A DNA stretch of 64,000 nt. Source: Tubulanus polymorphus (Eukaryota; Nemertea; Palaeonemertea; Tubulaniformes; Tubulanidae). The notes under the pieces were generated by a model. It saw only the letters and a list, made by a program, of their open reading frames with translations, was not told where the DNA came from and did not search any database. Both the position numbers and the translations under genes were made by a program. Positions 1 through 64,000 of the stretch are shown piece after piece (position 1 is the stretch's first letter; each line of letters begins with the position of its first letter). The stretch is from contig NC_134025.1 in NCBI RefSeq assembly GCF_964204645.1, forward strand, positions 25,822,001 to 25,886,000, written 5' to 3'.

Positions 1-314
1 CTGAATTATGTGCCTGAAATATGCTTTTGGCTTTCCAAGTTGAAGTACCGACTAATGTTACGAATCTAAAGCCTTTACATCAATTATGTTTTGTTTTATT
101 AATCTAATTCTAATTCATGTGAATTAATCCCAGGAAGTGAATGATTATTTCTTTTCGTATGGAGAGGGCTTATTTCCGGGAGATGAACTATCTCTCTAGA
201 TCATCGCGTGCTTCTGTTTTACGGAGTGAAATATACCATCTGCTGTTACTGACAGATAAACAACTGCGGATACAAGTAATCGATAATCAATGCTGTGTTT
301 ATCGACAATCTGAC

Positions 315-3300
315 CTGATGTACTTCCGACCATCCTTGTTCATCTTGACTATCCACCGTGCCGTGATCATGTAACAGTAATTCAAGCGCCAGCGCAGGTG
401 TATCATTGTTCACCGCATAATACGTCGGAGTTAAATTGCGTTTATCCTTATAATTCGGAGAACTACCCAACTCCAATAATGCCTATAAATATTCAACGAC
501 GACTATTCATGTAATTTCGAATCATTTCAGTAACGAATACATGTGATATTGTCTTTAAAGATAGATAGATTGTTTATAGGCGCTTTCACTAGTGTTGTCA
601 TTACAGTGAGTGAGTGCGTAAACATTTTAATTGATGCAAATAAATAATAGATATCCATTGTAACCTACTCAGGCCTGTCATCGTTTCATATGGAAAAAAT
701 CAATCTACGATACCCGTAGATCTAATGCATCGGTACATGTACAACAAGTTATTACGCATGAATATATATATATATATCTCTACCTTCAATGCTTTTAGAT
801 TTCCTCGAATAGCTGCTTTATGCATGGCTGTCATGCCTTCTTTCGTGCGGAAATCGAGATGAGCCCCGCCATTGACTAGTGCAACAATTACGTCTTTAGG
901 ATTCGTAAGGCTGGTAGCGAGGGTTAAGGGAATCTCTGTAAAAATATACGATTAACTGTCAATATTGAACACTAATTCTGTCATCATGGATTTAATATGT
1001 TTCCAGCTGTTAAATCGATTAAAACAATTCAAAGTCACATACTGCGCAGGCAACAGCATGAAATTATAACGTCACGTGTACTTGTTTTCACTTCTAAAAG
1101 CGGTATCTTAAAAAGTACTGCATAACAACTGGACTAACCTCCACTCGAACTCTCATGAATGTTTGGGTCCAATCCTTTATTACAAAATTTCACTATTTTG
1201 TCAATTTGAGCATGACGTACGCAGTCCATGAATTGCTTCAAATTCGCCTGAAATGATAAGACGAATCGTTCGAATGACAACAGCTGCAGTAGACACATGA
1301 CTTCTATATGGTATTATATTAGCTTACCTTTGTATGCAGTTGTTTTAATTTTCTTGGATTCACATGCATTACTCGGTACACCTTTCGTTTATATTTGAAC
1401 TGAAATTACCAAATAAAGAACGTGAATATTCTTCTTTCCCATGAAATATGTACGTAATTCTATAATCGAATAACAAACCTCCAAAAAACCAATTGGCTCT
1501 TGCAAAGGATATTCGCTGAGTATTCTTTCTTCATCTAAAAACTTTCCTGCCTTTCCATTCATCGGAGGGCAATATAGGCCATAGTTTAACCCATCTTTCA
1601 GGTCCTATGATAGAAAATTAGTTCATAACAGGCGAATGTAATGATCATTATGCAGTTTCCTGTTACCAATCTTTTTTCATCATGTCATCTCTTAACATGT
1701 TTTCCAGGGTATCTACCCGGTAATAATTGAAGGAAAAATACATCATTAATATTGTAATGATCATAGCCGTATTCTAAACAGCATCTAAAAACATTATTAG
1801 TTCTCTGTTAGCACCTTGTAATAGCATTATTTCTATAGTTTATGTGACTGGTTGATGGTGTAAATAAGAAGTCTAATGATGCTTCTGTACATAACGGAAT
1901 AAACTATAAATATATGCCAGCCAGTCATATTGATCATCGATTGATTTCTGGCTATCTTAAGAATCTTCTGAACAAAGGGCTTGAATGTCAGTTTATCAGT
2001 TTTCCACGTACCAACCATCCATATACACTTTGCATAAAAAACACAAATCAAAACATACACTGTACTGTATGTATGTATTTTTAGTGTAATGAACCATTTT
2101 TACTAGGGAATTGAATAAATTACCGAATTATTCGGGATTCAATACAGTTGCAACATGTTGCATTGTACCATGTAGGTTTCTGTTATGAAAAGGGATTATG
2201 TATGACAATGAACCTGTCATAGATCAGGTGCAATAATATTTCTGGATGCTTACTTTTGCGAGTGTCGCGAGAATAGTTTGTTTTGCAACCCACACTGTTT
2301 CGTCGAGTTTAAACTGGATGCATCTCTGAAAAATAGAAAAACATCCACCCGTGTAATGGAACAACTCATCTACCATAGATTCAGTTTGAGGGTTAGACAT
2401 GAGAAATTAATGCAAATGCAAAAAATGTGAAATGTATATCTGAGTCCGAGATATACATAGGCTTAGTATATAGCTTTAAGTGGGCTGTGAATAATGGTGA
2501 ATTAGATATGAATATCCAGATTAAACTTATCCTTATTACGCAGGTTTCACAGATATAGGAGGAAAATGTGCGGTCAGTTGGTAGTTCCCAGGTACAATTC
2601 CCACAGAAGTGGCTATTTGCCAACTTGTAAAATAAATTCCAACCACCACCAGTAACAAGGTGGTTTATCATTGGCAACAGTTAGTAACGAATTGCAGGTG
2701 GATTGGAATTTACAACATGTTTACGAAACGCATCTCCGTTTCCCTCCGGAAAATCGAAAAGGTCCCGAACATCGTAAAAACCCATCGTATGAAAAGAACA
2801 AACAAGCCTATGACTCCCGGCAGATAAATCATGATCGGTATAATTGAATGATCGTACTATTTTATGAGTTACACGACAGATAAATGTTGATATAATAAAT
2901 TGCATCAATTATTCATACGAAATAGAACAGAGACAAACTGAAATTATATCAGCGTAAACAACTATCAGTTTGAGACATTAAAAGGACATAAAGTAATTTC
3001 ATGTACCAAATGACTTAATGGAATAGAATGAAGATATATACCACCTATCGGATATATCAAAATATAGGGTATTCGATATATCCAATCTCTTAAGTCGCTG
3101 AATATCATTACAAATGATTACGTCAAGGTATGGCTGTTAAGCTACCTTTCTGATACAATTTCAATTTATCATATCAATTGTATTTGCCAAGGATAAATAG
3201 AAACCACTTAACAAATATGATAATTTATGCCAATAATATTATCAATCAAATTTGTGAAATGGTATCGTTATAGTGACCTAACGATATTTCCAAATTGCTA

Positions 3301-4202
3301 GAAGTAGGTAAACATACTATCACCGGGTTCAGATATCGTGTTAAGCTTTTTTGGACATCGACATGAAAACTTCAAAAAGGTGAAGTACGTGACAGGTAAA
3401 TGAGTGGATACTCGAAACTTATTGAGACTTTTACTCTCACCGGAAACATTACAGCGATATGCACATTTTCTATACGAGGAAATGTTACAGGACTTCCACC
3501 TGGCAGCACCCTTTCATTGATCGTTTTTGTTTTAACCATGTACATAAACAATAGCTCTGGCTCACTGTTTTAGCTCAATCCGTATACAGAACGGAGTTCC
3601 ACGTTTCAAGCCCCTGTAGCGGGTGGCTTTGTTTTTAATTTGACTGGAACTGAACGGGATCCGGGGCTCTAGCCCAAGAACATTTTGGAAATCTGATGCT
3701 CAGATATGGCCTTTAGGCAATTTAACGAACGTATGAGTTAATGAACGAATTCAATATACATGTATTATTATATTGTTATAGTCTCAATGCTACGAGGCTT
3801 AATTTGACTCTTTTGATTCCAAACTGGTGAATTTTGTGATCATGTGAACTCAGGCGCCATTCTAAGTGTAGTTTGGGGAAAAGCTGATGAAAATAAACGG
3901 CTGAAATTTCACTTACTTGTGTTTTATGATCGGGTAAAGATACACGAATATATACCGTACCCGGGGCCGCTTCTCCTTCGGGTTGTTCATATCCGAACGA
4001 TCCCTCGCAACTCATCGCGATACTATTTTGATTAATTTCATTCGTCATCTTTACATCGCCGTTTGAAGTGATTTTCTTTTCTAAACCATTCAGCTGACCG
4101 GCCGACGTGGATCTTCTCAGGCTGAATTTCGCTTTTCGATCCATCATCGAGTTTCATTCTGATATTCACCGAGATTGTTGCGCGATCTTCGAACGGTTAA
4201 GG
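315..4202 (-). CDS. SHANK: SHANK postsynaptic scaffold, N-terminal part (gene continues off left edge)
   Basis: Seven coding exons, read right to left: 4147-3917, 2325-2254, 1604-1479, 1399-1328, 1247-1139, 935-784 and 482-315 (310 codons so far). Exons 1 to 4 encode the Shank/ProSAP N-terminal domain, with family signatures such as ETVWVAKQ, LNYGLYCPP, KFLDEER and FKYKRKVYR. Exons 5 to 7 encode the first ankyrin repeats (GLDPN, GMTAMHKAA, ELGSSPNYKDKRNLTP). SHANK proteins link receptors and actin regulators at synapses and cell junctions; SH3, PDZ and SAM parts would lie beyond position 1. The ATG at 4147 has an in-frame TGA 9 bases upstream, and an acceptor at 4204-4203 implies an upstream 5' UTR exon. 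The residues before the domain look low-complexity and lineage-specific. Domain match and splice sites are seen directly; function is family knowledge. Confidence 0.92.
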
Positions 4203-7200
4203 CTGGAAAAATAGAAGAGTATGAAAAATCAAATTTCCAGGCTGGCTCTGATCTAGGTTCTCGAGAGTTTATTTATGAGTTAAACCTTTTCGAGAAACTT
4301 GGGCCTGATTCAGCATGTTTCTACAACGCATGATATGAATGAAAGTCTGAAGTATTTCTCACACTTCCATAGAATGAGAGACTTTCATTAGTTATCATTA
4401 ACAACATAGCAGGCGCCCAAAGGCACAACATTCCCCATTTACCTGATCTAATCAAACTGTGATCTAAATTAAGAATTTAACGCAAACAGAGCTCAATTCA
4501 AATTGCAATGAAAGGATTACAATTAGCGATTACTATCAAATAAAGAAAATGTCACGAAGATTACCTAAAATGCCTAAATTTAGCATCTCACAACTAAAGA
4601 TTGTCAATAGCTATCAATTGCACTGGATACTTCTCCGAAATTTTAGGATAACTCATTCCACTCAGTGCCATAGTTTTTTTAAAAAGTTTTTCCTTATGGG
4701 AAAAAGTCAGAGAAAATGTTGACCAAGAAACTCTGCCATCAGCAGGATTCAATTCCACCAACCAAATCATGGAAATGGCTTATACCACCAGCTAACCAAT
4801 GTATCCGAACTTCAGAATAACCTGGGAACAGTAATGACACACACGTCATTTGATAAATCGCTTCAACCGCTATACTGTACTACAGTTGATAGAAATAACA
4901 ACTAACCTGAAATCTACTTGAATGGTTATCTAAAACAATTTTTTTTCAATAGGAAAATATTATTTTCCGAATAATAACCCTGATGAATAATATTCAAAAA
5001 GTACCGGTATATCATGATATTCATATCCCATTCATGAAAATGAATACAAATTTTTTCATTCGAAAAACAGGTTTTTTGTCCTACCTGTCCGTGGAGAAAA
5101 TACATGTCATGTTCAATGTGAATAGTAAGAAGACGACTTCTAACGCAAATACGTACATCAAAATGTTATCTAAGGTGTAAATATCTATTCATGCGAAATC
5201 AAATAATTACAATTTACCAAATCTAGTTCTGTTCCGGGTAAATCCGGTACCGGGTATCAACAAATAAAAGACAACTCGAAAATAATTTACACGGATGAAA
5301 TGACAGGCATGCCGAATTGAAAGAATGCCACAAAAGTATGCGTAGCTCGAAGGTATTTTCCGCTTAAAGGACATTTATGTATTTTCATTCAATGACCAAA
5401 TCTAATCCTCTACATGGTGTAGGCCTCGACACATTCTGCACTAAACATTCACAGAGTACAGTGAATAATTTCAGACTTAGCCCCGCGTACTGAAACCATG
5501 GACTCAATAGCCGCGTTCACACTATCACTTAGTTTGACCATGGACTCAGAGTCCATGGTTAGACTGAAATGGAATGGTTCTAAAATGGAACGGACCAAAT
5601 TTTAACGGGCCAAATCAGAATGCGCGTTCACATACGTGTAGGTGAATTGGCTACAGTTATGACTGGCCCCGCGAGATTTTGCGAAGAGTCGCTGTTTTTT
5701 TATTTCAAAAACTTTGATGACTGCATTTCATCATATATCTGGACACATCAATCTATGGTTAATTCTAGTACATTTTCAAAATGATTATATAAATAACGAA
5801 TACCCCAGTATTCCGCGAGCAATGCACGCAATTGACAGATTTTAAGATAAATAATAATCCATTAGCATTACATTAATTCTTAGGCAATATAGAAATCATA
5901 TGTCCCATGATATCTGAAAACTATATTAATCAGCTTGATGACGAGTTAAATACAATTGAGTTCATACTACCATTTAGAATGGACCTGGATCAAGTTTTAG
6001 TCCGTTCCAAAATTTGGAACGGACCTGGATTGGTCTTTAGAGTCAGTCCAAATAGGAACGGCCTAAAATGGAACAGACCAATTTGGAACAGACATTTTGC
6101 TAGTAAGTCTGAACGCTTGGTCCATTTTGAATGGGTCAAATTTAGACCATTCTAATGTAGTGTGTCCGCGCCTAAAAAGGAAACCTGTAAACATCTCTGC
6201 GCACGCTCTCGAAAAAAATCATTATCAACCTTATCAATTCAAAGCAACCAATTGTACTAGAAGCCCCATCACATACCAATTAAGAATCTTCGGCTAAAAG
6301 CATTTTCGATTTTATTTCACGGTTCAATAAACAAATGCAAGCCGGTGGTCAAATCAACAAGTGTTTGACGTTCAAATTGACAAGTGTTTGACGTTCGTTA
6401 TTGTTTTTAGTGCGAAGATGGATAATATGTCGTCATGGTAATTAATAAACACAGCCGCCTAATTCACCGCAGCATAAACAAGGTGTATTTTTATGGACTA
6501 TGACTCCACATGCCGTAGGTGCAAAAATAGCTTTTCAATTCATATCCATTACGCGTGTGCTCTCCTCGTACATTCTCTTCGCTTTCCTCGTACACGTGAA
6601 CTGATGTTTGAAACTGGATAATCAATTTTTTACGAGCGTCACCCAGTACCTAGTACCCACAGAGCATGATGTCAATAAATCTAAATATCTAGAGCGTCAA
6701 GAGTTCAAACTCAAATTCATATATAAACGGTATTCAAATGACCTTTCAGTTATAAAACGGCATAAAATGAATATACTCAATGCATAGCTTTAATGTATTA
6801 TTTCATACTCGCGAAATATATGAAACATGTTTTCGTTAAAAGGTAATTTTGAAAATTACCTATGGAAACCATATGGGTATGTTTCATCGATGTAACAGCC
6901 TTGCTTGATTTAGCCGGCGAGCCAGTTCGCACACCTCTAATTTAACTAACCCATCCCCTAACCCTGATCCCATCAATTCCGCTTTCCGCATTCCGTTCTT
7001 TCCGCTCCGCAATTCTGGTTTCCATGCGAGTCGCGTGATACCGATAAGGCAATTGTCACGAAGCAATTACAAAATAAACCCGACAGAAACTAATGAAGAT
7101 ATGACAATACTCACAGATCAGATTGCCGTATTGGTATACCCGCGGTTTGTATAAACACTAGGATTAATAATTCATTCAACGACTATACAGTTGTTGAAAT

Positions 7201-10200
7201 ATTCACTTAGCCTAGTTTGATAACGGTTGAATTGCGGGGAGAATCGATATCAGTAATTTACCTGTAACCCACTGATCCGAATGATTCTGTCTGTGATTGA
7301 TTCTGTACGGTATTCGACCTGCCATCTAGCTGCACAACTGATCAACAGCGACACTTTAGTCGCGAAAAAATGTTCAACCGAACTATAAAGACACCTTTTC
7401 AAAAACGTAAACTACGAACGAAATGACAGATCGCTAGACAAAAGTCAGCGCGACATATCACTTGACCTAAGGACCCCGTATTCACCCGACGCGAAGACTT
7501 TTCTGCGCGAGCACGTGGCTGATTAATCACATTAAAAAAAAACGCTAAGCCGTGAAAGTTCAGGAGGATCCTCTTGTTTAACAAATTCCAACCACTCAAC
7601 CTGAATTTTTTCCCGATGACTAGAAGAGAGAATAGGTTTTGAGCTTTGTAAACTGTCAGTGGTTTCTGCTATGAAGTAGAAGTCTTCTACATCATATCAT
7701 GTATAGCCTAGATGGTTATTATATGGGGTATTCAGAATGAGCAATATACGAAAATGTCAAGGTATCGATATCTTTTAATAATTTTCTTTCCTAAAACCCG
7801 ACACTGTCACTCATACACTGGTTTCACTATTAAAGTATGTCAGTTGACATGAACAACATGGAATAGTACAGTAATTAATTGATATATAGAATTGCAGCTG
7901 TTTTGGCAGCGATCAGAAATACAACATCTAAACTCTGCTTACCCATTTCATTACGGTAACTTGAAATTACTTATATCTAATGCAATGACAAGCTATATAA
8001 TAACTTCTATGACTCTATCAATACTGAGTGTGAAATGTTTAAACTGAAATATTATAATAGGCCAACATATATGTGCGAAAATTATATAACTTATTCAGGC
8101 AGGCCATTACTAGAATAAACAATAAACATCTGAATTGAATGTCAAGTCAAGAAACTGAGAGATTAATCTGTATAATTGGGTGAATGCTCGAACGGCATTT
8201 AATCAAAACTGAAAAGCGGTCAAAATGTCAATATTGAATATTGATTTTATCTAATGCCTCGGGAGGCAACAGCTGTTTATTTTTACATATCTATATATTG
8301 AGCATGTTCACATTCTACTAAACTGTAAACTGGTTGTGGTTTCGCATTTCAATTATAAAACCTATTTCTCAAATCTAAAATGTTTCGATATAAGCTTAGT
8401 CATTTTCCGTAATAGTAATATCCGTAGTAATACCAGCGGCATTGTTCTCCCTAAAGTAGTAATCTAGTTCTTCCCATAAACTACTTAATCTTGCACCCGA
8501 TCCCTGTTTCTTCATAAACAAGAATAATTTCCGGATTCTTAGTCATGGAAAAAATATTCAATAGGTTCATGATATCAACAGATCAAGTGGTTAACTCGGT
8601 AATGATGAAGAAATAAGACCTATAATACTAGATAATCAATACAAAGCTATATACATGAATGATAACAATAGACCTAGGCCTATAGAGGCAGTCTAGACTA
8701 CACCTTGTTACAGTACTGTGCAACAGATACAGGTTTCCAGACACTGATTATACTCCATAATTCAATTTTCAAACCAAATACGGAATCCAGTTTTATTTAC
8801 GTAGCTAAGACTTAAAACATGTTTCCAAAACCAATGATACATTAGCCTATATTCTATTCAACGAGGTATAGCCTATAATTCAAATTGATCTTGGTAATCA
8901 TTAGATTCGAGTACCATCAAAATATCTATGGAAAAACTTGATAATGCCCTTAGGTCTAAATTCTTAACAATAACAATCTTTTTTTCCACTGCTAACTCAC
9001 TATTGTCACACCCAAATAGAAAAAATTGATACATAACAACATCAGCAATATTAAAATTATACCGATTACAAGGAAATGTTTTGTCTATGTTTTTCGCCTA
9101 ATGATTTCTGATCAATATTCACTAAATCAAATGTGACAGATGGAAATGTTTTTTCTAATACGTTTGTCCTAGACACAAACAGTTGAATAAGATTCAGAAA
9201 GAATGTCTATTGTGCTCAAGGTAAAGAAGAAATGCAAGTCTAGACCAGACTGCCATGAAAGTAGCCTCAGAATTCTCGGGAAGAAATTTGGTGAAATAGG
9301 CCTATGTTACATCGAAAAGGCCTAAACGATGTGTAGTAAATTCCGAGAAGTTGAAAAATATTTTTAGCTGAAATGTTGAAACAGCCAGACTCATCAATTT
9401 TCCCAGCTAAAACAGATATTTTAGTGTACTGTACATAGAACTTGCATTCCATAGTAAACAATTACTTCAACCCGGAGAAACAAAAACAAATAGTAAATTC
9501 ATAGAATGTGCATTGACTGCCTCCCAGCAATAAATACCAAAGATAATAGGCTACAGTATATATTGAGGAAAATATAATTTGATATCAAATTGACTAAGGT
9601 CTTGGCTTTTCAGAAATTCGAACTAATCAATGATTTAGCACGACAAATAACCTTTGAGTGTACCTACATGAACCGAAGTGGTGGTAAGTCTATTAATAGT
9701 TCAGGGTTATATTCAAGGGTGTGTCTAGCTCGTAAGAAGAGCTTATAGCCACGTGCTTATCAGTTCTTACCAGTTCTACATAGTGTAACCAATATCTATC
9801 AAAATTAAATTTGAATAAAAATTGATACAGGCAATAAAATTGTCCCATCTCTCTATAGGCTTAGTCAGAGGTGGTAAAGTTGGTTTGGTAAACTTGAATT
9901 TTTGTTGATAAGTAGTAAGATTGCAATAGGCTAATTGTAAAACTGTTACAATTCAAAAAATTGTTAGATATCCTTCAGCAATGACATGACTAGACCTATA
10001 GCTTACTGTAGGGCTATGAGGCCCTATAGCATAAGTCTGCGGCAAAATTTTTGTCTGATTTCTCTACCACTAAAACAACCAGTACTTATCAATCTTAGCC
10101 CGTCCATGCATTATTATTTGATATCAATATCGCAGCCAGGGACCCAGAGTGATCCAAATATAAGGTTTTAGAGATAACTGGCCTAATGACAAAACAAACT

Positions 10201-11326
10201 GAAATCACTTAAGATTAATAAGAGAATTTATATTTGCTATGCCTTATTCATTTTCTTTTCTCATTGTGAGCCATCTAGCCCAAAATGATATCCCAGAATC
10301 CGTTAAGAACCAATAAAAATATATTAATAACATTTGTGTAAAATCAACGCTAAAATAAAAAACCAAAATACTTAGTATAAATGATATCACCTGGCCTGGG
10401 CATTGCTTTGAATACCGATATGAATAACAATGACAAAATCAAGTAGTGATTACAAAATTTGAACAATTGATGACGACGACGCGCGGAGGATCGAGTAACT
10501 GCTGCCGATTTGAAATTCTATAATAACACGCTTACACAGCACCATAAGACAGGGACAGATCACATCCCCCTCTCTACCAACAAACCAACCACAAATCGTA
10601 GCCTGCTTACCCACATCATGTGTAGCATCCAAAATCATTGATATATGAGTATCCAATAGCTAATTTATCCCTTGAACACGAGTGTCAACCATAAACTGAC
10701 TCACATTTGACAGCTATCAAATGAACGACCGCTTTGAAAGAAGAGATTTACTGAACCTATTTCGGTAATTAGTTTACCTAATGCGGAAGTGAAAACGGTC
10801 GCTTACTTTACGGTGGTAGAACTTTTCTCAAAATAAAATATATTTGGTAAATCGTTGAATATTTTTTTACAATTAAATGTCACATTTTAACGACGGTCAT
10901 AATTTATAAGCACCATACGTGCCATTCTGTTTAAACTATTTTAGGCCTTAGTTGTTTCTATTTTATATTTTACAATCGATATCATGCCTTGACGAGCGTT
11001 GTTTGATCATCCTAATTACCGAAATACACCGCTTGATACTACATTATTCTCACGAAGGATTCGGGTAAAGATCGGATTAGAATTAACGCCACTTTTTCGG
11101 ATGTTATTGGAGTGTGGTGTAAATATAATCACTACCTTGAAAAATTCAATGCCAAACACTAAGCATTGTGGGTCCTATGATTCTTAAGCCACTCACACAT
11201 TCGGGTCATTAAGTATATACTACCATTTTCAAGTGCATTTAGGATAATATTCGTGAAATGGAGAGAAAATTATATAAAAATCCATTCCACATTAATATTT
11301 CTAAATAAAATTGATTATCTTTTTTA
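4203..11326. other. Spacer between SHANK and NEPRO (SHANK 5' introns/promoter, NEPRO promoter)
   Basis: No exon with family similarity was found on either strand. The stretch is AT-rich and includes the TIR element at 5510-6172. A GC-richer patch around 7380-7620 could be an alternative SHANK first exon or promoter, but nothing in it decides this. The short reading frames here have no splice context or recognisable motifs. An acceptor at 11326-11327, just before the NEPRO start, shows that a NEPRO 5' UTR exon lies in the right part of this spacer. Confidence 0.6.
5510..6172. mobile_element. MITE-like element with imperfect terminal inverted repeats
   Basis: The left end (GCCGCGTTCACACTATC, from 5510) and the reverse complement of the right end (GGCGCGGACACACTAC, from 6172) match at about three bases in four, the usual look of a non-autonomous DNA transposon. 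The subterminal regions repeat variants of TGGAACGGACC in both orientations and contain two perfect short palindromes (5537-5559 and 6000-6024). A second copy of the TIR motif starts near 5621. No transposase reading frame is present. No convincing target-site duplication was identified, so the exact ends are uncertain. Confidence 0.55.
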
Positions 11327-11330
11327 GATC

Positions 11331-13192
11331 ATGGAAGAATTTTGGAACAGAAATACTATTCCAGCACCAGCAACTATATCATTACTGTACAACTTGAAGA
11401 AAAAAGATGAACTTCGAAAAAGTGAGTGGTCTCAATTTTTATTTGTCGATGAAACTTTGTTTTTATATGGGTGTATTATGAGCTTTTCAATTAGTTTATT
11501 TTGTGAATTAATCTTTATTATGAGTATAATATTATTAGTAAATCATATATGAATTACTGTTATTACATATTTTTGCAGGTTATGATGTAATCCTGGATGT
11601 TATCGAAAAAAGCATTGAAATTTTGTCTGAAGATTCTTGTTTGGCATCTGAAATGTATATATTGGGGCGAATATTGTACAGACTCCAAAATCAGATGAAA
11701 AGGGAAAAAAACTTTCAAGCTCTTAAACAGGTACTGAAATAATTGAATATTTCTTAAGAATTCAAAAAATAAGATATACACCTGTGATAAAAATACTTTT
11801 CACTGTTTATTTAATAAACCTTCATGCAAATCTATTAGTCATGAGCAGTCAAGAAAAATTTGTTTTGTCCTAATTTCAGATTCAGAAATGTATTAACAAT
11901 TTCAATGGACTGAAACTGAAGGGAATCTTTCAAAATTTCAAAGAATGCATTTACAGGTAAGTTAGAAAAATAACACAGTTGATTTGGTCAATAAAGCTTA
12001 ATTTTTAAAGATCACTGCCAAATGATTATTTAATAACTATTGAACTCATTTCTAGTGGAAGTAATGCAAATGAAGTGCATTTACCATCAAAACACATGTT
12101 TCAATACTTACTGACACGAATGATGGGGGCAGTAAGGGTGCTGATTCAAGCATCTTCTCAATGCGAAAGATGTTATATGTATCCTTACAAAAAAAAATTC
12201 ATTCAAATTTTCAGAAAATATTTGTAGCAATTCCCTTAACGTATTGTTAGACATTCACTACAGAGATTGCATCCCGGTCACTTCATCTTGAAGAATTTAA
12301 TGTTTTGTGGTTTAACAGCAAGAATATGGTAATAAACCATAATGACTTCAGTTGTTTGACTTTTTCAGTTATTCATTTCAAGCTTTCCATTGATGACTTT
12401 CAATTTGTAGGGTTTTGACTCGAGCATTGGCACTTCAATTATCTAATTTGTATAAGCAGCTTCATGATCAACTTATCAATATCCATAATCAACCAACGCA
12501 ATGGGTAAGTTACTTTACAAAAATATGTGTCATCCATGCCACTACTGGTTTTCCTAACTAATGATTTTGTTTTGAAAGCTTCCCACTGGTGTAGACATTC
12601 CAAAAACTCTTGACAAATGGGTGGAGAAAATTTGTGATCCTTCAAAACTACCAAGTTCTACCAGGTAATTTATCATCTTTCCACAGTGAAATCTCATTGC
12701 AGCAAACTTTTAGGGCCATAGAATGTGTTTGAACATATTTTTTCATTGTCTCTGATTTTTAGGACTAATGTTGAAAATATGGATATTGATGATATCATTG
12801 ACCGTATGGAGAAGAAATTTGGTGAAGATTCCAAAAAGGAGGAAACACCATTAAACGAAGCAACACAGAAGAACAGCAAATTGAACTTGCATCTTTTACC
12901 AGAAAATACAGATCTTGGAGGTATGAATTGTATTTTTTTCTATTTAAATCTAATCCTCTAGCAATTTGATCTGGTTTGTTCGCTGTAACAATGTATCCTT
13001 TCTTCTGTTTTTGTAGTTGCTATTTCACGGAAGATGGCCGAGAGGGGTGCTGTTAAAGTGAAAGGCAACAAACGCAAGAAAGATATGCAAATTCATATGA
13101 CGCATGTGAAGCCGGCTAAAGTTACTAAATCATCGAAAACTGATGTGACCAACAAGTCAAAGAAAAAGACTCAGAAAACTGTAAAGCGATGA
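11331..13192 (+). CDS. NEPRO: Nucleolus and neural progenitor protein (NEPRO) homologue
   Basis: Nine coding exons: 11331-11421, 11579-11730, 11880-11956, 12056-12178, 12251-12328, 12411-12504, 12579-12664, 12763-12920 and 13017-13192, giving 344 residues. The match to human NEPRO (C3orf17, DUF4477 family) is clearest across exons 2 to 6, for instance ALKQIQKCINNFNGLKLKG, then a MMGAVRVLIQASSQC stretch, then LKNLMFCGLTARIWVL. The C-terminus is lysine-rich, as expected for a nucleolar protein; the protein is shorter than the human one of about 570 residues. NEPRO is linked to nucleolar RNA processing (RNase MRP/P-associated) and to early development. The intron at 12179-12250 is U12-type (see findings). 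An acceptor just before the ATG implies an upstream 5' UTR exon. The poly(A) signal AATAAA is at 13330-13335. Confidence 0.85.
12179..12250 (+). other. U12-type (minor spliceosome) intron in NEPRO
   Basis: The 72 nt intron begins GTATCCTTAC, an exact match to the U12 5' splice-site consensus. It carries TCCCTTAAC at 12232-12240, one mismatch from the U12 branch consensus TTCCTTAAC, followed by TTAG about 10 nt later. Using these sites keeps the frame and restores the conserved family segment LKNLMFCGLTARIW. No nearby U2-type donor in the required phase does this. Confidence 0.85.
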
Positions 13193-13469
13193 TGAACAAA
13201 ATCTACTCAGTGCCATACATCAGTGCCTTTCCATTCTGACATAGTTGAAACATGTTTTTGAGCTGACCTCAAAAAATTCTGCAGGAAAAAATGAATTCAA
13301 GAAAAATGAAATATTGTTATTTTTATTGAAATAAAAGTCGATTATAATTTTCATCCATTGTTTTTGAAAACATGTTGCTATCACAGTTTGTTATTGGTTT
13401 GCAACCTGCTGCTTCCACACTTCCATTCACAGGTGAATTGAGCTACTGCCACTGATTCTATATTCAATT
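13193..13469. terminator. Convergent 3' UTRs with bidirectional poly(A) signal
   Basis: The 3' UTRs of NEPRO (plus) and the small minus-strand gene meet here. Positions 13321-13336 read TTTTATTGAAATAAAA: AATAAA for the plus strand at 13330-13335 and AATAAA for the minus strand at 13327-13322. The two transcripts would overlap slightly at their 3' ends. Confidence 0.6.
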
Positions 13470-14169
13470 TCACTTGTCTTTAGTTTGTCTTGGTTGCAGA
13501 TCTCTTTTTGTCATGATTTTGATTATTTCTTGTGGCGAGGTTGATGTACCAGTAGAGCCATATTCCTGAAATTAGGACAACACGTCAATTGTTTATTCCA
13601 TTTGATTAATCAGACAAGTTTTGTGATTAAGTTGATGTCCTGCCCAAATAACATGGTTTCGCAGGGATTCAAACCCCCAATGAACCTTTTGATTGTGAGT
13701 CGAACACTATCAAGCCAGAGAGACGGGACAAATCTTGAAAGTCAATGAATAATAATCCCTCATTTGTGCTTAATACCCGCCGTGTAAATGGCTCGTCTGT
13801 CGTCGTCCTGTGCTGTAGACTCTGCTACTACTTAGTTGTTAGTACAAACTAGTGCAGTAGTAACTAGTGCTGGCACAGGGACTTGACACAAAAGGATTTT
13901 GACCCCAGTATCCTAGGTACTATATACAAAAAGACTTTTTATATATAGTACCTAGGATACTGGGGTCAAATCCTTTTGTGTCAAGTACCTGTGTCGTGAC
14001 TCGTGAGTGCTGGTGTATGGCAGTTAGTATTGTGGACTGCTGACTGATATGGGTTTTACCTCACCTTCTTAATTTTATCTTCACTCGGTGGTATCGTTTT
14101 CCACATGAAGACCCCCAATCCAGCTAATCCAATAGAATATAGGATTGCTTTAGCCAGCCTTTCAGACAT
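13470..14169 (-). CDS. Small single-pass mitochondrial-type membrane protein, possibly UQCC3-like
   Basis: Two exons: 14169-14065 (35 codons) and 13565-13470 (31 codons plus TGA), 66 residues in all. Both splice sites are canonical (AAG|GTGAGG and TTTCAG|GAA) and in phase 0. The N-terminus has a short positive head (MSERLAK), one hydrophobic segment at residues 8-24 (ILYSIGLAGLGVFMW) and a charged tail. Size and plan resemble UQCC3, a complex III assembly factor of the inner membrane, and a weak PxxExxxKKE-like stretch follows the membrane segment. The gene is head-to-head with NDUFB3, 233 bp apart, which supports a respiratory-chain role. Gene model is well supported; the UQCC3 name is a guess, and other small assembly factors remain possible. 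Confidence 0.6.
13654..13735 (-). repeat. tRNA-like sequence, candidate tRNA-derived SINE head
   Basis: On the minus strand there is an A-box-like TGGCTTGATAGTG (13717-13705) followed by a B-box-like GGTTTGAATCC (13675-13665), spaced as in tRNA genes. The cloverleaf pairing is degenerate, so a working tRNA gene is unlikely. It lies in the intron of the small minus-strand gene, in the same orientation. Confidence 0.35.
13874..13993. repeat. Near-perfect 52 bp inverted repeat (fold-back element)
   Basis: Left arm 13874-13926 and right arm 13942-13993 are reverse complements except for one substitution and one single-base indel; the loop is 15 nt. The arms include ACTTGACACAAAAGGAT and GACCCCAGTATCCTAGGTAC. 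It sits in the intron of the small minus-strand gene. Transcribed in either direction it would fold into a long stem. Confidence 0.9.
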
Positions 14170-14402
14170 TTCTGTGTTATTATACAATAAGAATTGTACA
14201 ATCTTTCTTACAAGGCAACGACCTTGGGACAATCGACTTCGAGTGTCACTTCATTTTAGGAGTCACCCTTTACTTGATCGTGATCTCCCCTTCATCCGAA
14301 TTTATTACAGCTTTACCTAAACAAATTAAGTTTGACCCTTCACTTCCTATTAAAAAGTTGTTTTACTGAAAAAAATTGATACTAAGTCTAAAATATCAGA
14401 AG
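14170..14402. promoter_or_regulatory. Bidirectional promoter, small mitochondrial-type gene / NDUFB3
   Basis: Only 233 bp separate the two start codons, which face away from each other, so both 5' UTRs and core promoters must lie here unless further 5' exons exist. There is an inverted CAAGG...CCTTG pair near 14212-14227. No TATA box is obvious in a standard position. Confidence 0.55.
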
Positions 14403-15040
14403 ATGGGCTCGGGATCAGGTCACAATGAATTTAAAATACCTGATTGGAGAATGTACAAGATTGATGGAATCAAAGAACTCGAAGATGTGCAGAATTTGTT
14501 AGCCACAAAAGGACTGAAAGATCCATGGATAAGGTTAGTTACTACCTACATCATGTACTACTGTTACTACTCTTGACTTAGGCCACAGTCCGCCCAGTCT
14601 ACTGGTTGTGATTAGTGTGCAGTGTGGACTGTTGGTTGCCAGTTGGATCTGGACATGGTCCTTGACTTTTATATTGACATTCTCAGACAATCTACGGTAC
14701 TGAGATTATAGGGCTAATTATGTAATTAAAGAAATAAAATGACATTATGTGGAATATTTTTCAATGATGATGGTGATGTGGGTGTTATTCTGACCCATGC
14801 TCATAAAAGGACAGCTCCTCAAGTCTTGTAATAGGACTCAATCAATTCATGTTACTTTTTTTTAATTTCAGGAATGAAGTTTGGCGATACATGCCGGAAA
14901 ACTATATGCCACCTCACAGAGCTGCATTCAAATCAGTGTTCAGAGGATTCCGCTATGGTTTCGCAGCATTCTTAGCCACTATTGCCATTGAGGAAGTGCT
15001 ACGACGTAGAAATCCGGATCCACACAGTGGACATCACTAG
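14403..15040 (+). CDS. NDUFB3: NADH dehydrogenase (complex I) B12 subunit NDUFB3
   Basis: Two exons, 14403-14533 and 14872-15040, joined inside an Arg codon, give 99 residues (human 98). This is an accessory subunit of the membrane arm of mitochondrial complex I. The family core is intact: PDWRMYKIDG, LATKGLKDPWIRNEVWRYM, and one membrane segment (FRGFRYGFAAFLATIAIEE). The tail ends in histidines, as in vertebrates. The start ATG at 14403 follows an AGAAG context; an upstream in-frame ATG at 14376 would add nine non-conserved residues. The gene is head-to-head with a small membrane-protein gene. Confidence 0.95.
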
Positions 15041-16709
15041 GACGAAATAGAAATAGTTTAATCAATGAAAACCTGTACATATTGATAAATGTAACATATT
15101 GTAGTTTAATGACATTCTAATGTAGTTGGTTGCATTGTGTCTCTCAACAATGAAGTAGAAACTGTAATTTTTGCATTGATAATAATACAGTCTGTTGTTT
15201 AAAAGAATCTTTCATTGTTCTTTTTTCTTGCTTAAGGATTTGTTACCGCAAGGTTTACTGTAGATTATCAATCATCGTGACTCACCGAATCAAACGGTAA
15301 AATATCGACATGATTGCAAATCTTACTTCAATATTCAATTCTGTATTCAAATCTCATTGAAAGAAAGTCTCTATTTCAATATTTCCAGAAACCGGGGACA
15401 GAGACAGATAGGAAAACAATTGTTCTGTTTCTTTCAACTTCTTACACGAATAAAAATAACAGAAAATTCACTTAAAATAAACAACCGATAGAAAATTAAT
15501 TGTCTGGAGAAAACCACACAGGGAATTTCTAAAAGGTTTTTGGAATCATGTTCGATACGCTTTCTTTTATAGGAAAATAGACGGCTGAGCGAGTGAGGAG
15601 TTACGGGATGCGCCATAAACCCTCGCTAGGGGATATCGCTCGCTACGAAATAAAAGAAAGATTAGACAGCCTAAATTGGTATCCATTTATAAATGGATCG
15701 AGAAATATCCCGTCGGGAGCGGAAATGAAATTCACGTAGCGTAGCAATGCTGTCATGACTACGAGCGCTTAAATACGTATGTTCATGTTGAGTGTCACTA
15801 CACTGCGCGCGCGCGTCTTTTCACTAAGTCACGAACGACATTCTCCAGAATGAAATGATAGATCCGTCATAGCGAACTAAAAACGATTTCATATCATATA
15901 TTACGACCTTAGCCATAAGAAACACTAGTCAAACAATCTAGACACATAGTCTATGATAAAACCAATATAAAAGTCCCGTTTACATTTTCATTCATCGAAA
16001 ACCAACATCATAACTGAGAAAAAATATTTTATTTCCTATATATAAATGTAATTTTACAATGTTATTGAGTATTTGTAGGCACAGCTAGAGGACATTTCAC
16101 GATGTTTTAGTGAAATACATATAAGCAAATTATCATGAAAGTTTGAATATCTAACTGCATATATTACTTTTTTTCGCTACACAATTTTCACTAATTTTGT
16201 CAATCTTTCGAACATTAAGAATCACTCTATTTTCTCACATGTATATATAAATTTGCATTAGATTTATTATATAGAAGTACATGCAAATATACGTTTGCAG
16301 CATTTCAACCGTAGGTGCACGTACTGTGAAGCACGTGATTAGTTCTAACGCGTATGGTGATTTGTCTTCGAAGCGAAGCTAGCAAATATAATAATCTGCA
16401 GTTGACGAGCTGTCTTGAATGGTCGTATTTATTAGACTTTTAAAAGACATTAATGACAAAACGTCATTCACAGTTCAAAACAAGTTGTCGGATCGACTAG
16501 TTCATACGAGCCGGTTTTTGTTGTAAGAATCGAGGCTTAGCACAAATTTCAAGCTGTCTTCAATGATTTTGTTTAGCTTTTTGCTGAGCAAATACATAAA
16601 AAAGAATCACAGAACGACGAAAGCATTGAATGGAAAGGTTGATAATCTTTCTATAAAGTTAAAGCACAAAATTATGCACGCGTATTCAACACAATTAAAC
16701 CGGCTATAT
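15041..16709. other. Convergent spacer, 3' UTRs of NDUFB3 and LRRD1
   Basis: No coding exon was recognised. The likely LRRD1 poly(A) signal (TTTATT on the plus strand, AATAAA on the minus) is at 16428-16433, about 280 nt past the stop. NDUFB3 has only AATAAT-type hexamers near 15180. A short CG-repeat tract is at 15802-15815. The 60-codon minus-strand frame at 15434-15616 has no support. Confidence 0.6.
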
Positions 16710-19008
16710 CTAAAGTTTTACTGCTTGCGAAAATATCTTGATGGCGTAGAGTTTCTTTGAAAGAGTCTCGAACCCGACGATGTGAGTGATTCGGATCAGT
16801 TCATCTACTGATGCCAAGTGACCTTTTGATTTTTTCCAGTAATTCATTGCCTGGATCACCCGTTCTTTAAGATTCGCATTTCCTTTATATTTCTCCTCCA
16901 ATTCACCGATTTTATCGTCTTCAAAGCGAAACTTTCTCATCAAATGGCGCAGATCGTGTTTATTGATAAACGTTGACATTTCTACGAACATCTTCTGTAG
17001 CAATAAATCTAAAACGTAAAAGAAACGGCATAAATGAAAGGACATAGACAAATTTGGGTTTCTAATACGTTTCTTCTTATATATATATGTTACCTTCCCG
17101 CTCTACATGCTTTCTAATGAACAGGCCAATCGGTTGCATGACGCCACTTACACACACGTCCATCGGTGGATTGCGAAGCGGGTTGTCCTGCAGTTGCAAA
17201 TCTTTCAAACCTTTCATATTGTCAAAGTTCTCGGGTAAATCTCTTAGTTCGTTGGAGTACAGTTGCAGAACCTCTATTTTATCCATCGTGCAAATGCATT
17301 CCGGAATCGAACGCAACAAATTATGATGGGCAACCAACGTAACCAAGTTCTTCACCTCTGATATGTTGTTCGGAAGATATTCGATACTGTTGTTTTGGAC
17401 ATGTAAATGTTTTATGCTCGAAAGTCCAATTTCTTCGGGCAAGAATTGAACTTTTGAACCATTTTCTTGGTCGAAAATAAGCGTTTCCAAATTTGGTATG
17501 AAACATACTTGAATCGGGAATTCTTCATAGTCATTGTGAGACAAATCTAGAGAAGTTAAACCGACCATCGATCTCACTTCATCCTGTACGTTCATCAAAT
17601 TATTACGCGACATGTCCAGCGTATTTAAAGACGAAAGTTCGCATACTTGGAACGGGAAACTTTCGAAGCAATTTTCATTCAGTCGCAGAATCTCCAATGA
17701 CACTAATCGTGAGAACTCCATCGGGATTCCTGACAGTTTGTTACCGTGTGCGTCCAGTACTTGAAGGTGTTTCAAACTAGTCACACACGTCGGGAATTCC
17801 TCGAATAGATTCCCGCTAATGTTCAATTCTTTCAGCTTCTTCAGTTCAGAAAATTCATTCGGTAGAACTAACAATTTGTTATTTTGAAGAAGGAGTATTT
17901 CTAACTGATTTAATGAGCAGATAGCAATAGGGAAGTGCTCGATATTATTGTCATTCAAAATAAGCGTGGTCATTGTTTTTAGATTCTTGAGCTCAAGTGG
18001 TACCGAAGATAACATGTTTTTCCCTAAGTAAAGCATACTGATATCCGAACAATAAGCTAGCTCTTCTGGAATCTCATTTATTTCATTGCTACCCATGTAG
18101 ATTTCTTGCAGATCAAATAATTCGGCAATGTTTTGAGGTATTTTTCTTATTTTATTGCCCTCCAAACCTAAAACTTGAAGTTTTGTGCACTGGCACAATT
18201 CATTCGGTAGGTTTTCTAATAAATTGTTGTTGAGACCGAGAGTTACTAAATTTGAGAGCATTTTCACTTCAGGTTGTAGTTCTCTTATTTGATTGTTGGA
18301 TATTCCAAGATCTTCCAAACTCTCCAACCAAAATATCTGAATCGGTATAAATTCGAACTCGTTGTCGTCCAGCTGTAATTGTACCAACTGTGTGAAATTT
18401 TCGAACTCTTTCGGTAGATTAGTAATAGAATTCCCTCGCAAGAATAATCTTTTGAGACCTTGAATTTTGCAAATCTCTGGTAGTAGGAACTGCAGATGAT
18501 TATTATCTAAACCAAAGATTTCAATTCTTTGGAGCTTTGCCACCTCTTTCGGTAACTCTCTGATATCATTATCGTTCAGCAGAAGAACTTGCAGTTTCTC
18601 CAAGTCGCATAAAGTTTCCGGAAACTCCGATATATTGTTGTTGTCTGCAAATATGTGCTGTAAATTTTCAAGTCTCTTTATGTCGCGAGGAAAACTCGTT
18701 ATTTTGTTCCCAGATATATCGAGAGTTCGGAGGAATTTCAATGCCGTACATCTTTTCGCATCGCACATAACTGGGTTCAATTCGGTGAGAAGATTGTTTG
18801 CTAAACTGAGAATCCCGAGTTCCTGCAGTTTCCCGATATCATCCGGAACTTCTTCGATGGAGTTATCGTTTAAATAAAGCGTGTCCAAATGAGGAAGATC
18901 AAAAATGTCTTTCGGCATTGTCAATAGGTTGCATTCACCGAGATTCAAGCAATACATATTTCCGTCCATGCGGAATAGACGCGCGAAAATATCAACCGAT
19001 TCACCCAT
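16710..19008 (-). CDS. LRRD1: Leucine-rich repeat and death domain protein (LRRD1-like)
   Basis: Two exons: 19008-17094 and 17008-16710, giving 737 residues. Exon 1 (638 codons) is a continuous run of about 25 leucine-rich repeats of 23 residues with the LxxLxLxxNxIxxLPxE consensus typical of intracellular LRR proteins. Exon 2 (about 99 codons) has a death-domain pattern: an LRHLMRKFRF helix, AMNYWKKSKG with the core Trp, then VDELIRITHIVGFETLSKKL. The order matches vertebrate LRRD1, whose function is poorly known; death domains usually mediate homotypic assembly. The 85 nt intron separates the two domains exactly. The GTG at 19014 is not the start: the ATG at 19008 follows an in-frame TAA. 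A PIDD-like LRR/death protein is an alternative, but no ZU5 or UPA domain is present. Confidence 0.85.
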
Positions 19009-20236
19009 CTTCACGGCGTGTTCAATTAGTTGACTATGCGGTTAACGGTCACTAATGCTGAAATAATCAGAGCATATGATATGTGTCAGTCATAGGTGAA
19101 AGTTGTGAAAAATATCCAGGACCATAAATCGCCCCTAATCTACGCATGACGTGCCGTGGCAATAAAAGACAAAATGTAAAGATGATCCGGTTGAAATTAA
19201 GGTAGAGGCAATCTGTTTTCCATGCCTCGGAGGAACGGAAAGCCGTTCTTTCCATTGCAGAGACTATTCAATTGAAGATGGAATAATCTCTGTATAGATT
19301 GAAAGAATTGAAATCTTTCCGTTGCGAGTAAGGAAGCAGATTCAATAGCCCTCTCGTCTAATATTTTGGGGTTATATTAATATATATTCAGGCATATATT
19401 TGAAATGAATTAATGATCCATTCTCAAAATAATTCCTCAAATTAAATGAATGTAATAATTCAGAATCAATCAAAAATATGTATTTTTCTATACAATGTAT
19501 ACATTTTACAAAATCACGTCTATGGAGGTTCTTATAACAATTTCTCTAGATCTGTTGTTTAGGAATAAGCTAAAACTACTTTTCAAAATTAACTGTCCAA
19601 TTTTTTATGTGTATGCTTAGTTAGTTTTCTCAATTCATTTTCAATTCTAGATTGACCAATTAATTACTTATTTAATTTGAGATAATGTTTATATTGAGTT
19701 TACCTCGCGATAAATATGTGTCAAAGAGAATAATCCATATTATAGGAGACTAGTCAAAAATAATTCTAGCTACCGCCTCTGACACCCGCGAGTCCGGCAC
19801 TGTAAAACTAATGTGACTTGGGTAGCGTAGCGACACGACGCTCAGTACTGCTCAGTGCGCGCAAGGTGCCCGGTGTACCCAAGTAACGTGATTTCTCGCG
19901 AGAAGTGGGAGTCGATAGCCAATATGGCGGCGAAAAACGTATGAAATATTTTCGAGACTCGACAATTGTCAGAAATAAAACTCCACAATAAATCCCCTCG
20001 AAGTGGATTGATGACAAAGACCTATCACTAATGGTTCGCGGTGTTTAAATTAAATGGTAATCATTAAATTTGAGAAGTGACTTCGTTCCAAAGTCGAAGA
20101 AGCGAGGAATTAAAAGTTATTTCCTGCAATCAAATGCGGAAGTGAAAGTAAAAGTCATGAAAGAAGTTTTGGTTTTGACAACAAAACTAATTTACTTTTT
20201 CTAATACACGTTGACGTTTCTATGTTTTAGTAAGAA
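19009..20236. promoter_or_regulatory. Divergent promoter region, LRRD1 / DNAJC13
   Basis: The two genes face away from each other over 1.2 kb. A GC-rich core at 19780-19940 holds TCTCGCGAGA at 19894-19903, CCAAT at 19919-19923 and a YY1-like ATGGCGGC at 19924-19931. A nine-base inverted pair (ACTTGGGTA 19816-19824, TACCCAAGT 19876-19884) flanks the core. An acceptor-like TTTTAG at 20225-20230 just before the DNAJC13 ATG suggests a noncoding first exon starting near the core. The part nearer LRRD1 is AT-rich and shows nothing notable. Confidence 0.6.
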
Positions 20237-23200
20237 ATGGCGAATGTTACACTGAAAGATAATACAGATGTGGCTTGTTACTTTGTGACGAAGCATTCAT
20301 GGCGAGGAAAGTAAGTATTAGATTTGAATATTAATATTATTTACATTATATTCGAATATTATTCATTATTGTCAATTAATTGAATAATTTGTCCAGTCAA
20401 GTGCAAATAAAATTGAGATTGATATGCTCTCCTTGACCACATTTTTCTGTTAGAATGTGCTTGTTGAAAGACAAAATTTTCGATATTATTGGAATAACCA
20501 ATTATGCTGACATTTGATAACGAATGAACATCCCTCTATCATACAGCGTTTCAATCTATTTTTAGATACAAGCGAGTTTTCTCCGTTGGTACCAAAGGCA
20601 TTACCACGTACAACCCTTCAACATTAGAAGTCACAAATCAGGTCAGTCTACAGTCAAACCATGAACAGAATTATCACATCAGCGTGCAGCAATTGCAGAT
20701 ATTTTATGTGTCATTTTCAATTTCAGTGGGCGTACAGCGAATTCATAAACATAGCGCCCAATACGAAAGCACCAGCAAATAATGAATTTCTGATTACGAT
20801 GAGACGTAAAAAAGTTGAACAGATGAGATTTTCAACTGATCACAGAGCTGATGTCTTAACTGAAGCTTTGGTAAGTTGGAAAGGTAACAAATTGCAGTTG
20901 ATTAATGATTTCATCAAACTCTCCCGTCATATCATTGTGTGAAATTGTTTTTGCAGCGTTTTAGGGCTCAGTTTGCGGAGAAAGGCGCCCAATCCAAGCG
21001 CTACAATTCATACAAATTCCACTGGAGTGAAACTCGCGTTCCCGTAATTCTGGAAGTAAATCAGGGCTCTTTAGATCAAATAGACCCATCTACTGGTAGA
21101 CTTTTGTGTTCATATGATTACAAAGACATGGAGGGGTTGACTCAGGTATGATTTCGTTCAAAACCAAAATACTTTCATTCAGGCCTACTCAATTTGCTTC
21201 TTTCTGCTGAAAAAAAAACAATTTTTTTCTAGGTGTCTGACTATCCTGGAGGTATAGCTGTCATCTACGGTGGTTTCAGTCGTTTGGTAAGAATATCAAA
21301 TATAATGCATTTATATTTTATTTTATACTCTCCCCAGGTTGTCACTCGAAATTGAAATCTATTTTTTCCCTCCAGCATTTGTTTGCCCTTGAAAAACGAG
21401 ATGAGTTGATAAAGGCTGTCATCGAATCTGCGGGAGCGTATGTAGGAATATCTATTAAACAAAGGCGGGATCCGATCTCTCATGACCAGTTTTTGTTGCA
21501 CCGTCTAGGAAAATACAGGTAACATTTAAAATCTCGGCACCTTCCGTACGTATGATTTCTTAAGTACGTTCATGTTACATTTATCATTGACTGCGTGTTT
21601 CTAGCACTGATGAAGCTTTGACATCATATACTGAATTCACTGTACAGAAGATCAGCCCACGACATTCAGACCCGGTGCGACGTACGTTGTGTTTATCGGA
21701 AACCTGTCTCGTCGAGCGAGATCCAGCTACGTATAACGTCACCACGGTCAAACCACTCTGTGATGTAAGTTCTATGTAACGTGATGAAAGTTTTAACTTA
21801 TAGTTATTGAAGCTGTTTGTTCAAAATAGATTTTGCTTAACTTATGTTTGTTTTTCAGATATTTGCGATAATCCGTGATAAAGATAATCCGCAACAATTT
21901 AGTGTAGAATATGTAAAAGGAGCTGTGCGTACATACACATCAACAGATCGGTTAGTAAACTGTTAAGTGGAAAAATTTGACCTTTGTGCCAGTTCATATA
22001 GCCATGACCGTGTCATAACATTTTTCCCAATTTTCAGGGATGCTTTGATTGCGTCAGTTTTAGATGGTGTAAGAGCTTCTGGTAATAGGGATGTTTGTGT
22101 GGTCATGAAGTTAACCAATAGAGGTTTCAGACTAGGTAATGTGTTCACTGAAACACTGACCAAATCATTTATCAGTTCCAATGCTTCATTCAATTCTATT
22201 GTCCTTTCAGGGCCGTTTACTGTACCGCTCGATGAGGAAGTTGAAAGCCAACATATGAAGTTTTTCCAACAGCTGCCAGAAAATATGACTTTCAATGAAG
22301 TCGTGCATCGGTTTAACTGTAATATACCGTATAGTGGATTATTGCACGCTGTCACTCAAGATGCACGTATCATCTAATGAGAAATATATTAGGCCCAGCT
22401 TCTTCTATTTCAGGCTTTTAATTCATTAACGATCCGCTTGAAATTGTAGGGATTCTTCTCTGAAAATAAGGAGAAATTGATCAACGGTACATTAATAGCA
22501 CTGCTCGAGAGGCAAGGAGATCAAAATTCGATCAATTCCGAAGATCTAGAAGCGCAGTTTCATGCCCTGCGTCGACTTGTAGCTTCTAAAGCTGGATTCA
22601 ATGCATTTACTACTTTGCCGAGGTAGACTTCTGCGCTGAATTTTTATAGTCAATTTCACCGTATAAAACTAGAAATTAATACGTCTGACTCTTTTTAGAA
22701 TGCGGGAAAGTGTTGGTGTAAAAGTTGTGAAAGCTTTGAAACGTAACAACGACGGCGTTACCCATGCGGCTATAGATATGTTGAATGCTTTAATGCAGGT
22801 ATATTGCCGGCTCATGATCTCAATATCTTTTCTAATAACTTCGCATTATACTTACTTAAATGTATATTCATTTCAGCCTATGCATGACAACTATGATTTA
22901 CGAAAAGAGCAAATGAACAAATCGTCTCTGATGTCATCGAAGAAATTCCTTGAAAATCTCTTGGATATGTTTCGCGGTCACGTCGTAAGTTATCCACACT
23001 ATTTCATCCGGGTAAAACTTGTTCATAATTTCTTGATGTACTATTGACTGCTTATATTCATGATAGATGCGTGGTTCTGGAGCCTTGGTCATAACAGCTA
23101 TGTTGGATTTCCTAACATTCGCTCTATGTGCTCCGTATAGTGAAACAACTGACGGTACATATTTTGATACATTGTTGGAAATGGTGGCTGATGATGGTCG

Positions 23201-26200
23201 AGCAATGTTTAGATTATTCCAGGTGAGATCTCGTATCCGATAATCAATGTGGGGTTTATGACCAGAAATAAAAAATAAAGCACATTTCATGGTTTATATG
23301 CATTTGATTTCGTTAATTTTCAGCACCCATCGATGGCGATTGTTAAAGGTGCAGGTATGGTAATGAGAGCTATAATAGAAGAAGGCAATGCTGAGATAGC
23401 TGCTCGTATGCAGGAACTAGCGCTTGCTGAAGGTGCCTTACCTAAACATCTACACACTGCATTCTTTACGCAAAGCACTGATAGTAGAATGCTAACAAAC
23501 AGGTCTGTAACTGCTGGCTAATAACCAACATCGTATAATCAATCGTGGTTTTCATAACTAATTAGTTGATTTGTTTTTCAGACAGCTGAGCCGTCACTTG
23601 GTTGGATTATGGGTCACAGGTCATCCTACTGCTCTAGGTTTACTCAAACGAATTCTGGTATGTATGATTCAATTTCATACACCTCAAACATAGGATATTA
23701 TTGAATTTGTTCTAGATATGTGTGCTCTTCTCATTTTGAATAGCCTAGCGGACTTCTAAGTTATCTCGACTCCACTGATCCTGTTCCTGAGCACGAAGAA
23801 GATCGCTTACTAGTTCGAGATACTCTCAAAATGGCTGTGGTAAGATTCTGTATCTTGTTCAATGTCAGATCGAGTTGTTGATCTTGATCTTTTCCCTATT
23901 TCGAGATGTCAAGAAGAATTTCAATATCGAATTTCATTGACAGGATCATCAGAACAAAAACAAACGCAATCCCCACCTACGCGCCATTGAGAAAGCTCTA
24001 GAAAAACAAATTGAAAATGTCATGGTCCATTGGCGAACGAGGATGGGCCTGGAAAAGAAACAGGTATTCTTATAACTTATGGTTGTGGTCTGAAAATGTT
24101 GAATTATTCTTTCCAATGTGCAATAAATTGCTGATTGCATTTCTTAAATACAGGAAGAGAAGCCAATTGTTCTCAGAAAAAGACGCCAACGAATAAAAGC
24201 AGAAGCTAACTGGCTGTTGTTTTACTATCAGCTGAATAGAGACCATTCGAAACCAAATCTTATATGGAATTACAAGGTAATGAAATTTCTTTCCATTTCC
24301 AGATGATTCCTCATCTTCTGCGTGTTCAAACTAATTCGATATTGTTTCTTTGAAATTATGTTACAGACTAGAGAGGAATTAAAAGACGCATTAGAAAATG
24401 AAATCAGGGCTTTCAACGTCGATAAGGATCTGTGTGGCAATGCGGAAATATCGTGGAATCATCAGGAATTTGAAGTGCAATACAAATGTCTTGAAGAGGA
24501 AATTAGAATTGGTAAGTATGAATGATGTACGAACTTACAACACGCCGTCATGCTTTCAGAAAAACATTTGTGAATTGAATAATTCTTTGTTCAGGCGATT
24601 ACTATTTGAGATTATTGTTAGAAGAAGATGAAACGGAAGAAACCAGTGCCATCAAACGATCGTAAGTTGCTAACGAACAAAACATCATTTGAAATTACCT
24701 CGCATATGATACTTCCGCGATATGCGAGGCATAAAATTATACTAAAAGACTTAATCTCAAATAAATTGAATGATTAGAAAAAATTTAAATCATTTGAAAT
24801 TGCCTTCTGCTGAGATTCCTTCATTAAATCAGATCAGATTCATATTATTCTGATTCATTATTTCAGGTATGAATTTTTCAACGATCTGTATCACCGCTTC
24901 TTGCTGACTCCTAAAGTTAATATGAAGTGTATGTGTCTCCACGCGATGGGTATTGTGTACGGTAGATGTCATGAGGAAATCGGTGCCTTTAATGATACGA
25001 AGTATATCGTTGGTATGCTGGAAAGATGTTCGGATAAACTTGAACGCGATCGTTTAGTTATGTTCCTCAACAAGCTTATTCTGAATAAGGTAATAACGTG
25101 GAAATGCAAACCAGAGTCATGTATTTTCTGTACCGGTATTTGTTTAGCAGTTTCTATACAAATTTCTGAATGTCATTTGTAGAAAAATGTGAAAGAATTG
25201 ATGGACGCTAATGGTATGAAAACATTAGTTGATTTATTGAGTCTCGCTCATTTACATATTTCACGAGCTGTTAGCCCTCTACAGGTAGTTATTTTCATTA
25301 ATACTGGATGCAAATACTGGTTTAAATATAAAGTTTTCATTTTAACGAATGGTTCATTGAATTTAATTTTCAGTCCAATGTGATAGAAGCTGGCACTGAT
25401 ATGAGACGGGAAAGTGAAAAAGAATGGTATTATGGAAACAAGGAAAAAGAACGGCTCGGTCCATACAGCTTTGAGGAGGTACGCAGCTCTTCTATTCTTA
25501 ATTGACCTCTTTATTCATATGTTGCCCCTCGTCAATAACGGTACCGGTAACTATCTTATCGGTTCAACAGATGAAAGAATTGTGGGCAGAAGGCACTATC
25601 CATGCAAAAACGCGATGTTGGGCTCAAGGTATGGATGGCTGGCGACCTTTGCATCTTGTACCGCAGTTGAAATGGTGTCTCCTGGCTACTGGTCAGGCTG
25701 TAATGAATGAAAGCGAATTAGCTACCCTCATATTGAATATGCTCATTAGAATATGCGAATATTACCCTAGTAGGTAAGTAATTTTGCACACTAGGCCTCG
25801 GTTTATGCTTTTCTTATCATTCATTCTGTTGGTTTCATCAATATTTCATCATTTTTTGATGTAGAGATTCTGACGGAGCTGTGATAAGACCTTTGCCCCG
25901 GTGTAAACGATTACTTTCCGACTCGATCAATCTTCCGCACGTCGTCCAGCTTCTGCTGACGTTCGACCCGGTACTCGTCGAGAAGGTGGCGACACTGTTG
26001 AATCTAATCATGCAAGACAATCCAACGTTGCCAAGAGTTTACCTGACGGGCATCTTCTACTTCATTATGATGTATACAGGCCACAACGTGTTGCCCATTG
26101 CACACTTCTTGAAATATACCCATCTACGACAAGCATTCCGCTCAGATGAGGTACCCATAACTTAAATGCTTGCTTAAGAGTTACAAATATCCTATGTCCT

Positions 26201-29200
26201 TTTCTGCTATACATTCTTTTGATTTTTCCAGAATTCATCTTCTGACATTATGTTACGCAGCATACTTGGCCATATCTTACCAGAAGCAATGGTTTGCTAC
26301 TTAGAGAATTACAGCGCGGAGAAATTCGCTGAAATATTTCTGGGTGAATTCGATACTCCGGAAGCGATCTGGAGCAGTGAAATGAGGTATGTACTGATTT
26401 GAATACGAACCTGAAAACGACATGAATAGCTGGTCAGGTGCATTTATCGTTTTATTATCTGTCTTTGAGGCGTTTAATGATTGAGAAGATCGCGGCGCAT
26501 ATTGGTGACTTTACCCCACGTTTACAGAGTAATACTCGCGCATTGTACCAGTACTGTCCGATTCCAGTTATCAGCTTTCCACAGTTGGAAAATGAACTGT
26601 TCTGCAATATTTATTACCTACGCCATCTGTGCGATACCAGAAAGTTCCCAGACTGGCCAATCAAAGAACCGGTAAGATCTTTAGTATTATGAAAGAGAAA
26701 TGGTGATTGATTTAACAGCTATACACATATTGGGTGGGTTATTTTTGTTGTCTTTCTTAGGTTCAATTGCTGAAAGACATTCTGGAATCGTGGAAAAAAG
26801 AGGTTGAAAAGAAACCACCAGTGATGTCTGTTGAAGATGCCTACGAAACCTTGAACTTGCCTAAAATTCCTGGAGGGTTAGTATTTCTTATGGTTTCACC
26901 TACAGCGATATAATAACCTATTCATTCGTTATGATTTTAATTTTATATAATGTTACATCTTTCAGTCATGATGAGGGTAAAATCCGTAAAGCATACTTCC
27001 GTTTGGCCCATAAATATCACCCAGACAAAAATCCAGATGGCAGGGTAAGAAATGTTCCTTGCATTGTGTAGCCACGTCGGTAACAAAATATAAGCTTGAA
27101 TTTCTTCCGCCTTCTTCAGGATATCTTTGAGAAAGTGAACAAAGCTTATGAATTTCTGTGTAGTAAAGCTAAATTGACTGATGGTCCAGATCCGATGAAT
27201 ATATTGCTGATTCTGCAAGCTCAAAGCATCCTATTTAGTCGATACAAAGATAGTAAGTATTACCGGTATATTGTTATTTGATTGCCAATTTCTGAAAAAT
27301 TTCCATGGTGGTCTAAATATTTATGCATTCATTCTATTATAGCTTTGGAACCGTATAAATATGCCGGTTATCCGATGTTGATTAAAACTATCAGAATGGA
27401 GACAAATGATTCAGAGTTGTTTTCTAAAAAGACGTCACTGTTAGCTGCTAGTAGTGAACTGTGCTATCATACTGTCAATTGCTCGGCACTCAATGCTGAG
27501 GAACTGAGAAGAGAGGATGGTATTGAGGTAAATAGTACCCATATTTCAATTTAACTGCGTCTCCTTAATTTCTTGAAAGTCAATAATGTTTTTGTTTCCA
27601 TCTTGTAGTTATTACAAGAAGGATTTGCCCGGTGCGTAGGAGTGCTGGGACAATCGACAAAACACGAAGAAACGTCAGTCCAAGTGTGTATACAGATTGC
27701 TCAATGTTATGCTGTGGCGTCGCAGTTTGAAGGTTGTCGAGAACGTATACAAGAATTGCCTACAATCATAAAAGACCTGTGTCGCTGTTTATACTTCAAG
27801 GTAAGGGAGTAATCTGGGCCCAGTTACTCAGTTAACGCTGCAGCGCAAAAATTGATTAGAAATTCGTAAGACATGTCTAATTGTTATGGAAGAACAATGA
27901 TTAATTCAAATGTATGATTGAATTATCTATCTTCAGCAACTACAACGATTATGCACAGTTGTTACGGAATGCATTGGAGCATTCTGCATTGATTTTTGGC
28001 TTCAGACACATCTGTTCCAAGCTGGAGCTCTGTGGCATCTATTACTCTTTCTGTTTAACTATGATTATACGTTGGAGGAAGGCGGTGTGGAAAAAAGTGA
28101 CGAATCTAATCAACAGGTAAACTCATAATGCAACACATGACAAAAGGAAAATTCTTATTCTAGATACCAGTAGATAGATAGAAAGAGAGAAAAATAAAAT
28201 AAAATCCCTCACCAGTCAAAAGCTAAAATGAGTAAAAGGGTATACCGTCTAATGAATAAGATTGGAAACATGATTGAAATTGTAAAATTATTAATTTCCA
28301 GGAAGTTGCAAATAAATTAGCTCGATTGAGTTTACGAGCCTGTGCTCGACTTGGGGGATATTTACAAGGTAATGACGCTACACCGGACAACCCTGCCGTG
28401 AAGAAGTCATTGACTGTTATGTTGACTCCTTATCTCGCACGAAAACTGTCTGCAGACGACCCAACAGAGGTATGTCTGCATAAATGGCATATATATGCAT
28501 ACCATATTCAAAAGATTATTCATGCACATCTAGTTACGTTGGTTTATGTTTAATGTTTTTCAGTTGTTAAAGATACTCAATTGTAATACAGAAAACCCAT
28601 ATTTACTTTGGGACAATATGACTCGTATGGAACTGACTGAGTTTCTCGCTGATCAACAGCAACAGAAAATACGAACGGTAGGTTTAATGAGTAGTGTGGC
28701 CACTGATTCAGAGATTCGCGAACGATGGGATAGGTTGTGAATTCATATTTCAATGAAATTTTCTCAGATTTTTGATGACGGCTTGGATTGGATGACCGAA
28801 TTTAAAAAAGAATTGGTATCTAGATTTTTTCAAACCTTCACGAGATGCATGATGAACTGGACTATACTCTAGATGGAATACTCATTATTATTGTTTGGTT
28901 TTGAAACATGCGGATTTTCTATTTGAGTGTATTGAATATTATTGTTGAAGACTTTCACTTATTACTTCTTGCTTCAGGATTGATTGTTATGTTTGAATAA
29001 TTACTGCTGGCATGATACTCTTCATTTTGCTTCTGTGTTAAAGAATAATTTTCATGCCAATATAATTCTTACCGTGCAGATCTTAGTTTTAATTCAGATA
29101 TCAATCTTTTGTATGTTCTTTTTCCTCAGGGTGAATGTGATCCATCATTTGGTTCCGAATTTGAATATTCGATTCATAAGAAGGAGCTGATAATCGGAGA

Positions 29201-32200
29201 AATTTTTGTTCGAATTTACAACGAACAACCTACATTCCCATTGGAGGTAAGAACAAACCTTATACTGGTACTACTATATAATACAACGTAGAAGTTGTGG
29301 ATTATAATAACCATACTTCATATGCCATTTAATTAAAGACTGACCTGGAAATTCCTACAGTAAGAAAACGCTCTCTTCTAACTAGATAGCTCTGGTCTGT
29401 TATTTGTTGTCGTGTTATGATTCTCGTTCTTGGGTATTGATTCCTTTTGAACTTTGTGTAGAAATGGATGATTATTCTCTTTTGTTCGGACGTTTTATTG
29501 ATGTATATAGTATATATAGTATATATGATATCGTATGAGATAATTGTTGTATATATAGTAGAAAGTCAGTATCGTACTTGATTATTTTCTAGAATGATAG
29601 GAAATCTGAAAATCAGGTAGCGTATTATAGAGGTTTTTCTTGGTGTGGAATGATATTCTAATATTTTTCAGTATTCTTTCACATTATAATGTGCAGATGT
29701 TTCTTCTAATCCTTCATATGAAAGGAGGATGTATTTAACCAAGTTATGGCTCCTCATAGGAAAGGTTATGCACTTGTTTTGTCATTTTAGTTGTGATGAA
29801 AGTACATAAATCACCCGTCACTTTGTTTAAGCTTTGTACACATTGGTGGATAGAACCATGGACATATAAACTAGAGTTTATATGTCCATGATAGAACTGA
29901 TAACTCCTGTTATTCACTCCAGTTCAGGATTGTGTAGATTCTCTACTGTTCCTCTAATCCTGCATGTTGCAGACTATTTTTCTGTACATGTATACATGCC
30001 GGAAAATACTTTATTTCAGATACATTAACAATTAACTGCATGTTATTTACATTTCATTAACATATCGTTGAATTCATCTACCTCCATGAACTGTGATTGA
30101 GTAACCTTGTCCAACATATCATCATTTTCATTTGTAATATCTTTACATGTATTTGTAGAATGCTAAAGGTTTCACAATTGATTTACTTGACTTCCTTGGA
30201 TCACAAGCACAGGTAAATTAATGCATCATAAGTCATCTGTCATTTTACTTGCCATAAACTAGGCCGTTATATCAAAGGTTAATTTGAACACGCATTTTTT
30301 TATGCTATTCCAGTATTTACATTCCCTTATGGCATTGAGTCAACAGGATTGTATCAAAGCCACACAACAATCACAGAATCAACGTCTCACTCATGTAGAA
30401 ATGGCGCTGGAAGCCTTGAGAAATGTCATTAAAAACAATTCAGGTATTTGCCTACTACTATTCACTATATCATAAGATTATGTTTGGATCTTTGTATGAA
30501 AATAATGTTTTTTCTGTTTTTCAGGAGTTGAGATTCAGTGCATTGGTCATTTCAAGTTGTTGTTTTCCTTGCTGCGGCTGACTGGCTGCAATAAGATACA
30601 GCAGTATTCCTTAGAGGTAAGCTTCAGGTTGATGAATAAGCGACTGAATTTTCAATTGATCCTCATTGTATTACTGTATCATGGTTAAATTATAGGTGCT
30701 ATCTAGTGTAACTTGTAATCAGGAATGTGTGAATGATATTGCTGCATCTGAAGTGCTGGCTTATTTGCTGCTAGTTTTAGAAACTCTCCAGTCTAGTAAG
30801 TAGATGTATGATTGAAATTCTTTGCCTATTTGACACTGATTTTCAATTGCTTATTTAATTAGTGTTTTTTCCATTGCAGGTCGACAACTTGCTCTTGAAA
30901 CTCTTTATCCTCTCACATCAAACACTAAAATTGTCAAAGAGGCAATGAATAAAGGTAAGAGAATATGGCATTGCATTTTACGCTGTCTCAACTCTGATTA
31001 TTCTCTTTGAAATTTATGACTTTTGCGAATATTTGCTTTCAGGTGCTCTCATCTATCTGCTTGACTTATTCTGCAATGCTACGAATCCAAACATACGGGA
31101 ACAGACTGCCGAACTGTTCGCTAAAGTCCTCGCTGACAAACTCGTTGGTCCAAAGATTCGCATCCTCATGTCAAAATTCCTTCCAGGCATATTCATGGAT
31201 GCTATGCGAGATAGCCCTGAGGCTAGTGTACATATGTTTGAAGGTACAGTTTTAGCTAACATGCATATCTGTTTTGTTTTATTTGCCATCTGTATGGCAG
31301 ATGAATTACGAATTGCCTTTGATTTCAGGTACTCATGAAAACCCTGAACTAATTTGGAATGAGGAAACTAGAGAGAAAGTATGCAATACTGTAAAAACTA
31401 TGAAAGATGCGTATGTATTTGATCAGTAGTTTTCATTGATCTATTATCGAATAAAATTGCAATACACATCTTTTGATTTATTGTTTGTTTCTTTTACAGG
31501 CATTTTATGAAACAGAAGGATAATCCTGAAATCCGTTGGAATTTGAAAGAGAATTTCTCGGTAATTTACTCTGACAACGAATCAGAAATGATCATAGGTG
31601 GAGTCTTCCTTCGCTTGTTCATCGCCAATCCAGGATGGGTACTACGTCGACCTAAAGAGTTTTTGTCAGAACTATTTGAAAGATGGTCTCAGCTTTGCAG
31701 TATTCCAAGCCCTAATGTAAGACATTTCCAGAGCAGTTAAATCATGAGTGTCAGAAAAATATTGGTATAGTCGCAATTGATTATCATCCATTTCTGTTTG
31801 TTTCTTTATAGGGGGAAACCTTAGAAATGGTCACGCAGGGTCTAGTCAGTTTCTTTATTGCTCAACAAACCATGTTGGATTCTGTGCCTCAACTTGGTTA
31901 CATTCCACAGATATTTAAAGCCATGACCGCTCGAAACACTGCCATCCCGTACTCGGCTGTACTATTAATCAGGCAGTTGGTGGAAAACGAGGTAGATCCC
32001 AATAGTTATTATTGCTCATTATTCCTTAAAAGTTCCCTTAATTGAGTTGAACTGTGACGCTTCATTCTTCACATTTTTCTACTGTAGACATGCATTTCGA
32101 GCATGGCTTCCTCTGAATGTATCGCTCCGATGAAAACAGCCATGAAGATGCGAAAAGATGCGGTTGGAAAGGCTTGCGAAGCTTTGCACAAAATGTTTGA

Positions 32201-32728
32201 CACCGGTGACGATGAGCTTGTCAGCCAGGTCAGCAATTTCTCTTTAAATACATGTATCATTGGTTGGGTGGTGTTAATTTTTGTATTAAGAAATTTTTAT
32301 CTCTCTCTCTCTCTCTCTCAGGCTTTACAGTGTGATATGATAGAGTATTTGTTGAATTTACTGGAAACCGGATTGGAGAGACTGGATAGTCCTGCAGCGA
32401 TTAAAGCACAGATAGTAAAAGCGTTGAAAGCAATGCAGAATTCACTGCAGCATGGTGAAGAAGTGACTTCAATACTTAGCAAATCAACAATCTGGAAAGA
32501 GTATAAAGATCAACGACATGATCTGTATATTCCAAACGCACCAGTTGCCGGATATCTAACAGGTAATGCTAATTAACCAAAAGCCTGTCTACTTCAGGAC
32601 AAACAGAATTGATATATTTACTGAATGTTATTTCAGGTGGAACTCCAGGTGTAGCTGGTTATCTAACTGCTGGAACAACGTCTAATGCGATGCCGAAAAA
32701 ACCACCACCAGATCCATTCATGCAATGA
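20237..32728 (+). CDS. DNAJC13: DnaJ homologue subfamily C member 13 (RME-8)
   Basis: The coding sequence is 49 exons and 2229 residues (human 2243) and is in frame throughout. RME-8 is an endosomal J-protein that recruits Hsc70 to endosomes and works with retromer, SNX proteins and WASH in recycling. The N-terminal PH-like region ([15 protein letters not shown]) is followed by armadillo-like IWN-containing repeats. A GYF-like segment ([19 protein letters not shown]) lies at about residues 951-1052. The J domain has its HPD at 27018-27026, about residue 1324. The C-terminal half is helical repeat. The ATG follows an in-frame TAA six bases upstream. One intron (22363-22449) needs a GC donor. 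The 3' UTR runs to about 34085, with AATAAA at 34064-34069. Confidence 0.97.
26966..27252 (+). other. DNAJC13: J-domain exons of DNAJC13
   Basis: Exons 26966-27044 and 27120-27252 encode the Hsc70-binding J domain: helix [15 protein letters not shown], then the HPD tripeptide at 27018-27026 that triggers Hsc70 ATPase, then NPDGR and helix [18 protein letters not shown]. All key positions are kept, so co-chaperone activity is expected. Confidence 0.95.
28678..30158 (+). other. Two long DNAJC13 introns around exon 29130-29246
   Basis: Apart from the exon at 29130-29246 no coding segment was found. The second intron holds an AT-rich run of TATATAGTA copies (about 29505-29570) and a perfect 16 bp-arm palindrome at 29857-29890. 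Confidence 0.7.
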
Positions 32729-35043
32729 CCAATCTAGAAAACCATTTGTTTAGATAGTTTTAATTGAATGGCTTACACTCTGCTATACAATAACATACAC
32801 CAACTAATTGGTCAGATTACTGGAAATTAGCGTGATATGTATGTTCTCAAGGTCAGATGACTAAAAACAGTCTAGATTTACTTTTAGAAATTTGATTCTT
32901 TACTAATGTGATTTATGTATAGATGTGATTATTGTTGGACACCAAGGTTGTAAGTGGACAAGTGTTCTTGATATTTCGATTTTCTTTCTAGTCATCTTGG
33001 TAATTGTTATTATGTAAGTATTAAGATAGCGTGCTATCTATATGCAGGATGAAATGGTTTTTGTTCAAGGGTGTTTAGACGTGTGCATTTCGATGCATAA
33101 TATTATACCATATACCTTACCAAGGGAAATGTTAACCCATACATCACAATTTTGATTGAATGATATTTCCTTTTATGTGCCAAATCAATGGAGTACATTG
33201 GAATCACACTAAACCTATCATTCTGTAGGTTAAAAACCTTTTGCTTTGATAATTCTATGAAGACAGTCATGAGACATACTCAAATTTCAAATTCCAGGAT
33301 GAAAAATGTAGATTCCGTCCTAAGTGAAATATTAACTAAATCTCCTCTTTGACATTAGTTGAGCAGTAATCAAATGCTGATTAGATACTTAAATGCTGGA
33401 CTAAGTGGTCTATATGAAACAAAGTGAGCTGCCACAGATTTATCAGAATTATGTATATAATGAGGTGTTGAAAGAATTAATGAATGAATCTGTGCATACC
33501 ATGTGATGTATTTATTGTTGAATATGTGCTTTTTCATCTTATCTGTGCTACTGCCATTTCATAGAAGTATAACAGTACCTCTATTAACTCTTTATGTAAA
33601 ACATTTTTCCGAGGGCTCAATGACTTGCCATTTGTCTCGGCGATTCGAATTGATAGATGCCAGTTTGTGTGGGACATTATGGTGGAATGTAATACATGTA
33701 CTGGTTTATACATTGATCTTATATATCAACATATCTCGATGTAATCATTGTGTAACTATTGTAACGTGATACGATTCTCCATGAAAATGTAGCAGATATC
33801 TTTTCCTCATTCTCCCCACATGTACTATGATAGTATTGTTGAATTATAGAACTGCTTTCAATTATTCATCTATAGTTCAATGCCTTATTCGCTGGTGAAG
33901 TCTGACCAGTTAGATGATTTTTAGAACTCCATTCAACTGTTGCTTTGTCAATTAGCATTTGTAAAAATAGTGAAGTAATACACATGATTAAAACACATTT
34001 AACCGATTCTTCTATGAGCTTATGTACAGATATGTATAATTTTAATGAATGCTAGAGATAACAAATAAATTAAGTATAAAATAATTTGATGTTTGTTTTT
34101 CTTGTGGTTGTATAGTCTTAATTGCGATAGATGGCGAACTAGTCGATCGGTAAACTGCTCGAAAGTTTACGACTTTCCACTTGGAATTTTATCCATGTTT
34201 ATTATTACGTTTTGGTAAATGACTAAGAAATTCCATCAATATGATTTAATCTCGCTTTCGAGTAAATATGATTTTCAACAAGTGAAATAAACAATATTGA
34301 AAGATGATGCGTAGTTGATGGAACAGCCTTGCAGTGCACCGAACTGACCAATCAGAATCGCGTTTACAGATATGACGACGTGTAGATAGCAGCGACCATT
34401 GCATCGTGAATTTCAGTGGAACATCTGCCTTTTGAGACCAATCTAACCACGGTGGCAGCCGCTAAGGCTGAATAGTGCTCGTGGATATAATCTGTAAGTT
34501 ACGGGGCCGATATTTCTGTAGTTCTTATCTATAAAATCCCGCTGTATTCATGTTTAGGAAGTGAATCGAAAGTGAAAAATGATTAAAAATTTACTTCCGG
34601 GTTTGGTTGGGTCTGGGCTGGGGGGCAGCGTGTGTCATCATTGTGGTATAGCAGCACTTATACAATGTCTGTATAAGTAGCGGTTAGCTTCAAAGAGTGC
34701 GGTTACCATTCGACCACCCTTCACTCTCCCTGACCCTGAATTTGTCAATAGACGAAGTCAAGTACATGTTGTGTGCACAGACAGTGGGTTAGACTGGGAC
34801 GGGTACTTAAGACTTAATAGTTTAGCCTCATTTTAAAATGAGATGTTTAGATTGGTCCCATCTTTCTATTATGAATTACATCGTTAATTGAAACTAATCA
34901 TTTCAACGATAATCTTGCTTCATTTGAATAATAAAGGTGATCAATAAACTTACAAATCTAGGCCTATTTTAAAGATTTATATTTTTTCAATTGCAGGGAC
35001 CTTTGATTATTATAGGCCTACCAAGAATCAATAATACACTAAA
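32729..35043 (+). other. DNAJC13 3' UTR and RRBP1-family 5' region
   Basis: The DNAJC13 3' UTR occupies about 32729-34085, ending after AATAAA at 34064-34069. The next gene's promoter and first noncoding exon are probably around 34350-34493, ending in a strong donor (TCT|GTAAGT at 34494). A matching acceptor at 34995-34996 opens the 5' UTR part of the first coding exon. No other coding sequence was seen. Confidence 0.6.
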
Positions 35044-38000
35044 ATGGATACCCAAAGTTTAGCGATAGGTGGAGCAGTGTTTGTCATTTCTGCTGTTGTC
35101 ATTTACTTAATTTCTGTTTGTGGTATGCGGGAGCGTACTTATGAGGAAGTTATGGCGGAACAACGAAGGTGGCAAGAGGCTCAAATCAAAAAACCAACGA
35201 AAACAGACAAGAAGGACAAGGTGAAAAAGAAAATCAAGAAGAAGGAAAAGGCTGCGACTAAGGACGAGAAAGGAGAGAACAAAGAGGAAAGTGAAGAGAA
35301 AGAAGAAAAGGTGGAAAAGATCGAAGAAGCACCAGTTCTTGCTAAAGAAGAAAAGATGCTCGAAATCGAACCTGATCCAGAAATTATCGATTCCGAAGCT
35401 CCCCCGAAACAACCGAAGGGAAAGAAATCTAAGAAAACCAAATCCATCTTACATAACCGCTCGGAGCGTTCGCCGAGTACAGATGCTGTTGATGTTCCGG
35501 AAACCTTTCACCCGAAACAGATGCCGAAGGACGAGCTGGAAATCAAATACAGTCACGTATCGACCAGTGAAAGTGATTCCTCTCCAGCGATCCGTCATAG
35601 AAAAGGCAAGAAAGGCAAGGATAAATCTGGTTCATCTAACAACAGCCAGGAGGTCAGACATGAGACAAAGGCCGAGATATTGGCCGAGGCTGAGGTTGAA
35701 GAAGTAATTCATGTTACTGAATCTACTTATGCGACTGCCGAGGCCCCTCCTCAAATGGAAGCACCAGTCAAAGAAAAAAGAAAAAACAAGAAAAATGAAG
35801 GTAGGAGATGATTTTTTCTCACTATTTAGCCTATTTGATTCAAAACACAGTTAAATTTTGGGACGACCAGTTCAAAATCTAAGCTTTATGATAAAGGGTG
35901 AAAATAGCAATTTTTTTCTGATCTCCATAGCTTGTGTAGTACTTATACAAGGCCCTCGATGAAAGAAAACAAGTTTTGACATTCTAGACCACCAATTAAT
36001 GATATCAATTCCTTTCTATTGAAAATTTGACACAATGCTCTTCCGTCTATCAATCACTTAGATCATAGTCAGTCGCTGGTCGGCCCATTTCAAGTTATAC
36101 GACAAGATAGCGAGTTCATAGTTATTGATCATATGTCAGTAATAAATTGAATTGTATCTTTTGTCTGTCTTCGTAATCATTACTTTAAGTTATTTCTTTG
36201 TGATAAAGTTCTTGATACATCGAAAAATATATTGATATGGGTATAAGGCCTTAAGTTCAACACGTAGACTTTTTGCTTGTTGTTATATTCAGACAATTAT
36301 TGGGTGAATGTATATTTTCTTGATCTTTTAATGACTTGCACATGATCCATAGATATGTGTGGGGGCTCTATTCATTTGTTTTAGTTTGATATAGCCTATA
36401 GGCTTAGTCTGTATGTATGTGTGAGAGCTATTCAACAGCTGGTTGGAGTCATTGACAAAAAAAGAATATATATAATAATCAATAGCCTCTGAGCGTCATC
36501 ATATGGTGTTGGTGATACCACACTCGTTCTGAGGATCAATGCCTCGAATCTAGATATAAAACACTGTCCACGGATATTTCACCTAACAGATGCTTATTTC
36601 ATTTAGTCACTTCTATAAGATGTGTTTCATTCGGCCCTTCTCATTCATCTGAACTGGTGAAATATGAAATTATGCTATGGTCTGAATATTATAATATTTT
36701 ACCCTTTAATGACCCTTTAATTTGCTATCACTGAGTGAAGAAAATGATTCATGGAACAACATATTTTGCGGGAAGAAATGTTTATAAAAATCCCATATAG
36801 CGGGTATAGATGTCAAATATTTCATTTCATTATACATTTTCGTCATCAGATTATCATATCGAATGATTCCAGGTTTGAACGTTGAAGAAGCAACCGATAC
36901 AAATGATCTTTTGAACATCATTAAAAATGCTCCTCTTACTGAAATGGAAGTACAGACTCTGATTGACATTCTTTTGGCTAAAGGAGGACGTGCAGAATGG
37001 AATAAGGTGAGCTTGCCCACATTTTCATTCGCACATATAGAATTTATTAGCAGTGGAATCAGTAACACTTCCATATCTCTTACGTGTTGCTAAATACCCA
37101 GTAGATCATACTTTTTGTCTTTTTCACAGAAATCCCAGAAGACTGATCCAGTTTACATCTTGAAAAAACAATTGGAAGACAAAGAAAAGTCACTTCAGGA
37201 AGGTATATAACCGGCGGCTTGTTTGATGTCTGTGTTTGATAGGTATCATGTTTCAAATTTGGAAAATTGTTTTTCAGAGCAACAGTTGGCCATGTCGGCA
37301 AATTCTCGTATCAAGGAGCTGCGCCAAGAGCTATCCCAAGAGAAATCTCGATACAGCCAAATAGAGAAATCGTCGCAGGAAAAAATCGCTGACCAACAGA
37401 AAGAGATCCAGGCTTTACATTCGCGCATGCAACAAACTCATGAACAGCATCGTTTGGAAATGTCACAGGTTCGGGGCAAAATGGACGGTCAGATGATGGG
37501 CGATGGACAGGCTCAGATCATTCAAAGACTGAGCGAGGAAAATAAGCAATTGAAAGAAGCCGCTGCCAAAGCACAGTTAGTTTTTGAAAATCTTAGCTCT
37601 CAATTATAGCCTAACCATTAAAAAAACGAACAAACTAATTTTCTCATCTCTTTTGCGATGATCTCCTATAGAATGAATGCTATGCCTGCAGTAGACGTGG
37701 CCAGTTTACAACAACAACTGAAAATTGTCAACACTGAATTGTCTAACAACGTGATGAAATTGAACACTAGCGAAAACGCGAAAAGGTCAATGGAACAGAA
37801 ACTGCACAGATATGAGGAACAGATTAGAAGCCTTGATAATACAAAGGTAAAACTAGTTCTAATTTCTACTTATGATGTCTTAAATCAAAATCCATATTGA
37901 TGGGTGAGTATAAATTTGTATTTCTGATTCTGATTATAGAAAGATTCCGAATCTGTTTTGACCCGCAAACTGAATGAGGTAAGCGAAGAACTCCGAAAAT

Positions 38001-41000
38001 CTGAGGCTCGGGTTGGAGCTTTGAAGAAAGATTATGACCGTGCTAATACTAGCAAAGACATGGCTGAAACTGAGTTCGCGAATTTGAAAAATAAGTTCCA
38101 ACAATTAGAACACTCCTCAACCGATAAATCAGGCCAGGTGAAGTCAATGGAAAACCAAATTAAAATTTTGGAAGCTAAAGTGCAGGTAATTGAATTTGTT
38201 TTGAAGTGAGAGTTTATTAGAGCATAGTGCCGATAAAGACTAGAAATGTTTACGTATGATATTTTGATGTATGATTAGGAGGCAACCTCGCAACGTCAAG
38301 ATTTAGAAACTCGCATTACTGTCATCTCAAAGGATATCGAATGCAGAGATCAAGAATTAAAGTCTGTGAAAGAGGAGAATACATTGTTGGCAACTCAGTT
38401 ACAGACTACAAAAGAACGTCAGTCTGGCGAAGGTCAAGAAGCTCCTAGTAATCAACCTACTGGCGCTGTAAATGGTCATGTTACCAACGAGAAAGATATT
38501 CCGAAAGTATCAGTTACTGAACATGAAAAAATGTAAGTTTGCGTAAATCCAAGATTCTTTTTAAAGGGATGGGGGTAATCGACTTGTTGTTTGAGTCGGA
38601 ATCAATAAATGAATTCTCTATTTTTCGACAGAGTTGGTCAGAAAGCGGAAGAGGTCTCAAAGTTGGAGTCAGATTTATCAGCAAAAATAGAAGAAATAAA
38701 GCGTTTATCAGACGATCTAGAAAACCAGAAAAAGAAAAATAATGTGAGTACCAGTAGATTGTGATGAACGAGATGACGCTTTTCTCAGGTCTTCTGTTAA
38801 GTATCGGATTAACAAAGGAAAATGTCGAAAGTCATAACTTTGAGATGATATGTTTGGATTTATCTAATTGCTTGACAAGAGACTTCGAGACTTGAGTTTG
38901 GTATTCGCTAATTATTCTGTTATTCTAACCAAATTTTTCAGTCTGTGCAATTAACTTCATGTTTACGCTTAAGTGAGGGTAAATGAGTGCAGCAGTGGTG
39001 TCACGGTGGTTTATGTAAATAAATAAACCCCTTTGATCTGAGTGTAGTATAGAATGTTGAGTGTATGAATGAATGAAATATTCCTATATGTATTTATGTA
39101 CTACAATAGTCTAGTTAATCATTTAGAAATGTACACACATAGACAGTAGATTTAACCCTTTAGCCGCCATTACTTCTATTAGCTTCTTGAGAAAAAAATT
39201 ACATACCGGTAATCATAAGATATATATTATATTAAGAAAAATGAATTAGATTGTTTTCAAGCAATTTTCATCGTTTCGATCTGATTTCTTTTTTTTTTGG
39301 TAAAATGTTCTCCATTGTTTGGCAATCTTCCGTCGGTTCTTGATTTAGGCATTACGCGAGAAAAATTGGAAAGCCATGGATGCGTTATCGCAGGCTGAAA
39401 AACGCGCTGAAGAATCGCCGAAAATTCAACAGCAACTCGAACAAAAAGAGAGCGATCTTAACCAGCTAAGGGAGCACATTCAGAGATTAAAACGTGAAAA
39501 TAATGTAAGAGTTCGTCTGCGTTTTGTCTGCTTGCTTTTTCATCGTCGCACATTCATCCTGTCATTATCAGGCAGACATCATAAATTCATTGTTGTTATA
39601 TTTGTGTCGATACTGTGTTAACGGCGTGAATTTGTCAATTAAACTGGATATATTATCGTTATTATGTCGTAAATTAAGTAACGAGCCTCCTTAGAATATC
39701 CTAGAATGGTTTGGTGAATGAATGTAGTATGAATGAATGTTTCGTTCAGAGCAGTTTATGCTTCGGTATCGGCTTTCTTCGCTCTGTCCGTTTTGGTGGC
39801 TTCAATTTTGACCTTATTCTTATTTACTGACCGTATTGAATTATTTCTTCCTTTCAAATTTCGATCTGAAACAGGGCCCAGTCAATTTCAGATGAATCAT
39901 TATTACCCGCATGTCGTCTTCATCCTGACTTTTATTTCCTAATTGATATAAAAAGTGTAAATATATACAATGGTTGAATATCTATTTCTAAATGGAATTT
40001 TATTTGTAGGAGCTGTCTGAACAGCATCGTCAAACCATGCTCGATTTAGAATCAGTGTCCAGTTCTCACCAACAAGTCACTGATATGGAACAGCAATTAG
40101 CTAAAAGTAAATTAGACGTAGATCAGTTACGTCAAGAACTGGAAAATAAACATAAAGAAAATGAAGTAAGCAGGCATCGTTTTACTCACTCCTTTAACTA
40201 TGAACTCGGTTTCCCAGCTTATCGATCATATATCAGAATTCCACTATTAAATATTGGCTATATCGATGACCAATTTGCTGGTTAACTTTGTTGTAACATT
40301 GGTATGTGTTTGCTTTGCTTCTTACGGTAATATATTTCAATTGATGAGTTAGCTGGTTCACCAATTATCTTATATTTTGGTAAACTTGGGTAAACTCGTA
40401 TTGAACCACTAACTAACCGCATGATATTATATCTCGGGCTTATTTTCAGTGTTCTATTGTTAAAATGCTTGCTTAACGTTATATTTGGCGCGTCGGAAGT
40501 TTTAACCGAGACAATTAATTTGATACATGTATATATGAGTTAATTTATTTTAAAAATTGTTCAATTTATTCGAAGCCTCGCTGAAGGGCATGTGGTCCAT
40601 GGATCTATGAATTTCTAATTAAATCCGTTTCATTCATGGATGATTAGCTACCAGTTTCTAACATGTATTCACTGATATCCTATTCAACAGCTATCGATTG
40701 AAGATGATGCACATTGTTCCTAGTGTATTGCGCCTATAGTTTTTAGCTGTCAAAATGGATTTTAGTTTCGTAAATATTTCTATCGATTGTGAATTTTGAG
40801 CAACATTAATAGTGGCAGATGGGTCTATGCACATGTTGCACCCACTAACATTTTCAGACACATTTAATACAGACGATGATTTTCTCATTTTAGTAGTGTA
40901 GATAATTTTTCCCCCTTTTTTGGTGAACTGCATAATAGTTAAACTATCTATATCCAGAGCTGCCAACTGATTCCCAGTTAGCCTGAAGAATATCGATTTT

Positions 41001-44000
41001 ATATGTTCAGCGTATAACTGAAAAGAATCGATTGACTGTCCCTTGATTACCGATTGAGAATCTTCCATATTTCAACTTGGTACTGATTCAACTCGACATA
41101 AACGGCATGTATAAGTTGGCAGCTCTTTCCCTTCCTAATCCTTTGAAGTCTTAATTATAAACTAGTACCATATATCTGATACCTCTTGCCGTGGCTGTTG
41201 ACTGCATGTAATTGCTGGAACCCTCGGATATTTCTTAAATCTTCCGTTCAGCTTCAGTTTAGTAGTATCAATGTTGTCGTCGCACGCTATTCGGTGTTTC
41301 ATTTTGTTTTTCCGTTGTAGGAGCTATTGTTAGTCGTAGATGAATATGATTGTTTAAATAAAACTCACTTACTTGTTAACGCTGTGCAACATGAACTAGA
41401 TGAGACGCATTCTGAATTACGTGACATCCAAAAAGACATGCAAGGCTGCTGCGATAAAGAAAGCTTTGTAAGGATAAGCATGTAGCATGTATCCTGCACT
41501 GAAACAGCTTTCATAACGTGTTAACGCAATAGCACTAGCGTACATTCACATATAGCCTACGTTAGCATGTCATATAGAATTAAAACACATTTGTGATATG
41601 ATTAGATTAATTTTAAGTTGGAATATTAAATTTCATCGCACGAATTATGAATTTGGAATTCATTTAATATTATCGATAAAGAACTTAATTTAAAAGATTA
41701 AAAAATGCATAAGGTTGTGAACGGTAGTTGTTAAAGCGTAGAACATTTTTCTGTGCATGTGTAATTAATTCTCTGCTCTGACTAGTAGTTAACATTTCTA
41801 ATCCTCCAGGAAATGTCCGAAAAGTTCCAGCAATTATCCGCTCAGTTAACATCTCTGACCCAGTCCCATGACAAGGTGACAGATCTCCAGCATGATCTAG
41901 CTCAGGCCAAGTCTGAATTGGTTCGACTGCAATTAGAACTGGAAACAAAGACAATGCAAAGCGATGTAAGGCTCCTATCCTATTTATTTATGTATATTTT
42001 CTAGAAGTATACCCTCTCTACTGCTGACCCATTGATTTGTCTTGTTCGTGCTTAGTACTTTTTCACTTCTCGGTCCTCTGGATTGTGGGTTGAGGTTTGG
42101 ATTTATGATAATATTTTAATGTCGATTCCCTGCTACTACCCCGATACTAAAAAGCACTTTGTGTACTAACTTTGTATACTATCATTGTTTGCCCATATCC
42201 CCAACAAACCATAGTTATCGTCATATTGGAACTTGATACGAAAAAGAGCCACTATTTATTTATGATGTAGGAATTGAACCAGAAGTATTTATATCTACAT
42301 GAAGAGCTCGCCTCGACAAAGTCGGAACGCGCTTCATTCGAGGTTGTCGAAGAGCTGGAACAAATGAAACGAAGCCTCGTCAAGGCTCAAGTTGAAGCGA
42401 AGAGAAAAAGCCATGAATTAAGAGTGAGACATAGGTGTCATACGCATGTTTTATGTTCCATCCACATGGCTTCAGTTTAAGTTTCTGTTCTCAACAGCTG
42501 CTTATGATCAAACAGAGCTTTTTCTGTACATAACGATTTTGATTTTGATTTTAGGTCTCTTATTTAGTTATTTTTACGATTACGAAATGGTTGAAAATTT
42601 GGCTGTTCACATCGATATTGAATTGTTGTTGTAGTTAGATGCAAGATAATTTTGTTGACATATTTTCAGCAATAATTTTTCTAATATAGTTTCAGTTTTT
42701 GTGTCTAAAATTCTCGCTATTTTATATTTTAGGTCAATATTCGATGTTTGATAGTTTCAATATAAGCTTGTCTTAGTTCTTTTTTCACAGATACTTGTTT
42801 TTACTGTTGGCCTATTGGATAACAACTGTAGTCTAGCCTAGATATTCATTTGTTGGCATTCTTCTTACAGGACATAACGGACCAATTCCAGAAACTTTCA
42901 TCTGAACTCGATTCGTTGAGAACTAATGAGTTGAAAAGTTCGGAGTTGCTGAATAAAACCAAAGCCGAACTCGATGACGTTGAAAAACAGCTCGCTGTTA
43001 AGAATGAAGAGAATACTGTAAGAGTATTGAATGCTAACTGTACTTGCCGTAAAGCATGATATAATATTACCTTACTTCATAACAATTTTCTATTCCAATG
43101 ATTTTGATAAGCATTAGGATTAGGTCTATTTATGTATGAAAAGTATTAAGTCCTTACTACATTTGGTTCAGAATGAATTTCGGCTTATATTCCTTGTAGG
43201 AATTGTTAGGCAAATTCCAAGGTTTAACAGTTGACATTGGAACAATGAAAGAGCGAGAAAGTGAAGCTTTTAATGAGTTGAATCGTATAAATACTCAATT
43301 AGAAATGTCTCAGCAACAAATCTCAGCATCGTCCCTGGAAAAATCTGTAAGCAAGGAAAACTGCTACTATGAAGAATTAATCATACGCCTAAAGTGTATA
43401 TACAAGCGGTTATATAAGTACCGCATGAATCTGCACATAGCTTTGAAAGAAAATGGTTTTATTTTAGGAGTTAGATGCAAAATATGAAAAGCTTTTATCT
43501 GAATACAATTCCGTTAAATCAACGAGTGCCGTTGATAATGACAGCGAGCAAAAGATCGCTCAGTTTGAAGAGAAAATTTCCCAATTAGAACAAGTTATAG
43601 CATCGAAAAGTGAAGAAAATGAAGTAAGATTAATTTGGCCGAATTATGATTCGTAGATTTTTCTACAAACGCTGTTCAATATTGTTGTGTATTTGGCAGT
43701 GTCTAATTATGAATGTTTCTGATAACTAGGAATTGAAAGAGAAACATAAAAAATTGATGGATGAGTTGAATGTAATAAATTCAAAGGAAATCGATGTGAA
43801 TGAGATTGAATTGAAGTATCAACAAGCACAAACTGAGTTGGCTTGTGTGAAAGAGACCATTCAAGCGAAATCTCTTGAAAATGAAGTAAGCTTCAATATT
43901 CAGACAATGATATGAACGTGATTGGATCGAATTTGATTGAAAATGAAAATATTATGTTGAACTGACTGGTTTGATTCCCAGAGCAAATTGAAACTGACTG

Positions 44001-47000
44001 TGAACAATGTGTTATTTTTAGGAATTAAGCACAAAATATCAGAATTTGTCCACAGAATTATATACAGTCAAGTCTGACAGCGAAAATAGGGAAGCTGAAC
44101 TAAAGCTTCAACTGCAAGAGTCCCGAGATAAACTCGATAATCAGAGTGAAATAATCTTATCTAAAACCTCTGAAAATGAAGTAAGCCGCTTCTTGAAAAG
44201 AGCTTGCTGAATTGCGGACTTGCTTATAAAGCCAGTGTTTGCTTGAAATAATTTCTCACAGTTTGATTATTAGGATGTATTCGTCAATTATAAATTGAAG
44301 ACAAGTTATGATTTCGGATAAGCTTGCATGATATCCTGCTGTGAAAAATACCCTATAGCTTTTACTAACAGAATGTATATATTTGTGAAAAGTGAATTTT
44401 TGTGCAGACAGAACAATTCTCTGTAGAATAATTTGCATCTTTCTGTCCGCTTATTTAAGTACCGCCATCAATTCAATTTTAGGAGTTTCATGGCCGTTTT
44501 AACAAATTGAGCGCGGAACTCGAACTATTGCTCAAAGCTCAGACAGTGTCTAGTACGAGCGATAACGACAGGGCCGTGAATCGGTTACGCGATGAATTAT
44601 CAGTAACCACTGCTGAAGTGAAAGATCTTCGTTCGCAGTTAATCGCGGTTAAATCTCAACTCGAAGCTGCTGTAAGACGCTCTATATATAGACACACATA
44701 AATATGTCATCTATCATTAATCACGGGGTTGAACTCAATGATTATTTGGATGATGGAATTCTTCTTTAAGGCGATAGTAATTCAATTGAAAAATTGATGG
44801 GGTCTTCGCAAACTGTGCTTTATTGATTTACTGTATGCATGATGATTGCTCTGTCTCTTCGTTTCAAATTGTCATTAATATAATTCAGTTATTTCAGCAA
44901 TCAATTTATTCCGTAATGAAACCCGCTTTATCTGGATCGTACCGATGTAAAAATTCTGTTACCGTAGATCTAAAGATTCTTGAAAGAACAAGTAGACTGT
45001 GAATGTCCTGATTAGATCAATACAGTTGACCGGGCTTAAACCATCATTGCGTATATCGTAGAAACATTTATATTGTATTCCGTATTTCATTAGGTTGAAA
45101 TAGATATCAGTTTAGCTATTACACATCTGATACTGTACTTATATCGTGTGGACATTGCCAGTCCTGGTCATATGATATAAGCGTAGTCTATTGTATTCGA
45201 CATGATTCAGATGAAGTGTGTTTGATTATTTTTGATACCGGTAACCCTCTATCCATAAAGCCCAAGAGCCCACTTAATCCGTATCATTTTTTACCAGTTA
45301 ATGAATATTGTTCTGGATTAAACATTTTCAATAATTTCTTCGATTAAGTGGGTTTGATGTTCAATAACCTTGTTAGTTTGTATTTTCATATTCCAATTGA
45401 TTGCATGTGATTTTCAGATAATCATGATTTTACTAATCGCATTGTATTGCTTTTGCATGCTCTGATCAAGATGAATTCAATTTGTACTTAGTGATTTATA
45501 CTAATGTTAATTTTTCTGAAGCCACTGAATTCAGGGTCAGTAATTTGGAAAAAGGAATTTGATTCTGATATCAGGCTCATAGAAAAATTCTGAGCATGAT
45601 CGTTCCTAACTTAATATATTCTCTCTGGAATGATGGTAGAGAAGTTAAGTGTTCATGGAAAGTATTTCTGTCTAGAACAAAACTCACTCGGCTCTTCTAC
45701 CTATTTCGAAATTCATGATCTTGATTCGAGAATTATCTGTAATAGCGCTGCGTGGTCCTGTGAATGTCATCAGCTGCCTGTATTTTATAGATAATTATTG
45801 GGTTAAAAGACTATGTATGTCTATATGTTATGAAGTTAACTTGAAATTTTACAGGAGCTGAAAGATAAAAATACGAATTTGGCTCGACAACTGAACAGCG
45901 CTAATGAAAACGTACAACAACAGGTCGAAGATGCGCTGAGAGGAGAAAGAGTAAGTATGATCCAGTCAAATTTCAATCTAATTTCTATATTTCTTTATGT
46001 GGGTTTTACTATCACATTCAAACGCTGTCCATCAGTAACATGTCCAGTCTAGAGCATCACTTTGCTCGGTAAATATGTTGATTCCTTGGTCTTCTCACAC
46101 TCTCTCTTACTGTAGATGCAATCATTATTTTTTTTTCTTGTTTAATGAGAATTAACGCACTCTCACTTCTTTCTCTTTACTAGAATATAACAGTAAGTAT
46201 ATGTATATATATATATATATATATAAACCGACCTTGGTGAACTGAACAAAGCGTATTTTTGCAAATATTCATATGGATTTAGTTACTTAATAGAAGCCAC
46301 TTAAGTTACTGTTCTTTTAATTGTTTCGATTCTTGTGTAAATCAATATTGTGGCGAGTTGTATATTGAATAGGAATTCATTTGTCGATTAGAAATTAATT
46401 ACTCGGCATCGATAAATTTGCCGCTCCTTAAAGAAATGCTGCCGATTCGATAACTAAAGTGTACTTGTATGAATATTTCAACTTCAATCTCTCTTCGCAG
46501 CTTAAACGAGGTCAAATAGTAGTGAAGGTACAGGCTCATTATAAACCTGTGTTAGGCTTCATTAATTCATATCTGGCTTATATAACGCGGCTGCTTACTA
46601 CGTATTCATACATCATATTTTCATTCGTAGAATTTCCGCTTATCGTTCGTCGACTGTCCAGTTTTTAAGTGAATAACCTATACATTGTGCGTTGCTATTT
46701 TAACGAAGAATGTAAATTTTGAATATGATGACCCGGGTTAATTCAGTGAGATTAGCAAAAAGTTGATAACTTTGAAAAGTCTTAGACATGCATGAGTGCT
46801 GACTGCTTCAGTATAATACACCTTCATACATATGTTATATCATCAAATATATTATCAATCATGCGGCTAAATATTTTTGTCAAGTCATCGTCCTGCCGAA
46901 CACACCGTGGTATAAACATCTGCTTCAGAACGCAGTTTTACTATAATCTCGTTTTATACTTGCTTTCTATGGTGTCAGCTGTTTCTATTGAATTCATGCT

Positions 47001-50000
47001 TTAACCCTTTATACCGCGCGGTTACACGAACACGCTTTCATGACATGCTGTCCGTTTGCCGATACTATGGATCTTTGAATTAAGTCCTTGGTCTATATAT
47101 TAGTAGTGCTGGCAAAATATAAGATCTTATTCTAATTGGTCTTTAAGTATCTTACATATAATACAGTTCAATTGTAATGAAAGTTATGAAGAAATGATAG
47201 CCCATTCCATAGCACTGGGCTAATTGTGATATGAAACGTTTGATGGTATTTTTTTCTGATATTACAGGAGACTTCGTCGAGCACTCGAGCTGATGACAGC
47301 AAAAAGATTCGCCATAAACTACAAAAAATATTTCCTTCAATATCAACAGATTTACAACAAGATGATGTAAGACCTCTTCGATTTGAGTTATGCTCTGCCT
47401 TTCTCAGTTTACGAGACAATATATGTCACATCGCGTTCATCTTTATTTAGGAGGACGAATGGTGGGAAGAATTTGAGACCAAAGCACAAGAACATATCAA
47501 CCAATATGCTCGAAGACAAGTCAGTACTTCCACATATATATAATACTGAATATTTTTGTACAGAATTTTAACGAAACATTATTTTCTTTTTGTTCAGAGC
47601 GTACAGTTAGAACAGGAATTAACACAGTCTCAAGATGCCCAGGGTAAACTGATATCTCAAGTACAACACTATAAATCAGTACTTTCTGATACAGTAAGTA
47701 TATAATGTCCATTTTCCAAAGAACGATGAATATCTGCTTAGATTTAACTGATCTTCTCATAATTTTTCAGGAGTCAATGTTGAATAAATTACAATCCAGT
47801 GTAGAATCAGAAGAGCAAAAATGGCAGAGTAAATTAACAGGCACGGAGAGTGAATTAACTAAGGTAGTTTCAAAGAATGCTTGCTCATTGAAATGCATAA
47901 CACATGTGATTTTGGAAGTGACATTTTGATTTGTTCTTTTTATTCAGACAAGGGAACAATTTGAAAAACTTACAAATGAACTTAGAAAAGCCAGGGGTGG
48001 AGGAGAAGAGGTAGGTGATCATTATGAATTCTTATAGTCCATTATTATTATGATTTTGTGATTGTTGTGATTTTGCTGTTTTTAAACAATCATGACCATC
48101 AATTGTCGGTACAAATATTCTTTTTGTTAATCTCTATAATGGAGAATAGAAAGCTTAATGAATTTCGTTTATTTAAAGCTGTCTTACAGATATTTTAATT
48201 CGCAATGATAGTCTGTGCATTTAGCTAGTTTGATTTTTTGCCAATTCAATTCTTAATCTCACTATTTTCTAAGAAGCTGCTTTGTTTGCCTTTGCTTTTT
48301 GCAATCATTCTGTTGATTGATTGATTCGCTCAGGATTTGAATGATTTGGATTTCGCGTATCGCTGCGTTGAAAAAAGTCTAACGCATATTGTTGATGAGG
48401 TAATGAACTCATATTCACAAATTTATGGATCACGGGAACTAAAGAATTATCGTTGTTTTCATGCTTTCACTAGAACCTGCTTCGGTTTATAAGAATTCCT
48501 GCAAATCCATTTGTAGTCCCAACTTTGTTGTATGTAGTGTCATAGTGTCTTTTCTTCGGATTACTACTTCCCATTTTCGCTTATTGTATATTTGAAATAT
48601 GAGAATTTTTATGAAGTCTTTGTTATAATAGGCCCTATTCCAATATGGTGATACCTCCTTTATATTTCCAAACCAATATCTCATACAGCTATGAACAATG
48701 GCATTTTAGACTTTTTGAAGACATATTTTACGTTTTTTTCACATCCTGAATATTTTATGTTTAGAGTCTTTCGCAATGCATGATTTGTTCAAACAAGTTT
48801 TGAATAATGTTAATATCTCCTCTTCAGATATTTTTTATTTTCTTGACTTTGACATAATTCGATCTTATCTTTCGTTTTTGAATTTACAGATGGAGGTGAA
48901 AGTTCAGACTCTTGAAACTGATTTGGCCACCGCTGAAAAAGAGAAAGAATCGTTACAAGTAGAATTACATGAGGTATATGGCAACAAATTAAGGATTCTA
49001 GGACAATTGCCCCCCCCCCCCCCCGAATAAAATCCCTTTTGACTTGGATTAACACCACCTAAATACTTTACTTAGAAATTCATTTGTATATCATTGAATA
49101 TAGATTTATAAGATATAGAATTACTGATTTTGTGTGCAGATCAAAAACCTTAAATCAGTCCTTGTGTAATTTTTATTCACTTACCAAATTAAAGGAAACT
49201 TAGTAAGTTCACTTATTAGTGCATTAGTTAACGTTGGCTAATTTATTGGAATTAGTTTTAGTGTTACTTCTGCCAATCAAAAATTTTAAAGCAGTCCTAG
49301 AGTAAATAGCTAGAATTAGTTCACTTTGTCTAATTAATTTGAAGTAAATATCTGTGTTACTTTAAGATTAAAAAGATTTAATTTGGGGGGCAATTGTGCG
49401 GGGGGCAGTTGTCCGGGGGGCAATTGTCCTGATACCCAAATTAAGTGATTGAAATTCATGAACTGTCAGAATTTCGTTCTAATAGCATTGAATTCAACTT
49501 CGTCTTTTTAGTCGCAAGAAATTTTATCCTCCGTCAAGTTGGAATTAGAAAAATTAAAAGAAAGTCTTGCTAGTCAAGAAATTACGAAGAAGGTAAGCGC
49601 TGAAGTTTAGCCATATATTTGGAAGGTTTACTATATAATATACTTGTATACGTATGATGTTGCGGTGCTTTGTGATAGAATGTCCGACAAATGTGCTTGT
49701 GGAGTGGGTTGCAATTATAAAGGTTACGTTGTTATTAGTTGTAGGGTGTTATGTTCCTGTCTTGACATCTATAAATAATCCTTGTTTTTTTTTAAACGAG
49801 TATTAATTCGCCCACAGATTATATTTAGATCACGTTCTTATTTCATATTCTGTGAAATACTAAATTCAGATCGGTATATTTGATATACTCTCTTAGTTAC
49901 AACTAACTCAGTCTTGCTCTCTTATCTGTTCATACATTATCATGTCATATCTGCCTTTCAGCGGGACACAATACGGGCAGAAAGGGTAAGGGTGGATGGC

Positions 50001-53000
50001 TGTTCAGTCAAATGGGATTTTGTTTGTTGTTTTATTTCTAGTTTAACTTTCGTTCTGCTGATGATGTTTCATCTCAGTAGTAGAGAAAGTCTGCTTGCGT
50101 TGGCTTTTCCATTTGTGCTACTTTTTGCGGAATTAAAACGTTGCCTTTGAGGCATCATTAACTGACTCCCAATTATTAACATACTGTAAATTCCCCAGTG
50201 AAATCGTTGCTATTTTCTTGTGTGTTAACAAAAGATAAACATGATTATTATACCTCTGTCCAAAAATGTATAGAAGAAATAACATAAAAACTTAAAATTT
50301 GTCTTGCATGAGTCTTTAGAGACCTAGTCTGAATTATATTCTAGCACCTCCATTGTTTTAAAGCATTGTAGCCGCACAAGCATGATACAGAATACATAAA
50401 CGAAGAATGATAAAAAGGATAGATGTCATATAAGATTCCGTGAAAAGATAGAAAAAATGATTATAGTAAATCTGTAGGCCTATAGAATAATTTAGGAACA
50501 GATATCACTATTGATATGTTCTGGTTATGAGAAAACACTCTTTGAATATGCATATAAAATTTTATATCTGAGAAGTTTATTGTGTAAATAGACAGGAAAT
50601 AGGTGTTGTTTATGATAGATGTTTGTGGCACTTTCATTTCATCTTCTGAAATATCAGATCATAGATAAATATATACCAGTTTATATATATTTTTTATATT
50701 ATGTGTATATCGAGAAAAATACATATGCTATTGTGAAGGATAATTGCTAATCTGGATATTGGGTGTTTAATCAGTGTGTCTTCTAAATCTAATATATCGA
50801 CCATCTGTTTTATCATGACCTTGTATCTGTTCATCTAAAGAAATTCATTGTGAAATAAATCCTCTTGTAACTTATGTTTTATTACATTCTTGTTTCTTAC
50901 AGAAATTAGGAGAGTTAACAGCTGAGTTGGAAAAGGAGAAAAAGGAGAAAGCCGATCTCGCTAGTCAAACTTCTAAATTAAACTCCATTGTAACTACTGG
51001 GCAAGATGCCCTAAAAGCTGAACAGGAGAATGTCAAGCAATTACAAGCTCAACTAGATGAAAAATTGAAGGTAAAAATAGAATCATCTCGTGCTATAAAA
51101 GGAATGCGCATTTCTAATATATCTTCATACAATGTATGATCATGTTCTAAACGCATGATAGCATTTTATCAGTGCATCGTGCCACATTATCAAATTATTG
51201 AATATCTATTGAACTTCCATTGATGAAACATTGCGTCGTACGGTGTAACAAAAATGTACATTCAGTGTTTAACCCTAGTAGTTACTGCTTCGCCATCATT
51301 TCGCACTTATTGATTATGTATATAGACTACTCTAATTTTGCCTTGTTGGAAATGAAAATAAACATTAACTTCCGTTTGAATGATGTCGCTTCGTCAAATA
51401 CGCTTCAAATTAACTTTTATCTGAATATTTTATTTAGATAGCTTACGATTAATACATTTCTGTGTGTTTAGGTGTCTATTAACGCTTATTGATAATGTAG
51501 ATATGTATGTAGATGTTAAAATATCGTTTGTAATCTTTACCAGTCGGAAAAAAAGCCTGAAAAGAAACGAGATTCGCTTCCAAAACTCAGTCTATTTCGG
51601 TCAAAAGCTAAAGACAAAGATAAAGATGAAAAGGTTTAGTATTATCTAATGTTATTTAAAAATAAACCCAGATTTACATTTAAGACATTAGTTACCTTGG
51701 ACGTGGGGTTTATGTTGTAATCGAGGTATAATTCTGGTAATCGGTTTTGATTTTAACATAGTTTGTTTGGCTTTGTTTGGTGTTTCCTTTGATAATATGA
51801 TAAACTCCGGATACGATGTTTGATATATAGCGTGGTTTGAATCTATAACTGGATTTCTAGAGCATGCTGATTTATCTAATATATCTAGTGCTAATCATCT
51901 TTGAAACCAATCAATGAATCAATCATTCATTCATTTATTCATATTCATATGTCTAGTGAGAAACTTCCTCCTTGAATACCTTAATCATCAAATCATCAAA
52001 TCATTTCAACCTCTTGGCTACCTTCACTGACCCATGATTTGCTCAGCCCTGTATCTACTGGTCGGTACAATATACAATAGCAGGGAATAGTCTGCCTCCC
52101 TCTAATTTTGGTTCTCAGCTGTGTAGGCAGTATCGGTAACATGTAGTTACTACCTGTAGGGTGCAGGGTTGGCATTAGGCTATGGTAGTCAGGGGAATTA
52201 TTTGGATCTATTTGTCTATTAGTAATGAACTGTAGAGAAAATGAATGAGATCTGATTGGTCGAAATTTCTCTCATTATCATCACCAAAACGGTGAATGAC
52301 GGCTGAGTTGATCAACACATTATTGCTTCTATCATACGATGCAATATTCTCTCATGATTTTCTCTCTAGGACATACAAAAGTTTGCGAATCTGTCTGATT
52401 GGGAAATTGTCGACCCTTCATCAACTTCAGGTGCAGGGGATCAGGTAGTAGAATATTGGAAACGTAACCAAATTTGACAGTTATTACCTATTATACTAAC
52501 GTTGTTTTTTCGTGATTGTTCCTAACTTCATTTTGATTAACATCACCAATGAAACATGGTTTTATACTCGAGATCTAGAACATAGGACCTTGTTCATTGA
52601 GTTGAACTGGTTCTACCAGTACTTCTCAAAATCTTTTCTGCATATTTCTGTAAACAATAGTTGTTCATGAGAAAATATAAGCATGCATGCCTATTCATTT
52701 CAACTGCTTGGAATCATTAGTTTCATGGACATTATTCATTGTTATTCTTTGCTTCCTTTCCTTCAACCTGAAATATTTAGTTAAAAAAGAAAGTTTTTTT
52801 TTTGTTAGCCAACAGAGTTGTAGTTACGTTTTATTTCATATCAAGCTTGATTTTAGCATTAGAAACTGTTAACAAAGAAAAACATTATTGTTGTTTTGTC
52901 ATCTCGATGATTGTAGATTATTATTAGATAAGCAACCTACTGTATGTCACACATACTCTCCATTCGATTTTTCGATCTGTTATTTCGTTGATTATCAGTA

Positions 53001-55018
53001 GATTTGTCTATGTTATGCATCAGTGTGTTCAAGGATTTTGCATCGAGAAATAAGCTATGAATTTGCATAAACTTGTTTATATTTTCATCTATCAGTGCTT
53101 GTTTACCTAAAATATGCTCACGTGATGTTGAAAAATGGCTGCCATGACAGAAATGTTGAACATGCCGACTGTGTTTTGTTATGCAAATGAATAGGGGATG
53201 ATGTCACAGTCATATCTCTGAGCGTCTGAGCATAAACAATTGCTGATAAGTGATGACAAAAACAAGTTCATGAAAAATCATTCAAAAGTCTTTTTGAACT
53301 AATTGATGCATAAATATCAACTGATTAGGAGAGGTGTCACAAACAGTACCCGTAGATATGTTTTGGAGGATTTTTAATCGTCTAATAAAGTCAATCGGTG
53401 ATTTTCAGAATGGAGTGTCCTCTGATTCCCAAGCAAAAGAAATACAAGAGGTAAGGAAGGAATTTCAAAAACTAGTAAAGCTGATGATAGGCTACTTTCA
53501 TTGGCATTTCTTTAAATGATTTCTAAATATTTTTCATTTCAGTTACGGAATAAATTAGCTGAACAGGAAAAGCAATTAGAAAAAGAAATTGCTAATAATA
53601 AACATTTATCACAAAAACTGGTAAGTAAAATATGTGAATTCTATTAGAAAATTTTAAATTCCTGATTTTGCATTTTCCCCCGTCAAAGCATATAAACCAT
53701 TTTATTAATTTCTGATCAATTATTTACTCATAAAGCCTTGCTAATATTCCTCCTTTGTTTCTTGGTTTCATAAAGAGAATGCTGGTAAACCATAAATTGT
53801 CATGATGCATGTGTGATTTATTTGTTTTCCCGATTTTAAAGTGTATTTTTGTCATTTTGTCACCGCAGTTTCGTAAATTGGCGTCGTAGGGTAATGAGAT
53901 TTTTGATAAGTTAAACAGGAAATGTACTGAATGAATTTACTGGGAGAACAGGCTCATTAAGTCCTTGAACTGTCTGAAACTGCAATAGACCTCCTCTATC
54001 TTACATATCTTCTTATAACCCTGATAGAATCTTGGCTTTGAAAGAAAAAATAGAATGAAAAGTTCAGTAGATTTTCTGTTTGTAAATGTGGAATCAAAGT
54101 CTCGTATGAACAGTATTTAGTACAGTTTGTCTACCTTTATTTATTTATTTGCCTGTGTGGTGTCGTGTGGTTCCTGAATTGATTATTCTACAAACATAAA
54201 TTTGCGCGCATAGATTTTTGAATTTTGATTTTCAATCAAACTGGTTGCTGATTAGACAAAATCTATCATCAATCTGCTGATTCTAAATCTTAAGTATTTA
54301 ATGATATACTTTATTATATTGCCTATGTATACATAGAATGAAAGGACTTCGACAGGTACTTATATCCTGGCTAAAATATCATAGTTCAATTTTCCGCCTT
54401 GAGTTTTCACGCAGTTTTTGGCATTATACGGTGATGTTTCCTTTGGTCTGCGCAGCCATGTTACCTGTTCTGGGACAACATTTTTGGGGTGTATTGTAAA
54501 TTTAGTATTACTGCCATCTAGATATATTATGTTATTATTATGGGAGTAGTTGTTGTGTATGTGTATATGCATTTATTGAGAATGAGCCAGGCTGAAGTTT
54601 TGGTTGAGGATTATTATTATCAGTGAATACGTACTATTTAGAGCAGTGATAATGGTTGATTTAAATTTCAAGGAAAAACCTTTTCATTTTATACTAATTA
54701 TGTCGTAAGAAAACGAATATTACTTTTATTTGCACATTTTAAAGTTTTGTACAGGTGACAGATCATGAAATTTACAGATGTTTCCCTGAATTTGTCATAA
54801 TTCGTACCAAAGAATGGTATAATTTCGTTCACTGCATGCCAAATCGTCAAGTTTTTTTAGGGATTAGGTTGCAATGCTCGCTGAATGTTGATAATATTTC
54901 TTATCGAAATTAAATGAGTTCTGTTCTGCATGATTCGATAATATTTCTTCTTTGTATTGTTGTTTTCCAGGCTGTTTCTGCCGGCGCCCAAAAAGATGAT
55001 AGCGGTACTTCAGTGTAG
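35044..55018 (+). CDS. RRBP1: Ribosome-binding protein 1 / kinectin family ER protein
   Basis: At least 35 coding exons encode about 1680 residues if all are joined. Residues 6-28 form an N-terminal membrane anchor with no cleavable signal. A lysine/glutamate-rich cytosolic segment follows (residues 45-250), and after it over 1300 residues of coiled coil. This is the plan of p180/RRBP1 and kinectin, ER proteins that bind ribosomes, microtubules or kinesin and shape ER sheets. Near the C-terminus TESMLNKLQSSVESEEQKW matches the family, and the end GTSV is as in RRBP1, which favours that name. Vertebrates split the family in two; one pro-orthologue here is possible. The RRBP1 decapeptide repeat is absent. 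From 39349 on every exon is phase 0. The 3' UTR is about 2 kb, with AATAAA at 57003-57008. Confidence 0.85.
40166..41320 (+). other. RRBP1-family intron containing a nested minus-strand frame
   Basis: The 1.15 kb intron has no plus-strand exon that I can recognise. It holds the minus-strand frame 40691-41068, described separately. Confidence 0.6.
40691..41068 (-). CDS. Candidate nested single-exon gene, unknown function
   Basis: An ATG-to-stop frame of 125 codons lies antisense in an intron. The protein is of ordinary composition, with motifs such as LTGNQLAALDIDS and CNMCIDPSA, and no recognised domain, signal or membrane segment. An AATAAA for its strand lies about 142 nt past the stop (40549-40544). 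It is the longest frame of the window not explained by a recognised gene. It could still be chance or a remnant of a mobile element. Confidence 0.25.
   Translation of the reverse strand: MEDSQSVIKGQSIDSFQLYAEHIKSIFFRLTGNQLAALDIDSLTIMQFTKKGGKIIYTTKMRKSSSVLNVSENVSGCNMCIDPSATINVAQNSQSIEIFTKLKSILTAKNYRRNTLGTMCIIFNR
44672..45854 (+). other. Long RRBP1-family intron
   Basis: I see no coding exon, clear repeat or element in this 1.2 kb stretch. Confidence 0.6.
46184..46192 (+). other. Candidate 9 nt microexon
   Basis: A long pyrimidine tract and TTTACTAG precede AATATAACA, which is followed by GTAAGTAT. The insert would be three residues (NIT) in phase 0 between exons 45855-45950 and 47268-47366. 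Confidence 0.4.
46501..46527 (+). other. Candidate 27 nt microexon
   Basis: CTCTCTTCGCAG precedes 27 nt without a stop in phase 0 (LKRGQIVVK), followed by GTACAG. It lies in the same intron as the 9 nt candidate and would add a basic nonapeptide. Confidence 0.35.
49000..49430. mobile_element. TIR element with poly-C/poly-G ends
   Basis: The left end AGGACAATTGCCCCCC (49000 on, 15 C in a row) is the reverse complement of the right end GGGGGGCAATTGTCCT (to 49430). The right end is a run of three 15 bp copies of GGGGGGCARTTGTSC. There is no coding capacity. It lies in an RRBP1-family intron between exons 48890-48973 and 49512-49592. Confidence 0.65.
49593..50902 (+). other. RRBP1-family introns around microexon 49962-49985
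   Basis: Beyond the 24 nt exon (RDTIRAER, phase 0) I see only AT-rich sequence. Confidence 0.55.
51634..53408 (+). other. RRBP1-family introns around exon 52370-52444
   Basis: A short imperfect ATTCA/AATCA repeat is at about 51900-51960. Nothing else is recognised apart from the exon. Confidence 0.55.
53621..54970 (+). other. Last RRBP1-family intron
   Basis: No exon or repeat was recognised. The 70-codon minus-strand frame near 54360 has no support. Confidence 0.55.
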
Positions 55019-57899
55019 AACTAACTGCATGTATACGTGAAGGTCATCCTCTGACTAGTTCAGATCTGTGGACCAATCAGGGATTATTGTTGACCATGAA
55101 ATTGACAATAGTAACTGACAAATCTTCGTTGATGTTCCCTTGGATATTTTACAGAATGTTTTAATGGAGATTTTAAAACGAAAAGACCTCTAACTTGTCT
55201 GTGACTCCTTAAGTTTCTATATGCTAATATTCTTTTGAACTGTCATTGATTCAGTAATGTTGTGAAATAATCAACTCAATGATTGACAAGTCATACAGTT
55301 TCACTTATGAGTTAATAATATTCTAACGCTAGAACCTAGACAAGTGCTCTTTTAATTGTGGCTACTACCTAAAACTATCTGTAACAGCTAGGACTTGCCC
55401 ATATTCTCTCTAAATTTTCACATTTCACAATTAACATGTTTCAAGAACATTGTTGTATTAATTAATCTATGCATAAAGTCGAGATGCAGCGAATTTACCA
55501 AGCCAACATCATTGAAGTGATGAAATATGATAATGATGTGATAAATCATAATCACCGTTTTGATCTAACTCAACCTTTGCAAACACAAATTCTAATATAT
55601 ACTCTAATTTGAAATATTATACTGTAGACAATTCATAAGCAGCCAGTGAAATGAACTTTGCTTTGAAAAAAATTGTCCTTATTTGATTGTATTTAATGCT
55701 GCAGTGGAAACTTTTAGGAAAGTAAATGATTTACTGGTGCTAGATTAAAGAGTACAACCAGGTATATAATTCTGTTTTTAATTAAAGCCTCGAAAGTGTA
55801 CGTAAATGAATTCAATTGTGTTATATGTATCACTGGGAAAAGTTAGTGTTGTTCAAAGTTACGCATTGAGTAAAATAAGGGAATGATCGCAGTACCCTTA
55901 CATCAGTCAGGGGAAATATGAATGTTCTGTGGTATATAGATATATACATATATAAATACGTGTGTATACATACATAAACGAAGTTCTGTACTTAAAAATG
56001 TGTTGCTGAATCCGTTATTATTTAAACGCATTTATTTTGAACAGTATGTTAAATGATATAAGAAAATACATGTACATCGATTAGTCGTTGATGAAATGAT
56101 GATTGATATGATATCTACATTAATGCATTGATGTGTGGTCTCAAATATTATTCAATACAGTGATTACTATAATAATGATAATGATGTTGATAACAATGCA
56201 TTGCATGTTTTTGCTTTTTAAGTCGATTTATAATGTGCGAAATGCTCTTCGTAATATAACGTATCACTCAGTTGATATTATCTGGTTTGTAGATGTGCCA
56301 TCATCGCTATATTTGAGCGGCAATTTACGACAGCGATTTGTACCATTTAGTTTGTGTACACGCCTGCCTGAGTTACTATCACCAGAGACGTGCTATATGA
56401 AAAATAACATGAGGCTCTATTAGTGATTTATTCTAAGTATTCGATGATATTGTGTTAATTGTTCTGAACGATATTCTCAAGTCATTAATAGAAGTATGAA
56501 GTGACTAGTTTTTTGCTCAAAAGCATATTTTGTGTTAACTTATTCATGCGTATGTAGGTTAAAATATTAAGGAAAAGTCTTCAATACGTGCAATAGTTGA
56601 GCATTCTTCATTACAATTCTCTATATTACAATGTCCAAATTTGAAATATAATTGTATACATTGGCTGATTTCAATTAAGTCTTTTTTGGGTTCCAATTTT
56701 CATTTATGTGAACGAACCTATGCGCATAGTTATAAAAAACCATGTATCGTAGTTCCATTCACATTAAAGAAGCCATTTCATTCAAATTGTTAAAGATTTA
56801 ATTTTTTACTTTCAATTCAACATGTGAAAGGAAATGTGATAAGATTTCCCCTTTAAAAGTTATCTCTGTTATAAGGTGTTGGTGATACTAATTTTCTTGT
56901 GTTCACACCTATGTTGTGTACACCATTGTCGACTGAGTTTACACTGGGGTATACATTGTTAGTGTATTGATTCTTGGTGCCTCACAAGAAAACTGTGGCT
57001 CCAATAAAATACTGCTGCAGTAAATTTGTCTCTTTTCCTTTATTTGATATTTTCATCTCTTTCATCAATTTCCTTGGAGAAATTAGTCTACATGTCTAGT
57101 TTGTTGCCAATGTTGACCCAATGTCCACAGCCGGTGGTTTGTAGTAGTAAGGCCTTATTAACACTTTTAGTATGGAACTGAAAAAGTCAGTGACATGTGC
57201 TTATGAATAATCACAATAATCCCTATTGACCTACCTTGTAGCCGACACATGATTTAATACTAAACTTTTTAACCAAAATCAAAAGAATATTTTGGGTGAA
57301 ATGAATTGGAATCATTGAAGTGTCTTTAAAGTCAAAAGGAAAATATTATTAAACAAGGCATTAGCATTGATGGAATTGGCAATTGAAACAATATTAGCCC
57401 GACATATTAAAAATACCTCGACCGCCTAGTGCTGCCCCTATGTATAACGATAGCGGGGAAAACGTGAACTAACACAATACTCGCTTGCCAAAGTCTCCGT
57501 ACGGCTTACTGGTCAAACTATTTACCGATTTGCGGGCCGGATTCCGAGAAAATTCTCGTACTCTTAGGACGGCAGTGAAACTACTCAACTTACAATCTAT
57601 AATAGAATTAGTTCTAAAAGAGTAAATTTGTTCCAGATTTGTTTAAGAGAGGGCGACGGATGTACTATCATTTTCTCACAATGTTATGGAAGTTAGAAAG
57701 TGGAAGTTTTGTCAATGCCTTAGATAGACGATCATTCAAACATGTTAATAATCTATTCTGTATATAGATACTACAAAGAAGTAAAGCACAGCAATGGCAT
57801 TGTTTTTAATAAATAAAGATGTATTCCCATATATACAATAGATACATATCAATCATGCATTAGATTAGCACAGTCCCGAGCACCAAATCAATTGTTTTC
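55019..57899. other. RRBP1-family 3' UTR and convergent spacer to COG3
   Basis: The 3' UTR covers about 55019-57025, ending after AATAAA at 57003-57008. It contains a 23 bp segment (55333-55355) also found in a COG3 intron. Position 57025 to about 57800 is spacer with a slightly GC-richer patch at 57420-57560. An ATTAAA for COG3 transcripts is near 57807 on the minus strand. Confidence 0.6.
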
Positions 57900-60800
57900 C
57901 TAATTCCCGGTTTTAGTCGTCAGCAAAAGGTTTATCTGTAATGGAAGAAGAGACTTCAATTAGGAATTTGTCACTGCTCAATAGACATGAATTCATGATG
58001 AAGCACAAGATACCTGGTCATTTGATGGAGCTGCAATTATTAAAACATCATCATCTGCATACTGTTCAATTATCAACGTATTGAGTTGTTGAAAACTTTG
58101 TTGGACATTCAACTGAAAATGAGTTAAAAAGGCAACATAATTACATATTGTTCTTCAATTACCGCACTTCAATTGATTCAGAATCAGGATGAACCGAAAC
58201 CTACTCTGATTGGCTTGAACAGGATGTATTCTGTATCCTTATTGGCTAGGTAAAGATTCATCGCACGAGCAATGATTGGCACTTTAGTTTTCAGCAGTTT
58301 GTAAGTTTCAGCTACGACATCGTGAAGCTTTTCTGGGTTGGCGAAAGGTTGAGATCTCAACGAAACATGAGGCGCATCTTTATCCTTAGCCATTTGCGTG
58401 ATGACAACAGCCTAGAATTACGAAAGAATGCAAATACCGGTAAAACCAGTAAAAATAAAATTCAATAACCTCACCGCATTATTCTCACATGATCGCTGTT
58501 TTTACCTTGTTGAGAAACTGCTGCAGTGGACCTATAAACATATCGGTGCAGGTTCGAATGAATTCCTCGCAACTTTTCTTCAGCTGGTTGTCGACGTCAC
58601 GTTTCGAGTCGACGAGGTGTTCAGTCACCTGTGGCGTTCCTTCTAACAGAAACTGCAGTAAAGCATTCGTCGCATTCATCGCAAATAATTTCGACCGCTT
58701 CTGTATCAGTCCAAAAGCAGCATCTTCAATTAGAATTTGAAAACATATATAAGCCATATGAAAATAATACGATTCTCGATTAAACCTAGACAAGTGCTCT
58801 TTTAAACAAACGGAAGATTTATTCGTTACCTTTGATTTTGCTGAAGTCTAGAGATGTCTCTTTAATGGCGAAGTCGATGTGAAATGGCGCAATTTGTTCT
58901 CTCAGTATGAGCAAATGTTTTATTAGGAATAGCAGCCCATCCACAACAGCCTGAAATAATGACAAATCTCAACTTACTCGGACATGCTATCATTTTGGAA
59001 TACATGGAATCATTTTAATTTTTCTGACTTCCTTCCCCTATCCTTAACTCGGACTCCGTTAACCTCAGACCAATTTTACCAGTCCCAGTTTGTCCGAGCT
59101 AGGTGAGGTTTACTGTATTGATACTTACCTTCTGTTTAGTGATTGTTTGACTGGCAGTGACTAGTGAGTGAACACATAAACTAAGAGCCTCCTGAGACAG
59201 ACCTTGGAATGTAGTTTTCTGCACAAGAGAATAAGATAATAGATATTACATAAAGATGAAAAAGTCGAGTTCGCAGCCTTAATCGTATCGCTTACATCGA
59301 TGCATCTTGAAAGTTTCGAAAGACAAACGAGCGTTCTTCTAACAGTTGGGTACCACATGCCGTGAAGGTCAGCAGGTGACATCGGCATATTACTCACAGA
59401 TCCTCTATCTACAGAAATAATCAAAACATGGTTATTTTCAGCATGGTTTTATCTAAACCAAAGATCGGACTCAAAGTCAGTGATTCGTACTAACCTGATA
59501 CAGGAGACATTATACTAGATCGACCATTCGTTAGATTACTGGTACCATTCTCTTCAAAAACCTCCGGCATTATTTCAGCTGCATTAGCATTGATCGTGGC
59601 AACTTCTTGGCTATTCAGAGACATGTTTGAATTCGTTCTCGAAAGCTGCCTGTCCTTTTTCAAACTCTCAGCGATACTCTTAAACGAAATAAACAGTTAA
59701 CAGAGTAACAAAAAATATCACGGGAATTAGATTCATTCTCAAATTCCTTCCACTATACTGACTTCCATCATCTCAAGTTTTTCAGGATAAGCCAGATCAC
59801 CGGCTGCTGGTTTGTAGCCGAGAATATCACTTTTGATGTAGATGTACGTCCTGTATACGAGCCGTTCTTGAACATCTTCGAGCATTTGTGAGCAGATCGT
59901 TTCGAATGAAGTCAGTTGATTTGCTGGAAATAACAAGAAGAATCTATTTACTAATAGCAATTGAAAATCATTGAACGTAACCTCATCGCTTATGAACACT
60001 TACGATTGTTAGAAACATGTTCATCTAACATTTCAACCTACAAGACAAAGTTCTGGATCTGTCAGTTGACAATTGAAATGCAAATACGGTTTTCATAACA
60101 AAATGAAACGTTTATTCAACAATGAATAAAGAATGGCAAGCATTTATTTGAAAAAATTTATAACCGTAACCATACATGAAGTACATAACTTAAAAGAAAG
60201 ACAAACCCAATATTTCAACTACCTACGTGGGGTAAATAATTCAACCTTGACATAAATATTGAACATATACATCTCGATACATTCATACAGTACCATTAAG
60301 TGAAAGAGGTGGTCAATAAACATAAACAGTGTATTTAACATTTAGTGAGGGCTAGCATGCTGAACTTCACAGGAACGAGTAAACCCAGGGGCATGTGGTA
60401 TTCTGTGCTATAAACTCCAAACTCTAACTAGACGACAATTTGATGAAACTTCCGAAATTTCTCTAGAAATTATTTGGATTTTATGACACATTTGTTCTTA
60501 ACTTTGATTAAAACTAATACCCTAGAAAGATCTGGAGATGGGGACTGACTTTCGCTGTGCATCTGTAAGGATGAGACTCAGATATTTGTAAAGCAAAATC
60601 AGGTAAAAATCAAGTTTCCAAGTTGGAGAAAGACGTCTTTTTATATAAGTGACAGAAAAACAAGAAGTGTTAAGAATTAAGCAAATAAAATGACTTGAAA
60701 ATTACATCAATGTACATGTAATTCTAATAGGTGATTATAACAAAAAAATTAAAAGTGAATTATCAATTGAAATGTAGAACTACAATTACATGTCAACCAC

Positions 60801-63411
60801 CAAATAGACAGGGAGATAGCAATGAGTTTATCTGCAGGTAAATTTAGCTATTTCATTTTCATTGTAAATGTTTATCACTGATTTAATGCGTTTACATATG
60901 GAGTACTTTATCATATACGATTATCTTACCTTCAATATGCTGCATAGTTCTGATAAAGTCTCGAGGTGATTTATATGAATAATTAGAGGACGAAACACAT
61001 CATATAACAGTGTACACAATCGTTGTAACATATGACTGCAAACAGATAATAGGAAAGATTATTCATGGTTTGATGCATAATGGACCGAAACGCTGGTTTT
61101 ATGTAGTTGTCAATCTGCTGTCTGTACCCAATCCTTCAGACGATCCCCATTTGAATGACAAAGTCTAGATGAACATATTTTTAACAAATGATGAATGTCT
61201 GTCTAAAATTCATAGTTAAGACATGACACCCTTATTCATTTTCAAAGAAAAATGTCTGGGGTACTACCACAGGGGGCGATGCCTGGACGAACATGTTTTG
61301 GTAAAATGGTGAATGTCTGTCGAACGCCTGAGGGAGGTGTGTACAGACAGCAGGTTGATAGCTGCATTAATATCGATGTTAACTCACTCTAGCTGCATGG
61401 TATGTTCCGTGAAAAACTGATTATAAAGTTGATATTCGTCTTCACAAACGTGCACCAAAAATGCGCAGCCACTTCGCATCTGACAAGATAAAAGAATAGA
61501 AAATAACCTGTGTATCTTTGCTGAACAATTCCACAGGGTTTTTGGAAATTCTAAGAAGACTCTACACACCAGTGCGCAGTGATCTCTATTGTGTTTAGTA
61601 GCTAATTCAGCGACGGCTTGAGAAATGCTCGGACCGAGTAATGTTTCACGCTGAGAAAAATAACACTGGTGACAATCTGATAATAGCTGTTCATACCTGA
61701 AATAAGCGCCCAATGAAATAAGTAACGAGGGAGGGGCAGCAGATATTTTATGAGGGATGTCTGCCTTTCAGGTGGCAGTAAAAATGAAAGGAGTGATTGT
61801 GGAGAACTATAGAACTACTTACTCTGAGCTGACACCTCTACGTTGTTCCATTTGTTCCATCAGGGCTTTTACCCGAGGAGCGTTTGTCCGAAATTTACCG
61901 TAAAATAATGTGAATGCGTTATCATCCGTACCAGTTATATCCTAGAAATCCGAGATTAAATCAGTTGTCAGGACTGTTAAATTCAAGATTGTACCTACAT
62001 CCTCAGATTGAGCCATCGAGGATTGAATTTACCTTCCGTGGCATCGCGTTTAGAGTGGCATTTTGAAGGATGTTGACGACGTGAGTCTTAATGAGCGTTA
62101 ATGCTTTCGACAGTGACTGCTTGAAACGTGCCAAATATACCGGAGATTCTTTATAACGAGGCTGAAAGTAAGAATCACACAAAAGATCGGTTCCAAATAT
62201 ATCTCATTTCTGGTGTTGTAGTCGTTTACATTGATGGTTACAATGACTTACATTTTTGTTTAGGTAAGCTATGCATTCGTCAATCCTGGATAGAGTCGGT
62301 ACAAATGAATCACTTGTCACAGTCAGCGTAGGTGCACCCAGTCTCTGTGAAAAATACAGCATTTTTTGGTAATTTATTTCTTATTAAATGCCGTGAAAAA
62401 TGATGGAAAGTACCGAGAAGATATCTTACACTGGTAATCTTGTCCAATTCATTAAAATATGACAACTTGTTTTGGATGGTCTCAGCTTGGTTGACTAGTT
62501 TCGTCTGAAACAGAGAATTAAAGGTTTAGACTCGGTACGCAAAATGCTATGAAAAGTATTTCTAACATTTTACCTGTTCATCCAATAAGTGTTCACAAGC
62601 TTCGTGGAGCGCATTCGTTTTCGTTGAAACGTGTACGTATTGATTCATCAGTTCTTGCAGATGATCTAATGCAGTGGTAACTTCATTCAGTATCTGATCG
62701 CACTGCTCTCCGTAATCAGCTAACTGGTCCAAATAAAAACTACAAGAAAAAGGAAAGAGACAAATTAAAATACTTGTTGTTCATAGAGGACAAGCTGTTG
62801 GTCAAATATATATGATCCTACCCGTATTGCAAATCATCTTCAGTTTTCACCTTGTCCTCAATTTTCGAATACCAGAGGAAAAACTGTTGGGCATTCTCTA
62901 TCGTTTGTTCTTCGATTTCTAAAGCAGCGAATCCCTTTGCTATGATATCGTCCTCCGACCCTGTCGTACCACTGGTGGTACTGGAATGTAGATTCGGCAC
63001 ACCAGGAAATTCATCAAGAGGCAACTGAAATTACAATATGCTGAGTTCAAGTACGATATGGATGATTGATTTCCATAGAAAATTAGTTAGAAAGCATAAA
63101 GCACTAATAAAGATTCACTTTCCAGGACCCAGACCTATGCCACAGTACAGAACGTACATTACAGATTGTGATGACATTTGACAGCCAGCAAACCCGGAAG
63201 TAAAAATATTAATATGTTAACAGTTTTCGACTATTAAATGCCCTCATTATGTTACCTCAATTGGTAATTGTTTATTTCCAACGTGACCAGTTAGCTCCAA
63301 GATTCCGTGTCTCTGTCGTTCAGTCAACGGAGCTTTAGGGGACGATTTGGCTTCCCAGGCGGAGAGTTTTTCTCTCAAAACCTTGTTCGAAATTGTAAAC
63401 GTGTCAGCCAT
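57900..63411 (-). CDS. COG3: Conserved oligomeric Golgi complex subunit 3
   Basis: Twenty coding exons give 842 residues (human 828), in frame from end to end. COG3 belongs to lobe A of the COG tether, which captures retrograde vesicles at the Golgi and so maintains glycosylation enzymes. Strong family blocks: [14 protein letters not shown] near the start, [87 protein letters not shown] and [14 protein letters not shown] linker at about residues 490-548 (exon 59678-59495) is poorly conserved, as in other animals. One donor is atypical (GAA|GTCAGT at 59762) but needed for frame. The gene converges on the RRBP1-family gene. Confidence 0.97.
57900..63411 (-). other. COG3 exon map
   Basis: Coding exons from the start: 63411-63256, 63024-62822, 62739-62574, 62504-62430, 62344-62252, 62161-62033, 61941-61823, 61696-61570, 61479-61388, 61035-60930, 60037-60004, 59923-59763, 59678-59495, 59408-59296, 59218-59129, 58950-58830, 58723-58506, 58411-58205, 58112-58014, 57935-57900. 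They sum to 2529 nt. The intron 60929-60038 (0.9 kb) holds nothing recognisable. Confidence 0.88.
61105..61364. mobile_element. Short TIR element in a COG3 intron
   Basis: The left end TCAATCTGCTGTCTGTAC (from 61110) and the right end GTACAGACAGCAGGTTGA (to 61359) are inverted repeats of about 25 bp with few mismatches. Inside are two direct copies of a block ending GTGAATGTCTGTC / GATGAATGTCTGTC (near 61190 and 61310). It has no coding capacity. It fills most of the intron between exons 61479-61388 and 61035-60930. Confidence 0.65.
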
Positions 63412-64000
63412 TTTTGTTTGGGCCCGGTTCCTACTCGGTTGCCGGTGCATACTTCGATTCGCTTGCGGCTAATTGTCTTTCATCGCAAATATCGTCCTTT
63501 AGAAAAAAACCTATTAAATTTGTATCACTTGCCGAAATAGGATGCCAACTTAAGAAAATTTTATCCTTCGATGTATTGCTTTGTAAATAGCAAATTACGG
63601 GATTCGAAACTGAACATCACAAACTTTGCGCCAATCATCGCTCAGAACGGACTGACGCACCATTGGCGCGAAAATGCGAATGCAAAGTTCTCACCGACTG
63701 GATTTATGTTTCATAGTGTATACTTAAAAATCTTTTTTAAATCAAAATTATAAAAAAGCGAATGCACAAGTTGAATCACTTACCATCATGCAGATTCCCG
63801 ATTAGCGTGCTCTTGACCATTCTCTTTGTTGACGTCAGTTTTACAGTATCATTTCTTTTTACAGAGTATTTTCCCTATTACAACTCTTTGTTGACATCCA
63901 TCAATTTTAAAGTATTATATCTTTTTACGAAGTGAAGTCTGTCTAAACATTGACTGGTTTCGTGAATCTAGATAGTACAGTTTTCCATGTGCGTGGGAAG
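63412..64000 (-). promoter_or_regulatory. COG3 promoter region
   Basis: About 210-265 bp upstream of the COG3 ATG lie TTTGCGCCAAT (63625-63635) and ATTGGCGCGAAA (63662-63673), mirror-image CCAAT/E2F-like elements. A noncoding first exon is possible. The rest to the window edge is AT-rich, and no second gene is visible. Confidence 0.5.

Follow-up and report, generated by a model that had tools for sequence, protein, structure and literature searches.

Analysis of the window, a 64,000-nucleotide stretch of Tubulanus polymorphus DNA, revealed a complete RRBP1/kinectin-type gene on the forward strand at positions 35044 to 55018. The gene model was built by eye and by script and comprises 36 coding exons encoding a predicted protein of 1,689 amino acids. 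In this model, spliced from the raw sequence, the frame is open from ATG to TAG over 1,689 codons, and every internal junction carries an AG acceptor and a GT donor. Exons of a DNAJC13/RME-8-type gene are positioned upstream on the same strand, at about 21967 to 23047 (PF19432; E values of 1e-27 and 1e-23), and COG3 exons are positioned downstream in the opposite orientation, at 59739 to 61767 on the minus strand (PF20671; E values of 1e-17 and 8e-14). Two further features are encoded on the minus strand: an ankyrin-repeat exon (PF13637) near the left end of the window, at 700 to 951, and a leucine-rich repeat protein at 16710 to 19041, in which 10 LRR_8 stretches precede a Death domain (27 bits; cut-off, 22.6). 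The latter protein is read in two overlapping frames, which probably belong to one gene whose frame changes, or which is spliced, near 17077 to 17102.

Both p180 and kinectin have been placed in Metazoa alone (PMC9804665). Direct reading of the protein deduced from the present gene model revealed one hydrophobic segment at the N terminus, LAIGGAVFVISAVVIYLISVC, followed by a lysine-rich stretch. This stretch resembles the ribosome-receptor KP-rich family PF05104, with a score slightly under the threshold (21.2 bits; cut-off, 25; E value of 6e-4). A genome-wide profile search with PF05104 gave no match anywhere, and the controls were equally silent. The remainder of the protein contains a long coiled coil: a heptad model whose training set came from unrelated coiled coils, mostly myosin, detected periodicity across the exons described below, and the rod gave weak matches to generic coiled-coil families. 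The hydrophobic segment, the KP-type stretch, and the long coiled coil together point to the p180/kinectin family. The decapeptide repeat of RRBP1 (p180) was absent from the basic region of the exon 1 protein on direct reading, and from its sequence the gene could not be assigned to one vertebrate paralogue, kinectin or p180.

Exons 22 to 26 (47268 to 48010, plus strand) encode a conserved core, KIFPSI ... EDEWWEEF ... HYKSVLSDTESML ... SVESEEQKW. A search of the PDB with this core revealed no relative. We take the motif LREKNW, found here in exon 9, to be a core motif of kinectin/p180. Segments of human KTN1 and RRBP1 align to the LREKNW-type motif and to the FPxV...EYKSVLxETE core with E values of about 1e-18, and vertebrate kinectin/p180 core segments match exons 20 to 26 as well as exon 9; these alignments are treated as leads. 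The gene also contains two predicted microexons on the plus strand, exon 21 at 46501 to 46527 (27 nt, 9 codons; LKRGQIVVK) and one at 49962 to 49985 (24 nt; RDTIRAER), and both are candidates for alternative splicing as judged from the sequence.

An earlier note on this DNA had proposed an array of duplicated exons at 39349 to 45950. This interval corresponds exactly to exons 9 to 20, and all 12 exons have an AG acceptor, a GT donor, and phase 0 on both sides. Their lengths, from exon 9 to exon 20, are 52, 52, 49, 52, 51, 49, 49, 52, 52, 53, 63, and 32 codons, so that the proposed clustering at 49 or 52 codons applies to 8 of the 12 exons and fails for the other 4. The proposed common start, E-L-x-x-K-[YFH]-x-x-L, is present in strict form in five exons (13, 15, 16, 17, and 18) and in a looser form in exons 10, 12, 14, 19, and 20. 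The two exceptions are exon 9, which opens with ALREKNWKA, and exon 11, which opens with ELLLVVDEY.

Phase 0 is not restricted to these exons. Introns 8 to 35 (38532 to 54971, plus strand) are 28 consecutive introns that are all in phase 0; introns 1 to 7 have mixed phases (1, 0, 1, 2, 0, 0, and 2). Since phase 0 occurs in every intron from 8 to 35, phase alone is no evidence for an array. The extension of the pattern to position 55018, also proposed in the earlier note, thus stands with respect to phase but not with respect to the repeat, which ends at exon 20: the starts of exons 22 to 35 score at control level. Exon duplication accounts for about a dozen of the 28 phase-0 introns and no more.

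Pairwise alignment of the exon peptides revealed a likeness well above that of other coiled coils, which leaves the duplication proposal standing. For the first 24 residues of exons 10 to 20, the mean pairwise BLOSUM62 score was 15.25. Sets of 11 heptad-shifted segments from the same protein gave a mean of -5.7 (SD, 3.1; maximum, 7.45), and 0 of 3,000 sets reached the observed value. A register-optimised null, drawn from 25 coiled-coil segments of the same genome, mostly myosin, gave a mean of -6.2 and a maximum of 6.9 in 400 trials. When exons were slid against each other over 21 residues, the exon register gave a mean score of 17.3, and the other multiples of seven gave scores from -0.2 to -7. 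The similarity might in principle reflect no homology at all, if coiled-coil composition bias acted together with a preference of splice sites for GAR codons where exons begin; glutamate also opens exons 22, 23, and 25, which lie outside the array, and exon 11 is not a unit. This explanation is hardly credible, because the likeness extends 18 residues inward from the exon start and 30 residues from the exon end and is lost at other heptad registers. For exons 10 and 12 to 18, it is refuted by the heptad-shift test and by the leave-one-out tests described next.

In the leave-one-out tests, each exon was held out in turn, and control windows scoring at least as high as the held-out exon were counted for the start (3,037 windows) and for the last 30 residues (2,777 windows); the controls overlap and the decoys are mostly myosin, and the counts are therefore not strict p values. 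With the start profile, exons 10 and 12 to 20 exceeded all or nearly all controls (0 to 5 of 3,037 as high). With the end profile, exons 9, 10, 12, 14, 16, 17, and 18 recovered their own ends; the support for exons 13, 15, 19, and 20 comes mainly from the start. Local profile HMMs failed to separate the latter four exons from myosin decoys, and their membership therefore depends on the exon-anchored test.

All array exons are on the plus strand. Exons 10 (40010 to 40165), 12 (41810 to 41965), 16 (43468 to 43623), and 17 (43730 to 43885) are units that no control window equalled at either end (0/3037 and 0/2777 each). Further units are exon 13 (42271 to 42423; 2/3037 at the start and 80/2777 at the end), exon 14 (42871 to 43017; 1/3037 and 3/2777), exon 15 (43200 to 43346; 3/3037 and 13/2777), and exon 18 (44022 to 44180; 0/3037 and 1/2777). 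Exon 19 (44483 to 44671) is a unit at its start (5/3037), and its C-terminal half has diverged and its hinge is enlarged (299/2777). Exon 20 (45855 to 45950), opening with ELKDKN, is a partial unit (2/3037 at the start) and is taken as the closing partial copy of the array. Exon 11 (41321 to 41467) lies within the array and is in phase 0 but matches the array profile at neither start nor end (2261/3037 and 1916/2777), and its status as a unit is not demonstrable. It contains a pair of cysteines (QGCCDK), and its donor, TTTGTAAGG, is the weakest in the array, with a score of 2.8.

A profile scan of the gene region detected units only at the array exons and flush with their splice sites, and it revealed no additional unrecognised units in the introns or on the other strand. 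A search of the genome (267.8 Mb, 77 contigs) revealed no second copy or haplotig elsewhere. Exons 10 and 12 to 20 are related beyond coiled-coil bias. Homology over the length of the exon together with a common phase, the mark of tandemly duplicated exons, was found strongly for exons 10 and 12 to 18 and at the starts of exons 19 and 20. The heptad-shift, decoy, and leave-one-out tests thus support the central proposal of the earlier note, in which tandem exon duplication gave a gene of the kinectin type its modular coiled coil.

To estimate the age of the copies, codon positions were compared between the aligned units. Identity at third positions was 0.318, compared to 0.271 for shuffled codons, and identity at second positions was 0.522, compared to 0.348. 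The introns between units share nothing, and the notable DNA repeats are short matches at exon ends. With third positions near saturation and introns without common sequence, the duplications look old, and the copies have been retained at the protein level. A recent duplication is ruled out by the DNA repeats, which are confined to these short matches, and by the codon positions. The near saturation also means that silent sites do not reveal which event came first, which would accommodate a different history: an intronless protein repeat might have arisen first, with introns gained later at the equivalent place in each repeat. We consider this very unlikely, since it would take about 10 independent intron gains, each at one and the same residue and phase, and every unit border is also an exon border.

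Comparison of the units with each other gave indications of how the array may have grown. Exon 9 (39349 to 39504), which begins with ALREKNWKAMDAL, ends with KRENN, and carries the LREKNW motif, fits the array profile over its last 30 residues (0/2777 controls as high). Its N-terminal 20 residues are weakly array-like (95/3037), and averaged over all units its match is modest (78/2500). The first 18 residues are nearest to exon 17, with 7 of 18 identities (0/3090 controls), and then to exon 20 (5/3090). Exon 9 is probably the founder unit, and exon 17 is the array unit nearest to it. A vertebrate LREKNW segment aligns through exon 20 into exons 22 to 26, with the array skipped, which we treat as a lead. 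Likeness between units declines with their separation in the array (Mantel r of -0.37, p of 0.027), and exons 16, 17, and 18 form the tightest group. Such likeness between neighbours is the expectation for serial tandem duplication.

The heptad register was assigned with a seven-state model trained solely on decoy coiled coils (mostly myosin). Most units start at heptad position c and end at position b, whether they have 49 or 52 residues. An internal shift of +4, equivalent to three extra residues, was found in exons 9, 10, 16, and 17 between residues 15 and 24. In the Viterbi path, exons 12, 13, 19, and 20 do not follow the shared register. Alignment of the units showed that they differ in length almost entirely beyond residue 18, in a mid-exon hinge at about residues 18 to 30. 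The earlier suggestion that the array could vary the register of the coiled coil found no support, as most unit boundaries fall in one heptad register whatever the unit length. Because lengths vary in the hinge and boundaries are mostly in register, skipping of a unit should alter the length of the rod and not its register. The units are accordingly read, on this model, as register-neutral: gain or loss of one would keep the register of its neighbours. The whole array comprises 606 amino acids, enough for a helix of about 90 nm at most.

The reading that we favour, and consider likely, is that the rod was lengthened by tandem duplication of the LREKNW exon (now exon 9) and that transcripts normally contain every copy. 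The LREKNW-bearing exon would have been copied repeatedly in tandem together with its flanking phase-0 introns, and 9 or 10 copies (exons 10 and 12 to 19 and the partial exon 20) would persist between exon 9 and the downstream conserved core. The 52-codon units would contain a stammer of three residues, with no net effect on the register at their boundaries. Inclusion of all copies would provide a fixed extension of the rod, and this extension may set the distance of the partner-binding parts from the surface of the rough endoplasmic reticulum (ER).

The same units could also serve as a length tuner, with units skipped tissue by tissue so that the length of the rod varies by about 7 to 8 nm per unit at constant register. 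As had been proposed, skipping or doubling of any unit in frame is permitted by the phase 0-0 arrangement, and boundaries mostly in one register would make skipping tolerable. Some splice sites are weak, namely, the donors of exons 11 (2.8), 13 (4.1), and 15 (4.2) and the acceptors of exons 17 and 19. Isoforms are known in mammals: in trigeminal ganglia of the mouse, Ktn1 isoforms are used differentially (PMC8535871), and one peptide listed from human platelets stems from alternative splicing of KTN1 (PMC2654914); in neither case are the exons placed relative to the present array. Against such tuning, phase 0 is not specific to the array but common to the 28 introns from exon 9 onward, and the strength of the array splice sites is no different from that of the remaining gene (exons 10 to 19; p of 0.91 for donors and 0.65 for acceptors). 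We therefore regard regulated skipping as unlikely.

A mutually exclusive cluster, with one or few units entering each transcript, is another conceivable arrangement, since such clusters typically consist of neighbouring homologous exons similar in length (PMC9741552). Here, unit lengths range from 32 to 63 codons, and all boundaries allow joint inclusion. All introns are long enough for splicing: those between units have at least 106 nt, and elsewhere the gene uses introns of 75 to 99 nt, so a steric block is unlikely. Steric mutual exclusion was rejected on the length of the inter-unit introns, and mutual exclusion in general is highly improbable. Our best guess remains that the array is included constitutively, as a fixed rod extension.

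The deduced protein resembles vertebrate KTN1 and RRBP1 in its putative N-terminal membrane segment, its lysine-rich region, and its long coiled coil. In vertebrate kinectin/p180, a single LREKNW unit presumably runs straight into the core, whereas about 10 more units intervene here. Human KTN1 probably has a tandem repeat of its own, with a period of 66 residues, upstream of LREKNW. This repeat and the present array would differ in place and in period; if the KTN1 repeat is borne out, repeats have extended members of the family at no fewer than two sites. A broader extrapolation, which we put forward as a doubtful one, is that kinectin-family rods were lengthened independently in separate animal lineages by tandem exon duplication at different sites, downstream of LREKNW here and upstream of it in vertebrates, and that splicing, by way of register-neutral units, sets the length of the rod and so the spacing at the rough ER surface in steps of 7 to 8 nm. 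If the array is variably spliced, the cell could adjust how long kinectin is on the rough ER and leave the remainder of the protein unchanged; if it is constitutive, as expected, the array is an ordinary though tidy instance of gene growth by exon duplication.

Tandem exon duplication itself is well known, and a 2002 survey, as cited in PMC9013439, put the share of animal genes with tandemly duplicated exons at about 10%. The open-licence literature yielded no description of a comparable exon array in a kinectin/p180 gene; the new case here is the occurrence of an array in a gene of this type. The array provides a clear and datable case of a coiled-coil rod grown by exon copies, in register at most joints though the lengths are not all multiples of seven. 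As homologous neighbours in one phase, its units resemble the tandemly duplicated exons of DSCAM1, MRP, nebulin, and others. The array is also similar in kind to the tropomyosin genes, a well-known coiled-coil case, which are treated as an instance of tandem exon duplication (PMC9741552) and in which duplicated exons likewise encode the coiled coil. The tropomyosin duplicates, however, are largely swapped by mutually exclusive splicing, whereas the layout of the present array, as predicted from the sequence, favours joint inclusion.
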